Source of the DNA: Dinghuibacter silviterrae
GTDB lineage: Bacteria; Bacteroidota; Bacteroidia; Chitinophagales; Chitinophagaceae
DNA: 64,000 nucleotides
Reading direction: 5' to 3'
Assembly (NCBI RefSeq): GCF_004366355.1
Contig: NZ_SODV01000001.1
Location: 2,914,001 to 2,978,000 of the forward strand
Shown: piece after piece, positions 1-64,000 of the stretch
How the letters are laid out: the number at the start of each line of letters is the position of its first letter
Numbering within the stretch: position 1 is the first letter of the stretch
Position numbers and translations under genes: made by a program
The notes under the pieces: generated by a model
Databases searched by the model: none
What the model was told of the DNA's origin: nothing
Seen by the model: the letters and a program-made list of their open reading frames with translations, nothing else

Positions 1-101
1 TACCGGTTTGTCCCCGCCGGAAAATTTGTTCAACCCGGTGGGTATCAGGCTAAATAATCGCCCGAAAAGACCTTTATTGAGGAAAAAGGGAGGTTTGTTG
101 A

Positions 102-1133
102 GTGCATGCCGTGCGCCAGCCGGAAATCGGGTATTTTGCAGCACGTATGGACAAAGGGAGACTTTTGAGGCTGCAATACCTGGTGTGGGCCACTATATTT
201 TTGATCAGCTATTTTGCGATGATAACCGACGACGGCCCCCTACGGTCGGCGGGTTTTGCCATCCGGGATACCTGTTTCTATGCCCTGATCGTGTACGGCA
301 ACATCCGCTTCCTGTACCCGCGATTCTATCAAAAAAAACAATATGTGCTGTATATAGCCGGATCGGTCCTGTTGCTGGTGCTGGCCGGCGCCGGCAAGGT
401 CTATCTCTCGTTGGCCCTTCACAGCAAAGTGTATTTGACCGCCCCCCGGTGGCTGGACGCGGAAACATACTTTACGTTGATCTTTTCGGGCATATCGGTT
501 TTTGTGCTGAGCTTTGTCTTCCGGCTGGCCATTGCTTATTTTATGATCAAACAGGCCTCGGAAGAAGCGATGCTGAAGTTGCTGAGGGCGCAGGTCCAGC
601 CCCATTTCCTCTTCAATACCCTGAACAACATGTATTATGAGGCCTTCCTGGACTCGCCCCGGACGGCACTGTTGATCGAAAGGCTGTCGGAGATCATGCG
701 GTATTTTGTCGATCAGAGCAACCAGGAAACCGTACCGCTGGCCACGGAGGTACAGTTCCTGGACAATTACATCGCGCTGGAGAAAATAAGGATCAGCCCG
801 GAACCGGAGATCGGATTTGAAAGACACTATGACGCCTCCACACCGATCCCGCCGATGCTGCTGATGACTTTTGTGGAAAATATCTTTAAACACGGCATCG
901 ATAAGATCACCGGGCGCAACAAGATTACGATTTCCCTGATGCAGCAAAAAGGGTACCTTTATTTCAGCACAAAGAACACCATCAACCGGCACGTAGGACC
1001 TCAGGTGACGGGTGGCCTGGGTTTGGCCAACCTTCGCAAACGGTTGTCCATCCTGTATGGCGGCAATTTTCACATGGAGACGGCGAGTGACGGTCAGTAT
1101 TTCACGGCAACCCTAAAAGTACCACTCGCATGA
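102..1133 (+). CDS. LytS/YehU-type sensor histidine kinase
   Basis: Membrane histidine kinase of the LytS/YehU class (His_kinase family), expected to phosphorylate the LytTR regulator encoded next. The N-terminal half (about residues 20-155) holds four hydrophobic segments. The phospho-acceptor motif QPHFLFNTLNN has its histidine near residue 168, and a GHKL ATPase domain follows (ENIFKHG box around residue 265, GGLGLANLRKRL near 305). The GTG start at 102 is preceded by AAGGGAGG at 86-93, a good ribosome site. An ATG at 147 is an alternative that loses only a short extension. The stop overlaps the regulator start in an ATGA, so the two are co-translated. Bases 1-101 contain no supportable gene. 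The signal sensed is unknown. Confidence 0.93.
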   Translation: MHAVRQPEIGYFAARMDKGRLLRLQYLVWATIFLISYFAMITDDGPLRSAGFAIRDTCFYALIVYGNIRFLYPRFYQKKQYVLYIAGSVLLLVLAGAGKVYLSLALHSKVYLTAPRWLDAETYFTLIFSGISVFVLSFVFRLAIAYFMIKQASEEAMLKLLRAQVQPHFLFNTLNNMYYEAFLDSPRTALLIERLSEIMRYFVDQSNQETVPLATEVQFLDNYIALEKIRISPEPEIGFERHYDASTPIPPMLLMTFVENIFKHGIDKITGRNKITISLMQQKGYLYFSTKNTINRHVGPQVTGGLGLANLRKRLSILYGGNFHMETASDGQYFTATLKVPLA

Positions 1134-1840
1134 ACCTACGGTGCATGATCGTTGATGACGAACCCAATGCGGTCAACCTGCTGGAAGTGCTGATCGGGCA
1201 AAGCACGCCCTGGCAATTGGTGGCCAGGTGCCACAATGCGTTAGAGGCCATCGGGTTTCTAAAAAACAACAGCGTCGATCTCCTTTTCCTTGATATCAAT
1301 ATGCCTTTGCTCAGCGGGATGGAGCTGGCCGGCCTTTTGTCCGGGGACACGGCGATCGTTTTTACAACCGCCCACTCCGAACATGCCGCGGAGAGTTATT
1401 CCTTCAACACCATCGACTACCTGTTAAAACCCATCACGCTAAAGCGGTTTTTAGCCGCCACCAAAAAGGTGGAGGCGTATTTCCTGCCGCGCATGCCCGC
1501 GGGCGACAAACCGGCGGAACCGGGTCATGAATACTTCTTTGTCAAATCGGGTACCGAGCTTCGAAAGATCCTTTTGCCCGAGATCCTTTTTTTTGAAAGC
1601 CGGAAGGAATACGTGCGGGTCGTGACCCAAACCTTCGAGGTGCTGACCTACCGGCGTTTAAAAGATATTGAAGCACAACTTCCCCTGCCCTTTGTCCGTG
1701 TGCATCATTCCTATATCGTCAATGTCAGGCAACTGACTAAAATCCAGGACAACCAGATCCACATCGGTGAGGTGCAGATTCCCATCGGCGAGAAATTCAG
1801 GGACGGGCTGATGGATATGGTCCGGCGAAAGACATTCTGA
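1130..1840 (+). CDS. LytTR-family response regulator
   Basis: Two-component response regulator of 236 residues. The receiver domain (about 1-120) shows the acidic pair D9-D10, the phospho-acceptor D55 in FLDINMP, and the conserved lysine in LLKPI near residue 103. The LytTR DNA-binding domain fills about residues 135-233, with the typical FFESRKEYVRV and FVRVHHSYIVN blocks. Its ATG lies inside the stop of the upstream kinase gene (ATGA overlap), so it is the cognate partner. Its targets cannot be read from the sequence. The convergent gene downstream begins only a few bases after the stop. Confidence 0.95.
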   Translation: MNLRCMIVDDEPNAVNLLEVLIGQSTPWQLVARCHNALEAIGFLKNNSVDLLFLDINMPLLSGMELAGLLSGDTAIVFTTAHSEHAAESYSFNTIDYLLKPITLKRFLAATKKVEAYFLPRMPAGDKPAEPGHEYFFVKSGTELRKILLPEILFFESRKEYVRVVTQTFEVLTYRRLKDIEAQLPLPFVRVHHSYIVNVRQLTKIQDNQIHIGEVQIPIGEKFRDGLMDMVRRKTF

Positions 1841-1845
1841 CCCCC

Positions 1846-3597
1846 CTAGTCATTGACATACGCCCCCCCTTTGCCACCGCAGATGCCGCAGGTCTCCTCA
1901 TGGCTGATGAAGGTGTTGTGTTCTCCGACGATGTTATTAACCGTTACGGTAATATGCCCCTTGCCTTGGCACGCCGTGCATATACTCCAGTGTGTCCCGG
2001 CTTCCGGCAAACCGCTCCCAAAGCGGCGATGGAGGGTGGTCAGGTCGCTGGCGGGGGGATGCCCGGTTTTGGTGAGCACCAGCACGCGATCGGGCAGCCC
2101 TTCTACCTGGTCGACGTCGATGAGGACCCCGCCGGCATAAAAGAAATTGGTGGAGAAACCGGCGTCCACGTTTAATCCTTTGACATCATACCCATCGCCG
2201 GACTGGTGAAACTTCAGGAATTGGTACGTATCTATATTGTCTTTGGCGCTATAGTAGACGATTTCCCCCCAGCCTCTCCGGGAGGGATACATGTCGTAGA
2301 ATTCCTTGGGCTTATCGTCTTTTAGTCCGCTGAGCTGCCAGTTGTCAAGCCGGAGCTGTACGCCCCATTCGTTGTACATCTGGTCGACAGGCAGGTCATG
2401 CTGATAACGCGAAAAGGGGTCGGAAGAGATCCTGGTGAAGGAGCAGCTTCCACCCGGGCCGGATAGGGAGAGGTTGTCCCCGCTGACCTGGAAGCGCATC
2501 CGGAAAGGCTTGCCACCGGCAATGACCAGGTACATGGTGTCTCCCAGTACCTTCCAGGAAAGGAATCGAACGTTCTCCGCGGTATTTCCGCTGTCATTTC
2601 TTGAAATACCAATCCCGTTGTCAAACAGCTCGATCAGGTGGTTGTGCAAGACCGGGCCCAGCGGCGTCTCTCCGGAAGGGTACCCGGGCCGCCAGCAGCC
2701 CACCAGTTGCCGGGCGAAGGCCCGGTAGGACGCCATGGCCGTCAGGCGCCTGGTGGGCAGCATCAGGGTCTTGGCGTCAAAATCGATGCCCATACAATTT
2801 GCACTCAAACGGAAAAGCAGGGAATCACCGGAGGTCGGAAACCCCGGGCCGATGACGATGCCGGCCGTTACGTCCGTATCCCGGGTCGAAAGGTCTATCT
2901 GGTATTGGTTCAGATAGGGCCCGAATGGACCCACCGGCACCGGGTTGCCCGGGGTAGGCAGCAGACCCAGGTCGATGTTGATCCGTTTGATGCGGCTGCC
3001 GGCCGTGTTCCGGAAGTGATAACCGACATAAAGGGTATCGGTGGCCGGCTGCCCCGGAACGATGGGTTTGTCCGCGCCGCTGTCACCGAAAACCAGGCCG
3101 TCGAGCTTGAGCTTGTCCCTGGTGATCAGCCGGCGTTCATATTCCTGCGGAATGGAAGCCGACAACCGGTTGGAATTGGACAGGACGTCCCTGTTGTCCG
3201 ACACCAGCCAAAGCCTCATGGTGTCCTTGATGACGGCAAAGTGAAGCGTTCGGTCGCTGCCGAGGTTGTCCTTGGCCGTGGGTGGCGACATCACGGTGTC
3301 CTCCTCGTCATAGATAAAGTCCTTGCCGTCAAAATACCCCAGGATCATTTTTTTGGCGTGGTAAAGACGGGGATTGTCAAACGAGGTGGTGTCGTCCTTG
3401 GCCCTTATGCTAAAGGCGATGATCCCGGAATAGCTGTTTCTGTCGATCTGCTTCAGGTAAAATTCCTGGTAGATCACAAACGTCGGGAATAAAGTCAGGC
3501 CCTTCCACGTGCCGGAAAGGTCTGGAAGCGGCTGGTTGGTTTGACCCATGGACACCCATGGTGCCAGCAGGACGAGCGCGATGATCGTTGGTCTCAT
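1846..3597 (-). CDS. Secreted protein with C-terminal DnaJ-like CxxCxGxG zinc-finger motif
   Basis: Exported protein of 583 residues, of no family I recognise. The start is set at 3597 because it yields a clean signal peptide (MRPTIIALVLLAPWVSMGQ); an in-frame ATG at 3627 only adds a less signal-like extension. The mature N-terminus contains LSGTWKG, as in secreted proteins with a lipocalin-like or DUF-type beta domain, and the body looks beta-rich. The last 45 residues hold two CxxCxGxG units (C540/C543 and C570/C573), the zinc-binding repeat of DnaJ-type fingers. Such repeats are normally cytoplasmic, so their presence in an exported protein is odd. It converges with the LytTR gene and is divergent from tetR. 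Confidence 0.75.
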   Translation of the reverse strand: MRPTIIALVLLAPWVSMGQTNQPLPDLSGTWKGLTLFPTFVIYQEFYLKQIDRNSYSGIIAFSIRAKDDTTSFDNPRLYHAKKMILGYFDGKDFIYDEEDTVMSPPTAKDNLGSDRTLHFAVIKDTMRLWLVSDNRDVLSNSNRLSASIPQEYERRLITRDKLKLDGLVFGDSGADKPIVPGQPATDTLYVGYHFRNTAGSRIKRINIDLGLLPTPGNPVPVGPFGPYLNQYQIDLSTRDTDVTAGIVIGPGFPTSGDSLLFRLSANCMGIDFDAKTLMLPTRRLTAMASYRAFARQLVGCWRPGYPSGETPLGPVLHNHLIELFDNGIGISRNDSGNTAENVRFLSWKVLGDTMYLVIAGGKPFRMRFQVSGDNLSLSGPGGSCSFTRISSDPFSRYQHDLPVDQMYNEWGVQLRLDNWQLSGLKDDKPKEFYDMYPSRRGWGEIVYYSAKDNIDTYQFLKFHQSGDGYDVKGLNVDAGFSTNFFYAGGVLIDVDQVEGLPDRVLVLTKTGHPPASDLTTLHRRFGSGLPEAGTHWSICTACQGKGHITVTVNNIVGEHNTFISHEETCGICGGKGGAYVND

Positions 3598-3648
3598 GAA
3601 GGATAAGCAATGAATCAAGATAGGCAATAGCGGGGGTAAGATGTATAA

Positions 3649-3673
3649 TTTGACAAAAAAAATAATTTTGTCT
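3649..3673. promoter_or_regulatory. Candidate TetR operator overlapping the tetR promoter
   Basis: TTTGACAAAA (3649-3658) and the inverted TTTTGTC (3667-3673) form an imperfect palindrome just upstream of tetR. A TAATTTTG box at 3663-3670 matches the Bacteroidota -7 consensus TAnnTTTG, so a bound repressor would cover the promoter. The exact reverse complement TTTTGTCAAA recurs in the leader of the downstream exporter gene at 4330-4339. The regulator assignment is inferred from position. Confidence 0.55.
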
Positions 3674-3687
3674 ACCTTTACGCCCTT

Positions 3688-4296
3688 ATGACACCCACCC
3701 CGGATGAGTTAGCACAGGAGGAGATCCTCCAGGCAGCCCTGCACCTTTACCAGAAATTCGGCCCGGGCAAGGTAACCATGGATCTTGTCGCCACCGCCTC
3801 CGGCAGAAGCCGGACCTCTCTGTACTATTATTATAAGAACCGGGATGAGATCTACCAGGCGGTGATGGATAAAATTGCCGATGGAATGGCCGTCAACATG
3901 CGCCAGGCCGTAGCGGCCGCGGAGCCCCTGCCGGATAAGATCTATGCTTTTTGCTATGCGAAGATCAAAGCCTCGGAAGACTGGAAAAAGGTCCTGGGCG
4001 CCATGTGGGCCGCGATGACCGCCGAGGAGCAATCCAGGCATGGCCGGGTGATGACCGGCCTGCACCAAAAACTCATCTATCATGAAGGCCTGATCCTGAA
4101 CGAGGTGCTGACGGAAGCGGCCCGGCGGGGCGAGATACGGGCGATCAGCCCCGGCGACCAGGACATGCTGGTCTTTCTCATATCCAGTGGTATCCGCGGG
4201 CTAAGACGGGAGGTCTACGAACTGGGTGATCCACACGATCTGAAAGCGGCGCTGCGGCTGCTGACGGATATGGTCGTGCATTGGGTCAAACCCTAA
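3688..4296 (+). CDS. TetR/AcrR family transcriptional regulator
   Basis: Repressor-type regulator of 202 residues. The N-terminal TetR helix-turn-helix (about 12-58) is typical: a helix ending GPGKVTMD, then ATASGRSRTSLYYYYKNRDEIYQAV. The C-terminal half is helical and would bind an unknown ligand. It sits 54 bases upstream of an MFS exporter on the same strand, the usual arrangement for a drug- or metabolite-responsive efflux pair. Both genes carry the same ten-base motif in their leaders, which suggests autoregulation and control of the exporter. Confidence 0.93.
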   Translation: MTPTPDELAQEEILQAALHLYQKFGPGKVTMDLVATASGRSRTSLYYYYKNRDEIYQAVMDKIADGMAVNMRQAVAAAEPLPDKIYAFCYAKIKASEDWKKVLGAMWAAMTAEEQSRHGRVMTGLHQKLIYHEGLILNEVLTEAARRGEIRAISPGDQDMLVFLISSGIRGLRREVYELGDPHDLKAALRLLTDMVVHWVKP

Positions 4297-4300
4297 ATTT

Positions 4301-4339
4301 TTTTGACTCATTTTCGACGTTTTTTAAAATTTTGTCAAA
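4301..4339. promoter_or_regulatory. Candidate TetR operator in the exporter leader
   Basis: TTTTGAC at 4301-4307 and TTTTGTCAAA at 4330-4339 are inverted half-sites in the tetR-exporter gap. The second is the exact reverse complement of the ten-base motif at 3649-3658 before tetR. A short AGGAG (4345-4349) follows before the exporter ATG at 4351. Confidence 0.45.
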
Positions 4340-4350
4340 TAGCTAGGAGC

Positions 4351-5598
4351 ATGAAAAAGATCAGCGATTGGAGCGTATTCAGGGCTTTCCGGAGCCGCAA
4401 TTATCTGCTTTATTTTTTCGGGCGGGCCATCACCCAGTTTGGAACATGGATGCAGCGGACCGCCGTGGTCTGGGTCATCTACTCGATCACGCAATCCGCC
4501 TTCTGGACCGGCGTGACGTTCTTTGCGGAACAGTTCCCCGCCTTTTTGTTTTCTTTCGCCGGTGGCGTGGTCGCGGACCGGCATGACCGGATCAAGGTCA
4601 TCCGGATCACCCAGGTCGCATCGATGATCCAGGCCGTGTCCCTGGCGGTGCTCGTCTATACAGGGCATAAAGTTGTATGGGAGATCCTGACGCTGAGCGT
4701 CATCCTGGGGATCATCAACGCCTTCGACGTGCCCGCGCGACAATCCCTGGTACACCTGGTGGTGGCGGACCCATCCGATCTGCCCAATGCCGTATCCCTG
4801 ACCACCGCAACGGCCAGCCTGGCGCTGTTGCTGGGACCGGCCTTGTCCATGTTCATATTGACCGCCTGGGGCGCTTCCGCCTGCTTCCTCATCAACGCGG
4901 CCAGCTTTGGAGGGGTCATCGTCTCGCTGCTCCTGATGAAGCTACCGCCCTATCAACAGAAGAAAACGGACAAACATGTCCTGTCTGAGTTTTGGGAAGG
5001 GTTCGTCTATGTGTGGAAAACCCCGGAACTCGGACATACGATCCTGATGCTGGCTATCGTGAGCCTGCTGGTGCAGTCTTATAGCACGGTGTTGCCGGTG
5101 TTTGCAAAAGTGGTTTTTCACGGGGGCGCGTCGACGTACGGCTATATTACCAGCGGCGTCGGTGTCGGCGCCTTGCTCGGCACGGTTTTCCTGGCGTCCC
5201 GTAAACCGGACGCCCACCTGAAACGGATTCTTTTCATCAGCACCCTCGCCATGGGTATCGGCCTGGTCTGCTTTGCGTCGATAAAGAATTTTCCGGCAGC
5301 GATGTTGTTTGTGGTCCTGGCGGGGTTTGGCGGTATGACGCTGGTCACTGCCTGCAATATCCTGGTCCAGTCCGAATCCGAGCCGCACATGCGGGGCCGG
5401 GCGATCGGGATCCTGTTGATGGCTATTTTTGGACTGATGCCGCCGGGCAGCCTGCTGGTCGGCTGGGTGTCGCAACACGTGGGCGCGCCGGTCACGGTAC
5501 TGACGCAGGGGGTGATCGCCATCGTGGTGGCGTTGGCGTTTAGATGGGTCTCGTTTCCTGGCTGGCAAACCGCCTTTCGGCAAGGCCCTGGTCATTGA
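4351..5598 (+). CDS. MFS transporter, EntS-like (MFS_3) exporter
   Basis: Inner-membrane major facilitator of 415 residues, probably a proton-driven exporter of a small molecule. The N-terminal block (FRAFRSRNYLLYFFGRAITQFGTWMQ) is the hallmark of the EntS/MFS_3 group, and about 11-12 hydrophobic segments follow. The loop VVADRHDRIKV corresponds to the MFS motif A region. The start at 4351 was chosen because it follows TAGGAG and begins at the conserved region; an in-frame start at 4303 would add 16 unlikely residues. It lies downstream of tetR and probably under its control. Its last 59 bases overlap the convergent DUF1348 gene. Confidence 0.9.
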   Translation: MKKISDWSVFRAFRSRNYLLYFFGRAITQFGTWMQRTAVVWVIYSITQSAFWTGVTFFAEQFPAFLFSFAGGVVADRHDRIKVIRITQVASMIQAVSLAVLVYTGHKVVWEILTLSVILGIINAFDVPARQSLVHLVVADPSDLPNAVSLTTATASLALLLGPALSMFILTAWGASACFLINAASFGGVIVSLLLMKLPPYQQKKTDKHVLSEFWEGFVYVWKTPELGHTILMLAIVSLLVQSYSTVLPVFAKVVFHGGASTYGYITSGVGVGALLGTVFLASRKPDAHLKRILFISTLAMGIGLVCFASIKNFPAAMLFVVLAGFGGMTLVTACNILVQSESEPHMRGRAIGILLMAIFGLMPPGSLLVGWVSQHVGAPVTVLTQGVIAIVVALAFRWVSFPGWQTAFRQGPGH

Positions 5599-5938
5599 AT
5601 TGAAAAACCTGCACCCCATAACTTCTGTACCGCTGGCCCGCCGCATCGTGCCATTCCGCTTCGAACCGGACGGCCATCCGGCCTTTGAGCGCCCCCCAAA
5701 GGTCCAGTGTCACCGTATAATCCAATTGGGTTTGGAATTTGCGGGTCAGAAATTGCTTCAACGCTTGTTTGCCGTTAATGAAATCCAAGCCGTCACGCAT
5801 CTCGATAACGTCGGCATAGCCTTCGAGGATCTGATCGGGGTCGTGAGTGTTCCAGGCGGCTTCTTCAAATGCCAGCCTTTTGGCGGCAGTTTCCATGTCC
5901 CAGGGTGGTGTGGGGAATTTTGTGTGTGTTGTTTCCAT
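5540..5938 (-). CDS. DUF1348 (nuclear transport factor 2-like fold) protein
   Basis: Small cytoplasmic protein of 132 residues matching DUF1348 from end to end: PPWDMETA..., EAAWNTHDPD, GKQALKQFLTRKFQTQLDY, MAVRFEAEWHD, RSYGVQVFQF, and a terminal RRFASQETRPI. The family has the NTF2/SnoaL-like cone fold; its function is not established. The start at 5938 (METTHTKF) is preferred over in-frame starts further up because it fits the family length. The gene converges on and overlaps the exporter by 59 bases. It is divergent from the AraC gene at 6029, with 90 bases between them. Confidence 0.88.
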   Translation of the reverse strand: METTHTKFPTPPWDMETAAKRLAFEEAAWNTHDPDQILEGYADVIEMRDGLDFINGKQALKQFLTRKFQTQLDYTVTLDLWGALKGRMAVRFEAEWHDAAGQRYRSYGVQVFQFNDQGLAERRFASQETRPI

Positions 5939-6016
5939 ACCGCAAATGTCCAAATAGCGCCGCGGGCGAAACATGGACAAAAGGAGTCTTGGGATGGACA
6001 ATCAGCCCAGGTTTGA

Positions 6017-6024
6017 TAATTTTG
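6017..6024 (+). promoter_or_regulatory. -7-type box TAATTTTG four bases before araC start
   Basis: TAATTTTG exactly matches the Bacteroidota TAnnTTTG element and is separated from the ATG at 6029 by four bases, implying a nearly leaderless transcript. A TTG at 5989-5991 is the only nearby -33 candidate, and its 25-base spacing is long. Confidence 0.45.
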
Positions 6025-6028
6025 CCCA

Positions 6029-6889
6029 ATGGCATCCCTTACGTTGACCGATCCCCGGACCAAACAGGTGGCCCTGAAGGTCACTCCCTTTACAGACGAC
6101 AGCCTTTTCAACAGCCTTAAAAAATATAATTGTTTTTCCATGCTGCTCGTGTCCAAAGGGCGGGGCACCGTCCAGAGGGATGAGACCCAGTATGCATTCA
6201 ACAGCGGTTGTCTGTTGAGTTTTGCGATCTACCAGCCATTTATGGTCAAACCCGCTGATGCAGTGGAAGGGGTGCTGGTCAATTTTCACCCAAGCTTTTT
6301 CTGCCTTTTTAAACATCGGCAGGAAGTCTCTTGTAACGGCGTTCTCTTCAATAATTTGTACGACACGCCCGTGGCTGAATTGACGCCCGGCGACCTACGG
6401 TCCTTGTCCGTGATCGTCGATCAGATAAGTTCCGAAATGCAAAGAAGGCAACAGCCGGACCAGGATGTGTTGCTTTCCTATTTGAAGGTCTTCCTGATGG
6501 AGGCGTCCAGGGCGAAAATAGAGCAACGCGAGGGGGCGCAACCCGTCAAAGCACCGCTGACATTGGAGAACCTGAGAACAGCCATCGAGACGCATTATAA
6601 GACGCTGCATAGCCCCGGTGACTATGGCGACCTCCTGCACATCTCCACAAAGGCGCTGAACAAAGCCTGCAAAGCCCATTTCGATAAGACCCTGACCGAT
6701 TTGATTGCCGAAAGGCTGATCATCGAGGCGAAACGGGAGTTGTACCTGACGGCAAAGTCCGTAAAGGAAATCGCCTTCGAACTCGGCTACGAAGACGAGT
6801 TTTATTTCAGCCGCTATTTCAAGAAAAAAGTAGGCGTTTCTCCCCAGATCTTCCGGGACACCGTGGGGTTTGATAAGTTGACGGCATAA
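6029..6889 (+). CDS. AraC family transcriptional regulator
   Basis: Regulator of 286 residues. The N-terminal part (about 1-150) resembles an AraC-type cupin sensor (SFAIYQPFMVKP, GVLVNFHPSFF). The C-terminal AraC/XylS double helix-turn-helix covers about residues 185-280 and ends with the signature GYEDEFYFSRYFKKKVGVSPQ. It is divergent from the DUF1348 gene and upstream of a small secreted protein and a second AraC gene. An inverted repeat lies just beyond its stop. The effector is unknown. Confidence 0.92.
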   Translation: MASLTLTDPRTKQVALKVTPFTDDSLFNSLKKYNCFSMLLVSKGRGTVQRDETQYAFNSGCLLSFAIYQPFMVKPADAVEGVLVNFHPSFFCLFKHRQEVSCNGVLFNNLYDTPVAELTPGDLRSLSVIVDQISSEMQRRQQPDQDVLLSYLKVFLMEASRAKIEQREGAQPVKAPLTLENLRTAIETHYKTLHSPGDYGDLLHISTKALNKACKAHFDKTLTDLIAERLIIEAKRELYLTAKSVKEIAFELGYEDEFYFSRYFKKKVGVSPQIFRDTVGFDKLTA

Positions 6890-6914
6890 TTCTGTCACGG
6901 GGGCTTGCATCTTA

Positions 6915-6956
6915 CACTATTTTGTTGTTATATTATCTTGCTATGGCAAAATAGTG
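6915..6956. repeat. Perfect 10-bp inverted repeat (CACTATTTTG / CAAAATAGTG)
   Basis: CACTATTTTG at 6915-6924 and its exact reverse complement CAAAATAGTG at 6947-6956 are separated by 22 bases, in the 130-base gap between the AraC gene and the small secreted protein gene. It could be a pair of regulator sites two helical turns apart, or a transcript hairpin ending the AraC message. No T-run follows, so a standard terminator is unlikely. Confidence 0.6.
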
Positions 6957-7019
6957 CCAATGGCGGCGTCCTATTTACCCGGTCCATTTTTTTCTTAACT
7001 AACTAAAACGATTTTGCAC

Positions 7020-7433
7020 ATGAAAAACTCAATTCGATTCATCTTTGGATTACTGTTATTGATCCCGATAGGTTTTGCCTCTTCTGCTACCGGTGCCCCC
7101 CACAAAGGCCAGAAGCCGGATACGTATCAATATGGATTTGGTTATACCGTTGTCGTAGACCCCAGCAACCCCAATGTCTATGACGAGACCTTGTATTGTT
7201 TGCAACTGGATGTCACCAACTTTACCTGGACGGTGGTAGACTGTCCCGCCGCGATCGCTATTACCTGTACCTATGGCCCCAAGATCGGTACCTTTACCTT
7301 TCCCGCGGGGTGGTCCTCCGTCCCCATTGGTAATTCGACCACCATTCCCGGCACGGAATACACGATTTCAACCAACCCTACGACGCTCAACGGGCTGTCG
7401 GTGTACCAGGAGGCGTTTGAAATAACGTTGTAA
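7020..7433 (+). CDS. Small secreted protein of unknown function
   Basis: Predicted exported protein of 137 residues. A signal peptide (MKNSIRFIFGLLLLIPIGFA) ends around residue 25, and the mature part is short, beta-prone and rich in threonine, proline and glycine. It has three cysteines (in LYCLQLD, VDCPAA and ITCTYG), so a disulfide is possible. The ATG at 7020 is chosen; an in-frame TTG at 7014 only adds two residues. It lies between two AraC regulator genes, one of which may control it. I recognise no family. Confidence 0.7.
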   Translation: MKNSIRFIFGLLLLIPIGFASSATGAPHKGQKPDTYQYGFGYTVVVDPSNPNVYDETLYCLQLDVTNFTWTVVDCPAAIAITCTYGPKIGTFTFPAGWSSVPIGNSTTIPGTEYTISTNPTTLNGLSVYQEAFEITL

Positions 7434-7459
7434 CGCGCGCAATGAATCACCGGACCGGG

Positions 7460-7467
7460 TAAATTTG
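7460..7467 (+). promoter_or_regulatory. -7-type box TAAATTTG four bases before second araC
   Basis: TAAATTTG matches TAnnTTTG exactly and ends four bases before the ATG at 7472, the same geometry as for the AraC gene at 6029. No clear -33 TTTG is seen at the standard distance. Confidence 0.45.
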
Positions 7468-7471
7468 TTAC

Positions 7472-8281
7472 ATGTTAAAGGACCTGTTTCATATTGCCTT
7501 TTTTGAAGAAGGTACGCCGGACAATAGCCATGCCCTTTATCACCAGGTGTATGTTTTTACCAGGGGCCGCGGTATCGTCGTGATCGGTCAGGACACCTGC
7601 ACGGTTCAAAAGAATGACGTGCTGGTCTTGTCAAAGGGCCAAACCCACCGGTTTGGGGACAATACGCTTTCCGGGTACCTGGTGCAATTCAATGACGCCT
7701 TTTGGAAGCAAACCCCTGCCAGTGCCAATAATTGCAAGGCGGTATTGTTTGACGTGGGCGTTGTACAACACCGCATCACCGTCGCGGCCCCTGACGTGAA
7801 AAGCCTCACCGCTATTGTTGACCTGGCCCTCGCCGAATACGCCAGCCCCGACTATTCCAACAAACCGGATGCGCTGGCGGCCTTCTTAAAAATCATCGTC
7901 ATAAAAATCGCCAACATCCATACCCTCCTGCAGGAAGACATCGGGAGCTTTGATAACAAACTGTACCAGGATTTTGTTTCGCTGGTCAACCGCGAAGCGG
8001 CGACCTGTCACGACGTGGCGTCGTATGCGCAAAAGCTGGGCGTTTCCGCCAGGAAATTATCGGTCACCTGCTATGGGCATGGGCGAGGGGCCAAGGAAAT
8101 GATCAACGACCGGTTGATGTCGGAAGCCAAACGATCGCTTCAATTTACCTCGAAGCCGGTGAAAGAAATTGCGTTGGACCTAAGCTTCTCTACGCCCTAC
8201 CAGTTTAGTCATTTTTTTAAAAAGCGCGCCGCGCTGTCTCCCGAACATTACCGGAAGCAATTTGTAAAAATTGGTATCTGA
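7472..8281 (+). CDS. AraC family transcriptional regulator with cupin sensor
   Basis: Regulator of 269 residues. The N-terminus is a cupin-like AraC sensor (YHQVYVFTRGRGIVVI, NDVLVLSKGQTHRF). The C-terminal AraC domain spans about residues 170-265, with LGVSARKLSV and the signature FSTPYQFSHFFKKRAALSPEHYRKQF. It follows the small secreted protein gene by 38 bases and has its own -7-type box. It may be a paralogue of the AraC gene at 6029, but their sensor domains differ clearly. Confidence 0.92.
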   Translation: MLKDLFHIAFFEEGTPDNSHALYHQVYVFTRGRGIVVIGQDTCTVQKNDVLVLSKGQTHRFGDNTLSGYLVQFNDAFWKQTPASANNCKAVLFDVGVVQHRITVAAPDVKSLTAIVDLALAEYASPDYSNKPDALAAFLKIIVIKIANIHTLLQEDIGSFDNKLYQDFVSLVNREAATCHDVASYAQKLGVSARKLSVTCYGHGRGAKEMINDRLMSEAKRSLQFTSKPVKEIALDLSFSTPYQFSHFFKKRAALSPEHYRKQFVKIGI

Positions 8282-8320
8282 AGGACCTAATCTGGCATTT
8301 TCCTGCCGGCCTGCCTGCCC

Positions 8321-8328
8321 TAGGTTTG
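8321..8328 (+). promoter_or_regulatory. -7-type box TAGGTTTG before the HD-domain gene
   Basis: TAGGTTTG matches TAnnTTTG and ends nine bases before the ATG at 8338. A TTTT at 8298-8301, 19 bases upstream, could serve as a weak -33 element. Confidence 0.4.
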
Positions 8329-8337
8329 CTGTTAAAA

Positions 8338-8982
8338 ATGCGTATGTCAAAAAAAGTAGCCGGTATCCAAATACCGGATAGCAAGATCGCCAAAGAAGCG
8401 ACGGAGCTTTTGCTGGAACACGGTACGGAGTTTATCTATAACCACTCGCTCCGGGTGTTTGTGTTTTCTTCCCTGAATGGTCAAAGGCTAAAGACCGGTT
8501 ATGACCCAGAATTGTTGTACGTCAGCGCCGTTTTTCATGACCTGGGATTGGTGCCGCACTACAGCAGCCCGGACCTCCGATTTGAGGTGGACGGCGCCAA
8601 TGCCGCCCGGGAATTTCTAAGGAGTCACGGCTTGCCAAAAGAAACGCAGCGATTGGTGTGGGACGCCATCGCCCTGCATACCACCATCGGTGTCGCCGAA
8701 CACAAGGAAGCGGAAGTGGCGCTCCTGTACTCCGGCGTCGGCCTGGATGTGATGGGCGAAGGATATGAGCACCTTTCCAGGGAGCACAGGGAGGAGATCG
8801 TCGGTTTGTTCCCGAGAAGCGATTTTAAGAAAAGGATCATCCCCACCTTTTTTGAGGGTTTTAAACACAAGACGGAAACCACTTTTGGGAATATAAAAGC
8901 GGACGTATGTGCCTTTATGATCCCTCACTTCCAGAGGAAAAATTTCTGCGACTGCATCCTGCATTCTCCCTGGGAGGATTGA
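8338..8982 (+). CDS. HD-domain protein (metal-dependent phosphohydrolase fold)
   Basis: Cytoplasmic protein of about 214 residues with the HD metal-binding signature: a first histidine in NHSLRV, the HD doublet in VFHDLGL, and a later histidine in ALHTTIG. The layout resembles the stand-alone HD family that includes cyanamide-hydratase-like proteins, but the substrate cannot be read from the sequence. Two close ATGs exist (8338 and 8344); 8338 is used because a TAGGTTTG box lies nine bases before it. It stands alone between the AraC pair and module 1. Confidence 0.82.
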   Translation: MRMSKKVAGIQIPDSKIAKEATELLLEHGTEFIYNHSLRVFVFSSLNGQRLKTGYDPELLYVSAVFHDLGLVPHYSSPDLRFEVDGANAAREFLRSHGLPKETQRLVWDAIALHTTIGVAEHKEAEVALLYSGVGLDVMGEGYEHLSREHREEIVGLFPRSDFKKRIIPTFFEGFKHKTETTFGNIKADVCAFMIPHFQRKNFCDCILHSPWED

Positions 8983-9037
8983 TTTTCATGCAGTTGTCAA
9001 TATTTTTTTCAACACTAGGGGATCGGGTCCCTTCATG

Positions 9038-9047
9038 GGTACTATTA
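9038..9047 (+). repeat. 10-mer GGGTACTATT, copy 1 (upstream of sigma gene)
   Basis: GGGTACTATT occurs about 90 bases upstream of the sigma gene start and again at 9725-9734 just before fecR. The two copies lie in the two leader regions of module 1 only, so they could be regulator or sigma-factor recognition sites. Confidence 0.4.
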
Positions 9048-9110
9048 ACCAAGTTGAATATTTTCTCATAGTCTAAGTGGCCGGCGGGTTTCCACCTCCC
9101 GGCATTTTGA

Positions 9111-9132
9111 CTTAATTTTGGTTAAGAGGAGG
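9111..9132 (+). promoter_or_regulatory. Promoter, palindrome and ribosome site of the module 1 sigma gene
   Basis: TAATTTTG at 9113-9120 is an exact TAnnTTTG -7 element; a TTT around 9089-9091 is a weak -33 candidate with about 20-base spacing. The box is embedded in the inverted repeat CTTAA-N6-TTAAG (9111-9126), a possible operator. AGGAGG at 9127-9132 is a strong Shine-Dalgarno, unusual in this phylum, four bases before the ATG. Confidence 0.55.
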
Positions 9133-9136
9133 ATAC

Positions 9137-9697
9137 ATGGCTGCGGTACACCACCTTTCCGATCAAGCGTTACTGGCTCTGCTGAAACAGGGGCAGGAGT
9201 CTGCGTTTACGGAAATCTACCGCCGCTATTGGGAACGCTTGCTGGGGGTCGGTTATGCCTATACCCGCAACAAAGAGGCCGCCGAGGAAATCGTCCATGA
9301 TGTATTATTACGACTCTGGCGACAAAGGGCCGGGGTGGACATCGAATCGCTCGGTGCTTACCTGGGCACCGCCGTCAAATTTTCTGTATTTAAGGCATTG
9401 CTCAAGGAAAAACGGCGTTCCGACATCCGCTCTCGCATGCCCCTGACGGAATCCTCTGCAAGTGATGAAGACGCGATCGAGGCCCGCTTCCTGAAGGACT
9501 ACCTGGATGGCGTCATCGAAAACCTGCCGGAAAAGTGCCGGCTGGTGTACCAGTACAGCCGGGGCGAACAGCTCTCGGTCGTCGAAATCGCCGAGCGCAT
9601 GCAGATCTCCCCCAAAACCGTTGAATCCCACATCACCAGGGCGCTCCGGACGTTGCGCCACAGTCTCTCCCGGGTACACGCTATTATTTTTTTGTAA
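9137..9697 (+). CDS. ECF RNA polymerase sigma factor (module 1)
   Basis: Extracytoplasmic-function sigma-70 factor of 186 residues. Region 2 (about 22-90) contains the FTEIYRRYWERLLGVGYAYTRN and EEIVHDVLLRLW blocks. Region 4 (about 125-175) has LPEKCRLVYQYSRGEQLSVVEIAERMQISPKTVESH, split here only for description. It is followed by fecR, susC, susD and a metalloprotease on the same strand. By analogy with FecI/FecR systems it should be held inactive or activated by the adjacent FecR and direct transcription of the SusC/SusD genes. Confidence 0.94.
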   Translation: MAAVHHLSDQALLALLKQGQESAFTEIYRRYWERLLGVGYAYTRNKEAAEEIVHDVLLRLWRQRAGVDIESLGAYLGTAVKFSVFKALLKEKRRSDIRSRMPLTESSASDEDAIEARFLKDYLDGVIENLPEKCRLVYQYSRGEQLSVVEIAERMQISPKTVESHITRALRTLRHSLSRVHAIIFL

Positions 9698-9724
9698 AAT
9701 CATACAGGGTTACCTACTCCTCAA

Positions 9725-9734
9725 GGGTACTATT
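9725..9734 (+). repeat. 10-mer GGGTACTATT, copy 2 (immediately before fecR)
   Basis: Second copy of the motif at 9038-9047, five bases before the fecR ATG at 9740. Placed this close to the start, it may affect fecR translation or mark a second promoter. Confidence 0.4.
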
Positions 9735-9739
9735 TAGGT

Positions 9740-10888
9740 ATGGACCAGGATCAACTCCACATACTCCTTCAAAAATATATGGCCGGCTCCGCCAGCCAGG
9801 AGGAAGCGCAGTCCCTGCACGACTGGTACCGGTCGGCTGCCGCGGACGACGTAGTATGGGTGGTCGATGGTCCGGAGGAGCTGGACACGGTTCGCCGGCG
9901 CATGCTGGAGCGGTTGCAGCGGGAGGCCTTCGGCACGACCGAGGCCTTCGGCGCGCCCGGGCAGCACGGACGCACGGTGCGCATGCGCATCCTCTTCTCC
10001 GCCGCGGCCGCCGTCCTTTTGACCCTCGTCGGGGTGGCGTACTTCCGGCATACCCACCGCCCCCCCATGGCGCCGGCGCCCGTGCTGGCGTCCGACGTGC
10101 TCCCCGGCGGCAACAAAGCCACGCTCATCTTAGGCAGCGGGCAAGCCGTTACCCTGGACAGCACCGACAAAGGACTGCTGGCGACGCAGGGGGGCATCAC
10201 GGTACAACAAAGTGGAAAGGGACAGTTGGTCTACGGCGGCGTCTCCGACGGTTCGGTCATGGCCTACAACACCATCCTTACCCCCAACGGAGGCACCTAC
10301 ACCGTGAGGTTATCCGACGGCTCCAGGGTGTGGCTCAACGCCGGATCCTCGCTCAAATACCCGGTTCGTTTTACGGGCGGCCCCCGGGTGGTCGACCTTA
10401 CGGGCGAGGCCTATTTTGAAGTCGCCCCGGCCGCCGGGTCCTTTAGCGTACGCTGCCTGGGGCAGACGGTAGAGGTGCTCGGGACGCATTTCAACGTCAA
10501 TGCCTACACCAACGAAGCCTATATCCGGACCACCTTGCTGGAAGGGAAGGTCAGGGTTAAAAATCCCGCCGGCTCGGCGGTACTCGAACCCGGCGAGCAA
10601 AGCAGGGTAGGGGCCAACGGGGACGTACATATCGCCCGGGGGATCGATACGGCCGAGGTTATGGCATGGAAAAATGGAATGTTTCAGTTCGACGACGCGG
10701 ATATTGGCACCGTGATGCGACAGATCGGCCGTTGGTACGACGTGGACGTGGTCTACCAGGGGCGACTGCCTGACGACCACTTCCGGGGCAAAATACCCCG
10801 CAACGTCAATGCCTCGCAGGCCTTGCAGATACTGGCCACCGGCGGCATCGACTTTACCATACAAGGAAAGAAAATCTACCTGAAATAG
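9740..10888 (+). CDS. FecR family anti-sigma / signal transducer (module 1)
   Basis: Inner-membrane protein of 382 residues linking the outer-membrane transporter to the sigma factor. The cytoplasmic N-terminus (about 1-80, with an ASQEEAQSLHDWY segment) should bind the sigma factor. One membrane segment lies at about 82-102. A periplasmic FecR domain follows (about 170-275: TPNGGTYTVRLSDGSRVWLN, GEAYFEV, VLGTHFNVNAY). The C-terminal DUF4974 domain (about 310-382) resembles a secretin/STN fold and is expected to contact the STN domain of SusC. It is 42 bases downstream of the sigma gene and 40 upstream of susC. Confidence 0.94.
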   Translation: MDQDQLHILLQKYMAGSASQEEAQSLHDWYRSAAADDVVWVVDGPEELDTVRRRMLERLQREAFGTTEAFGAPGQHGRTVRMRILFSAAAAVLLTLVGVAYFRHTHRPPMAPAPVLASDVLPGGNKATLILGSGQAVTLDSTDKGLLATQGGITVQQSGKGQLVYGGVSDGSVMAYNTILTPNGGTYTVRLSDGSRVWLNAGSSLKYPVRFTGGPRVVDLTGEAYFEVAPAAGSFSVRCLGQTVEVLGTHFNVNAYTNEAYIRTTLLEGKVRVKNPAGSAVLEPGEQSRVGANGDVHIARGIDTAEVMAWKNGMFQFDDADIGTVMRQIGRWYDVDVVYQGRLPDDHFRGKIPRNVNASQALQILATGGIDFTIQGKKIYLK

Positions 10889-10928
10889 GGCCATCGCCCC
10901 CTTTACCACCATCAAAGCTATACAACGT

Positions 10929-13900
10929 ATGAGACATGTTTCCATGATCCTCCTGGTATTCCTATGCGCCATCGCGAGGGGCCAGGAGGTCAACCTCACC
11001 GTCAAAAATGCGCCGCTGGAGAGCGTCTTTACCCAGCTCGAAAAGCAAAGCGGCTACACCTTCTTTTACAAGGTGGAGCTCATCCGGACCCTCCCGCCCG
11101 TGACCGTGGACATCCGTCACGCCACTATTCAGCAAGCCCTTGACCAATGCCTGGCGCACGAGCCTTTATCCTATTCGATTATACAAAGGACCGTAGTGAT
11201 CAAGCCCAAGGCGGAGCCCGCGTCCCCCGCAGGGACCGCGGCTCCCACCCTTGGAGGTATCACGGTTGTCCGCGGGAAAGTGTTCGACCGGGAAGGACAT
11301 CCGATGGCGGGCGTAAGCATATCACTGGAAGGGACCCCCTTCGGGTGGACGACCAACCCGGACGGTATGTTTATTTGCTACCTCAACGAGCAATACCTGA
11401 AAGGAAAGCCCGTGCTTGTCTTTACCAACGTCGGCTACGCCCGGCAACGGCAGCCGCTGCCGCAACCGGGCCAGGAATTGGTCGTCACCTTGCAGCAACA
11501 GGTGAACGACCTGGATGAAATACAGATGACCGCCTATTCGACCACGTCCAAGCGGTACAACACCGGTGACATCACTACGGTCAGCTCCGAAGAGATCGCC
11601 CGCAACCCCGTGGAGAACGTGCTGGAAGCCCTGCAGGGGCGTGTCCCGGGGTTGTTCGTGACCCAGGAAACAGGGGTGACGAACGGGGCTTTCAAAGTAC
11701 AGATCCGCAGCGTCAATACCCTTACGGGCACCGGTGGGAACGGTATCTTTACCCAGGCGGGGTACGGGGGACAACCCTTGTACATCGTGGACGGGGTGGA
11801 GTATCCGGCCAATACGACCCTGCCGATGACCAACTCCCTCCTGGGCGGCCCGCAGCCGCAACAGGGCGGGAATGCATTGAACTTCCTGGACCCTAACATT
11901 ATTGAATCGATCAACGTCCTCAAAGGCGCGGATGCCACGGCTATTTATGGTTCCCGGGGCGCCTTCGGCGTCATCCTGATTACCACCAAAAAGGCCAGGG
12001 CCGGCAAGCCTACACTTACCGCCAGTGTCTACCAGGGGTACACCGAGTTGGGGACCTCGCCAAAGCTGATGAATACCCAGCAATACCTGGCCGTGCGCCA
12101 CAATGCCTTTGCCAACGACGGTACCCGGCCCGGGCCCTTCGACTACGACGTGAACGGCACCTACGACACGACCCGGTATACCAACTGGCAAAAATATTTC
12201 CTGGGTGGTCACGCCCCCACCACCAGGGTCAATGCGAGCTACAGCGGGGGCGGCGCCAACAGCAATTTTCTCATCGGCGCCAACTATTCTTCCATCGGCA
12301 ATGTCCAGATCAGCAAGGGTTCGGTCCGCGCGGGCGGGATGAACTTCGCCCTGAACGCCAACACCAACGACCGCAAGGTGACGCTGGCGCTCTCCGGGAG
12401 TGTCGAAAGCAACACCGACGACCGTGTCCTGGCCGACTTCACGGGCCAAAGCGGTGTCGTACAAGCGCCGGACGCGCCCTCTTTTTATCTCCCCGACGGC
12501 CGGTTGAATTGGTCTTTGCCGATCGGGACCAACCTGCTCGGCGTACTCAACTCTCTCTACAACAATACCACCAACAACCTCCTGGGCAACGCCGTGCTGA
12601 CGTATACGCCGGTCCGCGGCCTGAGCTTCATCGCGCAGGGCGGGTATAGTTATCTTTTCGCCAAGGAGTTCGACGGTGTACCCAGCGCCGCACTCAACCC
12701 CGCCAGTAATTTTGCCACCTCGACCCTAAGCAAGGTGGACCACTACAGCCTTCGCACCCTGAGCGTGGATCCCCGTATCCAGTACGAGCGGGTTTTGTGG
12801 AAGAAATTAAACCTGCATGCGATTATTGGCGGGAGCCTCCGGGATCAGCAAACGGAGACGTCCAGCATTGTCGGAGAGGGTTTCCTGAACGACGAACTGC
12901 TCATGGATCCGGCCTCCGGCGCCACGACCTTTAACTCCTATAACGTCACCCCTTCCCGGTACATCGGCGGGTTTGCCAACCTGAAGCTGAACTGGGCCGG
13001 TAAATACCTCCTGGACCTGAGCGGTCGCAGGGATGGGAGCTCGGTCTTCGGACCCGACCACCAGTTTGGCAACTTCGGCTCTGTCAGCGGCGGCTGGATC
13101 ATCAGCGAGGAACCCTGGTTCAAGGGGCTCAGACACACTGTCGACTTCCTGAAGCTGACCGGTAGTTACGGTCTCGAAGGCGCCAGCGGTATTGCGCCGT
13201 ACAGTTATATCAGCACTTACCAGGTCCAGTCCGGTTCCTATGAGGGGGGCACCGGTCTTCGGCCGAACAACCTGTCCAATCCTTATCTGCACTGGGAGAC
13301 CGACCGGAATGCAGAAGCCGGTCTGAACGCGGACTTTTTCAACGGCGTGGTCAACATCGAGGCCCAGTTTTATCGTGACCTCGCCGGGGACCAGTTGACC
13401 GTCCAGCCGCTCGCCAGCATCACCGGCTTTACCAGCTTCAACCTGAACTCCCCGGCCAAGATCCGTACTTCAGGTTTTGAGTTCGCGCTCAGCACCCGGA
13501 ACATCCGGAAAAGAGATTTCACCTGGAATACCCGGATCAACCTCACCATCCCCCGGACAAAGCTGCTTGCCTATCCCGGCATCAACAACCTGACGAGCAA
13601 CATCAACTACGTCATCGGCAAACCCATTACCGGTGTCAAGCTGTACAACTATGCGGGGATCGATCCCCCAACGGGCGTCTACGAATACATCAATGCCGCC
13701 GGTGTAAAGGGCAGCTACACGCCCATACTAAGCCCGGTACAGCTCAATCCCGCCAAGGACCTGACGGCCTTTGTGGACCTTGCCCCGAAGTGGTACGGTG
13801 GTATCCTCAACAACTTTACCTATAAAAATTTCAGCCTGGACTTCCTGGTCTCCGTCACCAGAAAGATGGGGGCCAATTACCTGGGCTCCCAGTCGTTTCC

Positions 13901-14267
13901 GTTGGGGATGATCAATGTCAACTACCCCGAGGACCTTGCCGCCAAGCGCTGGATGAAGCCGGGTGATCATGCGACGGTACCCAAGGCCACCGCCGGTCTT
14001 ATTGGTTTTCTGGACCAGCTCAACTTCGTCTACGGTTCCGGCGCCTACAGCAACGCGACTTATGCCCGTTTGCAAAACCTCAGCCTTTCCTACCTGCTTC
14101 CCCGGCAGTTGGCAGGTAAAGTGGGGCTCAGCACGGTCAAGGTATACCTGGCCGGTCAAAACCTGCTGACGGTCTCCAAATACGGAGACCTGGACCCTGA
14201 AAACCTGAGTACGCAGCATATGCCGCCCCTGCGCATATTGACGGGCGGCATGATGATCACCTTATAA
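10929..14267 (+). CDS. SusC/RagA-type TonB-dependent transporter with STN domain (module 1)
   Basis: Outer-membrane transporter of 1112 residues. Order of parts: signal peptide (about 1-18); STN signalling domain (about 20-95, NLTVKNAPLESVFTQLEKQS); CarboxypepD_reg-like domain (about 113-190); TonB plug (about 205-360, with LEALQGRVPGLFV and LKGADATAIYGSRGAFGVI); then the beta barrel to the C-terminal TGGMMITL. The STN domain marks it as a transducing receptor that signals to FecR. It pairs with the SusD lipoprotein encoded next. The cargo is unknown; the protease closing the operon hints at peptide or protein, but that is inference. Confidence 0.96.
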   Translation: MRHVSMILLVFLCAIARGQEVNLTVKNAPLESVFTQLEKQSGYTFFYKVELIRTLPPVTVDIRHATIQQALDQCLAHEPLSYSIIQRTVVIKPKAEPASPAGTAAPTLGGITVVRGKVFDREGHPMAGVSISLEGTPFGWTTNPDGMFICYLNEQYLKGKPVLVFTNVGYARQRQPLPQPGQELVVTLQQQVNDLDEIQMTAYSTTSKRYNTGDITTVSSEEIARNPVENVLEALQGRVPGLFVTQETGVTNGAFKVQIRSVNTLTGTGGNGIFTQAGYGGQPLYIVDGVEYPANTTLPMTNSLLGGPQPQQGGNALNFLDPNIIESINVLKGADATAIYGSRGAFGVILITTKKARAGKPTLTASVYQGYTELGTSPKLMNTQQYLAVRHNAFANDGTRPGPFDYDVNGTYDTTRYTNWQKYFLGGHAPTTRVNASYSGGGANSNFLIGANYSSIGNVQISKGSVRAGGMNFALNANTNDRKVTLALSGSVESNTDDRVLADFTGQSGVVQAPDAPSFYLPDGRLNWSLPIGTNLLGVLNSLYNNTTNNLLGNAVLTYTPVRGLSFIAQGGYSYLFAKEFDGVPSAALNPASNFATSTLSKVDHYSLRTLSVDPRIQYERVLWKKLNLHAIIGGSLRDQQTETSSIVGEGFLNDELLMDPASGATTFNSYNVTPSRYIGGFANLKLNWAGKYLLDLSGRRDGSSVFGPDHQFGNFGSVSGGWIISEEPWFKGLRHTVDFLKLTGSYGLEGASGIAPYSYISTYQVQSGSYEGGTGLRPNNLSNPYLHWETDRNAEAGLNADFFNGVVNIEAQFYRDLAGDQLTVQPLASITGFTSFNLNSPAKIRTSGFEFALSTRNIRKRDFTWNTRINLTIPRTKLLAYPGINNLTSNINYVIGKPITGVKLYNYAGIDPPTGVYEYINAAGVKGSYTPILSPVQLNPAKDLTAFVDLAPKWYGGILNNFTYKNFSLDFLVSVTRKMGANYLGSQSFPLGMINVNYPEDLAAKRWMKPGDHATVPKATAGLIGFLDQLNFVYGSGAYSNATYARLQNLSLSYLLPRQLAGKVGLSTVKVYLAGQNLLTVSKYGDLDPENLSTQHMPPLRILTGGMMITL

Positions 14268-14278
14268 AATCTACAGCA

Positions 14279-15688
14279 ATGAAATGGACTATATTGAGCG
14301 CGCTGCTCTTCCTTCTCGCCTCCTGCAAAAAATACCTGGACGTCCCCCTTCCGATCAATGAGATCGCGAGCCAGTCCGCCTTTAGCAACGACGCCGCCGC
14401 CGGCGCTTCGCTGAACGCCATATACGCCGGCCTCTTCACGTCCGATGTCTTCGGCGGGACTAGTGGCGTAGGCTACGCCACGGGCATGTATGGGGATGAA
14501 CTCACGAACTATAATTCCCTCAACACCTCGTTCCAGGCCGTCTACCAGGACGAGGTATCAAGCACCCTCGGTGGGGTGACGGCGACCTGGTCAACCCTTT
14601 ATACCCAGATGTATGCGATCAACCAGGCCATCGCCTACATCCCGCAATCATCATCCTTAGTGTACCAAAACCAATGGCTCGGGGAAGCGTACTTTCTCCG
14701 GGGGCTTTGTTACTTCTACCTCACCAACCTCTATGGGGACGTTCCCCTGGTATTGACCACCGACTACCTCGCCAACAACAGTCTTGCGCGCACGCCCCAG
14801 GCCGGTGTCTACACCCAGATCATCTCGGACCTGAAGATGGCGCAAAGCCTCCTGAGCGACGCGTACCATAACGGCAGCGGCAGCGCGACCGCCGACAGGG
14901 GACGCCCCAACCGCATGGCGGCCACTGCCCTCCTGTCCAGGACCTACCTCTATACAAGCCAGTGGGCAAACGCGGAATCCGAGGCGGACAGCCTCCTGGG
15001 AGACGCGACGGATTACCAATTGGCCGCTCCGGCCGGCGTATTCCTGATCAACAGCAAGGAGATCATCTGGGGATTGGTTCCCCTCGGGTCACCCTACCCC
15101 GCCTACGCTGTGCAGGACGCGCCCGTTTATTACCTCGCGCCCGGCACCATTCCGCCGGCCACGGGGGTGGCGGTAGCCCTGTCGGACTCGCTGGTGAAGG
15201 CCTTCGAGCCGAACGACACCCGCTTTACCAACTGGGTGAGCGTGGACAGCACCACCGGTGGCGTACTCTATTTTGCATACAAGTACAAGGCCTTCAAGAA
15301 CCTCACCGCCCCGGTGGAGTCCACTGTCATGCTGCGGCTGGGCGAACAATACCTCATCCGTGCCGAAGCCCGGGCGGAACAAAACAACCTCTCCGGCGCC
15401 GCCGCCGACCTGAATGCGGTCCGCGCCAGGGCAGGCCTGGGCGTTACTACCGCCGTCACACAGGCGGCCCTGCTCAGCGCGATCCTGAAGGAACGAAGGA
15501 TCGAACTGTTCCTGGAGAACGGGAACCGCTTCCTGGACCTTCGCCGGACCGGCAACCTTGACGCCGTCATGGGCTCCGTGGCCACCGCCAAGGGGGGGAG
15601 CTGGTCCTCCTACAAGGAATGGTGGCCCATCCCGGCGACCGACATCCAAAACGACAAACAACTTACCCAAACGCCCGGTTTCCAATAA
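14279..15688 (+). CDS. SusD/RagB family outer-membrane lipoprotein (module 1)
   Basis: Surface lipoprotein of 469 residues that caps the SusC barrel and captures its ligand. The signal peptide ends in a lipobox (LLASC, cysteine at residue 16) followed by KKYLDVPLP, the usual SusD start. The TPR-like helical framework is visible in GEAYFLRGLCYFYLTNLYGDVPL and in the C-terminal RAEARAEQNN..., ADLNAVRARAGL and KERRIELFLENGNRFLDLRRTG blocks. The gene starts 11 bases after susC. Confidence 0.96.
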   Translation: MKWTILSALLFLLASCKKYLDVPLPINEIASQSAFSNDAAAGASLNAIYAGLFTSDVFGGTSGVGYATGMYGDELTNYNSLNTSFQAVYQDEVSSTLGGVTATWSTLYTQMYAINQAIAYIPQSSSLVYQNQWLGEAYFLRGLCYFYLTNLYGDVPLVLTTDYLANNSLARTPQAGVYTQIISDLKMAQSLLSDAYHNGSGSATADRGRPNRMAATALLSRTYLYTSQWANAESEADSLLGDATDYQLAAPAGVFLINSKEIIWGLVPLGSPYPAYAVQDAPVYYLAPGTIPPATGVAVALSDSLVKAFEPNDTRFTNWVSVDSTTGGVLYFAYKYKAFKNLTAPVESTVMLRLGEQYLIRAEARAEQNNLSGAAADLNAVRARAGLGVTTAVTQAALLSAILKERRIELFLENGNRFLDLRRTGNLDAVMGSVATAKGGSWSSYKEWWPIPATDIQNDKQLTQTPGFQ

Positions 15689-15703
15689 ACAAACGCACAT
15701 ATT

Positions 15704-18172
15704 ATGCACTTATTCCGAAGCGCAGCCGTCTTCATGGCGGCCGTCATGGTCGCGCATGCCGCGTCCGCGCAAAAAGATACCACCAAGACCAAGCTCAAGC
15801 CGTATAAGGACGTGGTCCCCGCTACCGCGAAAACGTCGGATGGCTTCTTCTCCGTACACAAGGTGGACGACAAATACCTCCTGGAAATCCCCGACAGCCT
15901 GCTGGGCCACGACCTCCTGGTGGTTAACCGCATCGTCAAGGCCGCCACGGGCGCCACGCCTGCCAAGGTCCTGTTCGGCGGCGCCTTCAGTTATGCGGGG
16001 GACGAGATCGGGGAGAACATCATCCGTTTTGAAAAGCTCACGGACGACAAAATTTTCCTGAAGTCCATTTCTTTCGAAGAACGGTCTTCCGACAGCTCCG
16101 CCAACGGATTATACTGGGACCTCCAAAACAACAATGTCCAGCCCATACAAGCGGCCTTCCCCATCAAGGCCGTCAATGCGGACAAGCACGCAGAAGTCAT
16201 CGACGTCACGGAATTTATCAATTCCGACAACAACATCCTGTACTTCCCTTCGGGCATCAAAACCTTCATGGGGATCACCGGCGTTGCCGCCGACCGCTCC
16301 TACGTCGACCGCATCCAGGCGTATCCGATGAACATCGAAATCCGCACCGTGCGAACCTACAACTCGACCCCGGGACCCAATGGCGCCGCCATGCCTCCGC
16401 GCACCTACGAGCTCAACAGCTCCATGATCCTGCTCCCGGAGACACCCATGCACGGCCGCCCGGCGGACCCCAGGATAGGCTTTTTCTCCGACCAGTACGT
16501 CGACTTCGACGCCAACCCCGACGGGGTCAAAACGGCCGGCGACATCTGGCGCTGGCGCATGGAACCCAAGCCCGAAGACCGGGAGCGCTACCTCCGGGGT
16601 GAGCTCGTCGAACCCGCAAACCCGATCGTGATCTATATCGACCCGCTGACGCCCAAAAAATGGGTACCCTATCTTATCCAGGGCATCAACGACTGGCAGG
16701 CCGCCTTCGAAAAGGCCGGTTTTAAAAACGCCATCATTGGGAAGGAAGCCCCCGTCGGCGACTCGACCTGGAGCCTGGAAGACGCCCGTCACTCCGTGCT
16801 CGTCTACAAACCCTCCGACATCCCGAACGCCAGTGGTCCCAGCGTCCGCGATCCCCGCAGCGGGGAGATCCTGGAAACCCACATCAACTGGTACCACAAC
16901 GTCATGGAGCTGCTGTACAAGTGGTATTTCGTACAGGCGGCGGCGAACGACCCCCGTGCCCGCAAACCGCAATTCGACGACACCCTGATGGGTAACCTCA
17001 TTCGTTTCGTGTCGAGCCACGAGGTTGGACATACGCTGGGCCTGATGCACAACTTCGGCGCCTCCTCCACGGTGCCCGTGGAAAACCTGCGCAACAAGGC
17101 CTGGGTTGACGCCCACGGTCATACCCCGTCGATCATGGACTACGCCCGTTTCGACTACGTCGCCCAGCCCGAGGATTCCATCGATGAAAACGGTCTTTGG
17201 CCGCACATCGGCGACTACGACAAATGGACCATCCAGTGGGGCTACCGCTGGCTGCCGACCCTGTCCGCAGAGGCCGAAAAGGACACGCTCGACCGCTGGA
17301 TCGCCGCCCAGTTCGCGCTCGGTCCCCAATATTTCTACGGCGCCCAGACCGACCCGCTTGACCCCATGAACTTCAGGGGGACCAACCCCGATCCCCGCGA
17401 CCAAAGCGAAGACCTGGGTGACGATGCCATGAAGGCCAGCGCCTACGGCATCAAAAACCTCCAACGTGTCGAGCCCCACCTCCTCGAATGGACCCGCGAG
17501 CCCCACGACGGATACGAACGGGTCGGGGAGATGTACAAGGCGGTCGTCAACGAATACGCGCTCTTCATGGGTCACGTCCTCAAAAACGTAGGCGGTATCA
17601 TGATCACACCGAAAAACGTCGACCAAAGCGGCCCCGTCTTTACCTATCCCAGCCGCGATAAGCAACAGCGCGCCATGGCCTTCCTCAACGCGCAATTGTT
17701 CGCCACCCCGACCTGGCTGATCGATACCAAACTATTCTCCCTGACCACCGTCGGCTTCGGCGACGTCGCCACCGTTCAGGATAAGGTCCTGACCAGCCTC
17801 CTGGACCCTGCCCGCATCAGTCAACTTATCCAACAGGAAACCGACCTGGGCTCAGCGAAGGCCTACACCGCGCTGGACATGCTCCATGACCTGCGCCAGG
17901 GTGTGTTTTCCGAGTTGTCCACGGGCCGTCCCATCGACGCCTACCGCCGTAACCTCCAAAAGGCTTACGTCGAGCGGCTCTGTGGCCTCGTCGGCACCAA
18001 GTCGACCGTAAACCGTAGTGACGACGCCCTCTCCATCCTGAAGGCCCACGCCAAGGACCTTTCGGCGGCGGTCAAGGCTGCCGCGGCGCGCTCCACCGAT
18101 GCGCTTACGCGCGATCACCTCACCGACCTCGGGGAGCGGATCGACGAGGCGTTAAAGCCTTATGGGCGATAA
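15704..18172 (+). CDS. Secreted zinc-dependent metalloprotease (DUF5117/DUF4953 type)
   Basis: Exported metallopeptidase of 822 residues. A signal peptide ends near residue 23 (AHAASAQ). An N-terminal DUF5118/DUF5117-like region (to about 300) precedes the catalytic domain. The zinc-binding motif HEVGHTLGLMHN (H439, E440, H443, H449) is the extended HExxHxxGxxH of metzincin-like enzymes, and SIMDYARFD follows as a probable Met-turn. It is the last gene of module 1, 15 bases after susD, so it is probably co-expressed. It could process protein captured by SusC/SusD, or act in the periplasm or at the cell surface. Confidence 0.9.
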   Translation: MHLFRSAAVFMAAVMVAHAASAQKDTTKTKLKPYKDVVPATAKTSDGFFSVHKVDDKYLLEIPDSLLGHDLLVVNRIVKAATGATPAKVLFGGAFSYAGDEIGENIIRFEKLTDDKIFLKSISFEERSSDSSANGLYWDLQNNNVQPIQAAFPIKAVNADKHAEVIDVTEFINSDNNILYFPSGIKTFMGITGVAADRSYVDRIQAYPMNIEIRTVRTYNSTPGPNGAAMPPRTYELNSSMILLPETPMHGRPADPRIGFFSDQYVDFDANPDGVKTAGDIWRWRMEPKPEDRERYLRGELVEPANPIVIYIDPLTPKKWVPYLIQGINDWQAAFEKAGFKNAIIGKEAPVGDSTWSLEDARHSVLVYKPSDIPNASGPSVRDPRSGEILETHINWYHNVMELLYKWYFVQAAANDPRARKPQFDDTLMGNLIRFVSSHEVGHTLGLMHNFGASSTVPVENLRNKAWVDAHGHTPSIMDYARFDYVAQPEDSIDENGLWPHIGDYDKWTIQWGYRWLPTLSAEAEKDTLDRWIAAQFALGPQYFYGAQTDPLDPMNFRGTNPDPRDQSEDLGDDAMKASAYGIKNLQRVEPHLLEWTREPHDGYERVGEMYKAVVNEYALFMGHVLKNVGGIMITPKNVDQSGPVFTYPSRDKQQRAMAFLNAQLFATPTWLIDTKLFSLTTVGFGDVATVQDKVLTSLLDPARISQLIQQETDLGSAKAYTALDMLHDLRQGVFSELSTGRPIDAYRRNLQKAYVERLCGLVGTKSTVNRSDDALSILKAHAKDLSAAVKAAAARSTDALTRDHLTDLGERIDEALKPYGR

Positions 18173-18200
18173 AGCGCCATTGCGATTCCGTTTGAGTATT

Positions 18201-18240
18201 GCTGATCCCGCGGCCGTTCGCTGCGGGATCAGCTGTTTTT
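18201..18240 (+). terminator. Rho-independent terminator closing module 1
   Basis: An 11-bp perfect stem (GCTGATCCCGC at 18201-18211 with GCGGGATCAGC at 18223-18233) is followed by TGTTTTT. It lies 28 bases after the metalloprotease stop. The stop codon of the convergent zinc-ribbon gene (18229-18231) lies inside the right arm. Confidence 0.85.
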
Positions 18241-18756
18241 AGCCTGACAAATTTTTTGATCGATTTCTATCAAACGCTCTATCCAGTAATTCTTTGCTTC
18301 CTGGTTGACAACTGTCCTTTTGCTGGCACGAAATTGAAGGGGTATGCGGCCAATAAAGTACCCATTTTTGCTGATGTCTCGGTCAATTTCACTTTGATTT
18401 TCGGGTTCGGCTCTTTGTCTCCAAAATTCCAATTGGCGTTGATATTCTTGCTTTATCTCTTCGAAATAGGCAATGAGTGTCTCTTTCGTATTGGGTATGT
18501 ATCCAGGCCCGCTACAACCGCACGAATGAAAAATGATTCCGACGGAATACAGCCTATTTATATGTTCCCATTCTTCGATATTGTCTTTTTTAGGGGCTTT
18601 AAAATCCAAACCCATACTTGCCATCAACTGCCCGCAACTGGGACACCTGGCCTCCTTTGACTCCAATTTATCATGCCGCCCGATGTCGATCAAAAGTCTG
18701 CGCTTGAAGGTCTTGCGACAATGAAAACAGGCATAGTGCGGTTTATATTTTACCAT
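18229..18756 (-). CDS. Zinc-ribbon protein of unknown function
   Basis: Protein of about 175 residues. Two cysteine pairs, CFHC near the N-terminus and CPSCGQ about 25 residues later, look like a zinc ribbon. A further C-G-C lies in FHSCGCSGPG. The rest is charged and helix-prone (YFEEIKQEYQRQLEFWRQR). No signal peptide is seen. The start at 18756 (MVKYKPHYACFHC) is preferred; 18771 adds five residues. Its base composition is clearly more AT-rich than that of the flanking modules, which suggests recent acquisition. I recognise no family. Confidence 0.65.
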   Translation of the reverse strand: MVKYKPHYACFHCRKTFKRRLLIDIGRHDKLESKEARCPSCGQLMASMGLDFKAPKKDNIEEWEHINRLYSVGIIFHSCGCSGPGYIPNTKETLIAYFEEIKQEYQRQLEFWRQRAEPENQSEIDRDISKNGYFIGRIPLQFRASKRTVVNQEAKNYWIERLIEIDQKICQAKNS

Positions 18757-18787
18757 TGCGTATCGACACATCGCCTAAAAATTTTCA

Positions 18788-18795
18788 CAAAAGTA
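18788..18795 (-). promoter_or_regulatory. -7-type box TACTTTTG upstream of the zinc-ribbon gene
   Basis: On the minus strand TACTTTTG matches TAnnTTTG, 16 bases before the upstream ATG (18771) and 31 before the preferred start (18756). Confidence 0.35.
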
Positions 18796-18818
18796 AACTA
18801 TTCCCAAGGCCGGATCAT

Positions 18819-19172
18819 TTATTCGGTCGCCTGCCCAAACGTCAACAAATTATTGTCAGGATCCAACAGGGAAAATTCCTTCTGCCGCCAGGGTTTTGTT
18901 TGCAGTGTACCCGCGGGGTGTATGTTCTTGTCCAACATCGACTGATACAGTCGTTCGATGTCGTTCGTCCGTATATACACCTGCCCATCATTGTCCTTGG
19001 GATCAAGTGCTTTGTGCTCAAAGAAATGTATTTGAACATGGTCTTTTTGAACCATTAAATAGCCGTCATAGTCGGTGCTGCCGAATGGTTGAAAACCCAA
19101 CTGGTCGATATAGAACGCTTTTGTAAGCGCCTTGTCACGCATGGGCAACTTGGGGTGGATGTCGAGGAACAT
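18819..19172 (-). CDS. VOC superfamily (glyoxalase / bleomycin-resistance type) protein
   Basis: Small cytoplasmic protein of 117 residues with the vicinal-oxygen-chelate pattern: PKLPMRDKALTKAFYIDQLGF at the N-terminus, VQIHFFEH in the middle, and KEFSLLDPDNNLLTFGQ at the C-terminus. This is the layout of single-domain bleomycin-binding-protein-like members. The start at 19172 is preferred; an ATG at 19196 adds eight residues. It shares the low-GC character of the zinc-ribbon gene downstream. The substrate is unknown. Confidence 0.8.
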   Translation of the reverse strand: MFLDIHPKLPMRDKALTKAFYIDQLGFQPFGSTDYDGYLMVQKDHVQIHFFEHKALDPKDNDGQVYIRTNDIERLYQSMLDKNIHPAGTLQTKPWRQKEFSLLDPDNNLLTFGQATE

Positions 19173-19282
19173 GCTTTTTTTATAAATTTCGCACATATCC
19201 TGCTCTCTTGCAAGCCCTTTTGCGCGGCACGGATTTTGCCCCTATACCATTAGTGTTCCTTGTCGGATATAAACTTCAGGCT

Positions 19283-19537
19283 ATGAAAAAGATTTTTCTT
19301 TGCCTTGTATTCGCCGGGGCCTTCAGCACCGTCATGGGAGAGGCAGCCTTGCCTGTCCGGGAAACCTGGATCCCTGACGACGCCTTCAAGACCATCACGG
19401 GCACGTATGGTGCCCAGGGGCTGTATGACATTACCATGATCAAGGGCCGGGACGGCGAAACCGGCTACGTCATTCGATTGATTAAAGACGGAAAGATGTC
19501 GACGGTGATGACAAACGCCAGCGGCGCGGCCATTTAG
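19283..19537 (+). CDS. Very small secreted protein
   Basis: Protein of 84 residues. A signal peptide (MKKIFLCLVFAGAFSTVMGEA) is followed by about 60 mature residues with no recognised domain. The phrase VRETWIPDDAFKTITGTYG suggests a compact beta fold. It is convergent with the GH78 gene, with stops overlapping by four bases. The start at 19283 is chosen for the signal peptide; an upstream in-frame start adds 25 unlikely residues. Confidence 0.55.
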   Translation: MKKIFLCLVFAGAFSTVMGEAALPVRETWIPDDAFKTITGTYGAQGLYDITMIKGRDGETGYVIRLIKDGKMSTVMTNASGAAI

Positions 19538-21843
19538 TCGACCATGAAAGCTTGATCCCCCGCCTTTAATGCATACGTCTTCCCCTTCCAAACGAATACC
19601 CCGGACGTATGCTCCGGGAGGCTGACGCTCATCTTCCACTGACCGCCGCTAAGGTGATAGTGGACGGCAATCTTCCCGTTGGGGTGGGGGATCTCCCCAC
19701 CGGCATCCGTCAGTTTACCTAAGTGGGGCACTATCCTTACCCGGCGGAACCCCGGCGCATCGCTGTCGATGCCAAGCACCGTCCGGAAGAATTCGATATT
19801 GGGGCTGCTCCCCCAGGCATGACAGTCAGAGCGGGTGTTGTCGATGTTGGAGTCTTCCGTCCAGGTGGTGAGGCCCATGGCGATGTTTTGGCGCCATATA
19901 CCGAGCCAGTCCATGTAGCCGTCCCCCAAACCGGCCTTGACAAGGGCCTGGTGGAGGTAGTATTTGAAATAGATGGAGCATTGCGTCAGCGTACTGTCGG
20001 CAAGCAGGCGCCGGCCCACCGCTGCGGCGTTTGGCATCCCGGTGAGGATTGCCAGTGCGTTGGCATGTTGGGAAAATGTATGCTGTTCTTTGGTGTCGGC
20101 GTAAAGCCCGCGGGCGGAACTCCAGTATTTATGCTGTATGGTCTGACGCAACTGCGCGGCTTTCCCCGCATATAGCGCTGCGTAGTAGGGGATGCCCACC
20201 TTGCCCTCCATATCCGCCGCCCACTGGTACGCCCAAAGGAGTTGTAAATCCAGGATGGCGGAGCTGCCGTCCTCCCCTTTGGGGGGATTCCCAAACGACC
20301 AGCCTTCGCCTCCGGCCCAGTCGACAAATGTCCAATAGGGTACATTTCTTAAAGAACCGCTGGTATCCTGGTATTGGCCAAAGAAATGAAGGATGCCTCT
20401 TGCCCCCTGTAATTTATCCGCGATAAACCGGTCGTCGCCCCTGTACATCCAGTAGTCGTGCAACATACCGATATACCACAGCGAAAAGGGCGGTATGATC
20501 TGGGTATTCCGCGTGGGGGCACGGCTCATCGTCTCCCCGTCCGTTAGACGGGAACGGTCGATCATCTCGATCGCGTTGCGCGGCAACCGAGGGTCGGCGC
20601 TGTTAAAGTACGTGATAGTGGCCTGTACGCGGGTGTCCCCGATGTATTGAAGCTGCTCATAATAGGGACAGTCGGTATACGTCTCCCAGGCGTTTAGCCG
20701 TGCAGTCCGCCACCCGATCTCCAGTATTTTTTTGAGGACGGTATCGTCCGTTTGGAAGGTCGAGGGTTGCCCGAAGGGATACCCGGTAAACGTACCATAC
20801 ATATCCTCGATGGTGAGTGGATCGTCCTGGGTCTGCACCCCGAGCTGTATATACCGGTACGTCCGGAAATTGAGCGTGGTATAGCTTTGGCCGTCGGTAC
20901 CGTCGGAGACGAGGGTGTCTTCCCGGCCGTTAAAAATCTTGCCTTCCACGTCGTTCCGGTTGCCTTTCCCGCCACCGGTTTTGTACAAGGATTCCGCGTA
21001 CCGTATGGATATACCCGCGCCGCCGCCCTTGCTAAAGACCAAGGTCGGATAGGCGTTGGTAAGGAAAGTCTGGTCAAGGAGCAAGGTCGCCTTTGTATGC
21101 GCGGGGATCGTGAGCGCGGTTTTTTCGCCGGGGAAACCGTTCGGAACGGGGATGCCCGTGGCCTTGCGGCAAAGGGGGATGCGCTGGTAGGTCATTTCCC
21201 TCGCCGGCAGCGTCGCCGGGACAAGCATCCATCCGAAACCATCGGACCCGCCATTGGGCTGGGCGCCAAAAAGGCTGGCGGCAGCGGGCCAGTTCCGGTC
21301 GTCAAACGACGCCGTCATCCAGTCCCGGATGGTTTTGGTCCGGTCTACAAACTCCCCGGCGCTGGCGTAAAAAATTTTGCCCATCGACCGGTAAGCACCG
21401 TCCCGGATACATCGCCAACTGTTGTTCGTATTCAGTATTTCTTCGGCCGGCGTGTCTCCCTGCAGGAGGAAAGCCGTGTGAAAACTCAACTGTCCTTCCG
21501 GCCGGTCATCCGCTTCATTCCAGACGATGGCCGATACGACATTCGTCCCCGGCACCAGGTAAGGCGCCAGGTCGACGGTTTCATAGTTCCAGTGGTAAAG
21601 GTCGCTCCTGGCCGGGCCAAGGGAGACCAAGGTGCCATTGACAAATAATTTATAACGGTTGTCGGCGGAGACGTGGACCACAAAGGTCCCGGGCTTCGCG
21701 GCCAGGTCTATGTGTTTTCTGAAATAAAAGACCCCGTAATCGTGACCGTTGTCACCGGGTAGTGCAATCCAGTCGGCGTGCCAGGGGGTGGCGTTGGCTA
21801 ATAAGCTTGACAAGCAGATCGTCAGGGCAAGAATGAGTTTCAT
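19534..21843 (-). CDS. Glycoside hydrolase family 78-like (alpha-L-rhamnosidase) protein
   Basis: Exported enzyme of 769 residues, expected to release terminal L-rhamnose from glycans or glycosides. A signal peptide is at 1-18. The N-terminal beta-sandwich (about 20-330) contains YKLFVNGTLVSLGPARSD, typical of the family. The (alpha/alpha)6 catalytic domain carries TDCPYYEQLQYIGDTR with acidic residues D391, E396 and D403, whose 5- and 7-residue spacing matches the acidic cluster of the Bacillus rhamnosidase RhaB. A C-terminal beta domain follows. It does not lie next to a SusC/SusD pair, so its substrate supply is unclear. Confidence 0.88.
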   Translation of the reverse strand: MKLILALTICLSSLLANATPWHADWIALPGDNGHDYGVFYFRKHIDLAAKPGTFVVHVSADNRYKLFVNGTLVSLGPARSDLYHWNYETVDLAPYLVPGTNVVSAIVWNEADDRPEGQLSFHTAFLLQGDTPAEEILNTNNSWRCIRDGAYRSMGKIFYASAGEFVDRTKTIRDWMTASFDDRNWPAAASLFGAQPNGGSDGFGWMLVPATLPAREMTYQRIPLCRKATGIPVPNGFPGEKTALTIPAHTKATLLLDQTFLTNAYPTLVFSKGGGAGISIRYAESLYKTGGGKGNRNDVEGKIFNGREDTLVSDGTDGQSYTTLNFRTYRYIQLGVQTQDDPLTIEDMYGTFTGYPFGQPSTFQTDDTVLKKILEIGWRTARLNAWETYTDCPYYEQLQYIGDTRVQATITYFNSADPRLPRNAIEMIDRSRLTDGETMSRAPTRNTQIIPPFSLWYIGMLHDYWMYRGDDRFIADKLQGARGILHFFGQYQDTSGSLRNVPYWTFVDWAGGEGWSFGNPPKGEDGSSAILDLQLLWAYQWAADMEGKVGIPYYAALYAGKAAQLRQTIQHKYWSSARGLYADTKEQHTFSQHANALAILTGMPNAAAVGRRLLADSTLTQCSIYFKYYLHQALVKAGLGDGYMDWLGIWRQNIAMGLTTWTEDSNIDNTRSDCHAWGSSPNIEFFRTVLGIDSDAPGFRRVRIVPHLGKLTDAGGEIPHPNGKIAVHYHLSGGQWKMSVSLPEHTSGVFVWKGKTYALKAGDQAFMVD

Positions 21844-21847
21844 CCGG

Positions 21848-21855
21848 TGAAGGTA
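21848..21855 (-). promoter_or_regulatory. -7-like box TACCTTCA before the GH78 gene
   Basis: On the minus strand TACCTTCA lies four bases before the ATG at 21843, the position seen for better TAnnTTTG matches elsewhere in the window. It deviates from consensus at two positions. Confidence 0.3.
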
Positions 21856-21900
21856 TCTTAAACAGGATGTCCAACTGTCCTGCCCTTTCTGTGTCGCAAC

Positions 21901-22398
21901 TTATTGGAAATCAAAATAGTTTGGGGGATATACTTTCTGGCCATATTTTTCGGCAACGCCGCTTAACCTTGCAATCTCTTCAGCACTCAATGCCGGCGGC
22001 GGTAAAAAGACGCCGGGGGTCGTGGCTTTCCCTATTTCCTCGAAGAACGCATCCAGCCCGGCGGGGATCACCGTACACAGCAAATGCGCGGTGGTGTTGC
22101 TGATGTTTTTAAAACAATGCACTTCACCGCCCTTGGGAATATGGATGAAGTCGCCCTTTTTAGCGTTGTATTTTCCCGCCTCCGTTTTAAATTCAAGCTC
22201 GCCGTCGACCAAATAGAAAAGTTCCTGAAAACCGGCGTGCGCATGCGGGCCGGGACCGCCCCCCGGGGGCACCAGCATATCGATGACGGCGTATTCACCG
22301 CCGGTTTGCTTCCCGGATATGATGATCCGGTAGTTGTCCCCCACCACGGAGATGGTTTCTCCCTGGGATTCGGGGATGGCTTTGATGTTGTCTATCAT
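21901..22398 (-). CDS. Cupin domain protein
   Basis: Single-domain cupin of 165 residues. Cupin motif 1 is seen in PGPHAHAGFQELFYLVDGELEF (metal-binding histidines and glutamate), and motif 2 in GDFIHIPKGGEVHCFKN. The C-terminal tail is helical. It starts nine bases after the old yellow enzyme stop, so the two are one transcript. It may bind a metal and act on a small molecule, or be a non-catalytic sensor; the substrate is unknown. Confidence 0.87.
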   Translation of the reverse strand: MIDNIKAIPESQGETISVVGDNYRIIISGKQTGGEYAVIDMLVPPGGGPGPHAHAGFQELFYLVDGELEFKTEAGKYNAKKGDFIHIPKGGEVHCFKNISNTTAHLLCTVIPAGLDAFFEEIGKATTPGVFLPPPALSAEEIARLSGVAEKYGQKVYPPNYFDFQ

Positions 22399-22407
22399 AA
22401 AAATGGT

Positions 22408-23496
22408 TTAGATGGAATGAACCGGAGAAAGACGCATGGTTGGATAATCGGTGTACCCTTTGGGCCCCGGGGTATACAGCGTCGAAAGATCTATCTCGTT
22501 GAGCGGGGCATGCTGTTCAATCCGGTCTACGAGGTCCGGGTTCGCTAAAAAAGAGCGGCCGAAGGCGACTATATCCGCAAAGCCCTTTTGAAGAACGGCG
22601 GTGGCAGTATCCGGTGTGATGCCGTTGCAAAGGATGATCGTGTTGGAGAAATTAGACCGGATCGCATCAAAAGTCCTTTGCGGTATGTTGGGGTTCGAGG
22701 CGATATGTATATAGGTGATGCCGATTTCGTTTAATGCTTTGGCCAGGTAGGCGTAGGTGGCGTGCACCTCTTCCACATCATACGGCTTGAGGTCGCCCAG
22801 ATAGGCATAAGGCGAAAACCGGATACCCACCCGGTCCCTGCCGATGGCCGCTGCGGTTTTTTGGGCGATCTCTATCGATAGCCGTGCACGGTGTTCGATG
22901 CTGCCGCCATAGTCATCGGTCCGGTCATTGGTATGAGGGTTTAGGAACTGCTCCAATAAATAGCCGTTGGCGCCGTGTAGTTCGACGCCATCAAAACCCG
23001 CTTTTACCGCGTTTTCCGCAGCAGTGACAAACCCGTCGATAACCTTTTGGATACCTTCCCAGGTTAGGGGAACCGGCTCGGAGTGCTCCTGCATGCCGGC
23101 CGTATCGGTATAAATCTGGCCCGCCGCTTTAATGGAGGAGGCCCCGGAGAGCGACCAGCCTTCGGGCAGGTTGTCCAGGTGACCGATCCGGCCCGTGTGC
23201 ATGAGTTGGAGGAAGATCTTGCTACCCCCGGCGTGTACCTTATCGGTGATGTTCTTCCAGCCCGCTATCTGGGCGTCGTTAAAAATACCCGGGATGCGCG
23301 GATACCCCAAACCGTCGGGTGTCGGTGACGTACCTTCGGTGACGATCAAACCGGCGCCCGTACGCTGTGCGTAGTAGGTCGCCATCAGGTCGTTCGGAAT
23401 ATTGCCGGTTGCCCGGCTCCGGGTCATCGGCGCCATGACGATATGGTTTTTCAAGGAAAAACCATTTTTTCTGTATGCGGTCAGTAAAGATTTCAT
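22408..23496 (-). CDS. Old yellow enzyme family alkene reductase (NemA-like)
   Basis: FMN-dependent ene-reductase of 362 residues, reducing activated C=C bonds of enones or nitro-compounds with NAD(P)H. The N-terminus NHIVMAPMTRSRA, the catalytic pair H174/N177 in HGANGYLLEQF, DDYGGSIEHRARL and the C-terminal FGRSFLANPDL are diagnostic. It is followed closely by the cupin gene and preceded by an AraC regulator gene on the same strand, a likely controller. The nearby ohr/ohrR pair suggests a stress-response neighbourhood. Confidence 0.94.
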   Translation of the reverse strand: MKSLLTAYRKNGFSLKNHIVMAPMTRSRATGNIPNDLMATYYAQRTGAGLIVTEGTSPTPDGLGYPRIPGIFNDAQIAGWKNITDKVHAGGSKIFLQLMHTGRIGHLDNLPEGWSLSGASSIKAAGQIYTDTAGMQEHSEPVPLTWEGIQKVIDGFVTAAENAVKAGFDGVELHGANGYLLEQFLNPHTNDRTDDYGGSIEHRARLSIEIAQKTAAAIGRDRVGIRFSPYAYLGDLKPYDVEEVHATYAYLAKALNEIGITYIHIASNPNIPQRTFDAIRSNFSNTIILCNGITPDTATAVLQKGFADIVAFGRSFLANPDLVDRIEQHAPLNEIDLSTLYTPGPKGYTDYPTMRLSPVHSI

Positions 23497-23500
23497 GTTG

Positions 23501-23508
23501 TAAAGCTA
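23501..23508 (-). promoter_or_regulatory. -7-like box TAGCTTTA four bases before the ene-reductase start
   Basis: On the minus strand TAGCTTTA precedes the ATG at 23496 by four bases. It differs from TAnnTTTG only in the last base and fits the recurring start-proximal pattern of this window. Confidence 0.4.
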
Positions 23509-23555
23509 GACCGGGCCGGCGGGAAGAAATAGCGCAGAACGACGGAAAAATAGTC

Positions 23556-24539
23556 CTATCCGGCAGCAGCGTATTTTTTGGGCGTAGCGCCAAAGTGTTT
23601 CTCGAAAAGCCTGGAGAAGTGGCTCAGGTTTGAAAACCCCAGTTGATACCCGGCCTCGGAAACAGAATAGCCGGCTTGTGTTAAAAGGAAGCCCGCTTCC
23701 TGCATCCGTTCGTTCTGGTAGTAGTTGTAGATCGTGTCCCCAAAGGTTTGCTTGAACAACTGCTTCATTTTTGTTTCACTCATGCCCGACATTTTTGCCA
23801 GGGCGCTCAATTCCGGCGGCTGGCTAAGGTCCGCCAGGATGGCCGTGCGGATGGCCGCCAGTTTGTCGATATCCGCTTTGTTGACGGGTCTTTGTTTGTC
23901 ATTTCCCCGGTCCAGCAGCTTGTGAAACAGCAGGTAGATCAGCTCGTGGATCTTTATTTTATGATACAATGCGCTCAAAGCATCCTCGTCGCTGACCTCG
24001 GAGAGTTGCTTCAGCGTTCGCAAAATGTCCGGGACCATTTTTTCATGATAAAAAAACAAGCCATCGCCATGCAGGATCATCTCCAGGGGCCCACGCACAT
24101 TGTCCAGCCCCAGTGCGGTCATCAGTACCTCGCGGCGAATGCCGATGACTCCAAAATAGATCTCCACGCCCCCGGGGAAAATCGTTTCCGTGCTCAGCGC
24201 GCTGGAGGCGATCTGGATCGACGAGCCATTGTTTTTCAAAAACTGAATCGCCGTCTGGCGGTCCGGAGTGACGTCCCTGGGTATTTCATTGCTGTTGAAA
24301 ACGATCGAGACAATGTCATGGTTTTCCTGCGGGGACTTCCGTATTAAATGAAAGTCCTCTGACATGGTATAATGATGCAGGGCGAATTTGACCCCGGGTT
24401 CTATTTCTTTAAACCGGATGAAGCCTTTGCCCATCGACACGGGGAGGATCAATGTGTCGTCCTTGACGGGGATATTAAAATGTTCGCCGAAGCTTTTTAT
24501 AAAGTTGAAGCCGGGGTGGACGGTGAATTCAAAAGTCAT
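23556..24539 (-). CDS. AraC family transcriptional regulator
   Basis: Regulator of 327 residues. The N-terminal two thirds is a sensor of unknown ligand. The C-terminal AraC domain (about 225-325) shows LAKMSGMSETKMKQLFKQTFG and the signature GFSNLSHFSRLFEKHFGATPKKY. It is 59 bases upstream of the ene-reductase/cupin pair on the same strand and 14 bases downstream of ohrR. Control of the ene-reductase operon is the simplest guess. Confidence 0.92.
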   Translation of the reverse strand: MTFEFTVHPGFNFIKSFGEHFNIPVKDDTLILPVSMGKGFIRFKEIEPGVKFALHHYTMSEDFHLIRKSPQENHDIVSIVFNSNEIPRDVTPDRQTAIQFLKNNGSSIQIASSALSTETIFPGGVEIYFGVIGIRREVLMTALGLDNVRGPLEMILHGDGLFFYHEKMVPDILRTLKQLSEVSDEDALSALYHKIKIHELIYLLFHKLLDRGNDKQRPVNKADIDKLAAIRTAILADLSQPPELSALAKMSGMSETKMKQLFKQTFGDTIYNYYQNERMQEAGFLLTQAGYSVSEAGYQLGFSNLSHFSRLFEKHFGATPKKYAAAG

Positions 24540-24542
24540 GAC

Positions 24543-24550
24543 TAAAGATA
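24543..24550 (-). promoter_or_regulatory. -7-like box TATCTTTA three bases before araC
   Basis: On the minus strand TATCTTTA lies three bases before the ATG at 24539, in the 14-base gap after ohrR. If real, the AraC gene has its own short-leader promoter as well as read-through from ohr-ohrR. Confidence 0.35.
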
Positions 24551-24553
24551 AGT

Positions 24554-24988
24554 CTACCCCTCCAAACTCCCCATCACCTTATACAACAACCCATGCAACG
24601 CCCGCGCCTCCTCCATGGACAACCCCAGGTGTTCCTTTAACCGGTTGTACATCCGGGGCGCCTTCGCCTTGAGCGCCTTCCCTTTTTCCGTCAACGTAAT
24701 GATGATGCTGCGCTCGTCGGCCGCCGAGCGGGCGCGGTGGATGAGCTTTTGGTCCTGCATGCGTTTAAGCAGGGGCGTGAGCGTATTGGACTGCAACTGC
24801 AGCCGCTGTGCGATGACGCTGAGGTTGACGGCGTCGGTTTCCCAGAGGACCAGGAGCACGAGGTATTGGGGGTAGGTCAACCCCAATTCATCCAAAACAG
24901 GTTGGTAACATTTCGTTACCAACCTGGATGCCGCGTAAAGCGGGAAACACAACTGGTTGTCCAGTTTTAGCAAATCATCCGAACCCAT
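24554..24988 (-). CDS. ohrR: OhrR, MarR-family organic peroxide sensor
   Basis: MarR repressor of 144 residues. The N-terminal LDNQLCFPLYAASRL carries the peroxide-sensing cysteine (C14), equivalent to C15 of Bacillus OhrR. The winged helix is seen in LTYPQYLVLLVLWE, LQLQSNTLTPLLKRM and the wing SAADERSIIITLT. The reading frame stays open far upstream through the ohr gene, but the true start is the ATG at 24988, 11 bases after the ohr stop. Peroxide oxidation of the cysteine would release DNA and induce ohr. A palindrome in the ohr promoter is the likely site. Confidence 0.94.
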   Translation of the reverse strand: MGSDDLLKLDNQLCFPLYAASRLVTKCYQPVLDELGLTYPQYLVLLVLWETDAVNLSVIAQRLQLQSNTLTPLLKRMQDQKLIHRARSAADERSIIITLTEKGKALKAKAPRMYNRLKEHLGLSMEEARALHGLLYKVMGSLEG

Positions 24989-24999
24989 AAGGAAAGGTA

Positions 25000-25410
25000 C
25001 TAAATGACTTCCAACCGGACCTCGATGTTCCCACGGGTGGCGTTGGAATAGGGACAAATGGCGTGGGCCTTTTGTACCAGTTCGAGCGCCCGGGCGGGGT
25101 CGACGCCGGGGAGGTGGGCCGCCAGGTGTACCCAAAGCGAAAAGCCGCCTTCGCCGTTCGAGGTAAGGCCCACCGTCGCGGTCAAGACAGAGGTGGATAC
25201 CACCTTCTCCCGTTGCATCACCAGGTTGAGGGCGCTGTCGAAACAGGCGGCATAACCGGCTGCAAACAGTTGTTCCGGGTTGGTGTGACCGCCCGCGCCA
25301 CCCATTTCTTTGGGTATCCGTACATCGAGTTCCAGAATACCGTCTTCGCTTTTGACGTGTCCGTTCCGTCCGCCCGTGACGGATACGGTGGTTTGATAAA
25401 GGGTTTTCAT
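25000..25410 (-). CDS. ohr: Organic hydroperoxide resistance protein Ohr
   Basis: Thiol peroxidase of the OsmC/Ohr family (136 residues) that reduces organic and fatty-acid hydroperoxides. The reactive cysteine C56 lies in NPEQLFAAGYAACF and the resolving C119 in CPYSNATRGN. R15 and E46, the catalytic arginine and glutamate positions, are present. It is the first gene of an ohr-ohrR operon. The upstream gap to the divergent aspartyl protease gene carries a near-perfect palindrome. Confidence 0.96.
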   Translation of the reverse strand: MKTLYQTTVSVTGGRNGHVKSEDGILELDVRIPKEMGGAGGHTNPEQLFAAGYAACFDSALNLVMQREKVVSTSVLTATVGLTSNGEGGFSLWVHLAAHLPGVDPARALELVQKAHAICPYSNATRGNIEVRLEVI

Positions 25411-25421
25411 ATCTTATGCGA

Positions 25422-25441
25422 TTATATCGTGTGCGATGTAA
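25422..25441. promoter_or_regulatory. Candidate OhrR operator
   Basis: TTATATCG-TGTG-CGATGTAA is a 20-base palindrome with 7 of 8 arm positions matching, 12 bases upstream of the ohr start. Its position and symmetry suit a MarR dimer. The sequence differs from the known Bacillus TACAATT-type OhrR site. Confidence 0.55.
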
Positions 25442-25499
25442 AATTGAAAAGAAAATCTGAAACCGCCAAAAAAAGTATATTGAAGCATAAAACCCAGCC

Positions 25500-26675
25500 A
25501 TGAAAACTTTTGCCTTGTCGTTGCTTACGCTCTGGATAACTTTCGCGTGCCGTGCTCAAAACGTTTCGTTCAATCAGGGTGGTACTACCGCGACCCATTA
25601 CTACGAGGAGATTCCCTACGAAGTCGTGGGCACCAAGATGTTTATATACGTGACCATCGGGGGGGTGCGGCACAAGTTCCTTTTTGATACAGGGGCGCCT
25701 ACGCAAATCTCGTCTTCGCTGGCTGCCGAAACAGGCGCCACCGACTTAAGCCGGACCCCGATAGGAGATGGGACAGGAAAACGCGATACCCTCCGTATCG
25801 TCAGCGTAAAAAACATACAGCTCGGACAAGTCACCTTCCAGGATATTCCAGCGATAGGATACCTACCGGATATATTCCCCTGTTGGGATGCCGAAGGGGC
25901 AGTCGGCTCCAACATGCTGAGGAACTCCATCGTACAGATCCTGCCGGAGAGGCATGTCATCATTCTCACGGACGACGCCGGCAGGCTTTTGCTGAAAAAA
26001 AGGAACGGCATCCCTTTGAACACGGCTTTAGACCAACAAAGTAGCCCGTTTATCCAGTTGATATTCAAGGGTACGAAACGTGTCTTTGTATACCTGGGGT
26101 TCGATACCGGGGGGGATGATTTTATAACGATGCCCGGGGTTTTACTAAACCAGATTTTCCCATATAAAGTGTGCACCATTGCAGACCGGGGTATTGGCAG
26201 CCACCTCTATAGCGAATTCGGGCTGGGAAAGCCGGATTCGACGTACCGGGTCCTCATACCGTCGCTCACCCTTGCGGATGTGGAATTTGACAACACCACG
26301 GCGGAAGTGCTCAAGGTAGGCATGGCCCGGATAGGGGCCCGGCTGTTGTCGTACGGTTCGGTGACCCTGGACTTCATACACCACAAATTCTACTTCGACC
26401 CTACACGGGATAAAGTGGACATGACATTACCATTCTGGCCGGTAAGCCCGATCATTCAAAACGATCAACTGTTCGCCGGGGTGGTGTGGGGTAAAATGAA
26501 AGACCTGATCAAACCCGGGGAACAAATCGTCGCGTTCGGAGATGTGCCAACGGAAAGGACGCCCTTATGTGCCTGGCTGGTACACAACCCCCTGGACAGC
26601 GTCGCGGGGACCGTGGTTGTAAAAATCAAGGGCGCGGACGGGGTGGTCCGGGACGTCAGTATGACAAAGGAATAG
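25500..26675 (+). CDS. Secreted retropepsin-like aspartyl protease
   Basis: Exported protein of 391 residues. A signal peptide (about 1-19) is followed by two pepsin/retropepsin-type halves. The first catalytic motif is FDTGAPTQIS (D63) and the second is FDTGGDDF (D202), about 140 residues apart, as in two-lobed bacterial aspartyl proteases. The C-terminal third (about 310-391) resembles a PDZ-like tail. It is divergent from ohr and followed by a secreted thioredoxin-like gene. The substrate is unknown. Confidence 0.83.
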   Translation: MKTFALSLLTLWITFACRAQNVSFNQGGTTATHYYEEIPYEVVGTKMFIYVTIGGVRHKFLFDTGAPTQISSSLAAETGATDLSRTPIGDGTGKRDTLRIVSVKNIQLGQVTFQDIPAIGYLPDIFPCWDAEGAVGSNMLRNSIVQILPERHVIILTDDAGRLLLKKRNGIPLNTALDQQSSPFIQLIFKGTKRVFVYLGFDTGGDDFITMPGVLLNQIFPYKVCTIADRGIGSHLYSEFGLGKPDSTYRVLIPSLTLADVEFDNTTAEVLKVGMARIGARLLSYGSVTLDFIHHKFYFDPTRDKVDMTLPFWPVSPIIQNDQLFAGVVWGKMKDLIKPGEQIVAFGDVPTERTPLCAWLVHNPLDSVAGTVVVKIKGADGVVRDVSMTKE

Positions 26676-26729
26676 GCGCTTGCAAGGCGCTGGAAATTGG
26701 TCTAATTTCAGGGTATAAAACCCTTCATC

Positions 26730-27323
26730 ATGAAACGGCTAACCACCCTCCTCTTCGCAGCGGGCCTGCTGGCCTTTGCGATGCCCACGCCGATGCCCAT
26801 CGGTTCCACCCTGCCCGATACGGGTGTAAAAATGAAAGACGTCTCCGGTAAAATGGTCTCCTTCACAGACGTCAGGAAAGCAAACGGTCTATTGGTGATG
26901 TTTAGTTGCAATACCTGTCCCGTTGTCCGGGGATACCAGCAACGAACAAAAGACATTTGCGCGTATGCCCTGGCCCACCGGGTCGGGGTGATCCTGCTCA
27001 ATGCCAACGAGGCCCAGCGGGACTATTCGGATTCATACTCCGCGATGCAGGCGTACGCAAAGGATCAGCAATACCAATGGCCCTACGTGATCGACCAGGA
27101 TTCAAAAATGGCCAATACCTTCGGCGCCAGCCGGACCCCGGAATGTTTCCTGTTTGATGCCTCGGGCAAGCTGGTGTATGAAGGCGCCATCGACAACAAC
27201 CCCGGGAATGCCGATGGCGTTACCCGCGCGCATTTGCGCGTGGCCATGGAGGAGATGCTGGGCGGTAAAGAGGTGAGTGTCAAAGAAAGCCGTTCGGTGG
27301 GTTGCCAGATAAAACGTATGTAG
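26730..27323 (+). CDS. Exported redoxin/thioredoxin-like protein
   Basis: Thioredoxin-fold protein of 197 residues with an N-terminal hydrophobic export segment (about 1-18). The active-site CNTC (C60/C63) lies in MFSCNTCPVVRGY, and FGASRTPECFLFD provides the conserved cis-proline region. The C-terminal SVGCQIKR adds another cysteine, common in this AhpC/TSA-related group. It is probably a periplasmic thiol-disulfide oxidoreductase or peroxiredoxin-like reductase. It converges with the TlpA-like gene at 27340, with 16 bases between. Confidence 0.85.
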   Translation: MKRLTTLLFAAGLLAFAMPTPMPIGSTLPDTGVKMKDVSGKMVSFTDVRKANGLLVMFSCNTCPVVRGYQQRTKDICAYALAHRVGVILLNANEAQRDYSDSYSAMQAYAKDQQYQWPYVIDQDSKMANTFGASRTPECFLFDASGKLVYEGAIDNNPGNADGVTRAHLRVAMEEMLGGKEVSVKESRSVGCQIKRM

Positions 27324-27339
27324 TGCGCCGCCGTACGGC

Positions 27340-27816
27340 CTACCGCAGTAGCGACTCCACCGCCTGCTTAAACGCCTCCGGCGTCAGCTGTTGCTGGTAA
27401 AACTTCCGATACCCCGTCCGGGGATTATAAAAGACCGAGCAGGGAATCACCCCCGTCCAGGTAGAGTCGATCGCCGGTGCGATGACGTCGGCGTCCGTTT
27501 CGTCCAGCCAGGCGATAGGCGAATGAAACCCGTGTGCCTGTGCAAAAGCAGTAATTTTCTTTGGATAAAAATCCGCAATGTCCAGGCTCAGCAGCAACAG
27601 GTCCACCTTAGCGCCATAGGATGCCACGGTCGATTCGAAATAGGGAATCTCCTGTACACAGGGGACGCAAAAGGTCGCCCAAAGGTTGACGATGACCGGT
27701 TTTTTCGTCGTTTGAAGAAACGTTTTCAAGTCCGCGATATGCCAGCGGGGTATCGTTTGCTGGGCGCCGGCGCAGAGGGCAGCGCCCAAAAGGATAATGG
27801 CGAACAGGTACTTCAT
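27340..27816 (-). CDS. TlpA-like periplasmic thioredoxin
   Basis: Exported thioredoxin of 158 residues. A signal peptide (about 1-18) ends CAGAQ, and the redox motif is WATFCVPC (C50/C53) with VPCVQEIPYF following, typical of TlpA/ResA reductases. It would reduce or reshuffle disulfides in the periplasm. It is divergent from the unknown gene at 27846 (29-base gap), and its 3' end faces the redoxin gene. Confidence 0.88.
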   Translation of the reverse strand: MKYLFAIILLGAALCAGAQQTIPRWHIADLKTFLQTTKKPVIVNLWATFCVPCVQEIPYFESTVASYGAKVDLLLLSLDIADFYPKKITAFAQAHGFHSPIAWLDETDADVIAPAIDSTWTGVIPCSVFYNPRTGYRKFYQQQLTPEAFKQAVESLLR

Positions 27817-27820
27817 ATCG

Positions 27821-27838
27821 CGAAGCTAGTTATTTTTA
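27821..27838. promoter_or_regulatory. Divergent -7-like boxes between the tlpA-like gene and the unknown gene
   Basis: On the minus strand TAGCTTCG (27821-27828) sits four bases before the ATG at 27816. On the plus strand TATTTTTA (27831-27838) sits seven bases before the ATG at 27846. Both resemble TAnnTTTG, and the 29-base gap leaves room only for very short leaders. Confidence 0.35.
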
Positions 27839-27845
27839 CCTGCGC

Positions 27846-28334
27846 ATGAACCACCCTTACTATATAGATCGCTTTCAAAAGGCTGCCGCCCGTCTCGCCC
27901 CAACAGAAATGCAAATCGACGTGGGCGAGGTGCTGCAATGTGTTTGTCTCAAAGTGTTCAAACCCGAATGGACGCATGATCCTGCCCGGATTTTTTTCTC
28001 CGTGTGGCTCAGCGACTACGCCATCCAAAAAGGCCGTCTTTTATACAACATCCATGCCTTCAAACTCCGGAAGCTCAAAGGCTATACCATCGCCAGCCGG
28101 GACTTCGCGGCCCGTTTCCGGGAAGGGTTCGATTCAAATGGGTGGCCCAACGTCAGCGTTCAATACGGCCCGCTGACACTAATGGAGGGTTGGACAAGAC
28201 TCGATCAAGACACCCTTCAAAAGGACATTGCCGATTTGGCGGAGAAGTTCTTAAAAACGGCACACCTCATCGACGATACCCTCAGGCTTTATGCCGACCC
28301 CAGGCCACAAAAGCCGCCAGTGCAGCGACGATGA
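27846..28334 (+). CDS. Unknown cytoplasmic protein
   Basis: Protein of 162 residues without signal peptide or membrane segment, with a mixed fold (ARIFFSVWLSDYAIQKGRLLYNIHAFKLR). I recognise no family. Its last 53 bases overlap the 3' end of the convergent DoxX gene. The coding case rests on a plausible composition, a Bacteroidota-like -7 box upstream and the absence of a better frame here. Confidence 0.6.
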   Translation: MNHPYYIDRFQKAAARLAPTEMQIDVGEVLQCVCLKVFKPEWTHDPARIFFSVWLSDYAIQKGRLLYNIHAFKLRKLKGYTIASRDFAARFREGFDSNGWPNVSVQYGPLTLMEGWTRLDQDTLQKDIADLAEKFLKTAHLIDDTLRLYADPRPQKPPVQRR

Positions 28335-28644
28335 GGTTGGGCGCGATGATCGGGCCTTCCCCCCTGGAGACGTGAAACCAGATCGCGCAGGCCATCAGGA
28401 CAAGAATCCCGTAAGCCGCCCAGACCGTCAAAAATGGTTTTACGTTCAATAAGGTGGGGAAAAAAATGCCCGCCGCGCCCAACAGGTCGATAAAACCCGT
28501 AAAGTGAACAAAGGCCGGGGAGACCTGCCCCATCCAGGGCATCATGGCGGCCAGCCTGTCAATGGGCATCAGCAGTTTCATACCGGCGCCCGACAGGAGG
28601 AAGAGGAACAGCAGGGCTTGCGCGATCCAGAGAGCTATTTTCAT
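28282..28644 (-). CDS. DoxX-like small membrane protein
   Basis: Inner-membrane protein of 120 residues with four hydrophobic segments (MKIALWIAQALLFLFLLSG; a segment around FTGFIDLLGAAGIFF; LTVWAAYGILVLMACAIWF; and a C-terminal one). The layout and the GAGMKLL and PAFVHFTGFIDLLGA phrases are those of the DoxX/DUF-type family, of uncertain role and often linked to redox stress. The start at 28644 gives a clean first helix; an upstream ATG at 28686 adds 14 residues. It lies 61 bases after the HxlR regulator gene, a common pairing. Confidence 0.83.
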   Translation of the reverse strand: MKIALWIAQALLFLFLLSGAGMKLLMPIDRLAAMMPWMGQVSPAFVHFTGFIDLLGAAGIFFPTLLNVKPFLTVWAAYGILVLMACAIWFHVSRGEGPIIAPNLIVAALAAFVAWGRHKA

Positions 28645-28649
28645 GGATG

Positions 28650-28657
28650 TAAAACTA
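28650..28657 (-). promoter_or_regulatory. -7-like box TAGTTTTA five bases before the DoxX gene
   Basis: On the minus strand TAGTTTTA precedes the ATG at 28644 by five bases, one base off TAnnTTTG. It supports the short start for the DoxX gene. Confidence 0.35.
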
Positions 28658-28705
28658 GCGATCGCCCTCGCAGGAAAGCCCGGCACTATCCCGCAGGATA
28701 GCCGT

Positions 28706-29044
28706 TTACTTCCCGATCACCTCTTTGCGGTGCTCCATTCCCCATTGATAAAGAGATTCCATTAACTTTTGCAGGGACGCCCCGTGCGGCGTCATCGAAT
28801 ACGCGACAACCGGTGGGAAGCCGTCGATCACCTCACGCTGGATCAGCTTGTTGGCTTCCAAGGCCTTCAATTCCTTGGACAACATCTTGTCGGTGATGCC
28901 CCCCACTTCTTTCGAGATCTCGTTAAAGCGCTTACCACCTGTTCCCAGGGAGAGCACGATCTGCAGTTTCCACCGGCCATGCACCGCCTCTACGGCGTCC
29001 TTGATGGCGAGTATCTTCGAGGGGCATCCGTCTCCGTTCAACAT
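28706..29044 (-). CDS. HxlR family transcriptional regulator
   Basis: Winged-helix regulator of 112 residues. The cysteine in DGCPSKI near the N-terminus is the redox/aldehyde-sensing position of many HxlR members. GRWKLQIVLSLGTGGKRFNEISKEVGGITDKMLSKELKALE is the family helix-turn-helix (described here as one region, residues about 23-64). It is upstream of the DoxX gene on the same strand and probably regulates it. Confidence 0.93.
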   Translation of the reverse strand: MLNGDGCPSKILAIKDAVEAVHGRWKLQIVLSLGTGGKRFNEISKEVGGITDKMLSKELKALEANKLIQREVIDGFPPVVAYSMTPHGASLQKLMESLYQWGMEHRKEVIGK

Positions 29045-29048
29045 GATG

Positions 29049-29056
29049 CAAAGCTA
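29049..29056 (-). promoter_or_regulatory. -7-type box TAGCTTTG four bases before hxlR
   Basis: On the minus strand TAGCTTTG is an exact TAnnTTTG match four bases before the ATG at 29044. The same eight bases and spacing recur before the gene at 63666. Confidence 0.5.
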
Positions 29057-29062
29057 CCGATC

Positions 29063-29827
29063 TTATTTCGTCCCGGTGGTATCTTTCCAGGCCGGGTGGT
29101 CCTCCTTAAAGGCCTCTCCCCAACGCTGGATGTCCATGTACAGCTCCCAATCGCTTTGCGTCGCCTGGAGATAATCGTAAGAAGGCCGATACGCATGCAT
29201 AAAGGTGTCGAGCAGGGGTGGCTGCAACCCCGTGATCCGTTTGACGATCGTTTTGGAAAACCGGTGGTCGATATACTTCTGCCGCTCATTTTCCTCCATA
29301 TAGCGCTGGGCGGACTGCCTGCTTTTGTCGATCTGGTGCGCCCCGCCGAGGAACGCGTCCAGGTTGAGCCCGATGCCCATGCCCCGGCCTCTTTCCGCCA
29401 TATTGTTGACATAGTTCGCGCCCTGGTAGTTGAAAATGTCCTGGTATTCTTCCCGGTTTTCCATGGAGTCCAGGTGGTAGCTGTTGGGTCTTACATACAC
29501 ATCCGGCAGGTATTCCGCCACGACCCCCATCGCAATGTCAAAGTGCGACGGGTCCTGCATGTACTGCACCGGAAAGTCCGGTGTTCTTTTATTGAGGTAG
29601 GAAAAATAAAGGGTATCATGCTCCCTGACCTTTATCCGGTAGTGCCCCAGGGAATCCGTCACCGCGGACACCCCCGACGAGCTGTGGACGTCCACATCCC
29701 GGATGGTAGCGGATTGGGTCTGGTCATAGACCGTACCCTGAACTTCGACCTGGCCCATGGCAGATCCAACCGATAGCAAACTTAAGGCTATCGCACTTAC
29801 TTGCATCCATACAAACCCGCTCATCAA
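29063..29827 (-). CDS. Secreted protein with carboxypeptidase-regulatory-like domain
   Basis: Exported protein of 254 residues. A signal peptide ends near residue 25 (SVGSAMGQ). Residues about 27-105 form a CarboxypepD_reg-like beta domain (VEVQGTVYDQTQSATIRDV, TDSLGHYRIKV, DTLYFSYL), the domain found at the N-terminus of many SusC proteins, here without a barrel. The helical C-terminal part (about 110-254) has no recognised fold. Role unknown; it may be a periplasmic or surface accessory protein. Alternative starts at 29824 and 29806 are possible. Confidence 0.72.
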   Translation of the reverse strand: MMSGFVWMQVSAIALSLLSVGSAMGQVEVQGTVYDQTQSATIRDVDVHSSSGVSAVTDSLGHYRIKVREHDTLYFSYLNKRTPDFPVQYMQDPSHFDIAMGVVAEYLPDVYVRPNSYHLDSMENREEYQDIFNYQGANYVNNMAERGRGMGIGLNLDAFLGGAHQIDKSRQSAQRYMEENERQKYIDHRFSKTIVKRITGLQPPLLDTFMHAYRPSYDYLQATQSDWELYMDIQRWGEAFKEDHPAWKDTTGTK

Positions 29828-29854
29828 CAGTTGGCTTTACGTACGTGGGGCTTA

Positions 29855-29867
29855 GACCTGAAAGGTC
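29855..29867. repeat. Short inverted repeat GACCT-gaa-AGGTC
   Basis: A perfect 5-bp inverted repeat about 30 bases upstream of the gene at 29063-29827. It may be an operator half-turn apart or chance; no T-run follows. Confidence 0.25.
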
Positions 29868-29890
29868 GGGAAAAGTTTAAACCCTACCAC

Positions 29891-30088
29891 CTATTTTTTC
29901 CGCTCCATCCGGATCCCCAGGATAAGAAACAGGACGCCTAAACCCGGGAAGACGAAGTGTCCCATATACTGCCCCATGGTATAAGCCGTTCCCTTGCTGG
30001 TATCGACAGATACGTGGAAAAATCCGTATACGCCTACCCAACAAAAGAGGATGCCGACGACAATGAGTATGATGGCCAATGCTTTCAT
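29891..30088 (-). CDS. Small two-helix membrane protein
   Basis: Protein of 65 residues with two hydrophobic segments (ALAIILIVVGILFCWVGVYGFF, about 3-24, and FVFPGLGVLFLILGIRM, about 46-62), ending in basic residues (ERKK). It is divergent from the module 2 sigma gene, with a 34-base gap holding a palindromic promoter-like sequence. Function unknown; the length, basic tail and upstream -7 box favour a real gene. Confidence 0.6.
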   Translation of the reverse strand: MKALAIILIVVGILFCWVGVYGFFHVSVDTSKGTAYTMGQYMGHFVFPGLGVLFLILGIRMERKK

Positions 30089-30093
30089 AGTCC

Positions 30094-30111
30094 TAAAGAT
30101 AAACTATCTTA
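30094..30111. promoter_or_regulatory. Palindromic divergent promoter between the small membrane gene and the sigma gene
   Basis: AAGATA-aac-TATCTT (30096-30110) is a perfect palindrome. Read on the minus strand it gives TATCTTTA (30094-30101) five bases before the ATG at 30088. On the plus strand it gives TATCTTAG (30105-30112) ten bases before the sigma ATG at 30123. Both resemble TAnnTTTG, so one symmetric element may drive both genes. Confidence 0.4.
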
Positions 30112-30122
30112 GCCCTTGCCGA

Positions 30123-30710
30123 ATGCATGAGAAAATACATAGTACCGAAACCCTTCTCCGGCAACTGTCCGAAGGGGATGAGGAAGCCTTAGCCGCTCTT
30201 GTTCGTTTGCACTGGAAAAATGTGTATGCCCAGGCGCTGTTCTGGATAAAATCCACGGAGGAAGCGGAAGAGGTGACCCAGGATATATTCCTGAAGCTCT
30301 GGAATACGCGGGAACAGCTCGGCGACGTCTTGCATTTCGAGAACTGGCTTTTTATCGTCTCCCGGAATACCATCCTATCGGCGGTCCGGAAAAAACTCAG
30401 CCGCCCCACCTTTTTACAGGAACAGGAAGAAGAAGAACACGTCCTTCGCCCTGACCGCATCACCGAACACCGCGAACAATACCAGGTATTGCTAACGGGC
30501 GTTGGTCTTTTGCCGGAAAAAAGACAACAGGTCTTCCGGATGAGCCGCTTCGAAGGGCTGACCCACGAGGAGATTGCCGAACGCCTAGGGATCCACAAAG
30601 ACACTGTAGCCCAATATATTGTAAAAGCCGTTGCCTTTTTAAAAAGCTATTTGCAGGAACACACGGGCAGCAGCGTCTGGGTCATCCTATTACTGGCGGG
30701 GTTATATTAA
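30123..30710 (+). CDS. ECF RNA polymerase sigma factor (module 2)
   Basis: ECF sigma-70 factor of 195 residues. Region 2 shows LVRLHWKNVYAQALFWI and EEVTQDIFLKLWNTREQ. Region 4 shows LPEKRQQVFRMSRFEGLTHEEIAERLGIHKDTV (about 130-175). The C-terminus ends in a hydrophobic stretch (VWVILLLAGLY), common in Bacteroidota FecI-like factors. The frame is open further upstream, but the ATG at 30123 starts the conserved region. It is followed by fecR, susC, susD and a DUF4369-TlpA gene. Confidence 0.93.
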   Translation: MHEKIHSTETLLRQLSEGDEEALAALVRLHWKNVYAQALFWIKSTEEAEEVTQDIFLKLWNTREQLGDVLHFENWLFIVSRNTILSAVRKKLSRPTFLQEQEEEEHVLRPDRITEHREQYQVLLTGVGLLPEKRQQVFRMSRFEGLTHEEIAERLGIHKDTVAQYIVKAVAFLKSYLQEHTGSSVWVILLLAGLY

Positions 30711-30770
30711 AAATATTTTTTTTCCCCGCTACTCAGTCTTTTCTTCCCTCAGCGTCTTTAATCAGGATCG

Positions 30771-32012
30771 ATGAACGACATAACGATGGATGAGCGCTTG
30801 CCCATACTTTTGAACGCCTATCTGGCGGGCACACTGACGGAAAACGAACGGGCAGAACTGCTCCGGGTTCTGGAGCAGGAAGGACAGACCGCGCACCTGG
30901 CCACCCTGATGCAAGAGGTGGAGGGCGAGGTCACCCTCCCGGACGACCTGTCCGGAACGGAGGACCGGATCGTGCGGAAGGTGCTGGATAACATACGAGC
31001 CCGCGGGGCTTCGCAGCAAACCACGGTGGTGCGCATGCGCAGGTCCCGGACATGGATATGGGCGGCGGCGGCCCTATTGCTGGTAGGTATAGGGGCTTCT
31101 CTCTGGCATTTTATGTCTGAAAAACCCCGCCCCGCCCATCTCCCTGAAACAGCTCGTGTGAACGACGTGGACCCGGGGAGCAATAAAGCCGTCCTGACGT
31201 TGTCGGACGGGACGACGGTTGCGCTGGACAGCACGGCAGGGGGCCTAGTGGCACAACAGGGGAATACCACCGTAATGAAGCTGGCCGGTGGGCAGGTCGT
31301 GTACCGCGCCGGGGGCGCCTCCGGCGAAGGTGGGGCAGGGGCCGCGCGCCCGCATGGGCCGGCCGCATCGGCCCCCGGCCTGAACACCTTACGCACCCCC
31401 CGCGGCGGCCAATACCATCTGACCCTCCCGGACGGCACGAAGGTTTGGCTGAATGCCGCCTCTTCGATCACGTACCCCGTCGCTTTCCAGGGAACACAAC
31501 GCAAGGTTTCCGTCAGCGGCGAAGCCTATTTCGAAGTGGCAAAGAACAAGGCCGCCTTTATCGTGGACGCGGGCGGAAAATCGTCGATAGAAGTCCTGGG
31601 GACCGCTTTCGACGTCAACAGTTACCCTGAAGAAGATGCCATAAGAACAACGTTACTGGAGGGTCGTGTGAAGGTGACCGCACCGGGTGGTCCCTTCCTC
31701 ACCCTTCGGCCGGGGCAACAGGCGGAGGTCCGGAACGAAAAAATCTCGCTCGTGGATCACGTGGATTTGGACAAGACGGTGGCCTGGAAAAATGGGTTAT
31801 TTAATTTTGACAACGTCCATTTGGTAGACGCGATGCGCCAGCTGGCGCGCTGGTATGACATCGACGTCGTTTATGAAAAGGACGTGCCGGATATACAGTT
31901 TGAGGGGGAGATCAGCAGGAATGTGAAATTATCGGACCTGTTGAAAGTGCTCAGCCGGGCGGAAGTAAATTTCAAAATAGAAGAGGGACACCGACTCATC
32001 GTTTTACCATAA
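30771..32012 (+). CDS. FecR family anti-sigma / signal transducer (module 2)
   Basis: Inner-membrane transducer of 413 residues: cytoplasmic N-terminus (MDERLPILLNAYLAGTLT), membrane helix at about 94-114, and periplasmic FecR domain (about 205-310: LPDGTKVWLNAASS, GEAYFEVAKNK, VLGTAFDVNSY). A C-terminal DUF4974 domain (about 340-413) follows. A Gly/Ala-rich insertion at about 180-205 (GGASGEGGAGAARPHGPAA), absent from the module 1 FecR, lies just before the FecR domain. A hairpin follows the gene and separates it from susC by 159 bases. Confidence 0.94.
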   Translation: MNDITMDERLPILLNAYLAGTLTENERAELLRVLEQEGQTAHLATLMQEVEGEVTLPDDLSGTEDRIVRKVLDNIRARGASQQTTVVRMRRSRTWIWAAAALLLVGIGASLWHFMSEKPRPAHLPETARVNDVDPGSNKAVLTLSDGTTVALDSTAGGLVAQQGNTTVMKLAGGQVVYRAGGASGEGGAGAARPHGPAASAPGLNTLRTPRGGQYHLTLPDGTKVWLNAASSITYPVAFQGTQRKVSVSGEAYFEVAKNKAAFIVDAGGKSSIEVLGTAFDVNSYPEEDAIRTTLLEGRVKVTAPGGPFLTLRPGQQAEVRNEKISLVDHVDLDKTVAWKNGLFNFDNVHLVDAMRQLARWYDIDVVYEKDVPDIQFEGEISRNVKLSDLLKVLSRAEVNFKIEEGHRLIVLP

Positions 32013-32030
32013 AAGTCCTTACATAAAAAA

Positions 32031-32056
32031 CCGCTATGGATTAGGCCCCATAGCGG
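32031..32056. promoter_or_regulatory. Hairpin in the fecR-susC gap of module 2
   Basis: CCGCTATGG (32031-32039) and CCATAGCGG (32048-32056) form a perfect 9-bp stem with an 8-base loop. On the plus strand it has no T-run after it but an A-run before it (32024-32030 region). It may be an attenuator or RNA-stability element separating signalling genes from transport genes; on the minus strand it would look like a terminator. Confidence 0.55.
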
Positions 32057-32171
32057 CAATTGGTAATGGGCCGACTGATACGCTTATTTATTTCGTCACA
32101 CCCAAAACTTGCATTAAGGTATGCAAAAAGCTGCTTATTGTGCCCGGTCCTCCCGCGGGAACCGCCGGGCG

Positions 32172-35100
32172 ATGTACAAAATCCTGATGGTCATGAAATT
32201 GACTGCTGTTCTGATTACTTTTACCTTGCTCCAGGCCCATGCCTCGGGGGTCGCCCAGACCATTACCCTCAGCGGAAAAAACCTGGACATGAAGACGGTT
32301 TTTACCGCGATCAAAAAGCAGACGGGGTACGTTGCTTTTTCCAAGAAGGGGTTGCTGGAGGAGTGCAGCCCCATTTCCTTCACCGTACGGAACATGCCGC
32401 TGCAGGACTTCCTGGCGCTGGTCTCCCAGGGGCAGCCGTTTACCTACCTCATCGTGGACAAGACGATCTCGCTGTCGCGTAAGGAGGAACCGGTGCCACC
32501 CGCCCAGGAGGACACGCTTCATACGGTCAGCGGGCGGATTGTCGACGAGAACGGCCGGCCGCTCTCGGGTGCCTCCATTACGATCAAACACACAAAGACC
32601 GCGACGATGACCCAGGCCGACGGGTCCTTTACAGTAAGGGCGCGCGAGGGCGAGATCCTGGTCGTCACCTTCGTGGGTTTTACACCCCAGGAGGTCAGGA
32701 TATCGGCAACCCATTTGCGGTTTCCGTTTTCGGTACGGCTTCAGCAAAGTTCCAGCGAGCTGGACCAGCTCCAGGTCACGGCATACGGGACGACAACCAA
32801 ACGCCTGAACCCCGGCGATATTACGACCATTACGGCGAAGGATATTGAAAACAACCCGGTGACGAATGTCCTGGCGGCCATACAGGGCAGGGTTCCGGGT
32901 CTTTTTGTCCAACAGGTCTCGGGTCAGCCGGGGAGCGCCTTTAAGCTCAACGTCCGGGACGCCACCAACTTTTCCTCCGGGGCCATACCCCCCCTGGTCA
33001 TCGTGGACGGGGTGCGTTATCCAAACGGTACCCTGCCCGTGTCGACCAATACGTCGATCAGTCCGTATAACTTCCTGCAAGGGGGGAGCGCCTTGAACTT
33101 TATCAACCCCAACGACATCGCCAGCATCGACGTCCTCAAGGACGCCGACGCGACGGCCATCTACGGCTCCTCGGGTGCGTATGGGGTCATCATCATCACC
33201 ACCAAAAAGGCAAAACCGGAAGCCCCTGTCTTCAACGCCAATGTGTACACGGGGGTATCGGTCAACAATACGATGCCCAAGCTGCTGAACACCCAGCAAT
33301 ACCTGATGCTGCGGCAGGAGGCGTTGAAAAACAACAACCAGACCCCGGGTGCGGGGGACTATGACCTGAACGGCACCTGGTCATCCACCGCCTATACGGA
33401 CTGGCGGAAGGTATACTTAGGCTCCTCGGCCCAGTCGACCAATGCGAACCTGTCTTATAGCGGAGGCAATAAGAATACGTCGTACATGGTCAACGGCAGC
33501 TATATGAACAACGGCAACATCCAGCGCCACAAGGGGAGTTTTCAAAACGGCAACATCCGGTTCTCGCTGAATACCGCCACGAACGACAACAAATTCAACC
33601 TGAACCTTTCGGGCGGGTATTTGTTTTCGAAGGACGATATGGTCCCCTACGACTTTTCCCAGTCGACCGCCCTGGATGCGCCCAACGCGCCGTCTCCCTT
33701 CCTGTCCAACGGGAATATCAACTGGGCCGACAACGACCCCGACGGGCCCGGCACCGCTGGCAATATCAACCGGTTGTACAACAACCAGACGCACAACCTG
33801 CTGGCCAACGGGACCCTGGTCTACCGGCCGGTGACCGGTGTGACCCTGCGGACGATTTTCGGATACAACGATATCGTGGGTTCGGAACTGTCGGGCTATC
33901 CCACCACGACTATGTCGCCCACGACGACCAATGCCGCCCAGCAGACGTCTGCCGATTTTCACCATTATGACCAAAAGATGTTCAGCATATCGCCTTATGC
34001 CGAATACGACAGGAACCTTTTCCAAAAGGGCGACCTGAGCGTCAAGGCGGGTGGAGAAATCGACAACGGCAACACCCTCCAGGACGACATCGCCGGTAAA
34101 GGCTTTGCGTCGGACGCCCTGCTCAACGACCCCGCGGCGGCGTCCACCGTGACGTCGGGCTATAGCCAGACGCCCTACCGGGCACTAGGTTTTTACGGGA
34201 TCGTGAAATACGTATGGGACGGCAAGTACATCGTTGACTTCAACGGCCGGCGGGATGGCTCCACGCGTTTCGGGCCGGACAAGCGCTTTGGCAATTTCGG
34301 CTCGGTGGCCGCCGCATGGATTTTCAGCGAGGAAAACTTCGTGAAGGAACACCTCCGTTTTATCAGCTTCGGCAAACTGCGCGCCAGCACCGGTGTCGTC
34401 GGCGGAGACGCCATCAGGGACTATGCCTACCTCAGCACCTATAGCGCGGGTGGTGTGGCCTACGACGGCGCGACGACCCTGTATCCCAGCACGCTGGCCA
34501 ACCCCAACCTCCAGTGGGAAAAGAACCGCGATAAAGAAGTCGGTTTGGAGATGGGCTTCCTCAAAGACAGGGTCTTTGCCGAAGCCAGTTATTACCACAA
34601 TGAATCCTCCAACCAACTGGTCTCCCGGCCTGTATCCAGCGTCACGGGTTTTAGCCAATACGTGCTGAATTCGGACGCCGTGATTCGCACCAGCGGTTGG
34701 GAGATGTACCTGAATACCCGGAACCTGGTGACCCGGAATTTTACCTGGTCGACCCGGATCAACCTGTCCATTCCTACGAGCAAGCTGTTGCGGGCACCCA
34801 GCCAGGCCAACCAGAATACCAACTTCGTCGTCGGCAAACCCGTGACCGGTCTGCTTTTGTACAAATACGCCGGGGTGGACCCCCAGACCGGGTACTTCAT
34901 GTTTACCAACGCGAAGGGAACGACCCAGGACGACCTGCTGGACCTGACGCAGGCGGATAAAACACAGTTTGTCGACCAGGCGCCGAAGTACTACGGTGGG
35001 ATACAAAATACGTTTACCTACAAGCAGTTTTCCCTCGACTTTTTCCTGAACTATACCAACCGGAGGGGGGAAAACGCCCTTGCCCAGTCGGGTTATCTCT

Positions 35101-35465
35101 TTGGGATGTTCGACATCAACGGTACCAAAGACTGGTTGCGCCGCTGGCAAAACCCGGGCGACAAAACCGACATGCCCAAGGTAACGACCAACCTTTTCGA
35201 CGCCTATTTCCGTCTCCAGGAATATATGAACAGCACGGGTGCGTATACCAACGCCTCCTACATCCGGTTGTCGAACGTGAACCTCCGCTACCAGTTTTCA
35301 AAGGACCTGGTCCGGAAGATGCACCTGCGCGACCTGTCGGTTTTTTTCCAGGGACAGAACCTCCTGACCATTTCGCACTTCGGCGGCCTGGATCCGGAAA
35401 ACATGAACGCGGGCGTCATCCCCCCCTTGCGCGTATTCACCGGCGGGATCAATCTTTCACTTTAA
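32172..35465 (+). CDS. SusC/RagA-type TonB-dependent transporter with STN domain (module 2)
   Basis: Outer-membrane transporter of about 1097 residues from the ATG at 32172 (MYKILMVMKLTAVLITF), preferred because it yields a standard signal peptide; 32121 and 32193 are alternatives. Parts: signal peptide, STN domain (ITLSGKNLDMKTVFTAIKKQTGY), CarboxypepD_reg domain (SGRIVDENGRPLSGASITI), plug (VLAAIQGRVPGLFVQQVSG; LKDADATAIYGSSGAYGVI), and beta barrel ending TGGINLSL. The STN domain implies sensing through FecR. Sequence similarity to the module 1 SusC is evident in the plug and C-terminus. Confidence 0.95.
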   Translation: MYKILMVMKLTAVLITFTLLQAHASGVAQTITLSGKNLDMKTVFTAIKKQTGYVAFSKKGLLEECSPISFTVRNMPLQDFLALVSQGQPFTYLIVDKTISLSRKEEPVPPAQEDTLHTVSGRIVDENGRPLSGASITIKHTKTATMTQADGSFTVRAREGEILVVTFVGFTPQEVRISATHLRFPFSVRLQQSSSELDQLQVTAYGTTTKRLNPGDITTITAKDIENNPVTNVLAAIQGRVPGLFVQQVSGQPGSAFKLNVRDATNFSSGAIPPLVIVDGVRYPNGTLPVSTNTSISPYNFLQGGSALNFINPNDIASIDVLKDADATAIYGSSGAYGVIIITTKKAKPEAPVFNANVYTGVSVNNTMPKLLNTQQYLMLRQEALKNNNQTPGAGDYDLNGTWSSTAYTDWRKVYLGSSAQSTNANLSYSGGNKNTSYMVNGSYMNNGNIQRHKGSFQNGNIRFSLNTATNDNKFNLNLSGGYLFSKDDMVPYDFSQSTALDAPNAPSPFLSNGNINWADNDPDGPGTAGNINRLYNNQTHNLLANGTLVYRPVTGVTLRTIFGYNDIVGSELSGYPTTTMSPTTTNAAQQTSADFHHYDQKMFSISPYAEYDRNLFQKGDLSVKAGGEIDNGNTLQDDIAGKGFASDALLNDPAAASTVTSGYSQTPYRALGFYGIVKYVWDGKYIVDFNGRRDGSTRFGPDKRFGNFGSVAAAWIFSEENFVKEHLRFISFGKLRASTGVVGGDAIRDYAYLSTYSAGGVAYDGATTLYPSTLANPNLQWEKNRDKEVGLEMGFLKDRVFAEASYYHNESSNQLVSRPVSSVTGFSQYVLNSDAVIRTSGWEMYLNTRNLVTRNFTWSTRINLSIPTSKLLRAPSQANQNTNFVVGKPVTGLLLYKYAGVDPQTGYFMFTNAKGTTQDDLLDLTQADKTQFVDQAPKYYGGIQNTFTYKQFSLDFFLNYTNRRGENALAQSGYLFGMFDINGTKDWLRRWQNPGDKTDMPKVTTNLFDAYFRLQEYMNSTGAYTNASYIRLSNVNLRYQFSKDLVRKMHLRDLSVFFQGQNLLTISHFGGLDPENMNAGVIPPLRVFTGGINLSL

Positions 35466-35477
35466 TGTCTTGACACC

Positions 35478-36884
35478 ATGAAACGTATCATCATATTTTT
35501 GGCGCTGCTGCCTTTCGCCGCCTGCAAAAAGTACCTGGACGAACCGCTGCCGTCCGGTACCATCAACGAATCCAACGCCTTTGTCTCTGACGACGCCGTC
35601 TCCTCCGTGGTGACGGCTACGCTGGCCAACCTGATCGATAACGGGATGTTTGGCGGTTCCGCTTCCGGCAACCTGGCGTACACGACCGCTTTATATACCG
35701 ACGAGACCAGGTACCTCAATGTCAACACGACCAACATGTATTACTATTACATGGACGCGCTGACCCCGGCCATGGTCAACGACTGGACGTCGAGCTATAG
35801 CCAACTCTACGCCGTCAACGCCGCGCTGGAGGGTATCCAGTCGACCACGGCCAACCTTTACCACAAGAACCAGTGGCTGGGGGAATGTTATTTTGTCCGG
35901 GGCGTATTGCTCTTCTACCTGACAAACCTGTACGGGAACGTTCCTTTGGTCACTACTTCCTCCTACGCCACCAATAACGTGATGGGCCGGACACCCCAGG
36001 CCCTGGTGTACCACCAGATAACGGCCGACCTCCTCCAGGCGCAAAGCCTTTTGCAGACCACTTACGCAGACGGATACGGCAACACGACTACGCACCGGGT
36101 GCGTCCGAACCGGTATGCCGCCGCCGCCCTTCTGTCAAAGGTGTATTTATACGAAGGCGTTTGGGACAGCGCGGAAGCCGAAGCGGATACCGTTCTCGCC
36201 TCCTCTTCCTACGCCCTCGCACCGGTCGCGAGCGCCTTCAACCTGAATGGGTCCGAGACGATTTTTGCCATGAATTCGTACCCCGGCAGCGCCGTCAACG
36301 AGTATAGCCTTTATGTCAACGGCATGCCGGCCACGGTGACCACCCCCACGTCCAACAGCGTGTATGCCTGCCTGGATACCCAGCTCGTCCATACCTTCGA
36401 GACCGGCGACGCCCGTCTGGCCAACTGGGTGCGGGTGGTACAAGGCACCGCACCCGTCATGACGTACTACTTCCCTTACAAATACGCCAGCTCGACCGCG
36501 GGCGCCCAAAACGTCCTGCTCCTCCGTACCGGGGAGGTCTACCTGATCCGCGCCGAGGCCAGGGCGGAGCAAAACAACCTGAGCGGGGCAGCGTCCGACC
36601 TGAACGCCGTCCGCGCCAGGGCCACCCTGGCCGCCACCACAGCCACCGACCAGCAAGGCCTGCTCAACGCGATCGCCCACGAGCGCCGCGTGGAACTCTT
36701 CACCGAGTTCGGCAACCGCTTCTTCGACCTCAAACGGACCGGGAAGATCGATTCGGTGATGACGGCTTTCGCCCCGATCAAAGGCGCGACCTGGAGCGCT
36801 TACATGAAGTTGTACCCGCTGCCGCTGAATGACCTTCTTCAGGATCCTAACCTGACGCAAAATCCCGGATACCCGTCTAACTAA
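35478..36884 (+). CDS. SusD/RagB family outer-membrane lipoprotein (module 2)
   Basis: Lipoprotein of 468 residues. The lipobox FAAC is followed by KKYLDEPLP, nearly the same start as the module 1 SusD. Helical framework motifs NQWLGECYFVRGVLLFYLTNLYGNVPL and RAEARAEQNNLSGAASDLNAVRARA are closely shared with module 1, which suggests the two modules are paralogues that diverged in ligand specificity. It starts 12 bases after susC and ends five before the TlpA gene. Confidence 0.95.
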   Translation: MKRIIIFLALLPFAACKKYLDEPLPSGTINESNAFVSDDAVSSVVTATLANLIDNGMFGGSASGNLAYTTALYTDETRYLNVNTTNMYYYYMDALTPAMVNDWTSSYSQLYAVNAALEGIQSTTANLYHKNQWLGECYFVRGVLLFYLTNLYGNVPLVTTSSYATNNVMGRTPQALVYHQITADLLQAQSLLQTTYADGYGNTTTHRVRPNRYAAAALLSKVYLYEGVWDSAEAEADTVLASSSYALAPVASAFNLNGSETIFAMNSYPGSAVNEYSLYVNGMPATVTTPTSNSVYACLDTQLVHTFETGDARLANWVRVVQGTAPVMTYYFPYKYASSTAGAQNVLLLRTGEVYLIRAEARAEQNNLSGAASDLNAVRARATLAATTATDQQGLLNAIAHERRVELFTEFGNRFFDLKRTGKIDSVMTAFAPIKGATWSAYMKLYPLPLNDLLQDPNLTQNPGYPSN

Positions 36885-36889
36885 ACACG

Positions 36890-38059
36890 ATGATAAAGAA
36901 TTGGATCTATCTTGCGCTCGCCCTGGCACCGATCGGGGCGGGCGCTCAAACTGCCGCGGGGGCGCGCCCGGGCGGGACATCCGCCGCCGCGCCCACCTTC
37001 GACCTCCACATCCGCCTCACCGCGGCACCACCCGTCCCCAAAGCCTACCTCGTCACCGAATTCGAGATGACCGACCAGAAGGTCCTCGATTCCGCGGTGC
37101 TCGTGAAAGGCGCCTGCACCTTTAAAGGCCCGGTGACCGACCCGGCCCAAAAGGTCACGCTCGTCGTCGGCCACCTGAACGTCCGTGATGCCGACAGCCG
37201 GGAAATCTTCCTGGAAGCCGGCCGTATTCTCCTCCAGGGCCGCGACTCCATCCGGACGGCATCCATCAAAGCGCCCGCGCTCAACATGGCCTACGCAGAC
37301 TACGCACAGACCGTGCTCGAACCGGTGAATCGTGTCGGCCGGGGGCTGAACGCAGCGTACCAGGCGGCTTCCGAAGAAAGGCGGAAAAGCCCTGCCTTTA
37401 TGGACAGCCTGAAAATGGTGATGCGGTTCGCCTGGCACCTGCGCGACTCGCTGAAAACCGCGTATATCGCAGGGCACCCCGATACGTATGTCAGCCTCCT
37501 GGCGTTACAGGAGCTGGCCGGAAAGGACATCGACCTGTCAAAGATCGAACCCCTTTTTGACGGACTCTCCGACAGCGTGCGGTCCAGTAAGGCGGGACAG
37601 GCGTTTGCGGCCGTCCTCGAACGGGCGCGCCCGACTTCCATTGGCGCAGTGGCGCCCGACTTCAGCGAACCGGACACGAGCGGCGCGGCCGTCCGTTTGT
37701 CGGACTTCCGCGGCAAGTACGTCCTCCTGGACTTTTGGGCGTCCTGGTGCGGACCCTGCCGGGCCGAAAACCCGAACGTTGTAAAGGCGTACGCCGCCTT
37801 TAAGGATAAAAATTTCACCGTCCTGGGGGTGTCCCTGGATGGAGAGAACACCAAAGGCGCCTGGTTAAAAGCCATACAAAAAGACAGCCTTACCTGGACC
37901 CAGGTTTCCGACCTGCAGGCCTGGAACAACGCGGCGGCTAAGAAATATGGCATCCGCTCCATCCCGCAGAATTTCCTCATCGACCCGCAGGGGAAGATTG
38001 TGGGGAAGAACCTGAGGGGCGAAGAGTTGGAAAAACAACTGGGCGCGCTGGGGTTGTAA
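36890..38059 (+). CDS. DUF4369-TlpA thioredoxin fusion (module 2)
   Basis: Exported protein of 389 residues. A signal peptide (about 1-20) precedes a DUF4369-type beta domain (about 33-140) and a helical linker. The TlpA/AhpC-TSA thioredoxin domain (about 250-389) has the active site WASWCGPC (C287/C290). Bacteroidota commonly encode such proteins behind SusC/SusD pairs, where they probably serve as membrane- or periplasm-located disulfide reductases. It is the last gene of module 2; a strong hairpin follows its stop. Confidence 0.92.
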   Translation: MIKNWIYLALALAPIGAGAQTAAGARPGGTSAAAPTFDLHIRLTAAPPVPKAYLVTEFEMTDQKVLDSAVLVKGACTFKGPVTDPAQKVTLVVGHLNVRDADSREIFLEAGRILLQGRDSIRTASIKAPALNMAYADYAQTVLEPVNRVGRGLNAAYQAASEERRKSPAFMDSLKMVMRFAWHLRDSLKTAYIAGHPDTYVSLLALQELAGKDIDLSKIEPLFDGLSDSVRSSKAGQAFAAVLERARPTSIGAVAPDFSEPDTSGAAVRLSDFRGKYVLLDFWASWCGPCRAENPNVVKAYAAFKDKNFTVLGVSLDGENTKGAWLKAIQKDSLTWTQVSDLQAWNNAAAKKYGIRSIPQNFLIDPQGKIVGKNLRGEELEKQLGALGL

Positions 38060-38072
38060 AGCGGCGGCGCGC

Positions 38073-38110
38073 CGCCCGTACTGCGGCGCGCCCGCGTCGC
38101 AGTACGGGCG
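38073..38110. terminator. Strong symmetric hairpin between convergent genes
   Basis: CGCCCGTACTGCG (38073-38085) and its exact reverse complement CGCAGTACGGGCG (38098-38110) form a 13-bp perfect stem with a 12-base GC-rich loop. It fills the gap between the TlpA stop (38059) and the minus-strand stop at 38111. There is no T-run, so intrinsic termination is uncertain; a bidirectional transcript-end or 3'-stabilising structure is likely. Confidence 0.6.
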
Positions 38111-40567
38111 CTAACGCCCTCCCGTCTTCCTCGTATCCTCTGTCTCCACAATCATCTCCTTGTGCGCCCACCGCCCATCCGCGGTAATCCCCTCGACAAC
38201 GACCTTAAACCGTTTGGTGATGTCGTTGTTGAAGAAGTCGAGCTTTGCCCGGCGGGTTTTGGTATCGAGCAGCACAAAGGGCTGCCAGAACAGGGTGGGG
38301 CGGAGGTCGGTGGAATCCGGGGGCGGGGCCGTCTGGATGCTGGCGTAGTCCGGGGAGTAGAATTCTTTCGGGGCCGTGTAACCGATGACGACGGTGTTGT
38401 CGAGGGACTTGAAGTCCGCGGGCGCCGATTTCTCTCCTTTTTTGGTATAGATCGCGATACCGCCGTTGGCGCCGCCCATGCCCATAAACGGGGGACGGAA
38501 AACCTTGATATAGGCGACGTCGGTCATGCTGATGTTTTGGAGGGTTTGGGCGTCCACGGGCATTTCGTCGAGGTAAAGACCGGGGGAGCCGCCCCTCCAG
38601 GTAAGGCTGGTCGGTCCGGATCCGGTGGTGATCTGCAGACCGGCCACCCTGCCCTGGAGGTATTGGAAGACGCTCTGCATGGATTGCGCGACGGGATCGT
38701 TTGCGACGTCAAACTGGTACCCGTCCCCGCCGGAAAAAAGACCGGAGGCATATTTCTCGTCGAGGAGCTGTTCAGGGGACTTGGTGGGCGCCTTGATGAC
38801 GATGGTCGCCAGGTTTTTGACCTTGAAGATCCCCGAGGTGTCGTGGACAAGGCGCTGGAAGTCTTTTTCGTGCACCATCACGGAAGAATCGATGGGCGGG
38901 GCTACGGTATCGGGCAACCCGATGTTGCCGACGCCTTTGAAAAGACCGTTGTCCATACGGACGGTCGCCGAACCAAAGAGGTCCCTTTTGTTGAACTGGT
39001 AGTAGATCTTTTGCTGGCCAAAAACAAAGTAATGCGGGACCTGGAAGTTCCCGCCGGTGTCGATCTCGGCAAAAAGAAAGCGGTGCGCCTTGCCCCCGTC
39101 GTCGGTGATGAGGTTGATGGTACCCATGTCTTTCATCATTTTGGCAGGGACGCCATATACGGCCCCGCGAAGGGACATGACGCTGTCGGGCATGTAGGTC
39201 AACCGGGGATACGCCTTGTGTACGATGACATTCCAGTCGTACCGTCTCCAGCCGTTGGTCAGCATGACGAGGTCGACTTCCTTGCGGACGCTGTCGATGG
39301 GGTTGGAGATATAGTCCCAGGGTTTGTACACCTTGCCCCTGAGGTCGCTGGTCAGCAAAAGGTTGGAAATGATGTTGTCGCCTTTGGCATCCTCCGGGGC
39401 GTCGAGGTCGGCGTCGGTCACGGAAACCGACAGGTTGCTTTTGACCTGGTCTGCGTATTCGATCTCCAACTGGTTCTCCGCCCGTTTGTCAAACTTGGTA
39501 TACAAGGCGTGGATGGCGGGGTAGAACATGTACTCGTTGTTGTCCACGAAGCTGATGCGCTCCGCCACGGGTTGCCAGTCCGCGTCGAATATGGTCACGG
39601 TAACGATGCCGCTGGGCAGCGAGGCGGTATTAAACGCCTGCCGGACGATTTCCCCGTCCTGAAGGTGTAGCGTGGCAAGGTAAAACACCTGGCCTCCGGT
39701 ATGGGCGATGAGGTGGAACGTGGTGGCCACGCTGTCCCCCGTGACGGCTTCGACCGTATAGATCTTGGCCGAATCCTGGCTATCGATGCTGAGGGATACG
39801 CCGTTGGGCCTGGCGGCCGGTAATGGCGTCGTGTGCGCCGTGCCCGCCTTGTCTTTCCAGACGGCCTGGTAGGTCATGCCCTTGACGGGTGTGAAAATAA
39901 AGGTCCCCATGCCATCCCTTACGCTGGCAAACGTTGCTTTTTTCACCCCCTTCGCATCTACCACGGTCCCTTGTACCTCGACCGGGAGGCCGTCGGGGCC
40001 GGTGGCTTTAAACGCGACCCGGCTGTCAACGCCGTCGATATAGTCACCGCCTTCCGGGAAGAAACGGAGCTGGGTGCCGCCGGCGGTTGCGGTGACATGG
40101 GGTGCGCCCGTCTTTATAACAACGGTATGGCCCGCCGGCAGCGGCGCTGTCGTATTCAATACCCGGACGGTCCTATAGTATAAAAAGGCCGAGTCATAGT
40201 TGAGCATGTAGCGCGTATACGCCCGGAGGCTGATGGTCGTGGCCTTGTAGGAAGCAGGGAGTACAAAGGAGCCCGCCGCGGAAGATTCGACCAGGGGCGC
40301 CGTGTTGCGGTCCAGCACCCGCCCATGGTCGTCCAGCAGTTCCACAAAAACATTTTTGCTAAGGGCAGAGGGTACGCCCTCGTTGGTCACATACGCTTTA
40401 TACCAGATCGACTCGCCGGTGTTGTAGGCGCTCCGGTCCAGATGGAGGTATACCTTTTCCCTCGGATAGGCTTCGGTATAAATGTGCATCAGGGTGTCGA
40501 TGCGTTGGGCGGTAGCGGTAGAAAGACCAATGGCCAAGGCTGAAATTGTCAGGACGTACCTCATCAT
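38111..40567 (-). CDS. Macroglobulin-like (MG2) protein with C-terminal TonB-plug domain
   Basis: Exported protein of 818 residues belonging to a Bacteroidota family that combines macroglobulin-type domains with a barrel-less TonB-dependent receptor plug. A signal peptide is at 1-20. The MG2-like start AYPREKVYLHLDRSAYNTGE... is typical (about 30-130). The plug-like part (about 615-720) shows YLQGRVAGLQITTGSG and NGGIAIYTKKG, and KEFYSPDYA follows near the end. Function is not established; surface peptide or protein handling has been suggested for relatives. It has its own -7-type box and is followed by no further gene on its strand before the hairpin. Confidence 0.85.
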   Translation of the reverse strand: MMRYVLTISALAIGLSTATAQRIDTLMHIYTEAYPREKVYLHLDRSAYNTGESIWYKAYVTNEGVPSALSKNVFVELLDDHGRVLDRNTAPLVESSAAGSFVLPASYKATTISLRAYTRYMLNYDSAFLYYRTVRVLNTTAPLPAGHTVVIKTGAPHVTATAGGTQLRFFPEGGDYIDGVDSRVAFKATGPDGLPVEVQGTVVDAKGVKKATFASVRDGMGTFIFTPVKGMTYQAVWKDKAGTAHTTPLPAARPNGVSLSIDSQDSAKIYTVEAVTGDSVATTFHLIAHTGGQVFYLATLHLQDGEIVRQAFNTASLPSGIVTVTIFDADWQPVAERISFVDNNEYMFYPAIHALYTKFDKRAENQLEIEYADQVKSNLSVSVTDADLDAPEDAKGDNIISNLLLTSDLRGKVYKPWDYISNPIDSVRKEVDLVMLTNGWRRYDWNVIVHKAYPRLTYMPDSVMSLRGAVYGVPAKMMKDMGTINLITDDGGKAHRFLFAEIDTGGNFQVPHYFVFGQQKIYYQFNKRDLFGSATVRMDNGLFKGVGNIGLPDTVAPPIDSSVMVHEKDFQRLVHDTSGIFKVKNLATIVIKAPTKSPEQLLDEKYASGLFSGGDGYQFDVANDPVAQSMQSVFQYLQGRVAGLQITTGSGPTSLTWRGGSPGLYLDEMPVDAQTLQNISMTDVAYIKVFRPPFMGMGGANGGIAIYTKKGEKSAPADFKSLDNTVVIGYTAPKEFYSPDYASIQTAPPPDSTDLRPTLFWQPFVLLDTKTRRAKLDFFNNDITKRFKVVVEGITADGRWAHKEMIVETEDTRKTGGR

Positions 40568-40572
40568 GACAT

Positions 40573-40580
40573 CAAAAATA
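40573..40580 (-). promoter_or_regulatory. -7-type box TATTTTTG five bases before the MG2-plug gene
   Basis: On the minus strand TATTTTTG is an exact TAnnTTTG match five bases before the ATG at 40567, in the 17-base gap after the GH27 gene. It suggests independent transcription of the MG2-plug gene. Confidence 0.45.
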
Positions 40581-40584
40581 GCGA

Positions 40585-41940
40585 TTACCGGGTCGAAAAC
40601 CTGAACAAGCCGGCCCCGTGCGGGTTGATCAACCGGTTATAGGAAGAACGGAATACACCGATGTCCTCTTTCCGCCAAAGATCCCTAATGGCGACGCCAC
40701 CCTTGAAACCCAGGTCCTTTAGGGATACCGTGACGTTGGCGGGTACATCGTTCAGGTTGAACAAGGCGACATAAAGGTCCTTGCTGCCCTGGACGTGGGA
40801 GTACCATACGACCATCCCGTCGCGGTCATACAACAACCGCGGATCGGCGCCTTCCTGGTCCACCGCCAGGACTTCGTCGTTGGTAAAAAGGGACAGCTCG
40901 AAGGGCCGGTTTTCCGGCAGGTTGCCCCCCAGCATCAGGGGCGAACGATAGATACACCAGAAGGTGATATGCGTATACGCCTCGTCTTCGGTAAACCGGC
41001 TATAGCGTTCTTCGCCCACCGGACCCCGCTTGGACAGCTTGCCGAGCTGGATCATGTCGCAGTCGGGCCAGTGCCCGGGGCCGCCCACGCCCTGCCACTG
41101 ACGCGCGTAGGTCATCATAGAGATGATTTCCTTCCAGTTGTCCCAGAAGTCATCCGCCATCCGCCACATATTGGCGTGCGCGGCGACGTGGGTGCTGTCT
41201 GTCAACGGAGTCGCGCCCGGGGAAACACTCAGGACGACGGTCCGGCCGCATTGGTCGATCGCCTTGCGGTACCCTTCTACCTCGGCGGTGCTGTATGGCC
41301 GGGACAAGTCGTCCACCTTTATAAAGTCAACGCCCCAGGAGGCGTAGAGGGTCAAAAGCGAATTCAGGTATTCCTGGGCGCCGGGTTTGCGCATATCGAG
41401 ACCGTACATGTGGTTCATCCACTCACATTTGGAATTCGTGTCCGCGATCATGTCGGCCGTAATGCCCGGCGCGCCCAGCACCGGCGTTTTTGCCCAAACC
41501 GCCTGGCGCGGGATGCCCCGCATGACGTGGATGCCGAATTTCAGACCCAGCCCGTGTACATAGTCCGCCAGGGGCTTGAAACCCTTCCCGCCAAAGGCAG
41601 TGGGAAACTTGGTGGGTTGCGGTGTCAACCGCCCATACCCGTCCATGGTGAGCCAGGGGATATACGAGCCATCCTGCAAACGCTTCTGGAACGGGTTACC
41701 GATATGGCTGCCCGGTGGGTTGTCGTAAGACCAGAGAAAGTCGACGACGACGTACTGCCAGCCGTAGGGCTTCAGATAGGTCGCCATATAGTCGGCGTTG
41801 GCTTTGACCTCGTCTTCGTGGACGGCGGAGCCGAAACAATTGTAGCTGTTCCAGCCCATGGGAGGGGTGGGAGCTGGGTTTTGTGCGGTCGCGCACAGGA
41901 GCGACACGGTCGTTATGGCAAGGCAAAAAAAGCGCTTCAT
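40585..41940 (-). CDS. Glycoside hydrolase family 27 (alpha-galactosidase-like)
   Basis: Exported enzyme of 451 residues with a signal peptide (about 1-19). PPMGWNSYNCFG is the classic GH27 start of the (beta/alpha)8 barrel. The nucleophile aspartate is D210 in FIKVDDLS, and the acid/base aspartate D263 or D264 lies in WRMADDFWDNW. A C-terminal beta domain follows (residues about 350-451). The reaction is release of alpha-linked galactose, though some GH27 members use N-acetylgalactosamine or L-arabinopyranose. It lies in a minus-strand run with a lipoprotein and GH39. Confidence 0.92.
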   Translation of the reverse strand: MKRFFCLAITTVSLLCATAQNPAPTPPMGWNSYNCFGSAVHEDEVKANADYMATYLKPYGWQYVVVDFLWSYDNPPGSHIGNPFQKRLQDGSYIPWLTMDGYGRLTPQPTKFPTAFGGKGFKPLADYVHGLGLKFGIHVMRGIPRQAVWAKTPVLGAPGITADMIADTNSKCEWMNHMYGLDMRKPGAQEYLNSLLTLYASWGVDFIKVDDLSRPYSTAEVEGYRKAIDQCGRTVVLSVSPGATPLTDSTHVAAHANMWRMADDFWDNWKEIISMMTYARQWQGVGGPGHWPDCDMIQLGKLSKRGPVGEERYSRFTEDEAYTHITFWCIYRSPLMLGGNLPENRPFELSLFTNDEVLAVDQEGADPRLLYDRDGMVVWYSHVQGSKDLYVALFNLNDVPANVTVSLKDLGFKGGVAIRDLWRKEDIGVFRSSYNRLINPHGAGLFRFSTR

Positions 41941-41944
41941 TGCC

Positions 41945-41952
41945 TAAAAATA
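41945..41952 (-). promoter_or_regulatory. -7-like box TATTTTTA four bases before the GH27 gene
   Basis: On the minus strand TATTTTTA lies four bases before the ATG at 41940 in the 24-base gap after the lipoprotein gene. It is one base off TAnnTTTG. Confidence 0.35.
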
Positions 41953-41964
41953 AACCTTTTCACC

Positions 41965-42591
41965 TCAATGAAGTGTCTTTTTGACACTTTTTTCACGCAA
42001 CTGATTTTCCTGTTGGAGGGTCACCGCCTGGTGGAGCCGGCTGACCTCCGCCGGTTTCAACCGGAGCGTCGCCGTCTTTGACAACACCGCGGGGTCGCTG
42101 AGCTGAAAGGTCGGCCCCACCGCATGGACGCTGTCCTGGCGTTTGTACATGAGCATGACCCGGCCCGTCAGGGCGGTGTCGCAGCTCCCGTTGGTTTGAA
42201 GGGTGACCTGGGCGCGGGGCACGACCAGGCTTTTGTGGTTGTCGCAGATGACGAACACGTCGTTGGCGGTGTCGTAGTTGCCGTCGTATTGTTCGCCGGG
42301 CGCGCGGTTCCAGCGGGCGAAGGTGCCGATCCAGAGGACGGTGTCACCGTGGGTACTGCTGCCGTGGGCATCGCCGTGGGCGTCGCCCGTGCCCGGGGAC
42401 GGGCCCTGAGACGTGCCTGAAGACGGGCTCGAAGCGGTGCCCGCGCCCGAAGTGGCGGCCCCACCCGCTGTATCCGCGCGGCCTGTGCCGCCGCCGGCGC
42501 CCCCGGAGTCCCCGGCCCCGCCGCCGCAGGACGGCAACAGCCCGCAGGCAGCAATAGCGATAAGCAAAAGAGAAGCGAAGTTGTTTTTCAT
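41965..42591 (-). CDS. Lipoprotein with long Gly/Ser/Ala-rich linker
   Basis: Predicted lipoprotein of 208 residues. The lipobox LLPSC places the acylated cysteine near residue 22. Residues about 23-75 are almost entirely Gly, Ser, Ala, Thr and Pro with His/Asp near the end, a flexible tether. The globular part (about 78-190) is beta-like (DTVLWIGTFARWN, NDVFVICDNHKSLVV) and unrecognised. Its ATG overlaps the GH39 stop (ATGA), so translation is coupled to GH39; an accessory or surface role in glycan degradation is possible. Confidence 0.72.
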   Translation of the reverse strand: MKNNFASLLLIAIAACGLLPSCGGGAGDSGGAGGGTGRADTAGGAATSGAGTASSPSSGTSQGPSPGTGDAHGDAHGSSTHGDTVLWIGTFARWNRAPGEQYDGNYDTANDVFVICDNHKSLVVPRAQVTLQTNGSCDTALTGRVMLMYKRQDSVHAVGPTFQLSDPAVLSKTATLRLKPAEVSRLHQAVTLQQENQLREKSVKKTLH

Positions 42592-44135
42592 TGTCGAACA
42601 AGCTTCACAAAATATACGTCATTTTCCCTCATATCCAAAGTCAACCGGTACTCGCCTTTGGTCGTCACCGTTTTGCGGAGCACGGGCGCGTCGTCATTGT
42701 GTGCTTTGATCGAGGCGACCTGCTGCCGGGTGAGTTGGGCGGGCGCCCCGAGGTCGAGGTAGGTGGTATAGGGGTCGTTACAACGATACCCGGTTTTGTA
42801 CACGGAGAGCGTATAATCGCCGGGTGGCAAATGCACAAACACGATGTTCCGCGCCCCCAAAGAACGGGAGGGCAGGTCCCTCTTATAATACACCTGGTCG
42901 TTGATACTATCCCCGGGACTGGTGTTGGTAAAATTCCAAAAGAGAAATTGAATCCCCCCGTGTTCGTCCTTGCAAGCCCAGGACGAGGGGTCGGAAGAAA
43001 CGAGTTCAAAAGGCCCCAGTTGGTTCAAATACTTGTAAGAAAAAAAAGCAGGTTTGAGGATGTCCTCGTAGTTGATCAGTCCAAACCCGCCGTGAAAGGA
43101 CGTGAACCGGGGTCCGGCCTCCTCGAAGATGTCGGTGAAGGTCCAGTAAGACATGGAACCCGCCGCGGTCCCGGTTTTCCGGATTTTGTCGAGGATGAAG
43201 GCGGCTTCGTGGTAGCTGTCGTGGATGGGGTCGGAGGGTGTATAGGACGCGCTCCATTCGGTATAGTGCAGCTCCAGGCGGGGGTAGACGGAGCGGTCTA
43301 TTTGTTCGCGTACGTCCCGGATGTCCCCCCAGATGGAGCGTTCGTTTTTGCTGAGGATCGTTCCCCTGCTGCCGGTTTCATCGAGAAAGCCCTGGTCGAC
43401 GCCGTAGGTATGGGTGCTTACAAAGTCCACGGGGGTTTTGCTGCGGACGCAAAAGTCGATGAAATCCGGTACCCAGGCGTTTCCGGCGGTGGCGGGGCCC
43501 CCTACTTTGAAGCGGCGGGATACCGTTTTGATGGCCTGTGCCGTGGCCGCGTAGAGCTTGAAGTATTCGGCCTGGTCGCCGGTCCAGAACCCGTCCTTCA
43601 GGTTGGGTTCGTTCCAGACTTCGAAGTACCAGCGGGCGACCTCGTCTTCCCCGTAGCGTTCCACCCAATGGCGGACGAGGGCCTCGATGAGGTTACTCCA
43701 CTTTTGATAGTCCTTTGGCGGGGTGACGTTGCCGCGCCACCAGAAGATGGTCTTCGGGCCGCTGGCGAGGGCCTGCGGCATAAAGCCCAGCTCGACAAAG
43801 GGACGGATGTGGATCTCTTCGAGGAAGTCGTATAACTGGTCGATGTATTGCCAGTTGTAGAGGGGATTGCCGTTCCGGTCTTCGCTGTATACCCCCATGT
43901 CGTCGGTGAGCAGGCCGTGCATCCGGATATAACGGAAACCCAGCGCGTCCTTTACGAAGCGAAGCTGGCGCTGCCAGTCCGCGCGGAGGCCTTCGTTTGC
44001 CCGGCCGGCGCCGACGCATTCATTAAACATCTTACTTAAAGGACCCTTTACGCGGCCGGCGTCGACGGTGACTTGAGAAAACCCGGCAAGGGCGGATAAC
44101 ACCAGCAGGCAGGTGAGGCAACAGCGAATCGTCAT
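42588..44135 (-). CDS. Glycoside hydrolase family 39-like (beta-xylosidase type)
   Basis: Exported enzyme of 515 residues with a signal peptide (about 1-20). The clan GH-A barrel shows the acid/base glutamate E176 in EVWNEPNL and the nucleophile E293 in ELHYTEWSAS. The 117-residue spacing equals that of the characterised Thermoanaerobacterium beta-xylosidase. LGFRYIRMHGLLTDDMGVY is a typical GH39 segment, and a C-terminal beta domain follows. Family activities include beta-xylosidase and alpha-L-iduronidase; the substrate here is not certain. It is the first gene of a coupled pair with the lipoprotein. Confidence 0.9.
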   Translation of the reverse strand: MTIRCCLTCLLVLSALAGFSQVTVDAGRVKGPLSKMFNECVGAGRANEGLRADWQRQLRFVKDALGFRYIRMHGLLTDDMGVYSEDRNGNPLYNWQYIDQLYDFLEEIHIRPFVELGFMPQALASGPKTIFWWRGNVTPPKDYQKWSNLIEALVRHWVERYGEDEVARWYFEVWNEPNLKDGFWTGDQAEYFKLYAATAQAIKTVSRRFKVGGPATAGNAWVPDFIDFCVRSKTPVDFVSTHTYGVDQGFLDETGSRGTILSKNERSIWGDIRDVREQIDRSVYPRLELHYTEWSASYTPSDPIHDSYHEAAFILDKIRKTGTAAGSMSYWTFTDIFEEAGPRFTSFHGGFGLINYEDILKPAFFSYKYLNQLGPFELVSSDPSSWACKDEHGGIQFLFWNFTNTSPGDSINDQVYYKRDLPSRSLGARNIVFVHLPPGDYTLSVYKTGYRCNDPYTTYLDLGAPAQLTRQQVASIKAHNDDAPVLRKTVTTKGEYRLTLDMRENDVYFVKLVRQ

Positions 44136-44147
44136 GATGGCCCCAAT

Positions 44148-44819
44148 TTACAAAGAACTCAGGGTGATCTTGGCGAGGAGCACGTCCTTCTTATCCACGA
44201 AGTACACAAACCCGATGGGCAGCGCGCCGACGACGGGGTCCACCGGGCGTTGGGAAAGGACGATATAGTACGCGTCGGATTCGCCCAGGAGTTTGAGCAG
44301 ACGCGTGCTGTCGTTTTTGAGCAGCCGCAGGTCCTGCAACAGGTCCTGGCCCGCCTGGCCGGCGGTGTCCAACACCTGTGCGGGATACAGGACGTCCGAA
44401 TCTTTACGGAAAACAAACTGCACGCTCCGCAGGGTCCCCTTGTTCAAACGCTCGTTTGTATAGTCGTTCCACGCGGCGGTTTGGGCGACGTAGAATAACC
44501 AGGGGAAAAGAAGCACCATAAAGGCCAGCAGCCATACAAGACGGAAACGGGTCAAAAAAGACGGCGCCTTCCAGTGCGCGATCGCCAGTCCCATCCGCAC
44601 CAGGCCCAGGACCGCGAACACACCCAGCGCGACAAGGAACGGTTTTGAGATAAATACGTTGAACGAAAAAACGAGGTAGGCCGAATAGTCGATGCCCAGG
44701 GTAGCGGGCGACACGCCAAAGTGCCCGTAGAAGGAATGCACATACACCCAAGCGCTGAAATAGACGTAGATGCCTAAGACAAGAAGGAGGTTGCCGGCTT
44801 TGGACAGGTAGTCTTTCAT
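44148..44819 (-). CDS. Membrane protein of unknown function
   Basis: Inner-membrane protein of 223 residues with three hydrophobic segments in the first half (about 8-28, 47-75 and 90-112) and a soluble C-terminal half with a predicted helical region (QDLLQDLRLLKNDSTRLLKLL). I recognise no family. It is upstream of GH39 on the same strand with a 12-base gap and divergent from the module 3 sigma gene. Confidence 0.65.
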   Translation of the reverse strand: MKDYLSKAGNLLLVLGIYVYFSAWVYVHSFYGHFGVSPATLGIDYSAYLVFSFNVFISKPFLVALGVFAVLGLVRMGLAIAHWKAPSFLTRFRLVWLLAFMVLLFPWLFYVAQTAAWNDYTNERLNKGTLRSVQFVFRKDSDVLYPAQVLDTAGQAGQDLLQDLRLLKNDSTRLLKLLGESDAYYIVLSQRPVDPVVGALPIGFVYFVDKKDVLLAKITLSSL

Positions 44820-44880
44820 ATAGCAGGTGAAATTAATACATTGGCTGAAGCGCTACAAGGCCTATCTTTACCCGGAGGGC

Positions 44881-45459
44881 ATGCAGGAAGATCATCTACT
44901 ATGGAAGGCTTATCTGGACGGCGATAAGACGTCGTTCGAGACCATCTATACCCGGTACCACCGCAACCTTTATGAATACGGGATGCGCAAATGGGGGGAC
45001 GAGGACCTTGTCCGGGACGGGCTGCAGGACCTGTTTGTCCGGCTGTGGGTGAACCGGGGGCGGATTGGACCCACGGACAACATCAAATATTACCTGATCG
45101 CGGCGTTGCGCAATGCGCTGATCAACGCCAGTATACAGCAGGACAAGCGGCGGGCGGCGGAAGTGGGGGAGGAGCCGTTCGAGCTGGCGTACCCGGAGCC
45201 CGGGGCATCGGCGTCCGGCGACCGCCAGGCCCGGCTGGTCGCTGCCCTCGATCAGTTGACCGGCCGCCAAAAAGAAGTCATCTACCTGCGTTATTTCGAA
45301 GACCTCAGCTACGAACAGATCGCTTCATTGATGGATATTTCCGTCAAGGGGATCTATAAGCTCCACTACCGGGCGCTTGACGCCCTCAAGGACATCCTGG
45401 GGATATCCCGCCAGGACCTGCTCCTGTTGCTTGCGATGTGTAAAGTTATTTTTTCTTAA
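44881..45459 (+). CDS. ECF RNA polymerase sigma factor (module 3)
   Basis: ECF sigma-70 factor of 192 residues from the ATG at 44881. A GTG at 44827 would add 18 residues; the ATG is preferred because the conserved region begins right after it, although GGAGG (44874-44878) is closer to it than usual. Region 2 is seen in YTRYHRNLYEYGMRKWGDEDLVRDGLQDLFVRLW (split only for description), and region 4 in LTGRQKEVIYLRYFEDLSYEQIASLMDISVKGIY. The C-terminus is hydrophobic. It heads the fecR-susC-susD-fusion module. Confidence 0.9.
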   Translation: MQEDHLLWKAYLDGDKTSFETIYTRYHRNLYEYGMRKWGDEDLVRDGLQDLFVRLWVNRGRIGPTDNIKYYLIAALRNALINASIQQDKRRAAEVGEEPFELAYPEPGASASGDRQARLVAALDQLTGRQKEVIYLRYFEDLSYEQIASLMDISVKGIYKLHYRALDALKDILGISRQDLLLLLAMCKVIFS

Positions 45460-45514
45460 AAAAAAATGGGGCACCGTGGGATAATCCTGGGGCTTTTGTG
45501 GTTTGTATACATAG

Positions 45515-46516
45515 ATGACCTTGGAAAAGTACGATCGATATTCGTTCGAGGACTTTTTGGAGGATGACGACCTGAGGGCCTTTGTCCGGTCCGGAGAGCC
45601 TGCTGCAGCGGCTGTCTGGGCGGTGTGGCTCCGGACGGATCCGTCCAACAGGCAAGCGTATGCGGAAGCGGTGGAATACTTAGGCGTGTTGTACAGCGCC
45701 CGCCGCATCGAACCGTCGCCGGCCTTTAGCCGAAACCTTTGGGAAAACATCGGCACCGGGATTGCGCATGCCGAGCGCCGGCGGGCAAAGGTCCGTGTGT
45801 TGCGGCTGAGCGGCTGGGTCGCGGCGGCCAGCCTGGTGTTGGCGCTGAGCGGCCTTTGGTATTGGCAATCCATCATCACCGTGCGCACCGGAAATGCCGA
45901 GTGGCGAACCGTCGTGCTTCCCGATCAAAGCGAGGTCACGCTCAACGCCAATTCGTCGCTCTCGTATCACCGCGCCTGGCGCTGGAGGGGAGACCGGGTG
46001 GTCCGGCTGGAGGGGGAGGCCTTGTTCAAGGTACGCCACCTCAACCGGGACACCACGACCATCAAACCGGGGGAACGTTTTACGGCGATCGCGGGCGATG
46101 TGTCCGTGGAAGTGCTGGGGACGACGTTTACCATCCGTGAACGAAGAGGCCGGGTATCGGTGGCCCTTCTGGAAGGATCGGTCCGGGTGCGCGGGCTCGT
46201 TTTACATCCCGGTGAATCCGTGGATATCAAAGGCGACAGAACCAGGGTCGTGGCGGTGGCCGGTCTTGACAACCCGCCCCAGGCCTGGACGGCGCACAAA
46301 ATGGTGGCGAGCGGTATGACGGTGCAGGAGATCATGGAGGAATACGAGGACACTTACGGCTACCACATCGTGCTGGACAACCCGGCGCTCGCGGCCAAAC
46401 GGATCGACGGGACGCTGTCGCTGGACACCGAAGACAATGTGTTGTATATGCTCGCCAATATACTCAACTGTAATATCGACAAACAAGGAAAGGTCATCTA
46501 CCTGAGGTCAAAATAA
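45515..46516 (+). CDS. FecR family anti-sigma / signal transducer (module 3)
   Basis: Transducer of 333 residues: cytoplasmic N-terminus (YDRYSFEDFLEDDDLRAFV), membrane helix about 97-117, FecR domain about 125-240 (LPDQSEVTLNANSSLSYH, GEALFKVRHLN, VLGTTFTIRERRG), and DUF4974 domain about 265-333. It is shorter than the module 1 and 2 FecR proteins and belongs to a more divergent subgroup. It starts 55 bases after the sigma gene and ends 24 before susC. Confidence 0.93.
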   Translation: MTLEKYDRYSFEDFLEDDDLRAFVRSGEPAAAAVWAVWLRTDPSNRQAYAEAVEYLGVLYSARRIEPSPAFSRNLWENIGTGIAHAERRRAKVRVLRLSGWVAAASLVLALSGLWYWQSIITVRTGNAEWRTVVLPDQSEVTLNANSSLSYHRAWRWRGDRVVRLEGEALFKVRHLNRDTTTIKPGERFTAIAGDVSVEVLGTTFTIRERRGRVSVALLEGSVRVRGLVLHPGESVDIKGDRTRVVAVAGLDNPPQAWTAHKMVASGMTVQEIMEEYEDTYGYHIVLDNPALAAKRIDGTLSLDTEDNVLYMLANILNCNIDKQGKVIYLRSK

Positions 46517-46540
46517 TCATTCGCCAAAACCAGAACAAAC

Positions 46541-49500
46541 ATGAGAAAAATCGTGGCCGTGCTGCTGCTGATGGGCAGCGTCATTACCGTCGCCGCCCAG
46601 GGCAAGACCATCACCCTCCAGGAAGCGCTTTCGCGCATAGAGCAGCGTTTCCAGGCAAAATTTGCGTATGAGCACAACCTGTTGAAGGGGAAGACGACCA
46701 ACGAAAGCGCGCTCGACGGGAAGACCATAGAGGAAGTCCTGAAAAATGTTCTTTACCCGAATAATTTACTCTTCCTGTACGTCAACGAAAATACTTATTC
46801 GATCGTCGCACGGGACGCGCGCTTCTTCCAGGCGCCAGCGGTAGCCGCTGGAGCGCCGCAAGGCGCCGGTGCGATGTCGGGCGCTGGGGCGTCGCCGGGC
46901 GGCGCTGCGGCGTTGTCGGACGCCGGAGGCGCGCGGGCCCTCCGCGGCCAGGTTCTCGACGAAACAGGTACCCCCCTTGCCTTTGTCAACGTCTGGCTAA
47001 AGGGTACCCGGGTGGGTACCCAAACCACGGACCGGGGCGAGTTTTTCCTCCGGGGCGTGTCGGCGGGTGATACACTGGTATTTACTTACGTAGGGCGTAC
47101 GCCCCTGGCGGTGGCCGTCCTGAACCCGGAATCGGCGCTCACCATCACGATGATCCCCTCGGGCAAAAGGACCGCCCTGGACGAAGTCACCGTCGTCAGT
47201 ACCGGTCTCCAGCAACTGCCGAAGGAACGCGTAACGGGTTCCTTTGTCACGATCGGTGCGAAAGAGCTTTCGCAGGTGCCCACGGCCAACGTCATCCAGC
47301 GGCTCGAAGGACAGCTGTCGGGCGTACAGATAAGTGTCCTGGCGGGAGACCGCAGCTTTTTGTACGGGGGCGCGGGGAATCAGCTGTCCATCAACGGCGG
47401 GACCCGGACGACGGGAACCAACGACTATAATATGCAGATCCGGGGCACCAGCACCTTTATGGGGGAATCGTTTCCCCTGGTCGTGGTCGACGGCGCCATC
47501 ACGGACCTCGACCTATCGACCCTCAACCCCAACGACATCGACAACATCACCTTTTTAAAGGACGCGGCGGCGGCCTCGATCTGGGGCGTGCGCGCCGCCA
47601 ATGGCGTCATGGTCATCAATACCAAAAAGGGCAGGAACGCCAGCGCCCCCCAGGTCAGCTTTTCGGCGGGGACGATGGTGTCGGGGAAACCGGACTTAGG
47701 CTACCTGCGGTTGATGAACAGCCGGCAGGAGATCGGCTACGAAACGGAGCTGGTGCAAAAAGGTTTTTTGACGGCGCAGAACCTGGACGGGTCTTCCTAT
47801 TTTTCGGCCGGTTATTATCCGCATACGGCGGCGGCCCTGGCGCTGGAGCTCCAGGCGGGCACCATCACACAGGCGGCTTACCAGCAGTCGATCGACTCCC
47901 TTGGCGCCATCGACAATACCGGACAGATCCGGAAATACCTGCTCCAACCTGCCTCGAACCAGCAGTACGATCTTTCGGTGAGCGGGGGGACGGGCACCTC
48001 CACCTATTTTTACTCCGCTTCTTACAACGACGAGAAAACGAATACGGTCGGCAATGAAGGAAAGCGGCTGACGCTGACCCTGAACAACAGCTGGAAGCTG
48101 TTTAAGGTGGCCACGTTGTCGACCAGCCTGAAGGGCGCTTTTTTCCGCTACCAGAACGAGGGCTTATCGCTGACCACTCTTTTTCCTACCAGCGGTAAAC
48201 AAACCCTGTTGCCCTATATGCAATTGGTGGATACCAAAGGGAGTTCAATATCCTATGATGTGTATAACCCGGCATGGACGGGTACCCTGTCCGGTTATGC
48301 GGATTGGCGCTACAATTATATGGACGAATTGCACAATTCGGACGACGTGCAAAAGGACGAGAACTACAGCGCGAACATCCGGCTCGACGTGCCCGTCTAC
48401 CGGGGTTTGTCTGCCAGCCTCCAGTACAGCAATGAACGGCTGTTTAGCGACCACCGGGTTTTTTATAACCCGCAGACCTTCTACTACCGGAACCTGGTGA
48501 ATTACTATGCGGGCAACCTCGGGTTGACGTCCGGAGGTATCCTCAACCTGATCAATACCACCGAAAACAACTACGCGCTCCGGGGGCAACTGGCATACGA
48601 CCGGACCCTGGGCCATCTCCACCAGGTCAACGCCATCGCGGGGAGTGAGATCCGGCAAACCGAAGAGGGACAAGGCACCAGCACCCTGTACGGGTACGAC
48701 ACCCAGACGGGGCAGTCGGCCAATGTGGACTTTTCCGACAATGGGTACACGACCGTCGCGGGGTACAACAGCCCGCTCACGGGTGCGCCGGCCCAACAAG
48801 ACAAAGAGCGCAGGTACCTGTCTTACTTTGGGAACGCGGCTTACACCTTTATGGAGCGCTATTCGCTCAGCGCCAGCGCCCGTTACGACGACTACAACAA
48901 CTTTGGTCTTCAGCAACGCTACCGCGCCACGCCCCTGTGGTCGGCGGGCGCCCAGTGGAACCTCGGCAAGGAAGCGTTTCTCCGGAACGTGCGCTGGCTG
49001 GGTCACCTGGGGTTGCGGGCCACCTACGGGGTCAACGGGAACATCTCCACCTCGGTCTATCCGTTTACTAATATCTATCCTACCGGCAACGACTATACGA
49101 CCGGCTTACCCACGACTACGGTCATTAACCTGGCCAACCCGGAACTGAAATGGGAAAAGACTTATGTCACCAACGTAGGCGTGGACTTCGGTCTTTTCCA
49201 GGACCGGTTGAGCGGGTCGGTGGACGTGTACCGGAAACGCGGCACCGACCTGTTGTATCAATTCCCGATCGACGCGGCCCTGGCGGGCACGATCGGGGGC
49301 GGCTACCTCGAACGCAACGCGTCGTCGATGACAGGGAAAGGGGTCGATATCAGCCTGAGCGGTCTGTTGTTGTCCAACAATAACTGGTCCTGGCACGTGG
49401 GCGGCAATCTTTCGTACAACACCAACAAGGTGACCGATAACCGGTTTGACACCAGCTCGATCTCGAATTACACGGTCTCCTACGCGCCGGTGGGTATCCC

Positions 49501-50164
49501 CAACGTCGTGGGCTACCCGACGGACAAGGTTTTCGCGTTCCGTAACGCGGGTTTGAACGCCATCGGCATGACCCGGGTCTACAATGCGGAGGGAGACACC
49601 GTATCGGCCACGTCCCCGGTGTATTTCAAAGACCTGAAATACGCAGGTCGGAGGACCGCCCCGTTTTTTGGAGGGATGAACAGCTCGCTGCGGTACAAAC
49701 GGTTTACCCTGTATGCCCTGCTGACCTACCAGTTTGGGGGTGTCTTTCAAAAACCCACCGTGGACAACTATATCACCGGGTTTTACAACCTCAACTACAG
49801 CGTGGTAGGCGACATCGCCCGTCGCTGGGAGAACCCGGGGGATGAGAACAAGACAAAGGTACCCGGGCTCAATAGTTCGGCGTTTCTGACGAACTACAGC
49901 CTGGTTCGCTACCAGTATTCGGACGCCAACATACTTTCCTCGGATTATATCCGTTTGCGCGAGGTGTCACTGACGTACCAGGTACCGGTCTGGCGCCAGC
50001 GTATCGTCAAAAGTGCGAGTGTGGCACTCGCCGTCCGCAACCTTGGCCTTTTGTGGCGCGCCAACAAGCAGGGCTATGACCCCGACTTTGTCGCTTTACC
50101 CAGCCGTTCGAACAGCCTGCCGGCGGCCAAGTCCTTTAACTTTTCCCTAAACGTTAACTTTTAA
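46541..50164 (+). CDS. SusC/RagA-type TonB-dependent transporter with STN domain (module 3)
   Basis: Outer-membrane transporter of 1207 residues, the largest of the three. Parts: signal peptide (about 1-20); STN domain (about 22-95, ITLQEALSRIEQRFQ); an Ala/Gly-rich linker (about 98-135); CarboxypepD_reg domain (about 137-210, LRGQVLDETGTPLAFVNVWL); plug (about 225-360, VIQRLEGQLSGVQI; LKDAAAASIWGVRAANGVM); and beta barrel. The IWGVRAANGV variant places it in a SusC subgroup different from modules 1 and 2. The stop overlaps the susD start by one base (TAATG). Confidence 0.95.
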   Translation: MRKIVAVLLLMGSVITVAAQGKTITLQEALSRIEQRFQAKFAYEHNLLKGKTTNESALDGKTIEEVLKNVLYPNNLLFLYVNENTYSIVARDARFFQAPAVAAGAPQGAGAMSGAGASPGGAAALSDAGGARALRGQVLDETGTPLAFVNVWLKGTRVGTQTTDRGEFFLRGVSAGDTLVFTYVGRTPLAVAVLNPESALTITMIPSGKRTALDEVTVVSTGLQQLPKERVTGSFVTIGAKELSQVPTANVIQRLEGQLSGVQISVLAGDRSFLYGGAGNQLSINGGTRTTGTNDYNMQIRGTSTFMGESFPLVVVDGAITDLDLSTLNPNDIDNITFLKDAAAASIWGVRAANGVMVINTKKGRNASAPQVSFSAGTMVSGKPDLGYLRLMNSRQEIGYETELVQKGFLTAQNLDGSSYFSAGYYPHTAAALALELQAGTITQAAYQQSIDSLGAIDNTGQIRKYLLQPASNQQYDLSVSGGTGTSTYFYSASYNDEKTNTVGNEGKRLTLTLNNSWKLFKVATLSTSLKGAFFRYQNEGLSLTTLFPTSGKQTLLPYMQLVDTKGSSISYDVYNPAWTGTLSGYADWRYNYMDELHNSDDVQKDENYSANIRLDVPVYRGLSASLQYSNERLFSDHRVFYNPQTFYYRNLVNYYAGNLGLTSGGILNLINTTENNYALRGQLAYDRTLGHLHQVNAIAGSEIRQTEEGQGTSTLYGYDTQTGQSANVDFSDNGYTTVAGYNSPLTGAPAQQDKERRYLSYFGNAAYTFMERYSLSASARYDDYNNFGLQQRYRATPLWSAGAQWNLGKEAFLRNVRWLGHLGLRATYGVNGNISTSVYPFTNIYPTGNDYTTGLPTTTVINLANPELKWEKTYVTNVGVDFGLFQDRLSGSVDVYRKRGTDLLYQFPIDAALAGTIGGGYLERNASSMTGKGVDISLSGLLLSNNNWSWHVGGNLSYNTNKVTDNRFDTSSISNYTVSYAPVGIPNVVGYPTDKVFAFRNAGLNAIGMTRVYNAEGDTVSATSPVYFKDLKYAGRRTAPFFGGMNSSLRYKRFTLYALLTYQFGGVFQKPTVDNYITGFYNLNYSVVGDIARRWENPGDENKTKVPGLNSSAFLTNYSLVRYQYSDANILSSDYIRLREVSLTYQVPVWRQRIVKSASVALAVRNLGLLWRANKQGYDPDFVALPSRSNSLPAAKSFNFSLNVNF

Positions 50165-51555
50165 TGTCTATGCGTCGCTATATACTTGTCCTTTTGTGTG
50201 CCAGCCTGGCGGGGTGTGAAAAGTATGTCAACATCAAGACCCAGGGGACCCTGGTGCCCGGGTCCTACGAGAACTACCGGGAGATGCTCGACAATACGAG
50301 TGAATGGGAACCCGCGCCTTTCCTAGGGGACTATGCCTCGGACGATGTACAATTCGTGGACAGCAGCGCCCAGGTCGTCTCGCTGTCTTCCGACGATTTC
50401 TATGCGCACATCACCAATTGCTACCGCTGGCTTCCGACCATCTATCTGCTCGGGACCTACTATGCCGAGGACGACAACTGGAACGCCCTCTACAATACCA
50501 TCGCGTACGCCAATATCGTGATCACCGAGGCGCCCAGTGCCACCGGCGCCACCCCGGCACAGATCCGGGAACTGATCGCGGAAGCCCTGGTACACCGGGC
50601 GGATGCGTATCTCGGCCTGGTCAATACTTATGCAAAACCTTATACCGCGGCTACGGCATCCACCGACCTCGGCGTGCCCCTGGTGCTGACGGAAACGACG
50701 ACCCAGTCGCTGACCCGGGCTACTATGCAGGACACCTACACGCAGGTCCTCAAGGACCTGCGCACGGCGCTGCCGTCTCTTCCCGCGACCCAGGCCTTCA
50801 ATACCCTGCCGTCTATCCCGGCTGTTTTCGGAGAACTGGCCCGTTGCTTTCTCTACATGAACGAATACGACAGCGCGGCAAAATACGCGGACAGCGCCTT
50901 GTCCTACCGGAACACACTCGACGACCTGACCCAGTATCAAAGCATTTCCGCGGCCAACTATCCCTTGCGGAAGGCCGACCCGGAAGTCCTGTTGTCCAAG
51001 GTAGCGGGAGACGGGGTGAGCGGCTATCCGCCGACCGCCATGCGGTTGAGCGATACGCTGTTGCACGTGTTGGATACAACCGACCAGCGCTATGTATTGT
51101 TTACCACAGACGGATCCAACATCGGGTTCGGCTATACCGGCCGCTATTTCTACAAGGACGCCGCCATGGGTGAGGCCCGGAACGACGGCCCCTCGGTACC
51201 CGAAATGATGCTCATCAAGGCGGAAGCCCTGGCGCGCGCCGGGGACGCAAGCGGCGCGATGAACTGGGTGAACGCGCTTCGGCAAAAGCGGTTCGTCAAC
51301 TACGTTCCGCTGACTGCCACGAATGCAGCCGATGGGTTACAAAAGGTCCTCCAGGAACGCGAACGCGAGTTCTTTTGCCGGATGCTCCGGTGGTGGGACA
51401 TGCGCCGTTTGAAAAGCGATCCCACCTTCCAGGAGACCCTCACGCGCGTCTTTGAGGGCGTGACCTATACGCTGGCGCCCACCAGCAACCGGTATGTATT
51501 CCGGATATCCGATTACGACGAAAAACTCAACCCGGAGATTCAACAAAATCCATAA
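50164..51555 (+). CDS. SusD/RagB family outer-membrane lipoprotein (module 3)
   Basis: Lipoprotein of 463 residues with lipobox SLAGC followed by EKYVNIKTQG. SusD features are DAYLGLVNTYAKPY, the helical repeats around ELARCFLYMNEYDSAAKYADSAL, and LIKAEALARAGDASGAMNWVNALRQKRF. The C-terminal REREFFCRMLRWWDMRRLK block is typical. It belongs to the same subgroup as the module 3 SusC. Translation is coupled to susC through the one-base overlap. Confidence 0.94.
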   Translation: MSMRRYILVLLCASLAGCEKYVNIKTQGTLVPGSYENYREMLDNTSEWEPAPFLGDYASDDVQFVDSSAQVVSLSSDDFYAHITNCYRWLPTIYLLGTYYAEDDNWNALYNTIAYANIVITEAPSATGATPAQIRELIAEALVHRADAYLGLVNTYAKPYTAATASTDLGVPLVLTETTTQSLTRATMQDTYTQVLKDLRTALPSLPATQAFNTLPSIPAVFGELARCFLYMNEYDSAAKYADSALSYRNTLDDLTQYQSISAANYPLRKADPEVLLSKVAGDGVSGYPPTAMRLSDTLLHVLDTTDQRYVLFTTDGSNIGFGYTGRYFYKDAAMGEARNDGPSVPEMMLIKAEALARAGDASGAMNWVNALRQKRFVNYVPLTATNAADGLQKVLQEREREFFCRMLRWWDMRRLKSDPTFQETLTRVFEGVTYTLAPTSNRYVFRISDYDEKLNPEIQQNP

Positions 51556-51563
51556 TTATAGCC

Positions 51564-54455
51564 ATGAAATTTGTTTGGAAGTGGCTGTGGCTGGGCTGTC
51601 TGACGACAGCCTCCGCCCAGTCCGTGGAAAAGATGACGGTCACGCCCCAGGCGCCGGTGCCCGGGCAAACCATCCGGATCAGGTACAACGCGTTTAACGG
51701 CCCCTGGACCGCCGTCGTTTACGAATATGATTCCCTATACCACTGGCACACGTTGGATCTCCCGCTCCGGCCCTCCGGAGACACCGCCTGGGCCGCCGAT
51801 GTTGCCGTGCCCGGAGACGCCGGTTTTCTCGCCTTCGCGTTTTATAAGGGGGACACCCTCGTGGACCACAATGGCGATGCCGGGTACGCGGTCTTGCTCC
51901 GTTCCAGCGCGGGTGGCTTCGCACCGGGCGCCGAGGCGGGCTGGGGTTTGCTCCGTTCCCCACACTACAACCTGGGCATCCCGGGATATTTCGGTGAATT
52001 CAGCATCAGTGATACCGCCACCTATATGTGGCTGAGCAACGAGGTGTTGCGGCATCCTTTTGTGGCGCCGCACGTGTTGGTGATCCCGTATGTGGAAGCG
52101 ATGACACGGGCCTTTCCGGACGAGGCCCCCGCGCGGCTCCAGCGGGTGGCGGCTTATTTCCGTCGCCAGGCGCGTCCCGGCCAGGCGGACCAGGCGCACC
52201 TTTTCTGGATCGAAAAACGGTTTTTACGCGACACGCTTGCCGCCGATTCCATCTACACCTCGGCCCTGGCTTTGTATCCCCATGGTGAACTGGCCAAATG
52301 GACGGCGTATCATGCCCTGCAGACCGTACGCTCCATGCAGGACCGGCTCACCGCTTCGGAGCGGTTTCTGACGGACTTCCCTTCCCGGGACGACCGTCTG
52401 GATGCCGAACTGGAGATCGACTACAGCAAAGTCTATCGCAATGTCTTTATGATCGCCGTAGCCACGGGGGACACGGCCGCGATCAACCGCTGGCTCCCGA
52501 CGGCCCCCTTCGACCGTCTCCCCGAACTTTATTACAAGGCCATCCAGATTCCTTTCGACGACCATAAAAGCCAAACGGCCGCGCAGGTTTACCCGCTGGC
52601 GGCCCGTATCCTGGAGTGCGTGGACCGGGCGGCCCCCTATCCGTACCTGTCTCCTTTGCAGTGGACCCGGTACACCACCCAGGCGCTGACATACGAGCGC
52701 CTCACCCAGGTCGATATTTTAAGGGGCGTGGGGCGGAACAAAGAAGCCCTCACCCTGGCCCGTCGCCTCCAGCAGATCCTGCAATACCGCTCCGCCCGGC
52801 TCAACGAAGCAGAAGTGATGCTCCTTCCCGAAAAGGAGCGCCTGCCCGTGATGCGCGAGAGCGTCCGGCTGGACGAGGCTACGGCGTATATCCTTGACCA
52901 GTTGAAGGCGTGGTACCTGCGGCAACACCCCGAGGGTGACGCCGATGCGTACCTGGAAAGCCTGAAGGACACACAGACGATGGCGCTGATGCGGGCGCGC
53001 GTGGCAAAGGAACAGAAGCGTCTGCCGGCACCGGCCTTTTGCCTGGCGGAGCGCAACGGCGACTCCGTCCGCCTGGAGCAAATGAAGGGCAAGGTCGTTG
53101 TCCTTGACTTCTGGGCGACCTGGTGCGCGCCCTGTAAGGCGGGGATGGCCGGGATGAAGATGCTCATGGACCGGTATGCTGCGGATACCAATGTGGTTTT
53201 CTTCTTCATTGATACGCAGGAATCCACACCCGACTATCGGGAGAAGGTGACGTCTTTCCTGCGGGCGCAACACTACGACCGCTTCCGCGTCCTGTTCGAC
53301 AACGGGGAGGACACGTACAAACGCTATGCGGACCTGATCCACACCTCGGGTATCCCCTTCAAGATCGTGATCGACGCGGAGGGCCGGATCAATTTTGCCA
53401 ACATCGGTTATTTCGGAAGCCCGCTGGGTCTGGCGGACGAAATGGACGCGATGATCCGGCTGGCCCATGCAGATCGGCCCGTACATTACGAAGGCAACGG
53501 CATCCATTTTGGCGGCACCCTGACCATGCCCGATGGCAAAGGCCCCTTCCCCGCCGCCGTGCTGATCTCCGGCACCGGCCGCCAGGATAGGGACGGCACC
53601 ATGGCGGGTCACAAGATGTTTGCCGTGATCGCCGACAGCCTCCGCCTTCACGGCATCGCCGTGTTGCGCGTCGACGACCGCGGGGTGGGAGAGACTAACG
53701 GGAACTTTGATTCCGCCACGACAAAAGATTTTGCCAACGACGCGCTGACCGGGCTTCATTTTCTCCAGCGCATTCCGGGTATCGACCCGCACCGGGTCGG
53801 TTTGATCGGGCATAGTGAGGGAGGCGCGGCCGCCTGCATCGCGGCCTCGGAATCGGCGGATGTAGCCTTTGTCGTAAGCCTCTCTGGGCCGGGGGTGAAC
53901 GGATTACAAGCGTTGCTCACGCAAAACCGCCAGTTGATCGGGGGCTCACCCGCCACTGATGTCAACAAACAGCGCTTTGATTCGGTGACGACGCTGTTGC
54001 TCCAGACCGTGTATGCCCATGCCGGCGATACCGACCTGGAGCCCGTTTTAAGAAGCACCTACGCCGCATGGGTGCGCCGCGACAGCGTTTTCATATCGGG
54101 ACTGCCACAAAAAAAGACGGACCATTTCTTTTTCCCTTTTGAAAGCTATGTCCGTCAGGCCGTGGGTCCCTGGTACCGCGGCTTTATCTCCTACGAGCCC
54201 GCGCAGGTGCTCCCGCGTATCCACGTGCCCGTGCTGGCGATCAATGGGGCTCAAGACGTGATCGCGTCCGCGTCCGAAAATTTACAAGGCTTCCGCCGCT
54301 ATACGTCTCCCGGCTTGCTCCAAACCTACGAGGTCCCCGGTGTGAACCACCTCTATCAACATTGTCACACATGCACGACGGCGGAATACGCCAGTTTGAC
54401 GGAGACCTTCGCCCCGGAAGTACTGGACCGCATTCGTTCCTTTATTCTTCTTTAA
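51564..54455 (+). CDS. TlpA thioredoxin / alpha-beta-hydrolase fusion with Ig-like and helical N-terminus
   Basis: Exported protein of 963 residues. Order: signal peptide (about 1-19); beta-sandwich-like segment (about 20-115, KMTVTPQAPVPGQTIRIRY); helical repeat-like region (about 150-470); TlpA thioredoxin domain (about 480-620) with active site WATWCAPC (C521/C524); then an alpha/beta-hydrolase domain (about 640-963). The hydrolase triad is visible as S751 in GHSEGG, D898 in NGAQDV and H929 in VNHLYQH. It is the last gene of module 3, eight bases after susD. Thioredoxin and hydrolase are each known alone behind SusC/SusD pairs; joined in one chain they would place redox and esterase or peptidase activity at the same site. 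No frameshift or internal start suggests a sequencing artefact. Confidence 0.87.
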   Translation: MKFVWKWLWLGCLTTASAQSVEKMTVTPQAPVPGQTIRIRYNAFNGPWTAVVYEYDSLYHWHTLDLPLRPSGDTAWAADVAVPGDAGFLAFAFYKGDTLVDHNGDAGYAVLLRSSAGGFAPGAEAGWGLLRSPHYNLGIPGYFGEFSISDTATYMWLSNEVLRHPFVAPHVLVIPYVEAMTRAFPDEAPARLQRVAAYFRRQARPGQADQAHLFWIEKRFLRDTLAADSIYTSALALYPHGELAKWTAYHALQTVRSMQDRLTASERFLTDFPSRDDRLDAELEIDYSKVYRNVFMIAVATGDTAAINRWLPTAPFDRLPELYYKAIQIPFDDHKSQTAAQVYPLAARILECVDRAAPYPYLSPLQWTRYTTQALTYERLTQVDILRGVGRNKEALTLARRLQQILQYRSARLNEAEVMLLPEKERLPVMRESVRLDEATAYILDQLKAWYLRQHPEGDADAYLESLKDTQTMALMRARVAKEQKRLPAPAFCLAERNGDSVRLEQMKGKVVVLDFWATWCAPCKAGMAGMKMLMDRYAADTNVVFFFIDTQESTPDYREKVTSFLRAQHYDRFRVLFDNGEDTYKRYADLIHTSGIPFKIVIDAEGRINFANIGYFGSPLGLADEMDAMIRLAHADRPVHYEGNGIHFGGTLTMPDGKGPFPAAVLISGTGRQDRDGTMAGHKMFAVIADSLRLHGIAVLRVDDRGVGETNGNFDSATTKDFANDALTGLHFLQRIPGIDPHRVGLIGHSEGGAAACIAASESADVAFVVSLSGPGVNGLQALLTQNRQLIGGSPATDVNKQRFDSVTTLLLQTVYAHAGDTDLEPVLRSTYAAWVRRDSVFISGLPQKKTDHFFFPFESYVRQAVGPWYRGFISYEPAQVLPRIHVPVLAINGAQDVIASASENLQGFRRYTSPGLLQTYEVPGVNHLYQHCHTCTTAEYASLTETFAPEVLDRIRSFILL

Positions 54456-56838
54456 GGCTATCCACCGGCCGCGCGACGGCCGCCCTAAAACTCAGCCACC
54501 CCGTCGTGCCCAGCGCGATAAAGACAAGCACCACCACGGGCACGACCCATTGCCACCACGTAAGCGGCGCGCGGAACGCGTACCCGTCCAGCCACCGGCG
54601 GATGACGAGAAAAGCCAGCGGCAAGGCGCCGAGGCTGCACCAAAGGATCAGCCGGACCACGTCCCAGGTCAGGAGCCCCAGGATGTGCCGGACCGAAGCG
54701 CCCAACACCTTGCGCACGCCGATCTCTTTTGTCCGGCGCGCGGTGGTGTAGGCCGTCAGCCCCAGCAGCCCCATACAGGCGATCAGGATGGCCAGGGAAG
54801 AAAAGACCAGGATGGTGCGGCTGAACTGGATCTCCTGGCGGTACTGCCGGCTGTAAAAATCGTCGAGGTAAAAGAAGTCGAAAGAAGATTCGGGGAAAAA
54901 GCGGTCCCAGACGGGTTTTAGCAGGGCGGGGGCGTCCGTGGAGGCTATTTTTATGGAAAAATATTTCACAGGCACCCAGCCCAGTTTGGGATCCATGCAT
55001 AGGACGATCGGCGTAAAGGGTTTTTGTAAGGACTGCTGGTGATAATCCCGGACGACCCCGAGGACCACGTCCGGGCGGCTGTCGATCGTTTCCAGCCACA
55101 CCTTTTGTCCGACGGCCGCCGCCGGACTGGCAAAGCCAAACTGCCGGACCGCGGATTCGTTCAGCACCACGCCCGTGGAGTCACCGGGGCGGGTGATGTC
55201 AAACCCCCGGCCCGCGACGAGCTGCAGGCCATACGCGTCGATAAAGTCGTGGTCGACCCGGAGCATTTCGTACAACCGTTCGTCGCTTTTTGGTGCGCCG
55301 TACCTTCTGTTCGCACCGAAGGTCGCGACTTCCTTGCCCGGGACGGCCCCCGAGGCGGTCACCGAAATGACACCGGGTAGGGCCAGGAAAGCGGTCTTGG
55401 CGTCCGGCATCTTGTGGTTCAGGTCCGAACCGGCCCCCGGCGCTTTGACCACCACCGTCTGGGCCAGCCGGACCCCGGTATTTTGGCGGCTCATAAAGTC
55501 CATTTGCCGGTAGACGGCGATCGTGCCCGCGATCAACACCAGCGACGCGCCGAACTGGAATGCCACCATCGCCTTGCGCATCCGCACGCCCCGGGCGGAA
55601 AAGGTAAACCTGCCCTTGAGGACGATGGCCGGTTGCAAACGGACCAGGACGAGGGCGGGGTAGATACCGGAGGCCAGAGCGGCGACTGTCAGCAGGACCG
55701 CGATTCGTAGTACGACCATCCAGTCGAACAAAAACCCGCTTACGCCAAAGTGTTCCACCAGCCAGGGCCCGCTGAACGCCACCACCGGCAGCGCCAAAAA
55801 CGCGGCACACAGAAATATCCCCGCGGATTCCGCCAGAAACTGCGCCACCAGAAAGGCCGGCAACGCCCCGCTGACCTTTCGGATCCCCACCTCCCGTGCC
55901 CGGTCAAGGGCTTTGGTCGTGGCGAGGTTGATATAGTTCACACAGGCGATGAGCAAAATCAGGTAAGCGATCACGTCCAGCAGGTCGATGGCGAAACGGT
56001 TACCCTTGACCTCGATCTCATAAGATTTGGCGGGGTTGAGGTGGATGTCGGGCAGCGGCACGAGATGGATGGCCCAGCGCAGGTCTTTGAGCGCCGGCCC
56101 CGTCTTGTACCGTTCGGCCACGGCCGGGAAACCCGCCTCTATCGCGTGGATGTCCGCCCCCGGGGTGAGTTGTACAAACGTATAGCTTTCATGCATGTAC
56201 CAAAAGCGCTTTAACCACTCCGGGGTCGTGGCCCAGGAGATCAGAAAGCTGAACTGCATGGTGGAGTTGGAGGGAATGTCTTTGAACACCCCCGTGACCG
56301 CACAGTGCAGGGTGCCTGCTTCGGTGCTGACGTCCAGGATACGACCCATGGGATCGGCCTGTCCGAAATACTTGCGCGCGGCAGAGGCGGACAGGACGAT
56401 GGTGTTGACTTCCCTAAGGACCGTGGCGGGGTCGCCTTTGAGTAAAGGGTAGGCGAAAAAAGAAAAAAAATTGCTATCGGCATAACACACATGTTCCTCG
56501 CGGAATTTGACTTCCCCATACCGCACGACGCGTTCCGAATTGTACCAGTTGATCCGGGTGTACGACGCAATCCCGGAGAGGTTGTCTTTGATCGCCGGCG
56601 CATACCCGTTGGTGCTCGTGGGCCAGTCGTCGGTCATGTCGTTCCCCCGGTAGAAACGGCTCTCCACGCGGTAGATGTTGGGGGCATGCATGCGGTCAAA
56701 ACTCCGTTCAAAACGGGTATACCCCCCGATCAGAACAAAGGAAGCGATCCCCAGGGCAAGCCCCAGCACGTTGAGCGCGGTGTAGGTTTTGTGCCGCGAC
56801 AGGTGACGCCAGGTCACTAAGAGAATATTGCGGATCAT
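54442..56838 (-). CDS. FtsX/MacB-type ABC transporter permease
   Basis: Inner-membrane permease of 798 residues with two MacB_PCD/FtsX halves. An N-terminal helix (LNVLGLALGIASFVLIGGY) is followed by a large periplasmic domain. Three helices carry DRAREVGIRKVSGALPAFLVAQFLAES, a second periplasmic domain follows, and the last helices carry TKEIGVRKVLGASVRHILGLL. The C-terminus RPVDSLKEE is typical. The open frame extends well upstream, but the true start is the ATG at 56838, inside the DUF92 stop (ATGA overlap). No ATPase gene is seen. The last 14 bases overlap the convergent fusion gene. Confidence 0.93.
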   Translation of the reverse strand: MIRNILLVTWRHLSRHKTYTALNVLGLALGIASFVLIGGYTRFERSFDRMHAPNIYRVESRFYRGNDMTDDWPTSTNGYAPAIKDNLSGIASYTRINWYNSERVVRYGEVKFREEHVCYADSNFFSFFAYPLLKGDPATVLREVNTIVLSASAARKYFGQADPMGRILDVSTEAGTLHCAVTGVFKDIPSNSTMQFSFLISWATTPEWLKRFWYMHESYTFVQLTPGADIHAIEAGFPAVAERYKTGPALKDLRWAIHLVPLPDIHLNPAKSYEIEVKGNRFAIDLLDVIAYLILLIACVNYINLATTKALDRAREVGIRKVSGALPAFLVAQFLAESAGIFLCAAFLALPVVAFSGPWLVEHFGVSGFLFDWMVVLRIAVLLTVAALASGIYPALVLVRLQPAIVLKGRFTFSARGVRMRKAMVAFQFGASLVLIAGTIAVYRQMDFMSRQNTGVRLAQTVVVKAPGAGSDLNHKMPDAKTAFLALPGVISVTASGAVPGKEVATFGANRRYGAPKSDERLYEMLRVDHDFIDAYGLQLVAGRGFDITRPGDSTGVVLNESAVRQFGFASPAAAVGQKVWLETIDSRPDVVLGVVRDYHQQSLQKPFTPIVLCMDPKLGWVPVKYFSIKIASTDAPALLKPVWDRFFPESSFDFFYLDDFYSRQYRQEIQFSRTILVFSSLAILIACMGLLGLTAYTTARRTKEIGVRKVLGASVRHILGLLTWDVVRLILWCSLGALPLAFLVIRRWLDGYAFRAPLTWWQWVVPVVVLVFIALGTTGWLSFRAAVARPVDSLKEE

Positions 56839-57536
56839 CCGAGCACCCCTCCCAGGGCGGCTGCTATAAGTGTGTTCAAAAGATTGACCATATTGTTCGT
56901 CAGCTTGCCCTGGCGCTCCAGGGTCGCCCCCAACACCGAATCCGCCAGGTTGCCGACGGTCCCCGCAAAAACAACGGCCAGCACCCCCGGCCCCCAACTG
57001 CTCCCCATGGCATACACGATGGCCACCAGACAGGACCCGAAAAGCCCTGTCAGCAGGCCTTCCAGGCTGATCACCCCGTCCATCCCGGCCGTGTCCGGTC
57101 CCCAGGTGATGATGTTGATAAACTTCCGGCCGTAGACAATCCCCAGTTCGGAGGACAGCGTGTCCGCGGTGGCCGACGACAATGCCGCCGCCATGGCCAC
57201 AAACAGGCGCGGCCGCTGGGCCGGCAGCAGGATCATCAATATGCCCGCGAGGGCGGCCACGCCGCCGTTGGCAAAGACCTGGCCGCTGTAGCGTTTTTCC
57301 TGGTGACGGACGCCTGAATAGGGGCTGTGTTTTTCTTCCCGTCTCCACGCGGTGGCGAGGGTGGCCAGGACGAAAAAGGTGGCCAGCAAGGCCAGCCCCG
57401 CGTACCCTGCCCCGGTGTAGATGAACATAGCCACCAGCCCCCCGGTCAAACCGGCCCCGGGTGTGAGTTTTCTCCAATAAATGGCGGCCGTGACGCCGGC
57501 CCCGACGATGACAATGGCGGGTATGTCCTGGGTCAT
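56835..57536 (-). CDS. DUF92 family integral membrane protein
   Basis: Membrane protein of about 233 residues with six or so hydrophobic segments. It matches DUF92, the family of TMEM19 and plant phytyl-phosphate kinase VTE6: KRYSGQVFANGGVAAL, AALSSATADTLSSELG, GMDGVISLEGLLTGL, FAGTVGNLADSVLGATLER. The bacterial role is not settled; a prenyl- or phytol-phosphate kinase activity is a guess from the plant member. The start at 57536 is used, with 57554 an alternative. Its stop overlaps the start of the downstream permease gene. Confidence 0.88.
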   Translation of the reverse strand: MTQDIPAIVIVGAGVTAAIYWRKLTPGAGLTGGLVAMFIYTGAGYAGLALLATFFVLATLATAWRREEKHSPYSGVRHQEKRYSGQVFANGGVAALAGILMILLPAQRPRLFVAMAAALSSATADTLSSELGIVYGRKFINIITWGPDTAGMDGVISLEGLLTGLFGSCLVAIVYAMGSSWGPGVLAVVFAGTVGNLADSVLGATLERQGKLTNNMVNLLNTLIAAALGGVLG

Positions 57537-57561
57537 GATAACCCAAGGATACAAAAAATCC

Positions 57562-59979
57562 TCATTCCGAGCGAAGGCTTTTCACCGGGTTGGCAAGGGC
57601 CGCCCGGATCGCCCGGAAGCTGATCGTCACCAAGGCCAGGCCCAGCGCGGAAATGCCCGCCAACGCAAAGATCCACCAGGCGATCCCCGTCTGGTAGGCA
57701 AAGTTTTCCAGCCAGCGGTGCATGGCCATCCAGGTCAACGGGATGGCGATGACCAAGGCGATGGACACCAAACGGAGGAAATCCCCCGCGAGCAAAAAGA
57801 CCAGTTGGGTCGCGTTGGCCCCCAGGACCTTCCGGATCCCGATTTCCTTTGTCCTTTTTTCCACCGTAAAGGCAACCAGGCCAAAAAGCCCGAGGCTGGC
57901 GATGACGATGGCGACGGCGGCAAAAAGGGTAAAGATCTGTCCCGTTTTTTGTTCCTGGCTATACAGCGCCGCAAACCGGTCGTCGAGGAAATAGTAGTCG
58001 AAAGGAAGCTGGTTGTTGAGGGTGGTCCATTCCGTCCGGATGTGGTCCAGCACCCCTTCGACATCCCCGGTATGGATCTTGATCAGGACGCCCCCGAAAT
58101 TGTGCCCCAGCATCATCATCAGCGGCGCGATCTTTTGCTTGACCGAGGTGTAGTGGAAGTCTTCCACGATACCGACGACGTGCCACTCCTTTTGACCGGA
58201 GCCCACGATGATTTTGTCCAGGGCCACCTGGTTGTTTTTATACCCCAGGTCCCGGACGGCGCTTTCATTGATCACGACCGCGCTGGAGTCGCCGGGGAAG
58301 TCCGCCGACAGGTTTCGCCCGGTAACGATCGTCATGCCCAGCGTTTTTATATAGTCGTAGTCCACGTGGAAAATGTTGGTGTGGATCTCGCTCGCGGTTT
58401 CGTTGTCTTTATTTTCCTTGGCAAAAACCTCGGTTCCGTCCGAACCCATCCCGGGCAGTTCCACAGGCACGTCCCTCGACAGGCTTACGGAAGTGACGCG
58501 GGGATCGGCGAGGAGGTGTTGTTTAAACGCGTACTGGTTGGCTTGCAAACCATAGGCGTCCTTTAGGAAAACGACCTGGTCCTTGTCATAGCCCAGCTTT
58601 TTGTGTTGCATATAATACAGCTGGCGGTAGACGATCAGGGTGGCGATGATCAGGGACGTCGAAATGATAAACTGGAACACGACCAGCGTGCTGCGGAGCG
58701 TACTGCGCCTGCCCGAAGCGGCCTTCCCCCGGAGGACCTGGAGGATCTTGAAAGAGGACAGGAAAAAAGCCGGGTAGACCCCCGCCAGGAACCCGGCAAG
58801 GACGACCAGCCCCAGGTCGGTGGCCAGCGCGCCGGGGCTTAGGAAATACCCAAAGGGAAGGCTTTTGCCGGACACCTGGTTGAACCAGGGAAGAAGCAGC
58901 CAGACCAAACCCAGGGCCAGGAGCATGGCGGCTAAGGTCAACAGTAAGGACTCCGTCAGGAACTGCGTGACCAGTTGCGACCGGATCGACCCCAGGACCT
59001 TCCGGATGCCGATCTCGCGGGAACGGCCCGCAGAGCTCGCTGTAGACAGGTTGGTGAAGTTGACGCAGGCCAGCAACAAAATAAATACGGCCAGGGCCGC
59101 AAAGATGTAGACGTATTGACTATCCCCGCCCGGCTCCAGCTCATACTTGGTATGGGATTGAAGGTGGATGTCCCGGACGGGCATCAGGTAAAAGTGCCAG
59201 GCGTCGATCGATTTCCGGGCCTCGGCCAGGCTGACCCCCATATCGTGCACGACCTCCGGTACGACGTATTTTTCAACAAGGGGTGGGAGCTGCCGTTCCA
59301 CCGTTTTCGGGTCCACCCCCTTTTGCAGCAACAGGTAGGTATAAAACCCGATGTTGCTCCACGTATGGTTGTGCATGATCCCCTGGGAGCTCGTTATGCT
59401 GAGAAAGGCGTCGAAATGAAAGTGGGTCTGGTCCGGTATCTTGTCGACGACTCCCGTGACCTTGAAGGGGGCCCCACCGGCCAGGAGCAGGGTCTTTCCG
59501 AGGCCCGGCTCCCCGCCAAAATACTTTTTCTCAAATGCCCTGGTGATCACCATGCTCGACGGCTCCACGAGGGCCGTACGCGCGTCCCCCTCCACCAGGG
59601 GGATGGAAAACAACTGGAGGAAGTTGGAGTCGCACATCGCGATGTTCGTTTCCTTGAAACGTTTGTCCCCATAGTGGACGATCGGAACGGCGGCCTGAAG
59701 GATGCGGGTCGAGGCCAGTACGCCGGGGACCGCTTCCTTGATCCCCTCACCCACCGCCACGTCCACGTCCGGGTAATCCGCTATGCCCCCGTTTTGGTTG
59801 AGTTGTACCCCGACCCTGTACAACTGGTTTGCGTTACGGTCATAACCCGTTTCCCAGGCGATATAGGCCATCATCAGCAGGCAACACGCCAGGCCGACGG
59901 CCAGACCCGTAATATTGATCAGCGAGAAAACCCTGTTTTTCGAAAGGCTTCTCAGGGCGATGCGGAAGTATCTTTTCAT
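57562..59979 (-). CDS. FtsX/MacB-type ABC transporter permease
   Basis: Permease of 805 residues, paralogous to its two neighbours. The N-terminus SLINITGLAVGLACCLLMMAY, the central TASSAGRSREIGIRKVLGSIRSQLVTQFL, and the C-terminal TKEIGIRKVLGANATQLVFLL with final NPVKSLRSE are the two FtsX repeats and tail. The large periplasmic domains between them carry the likely ligand or partner surface. It starts nine bases after the stop of the upstream permease gene. No ATP-binding partner is encoded nearby. Confidence 0.93.
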   Translation of the reverse strand: MKRYFRIALRSLSKNRVFSLINITGLAVGLACCLLMMAYIAWETGYDRNANQLYRVGVQLNQNGGIADYPDVDVAVGEGIKEAVPGVLASTRILQAAVPIVHYGDKRFKETNIAMCDSNFLQLFSIPLVEGDARTALVEPSSMVITRAFEKKYFGGEPGLGKTLLLAGGAPFKVTGVVDKIPDQTHFHFDAFLSITSSQGIMHNHTWSNIGFYTYLLLQKGVDPKTVERQLPPLVEKYVVPEVVHDMGVSLAEARKSIDAWHFYLMPVRDIHLQSHTKYELEPGGDSQYVYIFAALAVFILLLACVNFTNLSTASSAGRSREIGIRKVLGSIRSQLVTQFLTESLLLTLAAMLLALGLVWLLLPWFNQVSGKSLPFGYFLSPGALATDLGLVVLAGFLAGVYPAFFLSSFKILQVLRGKAASGRRSTLRSTLVVFQFIISTSLIIATLIVYRQLYYMQHKKLGYDKDQVVFLKDAYGLQANQYAFKQHLLADPRVTSVSLSRDVPVELPGMGSDGTEVFAKENKDNETASEIHTNIFHVDYDYIKTLGMTIVTGRNLSADFPGDSSAVVINESAVRDLGYKNNQVALDKIIVGSGQKEWHVVGIVEDFHYTSVKQKIAPLMMMLGHNFGGVLIKIHTGDVEGVLDHIRTEWTTLNNQLPFDYYFLDDRFAALYSQEQKTGQIFTLFAAVAIVIASLGLFGLVAFTVEKRTKEIGIRKVLGANATQLVFLLAGDFLRLVSIALVIAIPLTWMAMHRWLENFAYQTGIAWWIFALAGISALGLALVTISFRAIRAALANPVKSLRSE

Positions 59980-59988
59980 ATCAATGGC

Positions 59989-62397
59989 TTATTCAGATCT
60001 AAGGCTTTTTACCGGGTTGGCTTTGGCGGCGCGGATGGTTTGGAAACTCAGCGTGAACAACGCCATCAGCAAAATGATCCCGCCCCCCGCGGCAAACACC
60101 CACCAACTGATGGTTGTCCGGTCCGCAAAGTTGTCCAACCATACGTGGATGCCCCAGTAAGAAAGGGGAACCGCGATGACAAAGGCCAGCGCGACCAATT
60201 TCAGGAAGTCGCTGCTCAACAAGGCGACGATCCTGGCGACCGAGGCCCCCAAGACCTTCCGCACGCCGATTTCCTTTGTCCGTTGACGGGTAGTGAACAA
60301 GACCAGCCCCAGGAGCCCAAGACAGGAAATAACGATGGACAAACCGGTCGCCCATGCGAGGAGCCGGGCCGTGTTTTGTTCCGTCGTATACATCGCTGCA
60401 ATGCTTTTGTCAAAGAACGTATAGTCGAAGTCGTCGTCCGGGTATAGGGTCTTATACGCCGCTTTTATACCGGCGATGGTCTTTGTCCAGTCGGCGCCTT
60501 TTTGCAGGGACAGGTGGAGGGTGTAGGAATTGTTATCGCCCCCATGGATCATCAACGGTTTGATCGGGGAGCGCAGCGACGTTTGATAGAAGTCACTGAC
60601 CACGCCCACAATGAGGTGGCTGTGGTCTTCGCCATCAAGGACATGGTGCCCCAGCGCCTGGTGGGGATCCCGGAACCCCAGCGTACGCGCCAGCGTCTGG
60701 TTGATGAGGTATTCCCTGGGTGTATCGCTTGAGGGGAGATTCTGCCCGGCCAGGAGCCGGAGTCCATAGACCCGGATGTAATTGGTGTCTCCTTCCCTAA
60801 ACTCCGGCTGTATCTTTATCTCCTGTGGCCCCTCTTTGTAGGTAATGCCCATGGCGTTGTAGTTGTCCGAAGCGGGGGGCATCCCCCCCAGGCTGGCGTA
60901 TTCCACACCCGGCAGCGTATTCACCTTATTGAGCAGGGTATGGTTTCTGTGGTCCGCGGCCGCGTAAACATTCCAGGGAAGATTGACAAAGACGATGGCG
61001 TCCTTCCGGTAACCCAGGTCTTTGTGGAGCGCGTAATACACCTGTTTGGATACAAGCAGGGTACCTAAGACAAAAACCTGGGCGATGACGAACTGGAAAA
61101 CCGTGAGCGTTTTGCGAAGCCAGGCCTTGCGTGACTTGGTGGCCCCCATTTGGTTCTTTAGCACGGCGATGGGTTTCAAACCCGCCAGCACCCAGGCCGG
61201 GTAAAAGCCCGCCATCAGGCTCACCACGACGGTCAGCGCCGCCAGGAACGCCAGGACGCCCGGTGCTGCGAACGGGTGGAAGACAATGCCCTCAGGGGTA
61301 AAGTCCGCAAATATTTTTAACAGCGTCGGGGTCAGGGCCGCGCCAATGACCGTGGCCAGCAGCGTCAGGACAAGCGTCTCCCCCAGGAACCGGCGCACCA
61401 GTTGCCAGCGGGTGCTCCCCATGGTTTTGCGGATGCCGATTTCCTTCGCGCGCTGGCCGGCCTGGGCCGTTGTCAGGTTGATGTAGTTGATACAGGCCAG
61501 GAGCAAGAGGAAGAGGCCCGCCGCCAGCAAACCGAAGAGCGCAGCCTTGTTGGCTGTCCGCGCGCCCAATGGATAGTACGTGGCGTTGAAATGAAGGTCG
61601 TTCATCGGCTGGAGCGAGTATACGCTGGATGTATCGTCGGCGTACCTGGCCCGGATCCTGGCCAGTCCTTTGTCCACCTGCACCTTGGTCATCCCCGGTG
61701 ACAGGCGGACAAAACACCGTTGGGTGCCGTACACGCTGTTCCATTCGTGCGACCAGATATTTTTGAGCTGTCCCGTCAGGGTAGGGTAGGAGATAAACTC
61801 CTTGTAATGCAGGTCCGTGTTTTGGGTCAGATCGGCCACCACCCCGGTGACCGCCGTATGGACCGTGTCGTCGTATACAATGGTTTTCCCCAACACCTGC
61901 TCCGGTGTCAGCCCCGGGAAATACACCCTCGCCCGGCTTTCGGTTAGGATCACCTGCCCGGGCGCCTTCAGGTCCTGGTGCGGATCGCCTGCCAGCCAGC
62001 GGTACCCGAACATCGGGAAATAGTGGGCATCGGCAAAGACAATATCCGTTTGCCCCTTAAACGGTCTTGCCGCTTTGGCGGGCAAAACGGTCGCGTCATG
62101 TTCGTAAAACGTCGTCACCGTTTCCACCCCCGTCAGGTCTGTCCGGATCGCGTCCGGGAGCACGCCCGGCACACCGCCGTTGGGATAGCTTTCCCCGTTC
62201 ATGCGCATATCCGTCACCACCCGGTACAACCGGTCCACCCCCGGCTCGAACTTGTCGAACCCGAAGTCGTAACGGACGATCAGGAAGATGACGACGGAAG
62301 CGCAGATGCCGATCACAAGACCGGCCACGTTGATCAATGCAGATACTTTGTTCCGGCGGAAAGACCGCAGGGCCGTCAGAAGGTATTGCTTCAGCAT
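59989..62397 (-). CDS. FtsX/MacB-type ABC transporter permease
   Basis: Permease of 802 residues, first of three in the run. FtsX repeats are seen at LINVAGLVIGICASVVIFLI, TTAQAGQRAKEIGIRKTMGS, TKEIGVRKVLGASVARIVALL and the tail NPVKSLRSE. It lies 43 bases after an unknown gene and nine before the next permease, so the three probably form one transcript. The ATPase partner must be elsewhere, or these act without one; the latter has been suspected for such orphan clusters. Confidence 0.93.
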   Translation of the reverse strand: MLKQYLLTALRSFRRNKVSALINVAGLVIGICASVVIFLIVRYDFGFDKFEPGVDRLYRVVTDMRMNGESYPNGGVPGVLPDAIRTDLTGVETVTTFYEHDATVLPAKAARPFKGQTDIVFADAHYFPMFGYRWLAGDPHQDLKAPGQVILTESRARVYFPGLTPEQVLGKTIVYDDTVHTAVTGVVADLTQNTDLHYKEFISYPTLTGQLKNIWSHEWNSVYGTQRCFVRLSPGMTKVQVDKGLARIRARYADDTSSVYSLQPMNDLHFNATYYPLGARTANKAALFGLLAAGLFLLLLACINYINLTTAQAGQRAKEIGIRKTMGSTRWQLVRRFLGETLVLTLLATVIGAALTPTLLKIFADFTPEGIVFHPFAAPGVLAFLAALTVVVSLMAGFYPAWVLAGLKPIAVLKNQMGATKSRKAWLRKTLTVFQFVIAQVFVLGTLLVSKQVYYALHKDLGYRKDAIVFVNLPWNVYAAADHRNHTLLNKVNTLPGVEYASLGGMPPASDNYNAMGITYKEGPQEIKIQPEFREGDTNYIRVYGLRLLAGQNLPSSDTPREYLINQTLARTLGFRDPHQALGHHVLDGEDHSHLIVGVVSDFYQTSLRSPIKPLMIHGGDNNSYTLHLSLQKGADWTKTIAGIKAAYKTLYPDDDFDYTFFDKSIAAMYTTEQNTARLLAWATGLSIVISCLGLLGLVLFTTRQRTKEIGVRKVLGASVARIVALLSSDFLKLVALAFVIAVPLSYWGIHVWLDNFADRTTISWWVFAAGGGIILLMALFTLSFQTIRAAKANPVKSLRSE

Positions 62398-62440
62398 ACC
62401 TATCTACGAAAAAAACCGTACCACCCCGGTATTCGCTGAT

Positions 62441-62971
62441 TTACAACGAGTCCAATCCGAAGAACTGTCCGTTTTCGATACGCTTTGTGTCCGGTTCCGA
62501 TACATAGGACACGATCGACAACCGGTCCTGGAGACGGAGCAGGAACGTTCGGTCAAGATAACTTAGCAACAGGTGGTCCGCGATCGCCCGGTGCAGCGTC
62601 AGTTCCTGGGAAAACCAGGTCAGACTGACCTTATGTATTTTAATTTCCCTGGCATCCGACGCCAGGAGGTCGAAAACGTAACGATGGTACGGCACCACCT
62701 CGTCCCCCATCGGGTCCTTCAGCCCCGGGATCAACCCGCCCAGCTTTTGCATCGCACCCGACAACGCAAAGCTCAATTTAAACGGCAGGGCCGGTTTGGC
62801 TTTTGGAAAAGCAAACTGAATATCGTCCCACGTGTGCAGGGGCAACCCCTTTGCAAACGACTGCTGCTGGATGCGAAACTCCGCATGCGTCTTGTACCAC
62901 ACTTCCTGCTCAAAAGCTCCCGTCGCCGAGGCGTCGATGATTTGCCGGTAAGCCAGCCGGATCGTACTCAT
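62441..62971 (-). CDS. Unknown cytoplasmic protein coupled to the dioxygenase-like gene
   Basis: Protein of 176 residues without signal peptide or membrane segment. It is moderately hydrophobic, with phrases such as LPFKLSFALSGAMQKLGGLIPGLKDP and VPYHRYVFDLLASDAREIKIHKVSL. I recognise no family. Its ATG overlaps the stop of the intradiol-dioxygenase-like gene (ATGA), so the two proteins are made together. It is upstream of the permease run. Confidence 0.65.
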   Translation of the reverse strand: MSTIRLAYRQIIDASATGAFEQEVWYKTHAEFRIQQQSFAKGLPLHTWDDIQFAFPKAKPALPFKLSFALSGAMQKLGGLIPGLKDPMGDEVVPYHRYVFDLLASDAREIKIHKVSLTWFSQELTLHRAIADHLLLSYLDRTFLLRLQDRLSIVSYVSEPDTKRIENGQFFGLDSL

Positions 62972-63666
62972 AACGCAACCCCCAATTGAAAAGTGGCCGT
63001 ATACCCGTTGGTCGTGTCCCCCGTGATCGTCAGCAGTTCTGACGTATAACTGTCCGAGAAGACCTGGTCCGTCGAATTCGTGATCGTATTCTGGCCATGC
63101 GCCGCATAGAGCGTCGAATTATACACCGCCGTGGTGATGCTTTCCGGGAATGCCAGTTGCGTGGTGGATTTCAAAACGGAGTTGACATACACTTCCACGT
63201 GGATGTGCGTCACCCGCCCCGTATACCACCCCGGGTAAATCGTGGTGAACTTCACCTGTCCGCTGGCGTCCGTGCTTTGTATGCCCCTCAAAAAGGTTTT
63301 CCCTGTATTGTCCTCCGTCCCCAGGTACCCCGACACGCTGTATTCCGAATAATACCCGTCCTTATCGCAATGCCAGATGTCCACCCGCGCGTCTTTTATC
63401 GCCGCGCAGTCGTTGTTCGTATTCACCACTGTCAGGGTCAGGCTCAGCGGTACCCCCGTTTTGCCTTCCGTAATATCCGTCCGGTAGATGGCCGAATCCG
63501 CGCTCAGGTCGTATGGATAGGGGCCGGCGGTTTCCTGGGGGGTGACCGTGCAGTCGCTGCTTGTGCTTGTCGCTTCGTGCTGTTTTTTGCAGTCTTGCAA
63601 CAGCGGCGCCAAACCCACGAGGCCGATCAAACCGGCGCCGTTGCGGAGGAAGTGTTTGCGTTCCAT
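62968..63666 (-). CDS. Intradiol ring-cleavage dioxygenase-like exported protein
   Basis: Protein of 232 residues resembling the catalytic core of intradiol dioxygenases, which open catechols with non-haem Fe(III). It has an N-terminal export or lipoprotein-like leader (about 1-25, ending LLQDC), TPQETAGPYP, and DIWHCDKDGYYSEYS with a candidate Fe-binding tyrosine (Y105 or Y106). YPGWYTGRVTHIHVEV carries Y148, H154 and H156. All four iron-ligand positions are present. Such short, exported versions occur in Bacteroidota and other phyla; the substrate is unknown. Confidence 0.85.
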   Translation of the reverse strand: MERKHFLRNGAGLIGLVGLAPLLQDCKKQHEATSTSSDCTVTPQETAGPYPYDLSADSAIYRTDITEGKTGVPLSLTLTVVNTNNDCAAIKDARVDIWHCDKDGYYSEYSVSGYLGTEDNTGKTFLRGIQSTDASGQVKFTTIYPGWYTGRVTHIHVEVYVNSVLKSTTQLAFPESITTAVYNSTLYAAHGQNTITNSTDQVFSDSYTSELLTITGDTTNGYTATFQLGVAL

Positions 63667-63670
63667 CGGG

Positions 63671-63678
63671 CAAAGCTA
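63671..63678 (-). promoter_or_regulatory. -7-type box TAGCTTTG four bases before the dioxygenase-like gene
   Basis: On the minus strand TAGCTTTG is an exact TAnnTTTG match, four bases before the ATG at 63666, identical in sequence and spacing to the box before hxlR (29049-29056). Confidence 0.5.
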
Positions 63679-63782
63679 AGCGGCCGCGCGCCACGCGGGA
63701 GGTGGGATGCGGTGAACGCGGCATTTTCTGCGGTGAATTTTCGGGCGGCCCGCCGTCGGCGCCTCCCGCCCCTGTGGCGCGC

Positions 63783-64000
63783 CTACTTCTTAAACCGCTC
63801 GAAAAACTCCCGCTCATAGCTCGCCCCGATCGGGATTTCCCTCCCCCCGACATGGACCACTTTGTTCCGCACATTCTCAATGCGGGCGAGCGGAACGATG
63901 AAGGAACGGTGGACACGGAGAAAGGCCGCCGCCGGCAAACGGTCCAGAAGCATTTTGAGCGTGGTGCGGACGATCAGCGGTTTTCGCCCCTCCAGGTAAA
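63783..64000 (-). CDS. LytTR-family response regulator, C-terminal part (runs off the window)
   Basis: The last 71 or so codons of a LytTR DNA-binding domain are readable on the minus strand. They show FLRVHRSFIVPLARIENV, the conserved VGGREIPIG segment and a terminal EFFERFKK before the TAG at 63783-63785. The receiver domain lies outside the window. Its sequence differs from the LytTR gene at 1130. About 116 bases separate it from the dioxygenase-like gene. It may regulate the permease run, but that is only positional. Confidence 0.85.
   Translation of the reverse strand, partial: YLEGRKPLIVRTTLKMLLDRLPAAAFLRVHRSFIVPLARIENVRNKVVHVGGREIPIGASYEREFFERFKK

Follow-up and report, generated by a model that had tools for sequence, protein, structure and literature searches.

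A thioredoxin joined to an alpha/beta hydrolase behind a SusC/SusD pair: a candidate processing enzyme for an imported ligand in Dinghuibacter silviterrae

Introduction

Which molecule would be handled by a protein that carries a TlpA-type thioredoxin and an alpha/beta hydrolase on one chain, encoded directly behind a SusC/SusD pair? The question is raised by a gene of Dinghuibacter silviterrae that lies within a 64,000-nucleotide stretch of DNA, which was analyzed as a whole and is called the window below. SusC/SusD pairs are known mainly for glycan ligands, and to our knowledge there is no characterized example of the TlpA-hydrolase arrangement. A literature search covering titles and the openings of abstracts returned neither a description of such a fusion, or of an operon of this kind, nor an assigned role for TlpA genes located beside SusC/SusD.

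Domain layout of the fused chain

The gene is a single open frame with an ATG start and zero internal stops, and its features are collected with those of the operon in Table 1. The original prediction had described it as a single-chain fusion with an intact CAPC site (C521/C524) and an intact Ser-Asp-His triad (S751, D898, H929), placed at the end of an ECF-controlled SusC/SusD module. Each of these elements was recovered at the residues and in the order given, with Pfam domains in both halves and with ECF, FecR, SusC, and SusD genes upstream on the same strand.

The N-terminus resembles a signal peptide, and the 963-residue chain is probably exported to the periplasm, to judge from its translation. 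An AlphaFold2 model of the full chain, built on 30 rows, places strands at residues 24-111, helices at 123-482, and a thioredoxin fold at 493-635, followed by a loose linker in front of a hydrolase part that has low confidence in this model and is covered by three rows only. When modeled separately with 49 rows, the hydrolase gave a confident fold (pLDDT 95.8, pTM 0.93). The strands probably form an Ig-like domain, for which no Pfam match was found, and matches of the helical domain to TPR models are weak and occur in few relatives only. Residues 23-482 as a whole gave no match to PDB entries by sequence up to an E value of 1.

Table 1. Coordinates in the window of the fused gene, its parts, and the genes of its operon and upstream flank
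Feature	Position	Strand	Basis
GH39 gene, upstream of operon	42588-44135	-	Pfam
ECF sigma factor	44827..45459	+	profile matches
FecR-type anti-sigma factor	45515..46516	+	Pfam
SusC TonB-dependent transporter; weak N-terminal STN match below cut-off	46541..50164	+	profile matches
SusD surface lipoprotein	50164..51555	+	Pfam, anchor cysteine
TlpA::alpha/beta-hydrolase single-chain protein (P0001), 963 aa	51564..54455	+	ORF list, translation, Pfam
Signal-peptide-like N-terminus, residues 1-19	51564..51620	+	translation by eye; helix 2-16 in AlphaFold2 model
Beta domain, probably Ig-like, residues 24-111	51633..51896	+	DSSP on AlphaFold2 model
All-helical TPR-like domain, residues 123-482	51930..53009	+	AlphaFold2 model
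TlpA/ResA-type thioredoxin domain, residues 488-635	53025..53468	+	Pfam, AlphaFold2 model, fold search
CAPC redox motif, C521-C524	53124..53135	+	motif scan, alignment
Junction/linker, residues 636-648	53469..53507	+	stop and second signal-like N-terminus here in split relatives
Alpha/beta hydrolase domain, residues 649-962	53508..54449	+	Pfam, AlphaFold2, fold search
Catalytic Ser751	53814..53816	+	49/49 hydrolases
Catalytic Asp898	54255..54257	+	49/49 hydrolases
Catalytic His929	54348..54350	+	49/49 hydrolases
Second CxxC, C934 and C937, directly after catalytic His	54363..54374	+	hydrolase alignment

The two active sites

All catalytic parts of the protein belong to known families. In the TlpA half, Pfam reports AhpC-TSA at residues 488-610 (E 4.4e-15) and Redoxin at 488-617, both above their gathering cut-offs. 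The WCxPC motif is present, and W520, C521, P523, C524, and P598, the last of which is presumably the cis-proline of the family, are invariant in 30/30 aligned TlpA rows. Etrx2, ResA, and TlpA are among the best Foldseek matches, which have TMt values of 0.72-0.87. The curated models for TlpA (NF047696, 59.2 versus 230 bits) and ResA (NF002854, 56.2 versus 170 bits) both scored below their cut-offs. The domain shares its fold, its WCxPC site, and the conserved Pro598 with the TlpA, ResA, and Etrx2 oxidoreductases; unlike them, it sits between a hydrolase and a large N-terminal part made of beta and helical domains, and its gene lies behind SusC/SusD.

The hydrolase half is matched by Hydrolase_4 at 685-780 (E 4.6e-9, 36.4 bits against a gathering cut-off of 27) and by Abhydrolase_6 at 683-932 (E 1e-7, 33.3 against 26.3). 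The motif scan located CAPC at residue 521 of the thioredoxin and, in the hydrolase, GHSEGG at 749 (holding S751), INGAQD at 893 (D898), and GVNH at 926 (H929), and the three catalytic residues align in 49/49 hydrolase rows. The best curated model is EstD (NF041096), which is matched by 49/49 hydrolases at E 1e-10 or better; the cut-off of this model is 600 bits, and the window's protein reaches 77.8, or 82.6 when the domain is scored by itself, in a match that spans model positions 147-285 of 421. With the EstD-like esterases it has the GxSxG triad in common, and it differs from them by a CxxC located after the catalytic histidine. The surrounding sequence is NHLYQHCHTC in the window, the general pattern being NHLFQxCxxC, with C934, five residues past the histidine, present in 46/49 hydrolases and C937, eight residues past it, in 42/49.

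The nearest solved structures are mostly esterases, namely feruloyl esterases, lipases, and a PETase, and tricorn factor F1, which we take to be a peptidase, ranks lower. Feruloyl and cinnamoyl esterases, PET46, and the lipase TTL (PDB 7wwh, 3pf9, 8b4u, 7q4j) share the fold with Z scores of 27.6-28.9, an rmsd of 2.8-3.5 over 241-248 residues, and 21-27% identity, but their chains of 251-269 residues have no thioredoxin half, unlike the window's protein. In view of this preponderance of esterases, alpha/beta hydrolase is the best name, and cleavage of a peptide, amide, or ester bond is a prediction.

Gene order in the window

The SusC and SusD genes share one base, and the start codon of the fusion follows the SusD stop after 8 bases. 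SusC matches TIGR04056 with 529.5 bits against a cut-off of 368.25, and SusD matches SusD-like_3 with 71 against 27. No carbohydrate-active enzyme of the kind expected in a polysaccharide utilization locus is encoded between the ECF and hydrolase genes of the window, and scans for promoters and terminators returned nothing above chance.

The importer itself is an unlikely client of the TlpA half, because the window's SusC has no cysteine at all. Past the first ten residues of a 27-row SusC alignment, no cysteine column is filled in more than 6/27 sequences. In the SusD alignment, also of 27 rows, the anchor cysteine (27/27) is the sole invariant one, followed by columns filled in 18/27 and 13/27. 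A role for TlpA as a helper for SusC/SusD disulfides was therefore set aside as unlikely, and the target of this half is more likely the ligand or the attached hydrolase. Two DsbD-type genes are located elsewhere in the same genome.

Fused and split relatives

The two enzymes had been said to be usually separate, and this holds for the 16 related loci named from a scan of public genomes, where the halves are separate same-strand genes in 16/16. They are directly adjacent and in the same order in 15/16, the remaining locus (L040) having an M16 peptidase gene between them. In 14/16 of these loci the stretch fetched begins within FecR, which leaves the upstream ECF position outside. By eye, the separate hydrolase genes start with a signal-like sequence of their own, and fused chains have neither the intervening stop nor this second signal-like start.

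Reading of the DNA revealed single chains in five further genomes, with lengths of 998 (L104), 1105 (L105), and 1007 (L126) residues, or of 1004 (L125) and 1014 (L127) residues when counted from an internal ATG, and all five have the same ECF-FecR-SusC-SusD genes upstream. The fused form is present in 6 genomes from 4 genera (g1, that of the window, and g16, g71, and g3), all in one family, and the architecture and gene-neighbor searches called for at the outset hence contradict the concern that it might be unique to one assembly. The fusion is real, it occurs in several genomes, and it is more than a chance event. The split L106 shares a genus with L104 and L105, and its 478-residue hydrolase has an additional N-terminal domain. 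The L105 fusion (7142-10459) has an extra domain of ~125 residues between its halves, and by eye the same domain fronts the L106 hydrolase.

Relatives were sought at cut-offs from 1e-30 to 1e-85 with the best 2-4 candidates per genome scored, so distant fusions may be missed. Among 195 genomes of the same family, one match besides the window's own runs unbroken through both halves (residues 22-961, 52%), and 13 of 394 genomes, the window's included, have a match at E 1e-85. The other genome of the window's genus is 91% complete and lacks such a protein, with nothing better than a match at 1.5e-31. At E 1e-70, samples of 348 genomes from the order and of 395 from the phylum, with the two top candidates scored in each genome, yielded no fused chain outside the family. 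The phylum sample did give three matches in other families, all confined to the hydrolase half. Two long open frames that resembled fusions, of 1156 residues in G184:C3 and 1046 residues in G114:C1:1705146, were rejected on inspection of the DNA, which shows two genes in each case.

Origin of the fusion

Separate trees were built from 34 rows of the TlpA half and 52 rows of the hydrolase half; in its sequence composition the window's TlpA half is atypical for the tree model. One clade unites the window, L104, L105, and the split L106, with support of 100/99 in the TlpA tree and 100/100 in the hydrolase tree, and L125-L127 make up another, supported by 100/100 in either tree. In each tree the fused label has to change three times, and well-supported branches force three and two of these changes. 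Judged from sequence, the ancestral state appears to be a pair of genes that were joined later in the fusions, because they contain neither the stop nor the second signal-like start. The branching pattern also suggests that two or more joinings, or two joinings and one re-splitting, would be simpler than a single old fusion, because the latter would require repeated splitting with a new signal gained each time.

Clues from neighboring genes

Gene neighborhoods can provide hints regarding the ligand. The window's unit has the order ECF-FecR-SusC-SusD-TlpA-hydrolase, and all six fused chains are found in units of this type. Across 24 loci of the window type that bear a pair or a fusion, identity to the window is 39-56% for SusC and 40-62% for SusD, with L117 left out. 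In a second operon type, SusD and TlpA are separated by DUF4843 and PKD_2 genes (L039, L108, L109, L111, L112, L113, L115, L116). Neighbors were assigned by a Pfam scan for 30 genes, and for the remainder the comparison was limited to the genes of the window and seven query proteins.

Peptidases recur in these neighborhoods. Among 52 sequences screened, which include one duplicate since L117 and L043 agree in gene sizes and appear to be one genome, there were six with M16 peptidases (L037, L040, L145, L146, L147, L148), five with S9 peptidases, one with an aspartyl protease, and one with DsbD, and 9/52 have one of these peptidases. The S9 gene directly follows TlpA in L114, L118, L146, L147, and L148, and no hydrolase match was found within the stretch fetched for any of the five. 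Two of them, L114 and L118, are also the most distant members of the TlpA tree. At L110:6912-8168, a gene with two retroviral-type aspartyl protease domains begins 7 bases after the hydrolase gene. At L145:7839-16232, genes for TlpA, the hydrolase, DsbD, and M16 stand in a row behind SusC/SusD, with DsbD directly after the hydrolase; this row is a whole set for reducing and cutting. DsbD is a usual electron donor of periplasmic reductases. The same screen found no S9, M16, or aspartyl peptidase and no DsbD at the six fused loci.

The S9 genes of three of these loci are at L146:4453-7050, L147:9625-12219, and L148:10015-12612, and that of L146 weakly matches a lasso peptide isopeptidase model (78.4 bits against a cut-off of 400). 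Carbohydrate-related genes also occur, in the form of a GH127 gene after S9 on the same strand in L114 and, behind L105, of a GH30 gene with a further SusC/SusD set. The six-gene unit from ECF to hydrolase contains no carbohydrate enzyme in the fused relatives. The phylum search pointed to 13 places outside the window's genome, of which 12 were fetched; four of these (L145-L148) have the order SusC-SusD-TlpA, and in seven the stretch contains nothing that matches SusC or SusD, so the arrangement is not shared by all TlpA relatives. At L150:7223-11093, two tandem TlpA genes lie behind an ECF-FecR-TonB receptor unit.

A proposed pathway and its rivals

The explanation preferred here, to which we would give slightly less than an even chance, is that the protein is a periplasmic processing enzyme for the ligand imported by its own SusC/SusD pair, and that a peptide-like ligand is imported, relieved of a disulfide, and hydrolyzed. 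The ligand might be sensed through SusC, FecR, and the ECF factor, which would switch the operon on, and SusC/SusD would then carry it into the periplasm. There the N-terminal beta and helical domains could retain the ligand or provide a docking site for a partner, the TlpA domain would reduce its disulfide with electrons from a DsbD-type membrane protein, and the attached hydrolase might then cut a peptide, amide, or ester bond. A peptide ligand and a reductive role are favored because peptidases, and once DsbD, are encoded in related operons, and the neighboring genes make a peptide more likely than a glycan.

A known system offers a partial parallel. RagAB is reported to be implicated in protein uptake (PMC11817032). 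The SusC/SusD pair is common to the window and to RagAB and other SusCD peptide importers, but unlike these the window's operon has ECF-FecR control and a TlpA::hydrolase, and a peptide ligand is suggested for it by neighboring genes.

The coupled reduction and cleavage of one imported ligand that the original prediction envisaged thus stands in part: the fusion, the conserved residues, and the SusC/SusD context agree with it, and the disulfide, the peptide or depsipeptide ligand, and the common target keep the status of proposals. Points against it are that a peptidase is encoded in 9/52 sequences and in none of the six fused loci, that DsbD appears in 1/52, that the five S9 loci gave no hydrolase match in the stretch fetched and two of them have the most distant TlpA halves, that L114 has GH127, that the other genome of the window's genus lacks the protein, and that the nearest hydrolase structures are mostly esterases.

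Some of these points suit a different ligand, an ester-decorated glycan or a phenolic ester, for which the hydrolase would be an esterase and TlpA a general periplasmic helper. The match of 49/49 hydrolases to EstD (the window's being far below the cut-off), the feruloyl esterases and lipases among the best structures, the GH39 gene upstream on the other strand, and the GH127 and GH30 genes of L114 and L105 speak for it, yet the six-gene unit of the window and of its fused relatives is free of carbohydrate enzymes and peptidases replace or accompany the hydrolase in 9/52 sequences, which leaves this reading unlikely. The TlpA half might instead serve its own hydrolase by keeping the redox state of C934/C937, and the fusion would be a built-in redox switch or maturation aid. 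Both cysteines, directly after the catalytic histidine, are present in 42/49 hydrolases and in 27/29 from TlpA-linked loci. However, they are also present in 15/20 other hydrolases (neighbors were read for L002 only, which has no TlpA match within its 15 kb), whereas TlpA-linked L110 lacks both and L041 the second, and TlpA also occurs in S9 operons without such a hydrolase. A self-directed switch through these cysteines is possible and not favored, because 15/20 others have both and TlpA-linked L110 has neither, and we rate this explanation as a little less probable still.

The remaining alternatives concern the joining itself. Loss of a stop codon between adjacent, co-translated genes might have yielded the fusion as a neutral by-product with independent halves, as L107 and L106 illustrate with genes in the same frame, 0 and 18 bases apart, that a short deletion would join; that the searches showed fusions in one family only, and none in the other genome of the window's genus, fits as well. 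But fused forms lie in two separate clades, each without a second signal-like N-terminus, and the pair stays together even where split, so that neutral joining ranks at the foot of the unlikely explanations that merit discussion. An assembly or frame error uniting two genes, another concern raised initially, could appeal to the separate halves of all 16 named relatives. It is rejected because of the five further single chains in other genomes, one of them aligned unbroken over 22-961 at 52%; an error would moreover leave the second signal behind, and none is present at the junction. We regard it as exceedingly improbable.

For the processing enzyme proposed above, the presence of the fusion in two clades and of peptidases, and in one case of DsbD, in sister operons yields a testable proposal regarding SusC/SusD ligands. 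That the genes are neighbors in most relatives examined and fused in two lineages points to a single imported molecule, perhaps a peptide, as the target of both steps. If true, some SusC/SusD pairs import cystine-bearing peptides that need reduction before cleavage. A dedicated import-reduce-cut pathway of Bacteroidota for disulfide-bearing peptides, running from DsbD through TlpA to the attached hydrolase or to the S9 or M16 enzymes of sister operons, with the fusion as a hand-over, is a more doubtful extension.

Genes flanking the operon

The fusion is adjoined on the opposite strand by MacB/FtsX-type permease genes at 54442-62397. The 1034-residue ORF at 54442-57546 opens at a TTG with a long front section overlapping the ORF at 56835-57554, so its true start is probably internal; the third permease gene, at 59989-62397, is a relative by eye only. 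At the other end, a 223-residue ORF at 44148-44819, on the opposite strand and with no Pfam match at E 0.01, appears by eye to encode a membrane protein.
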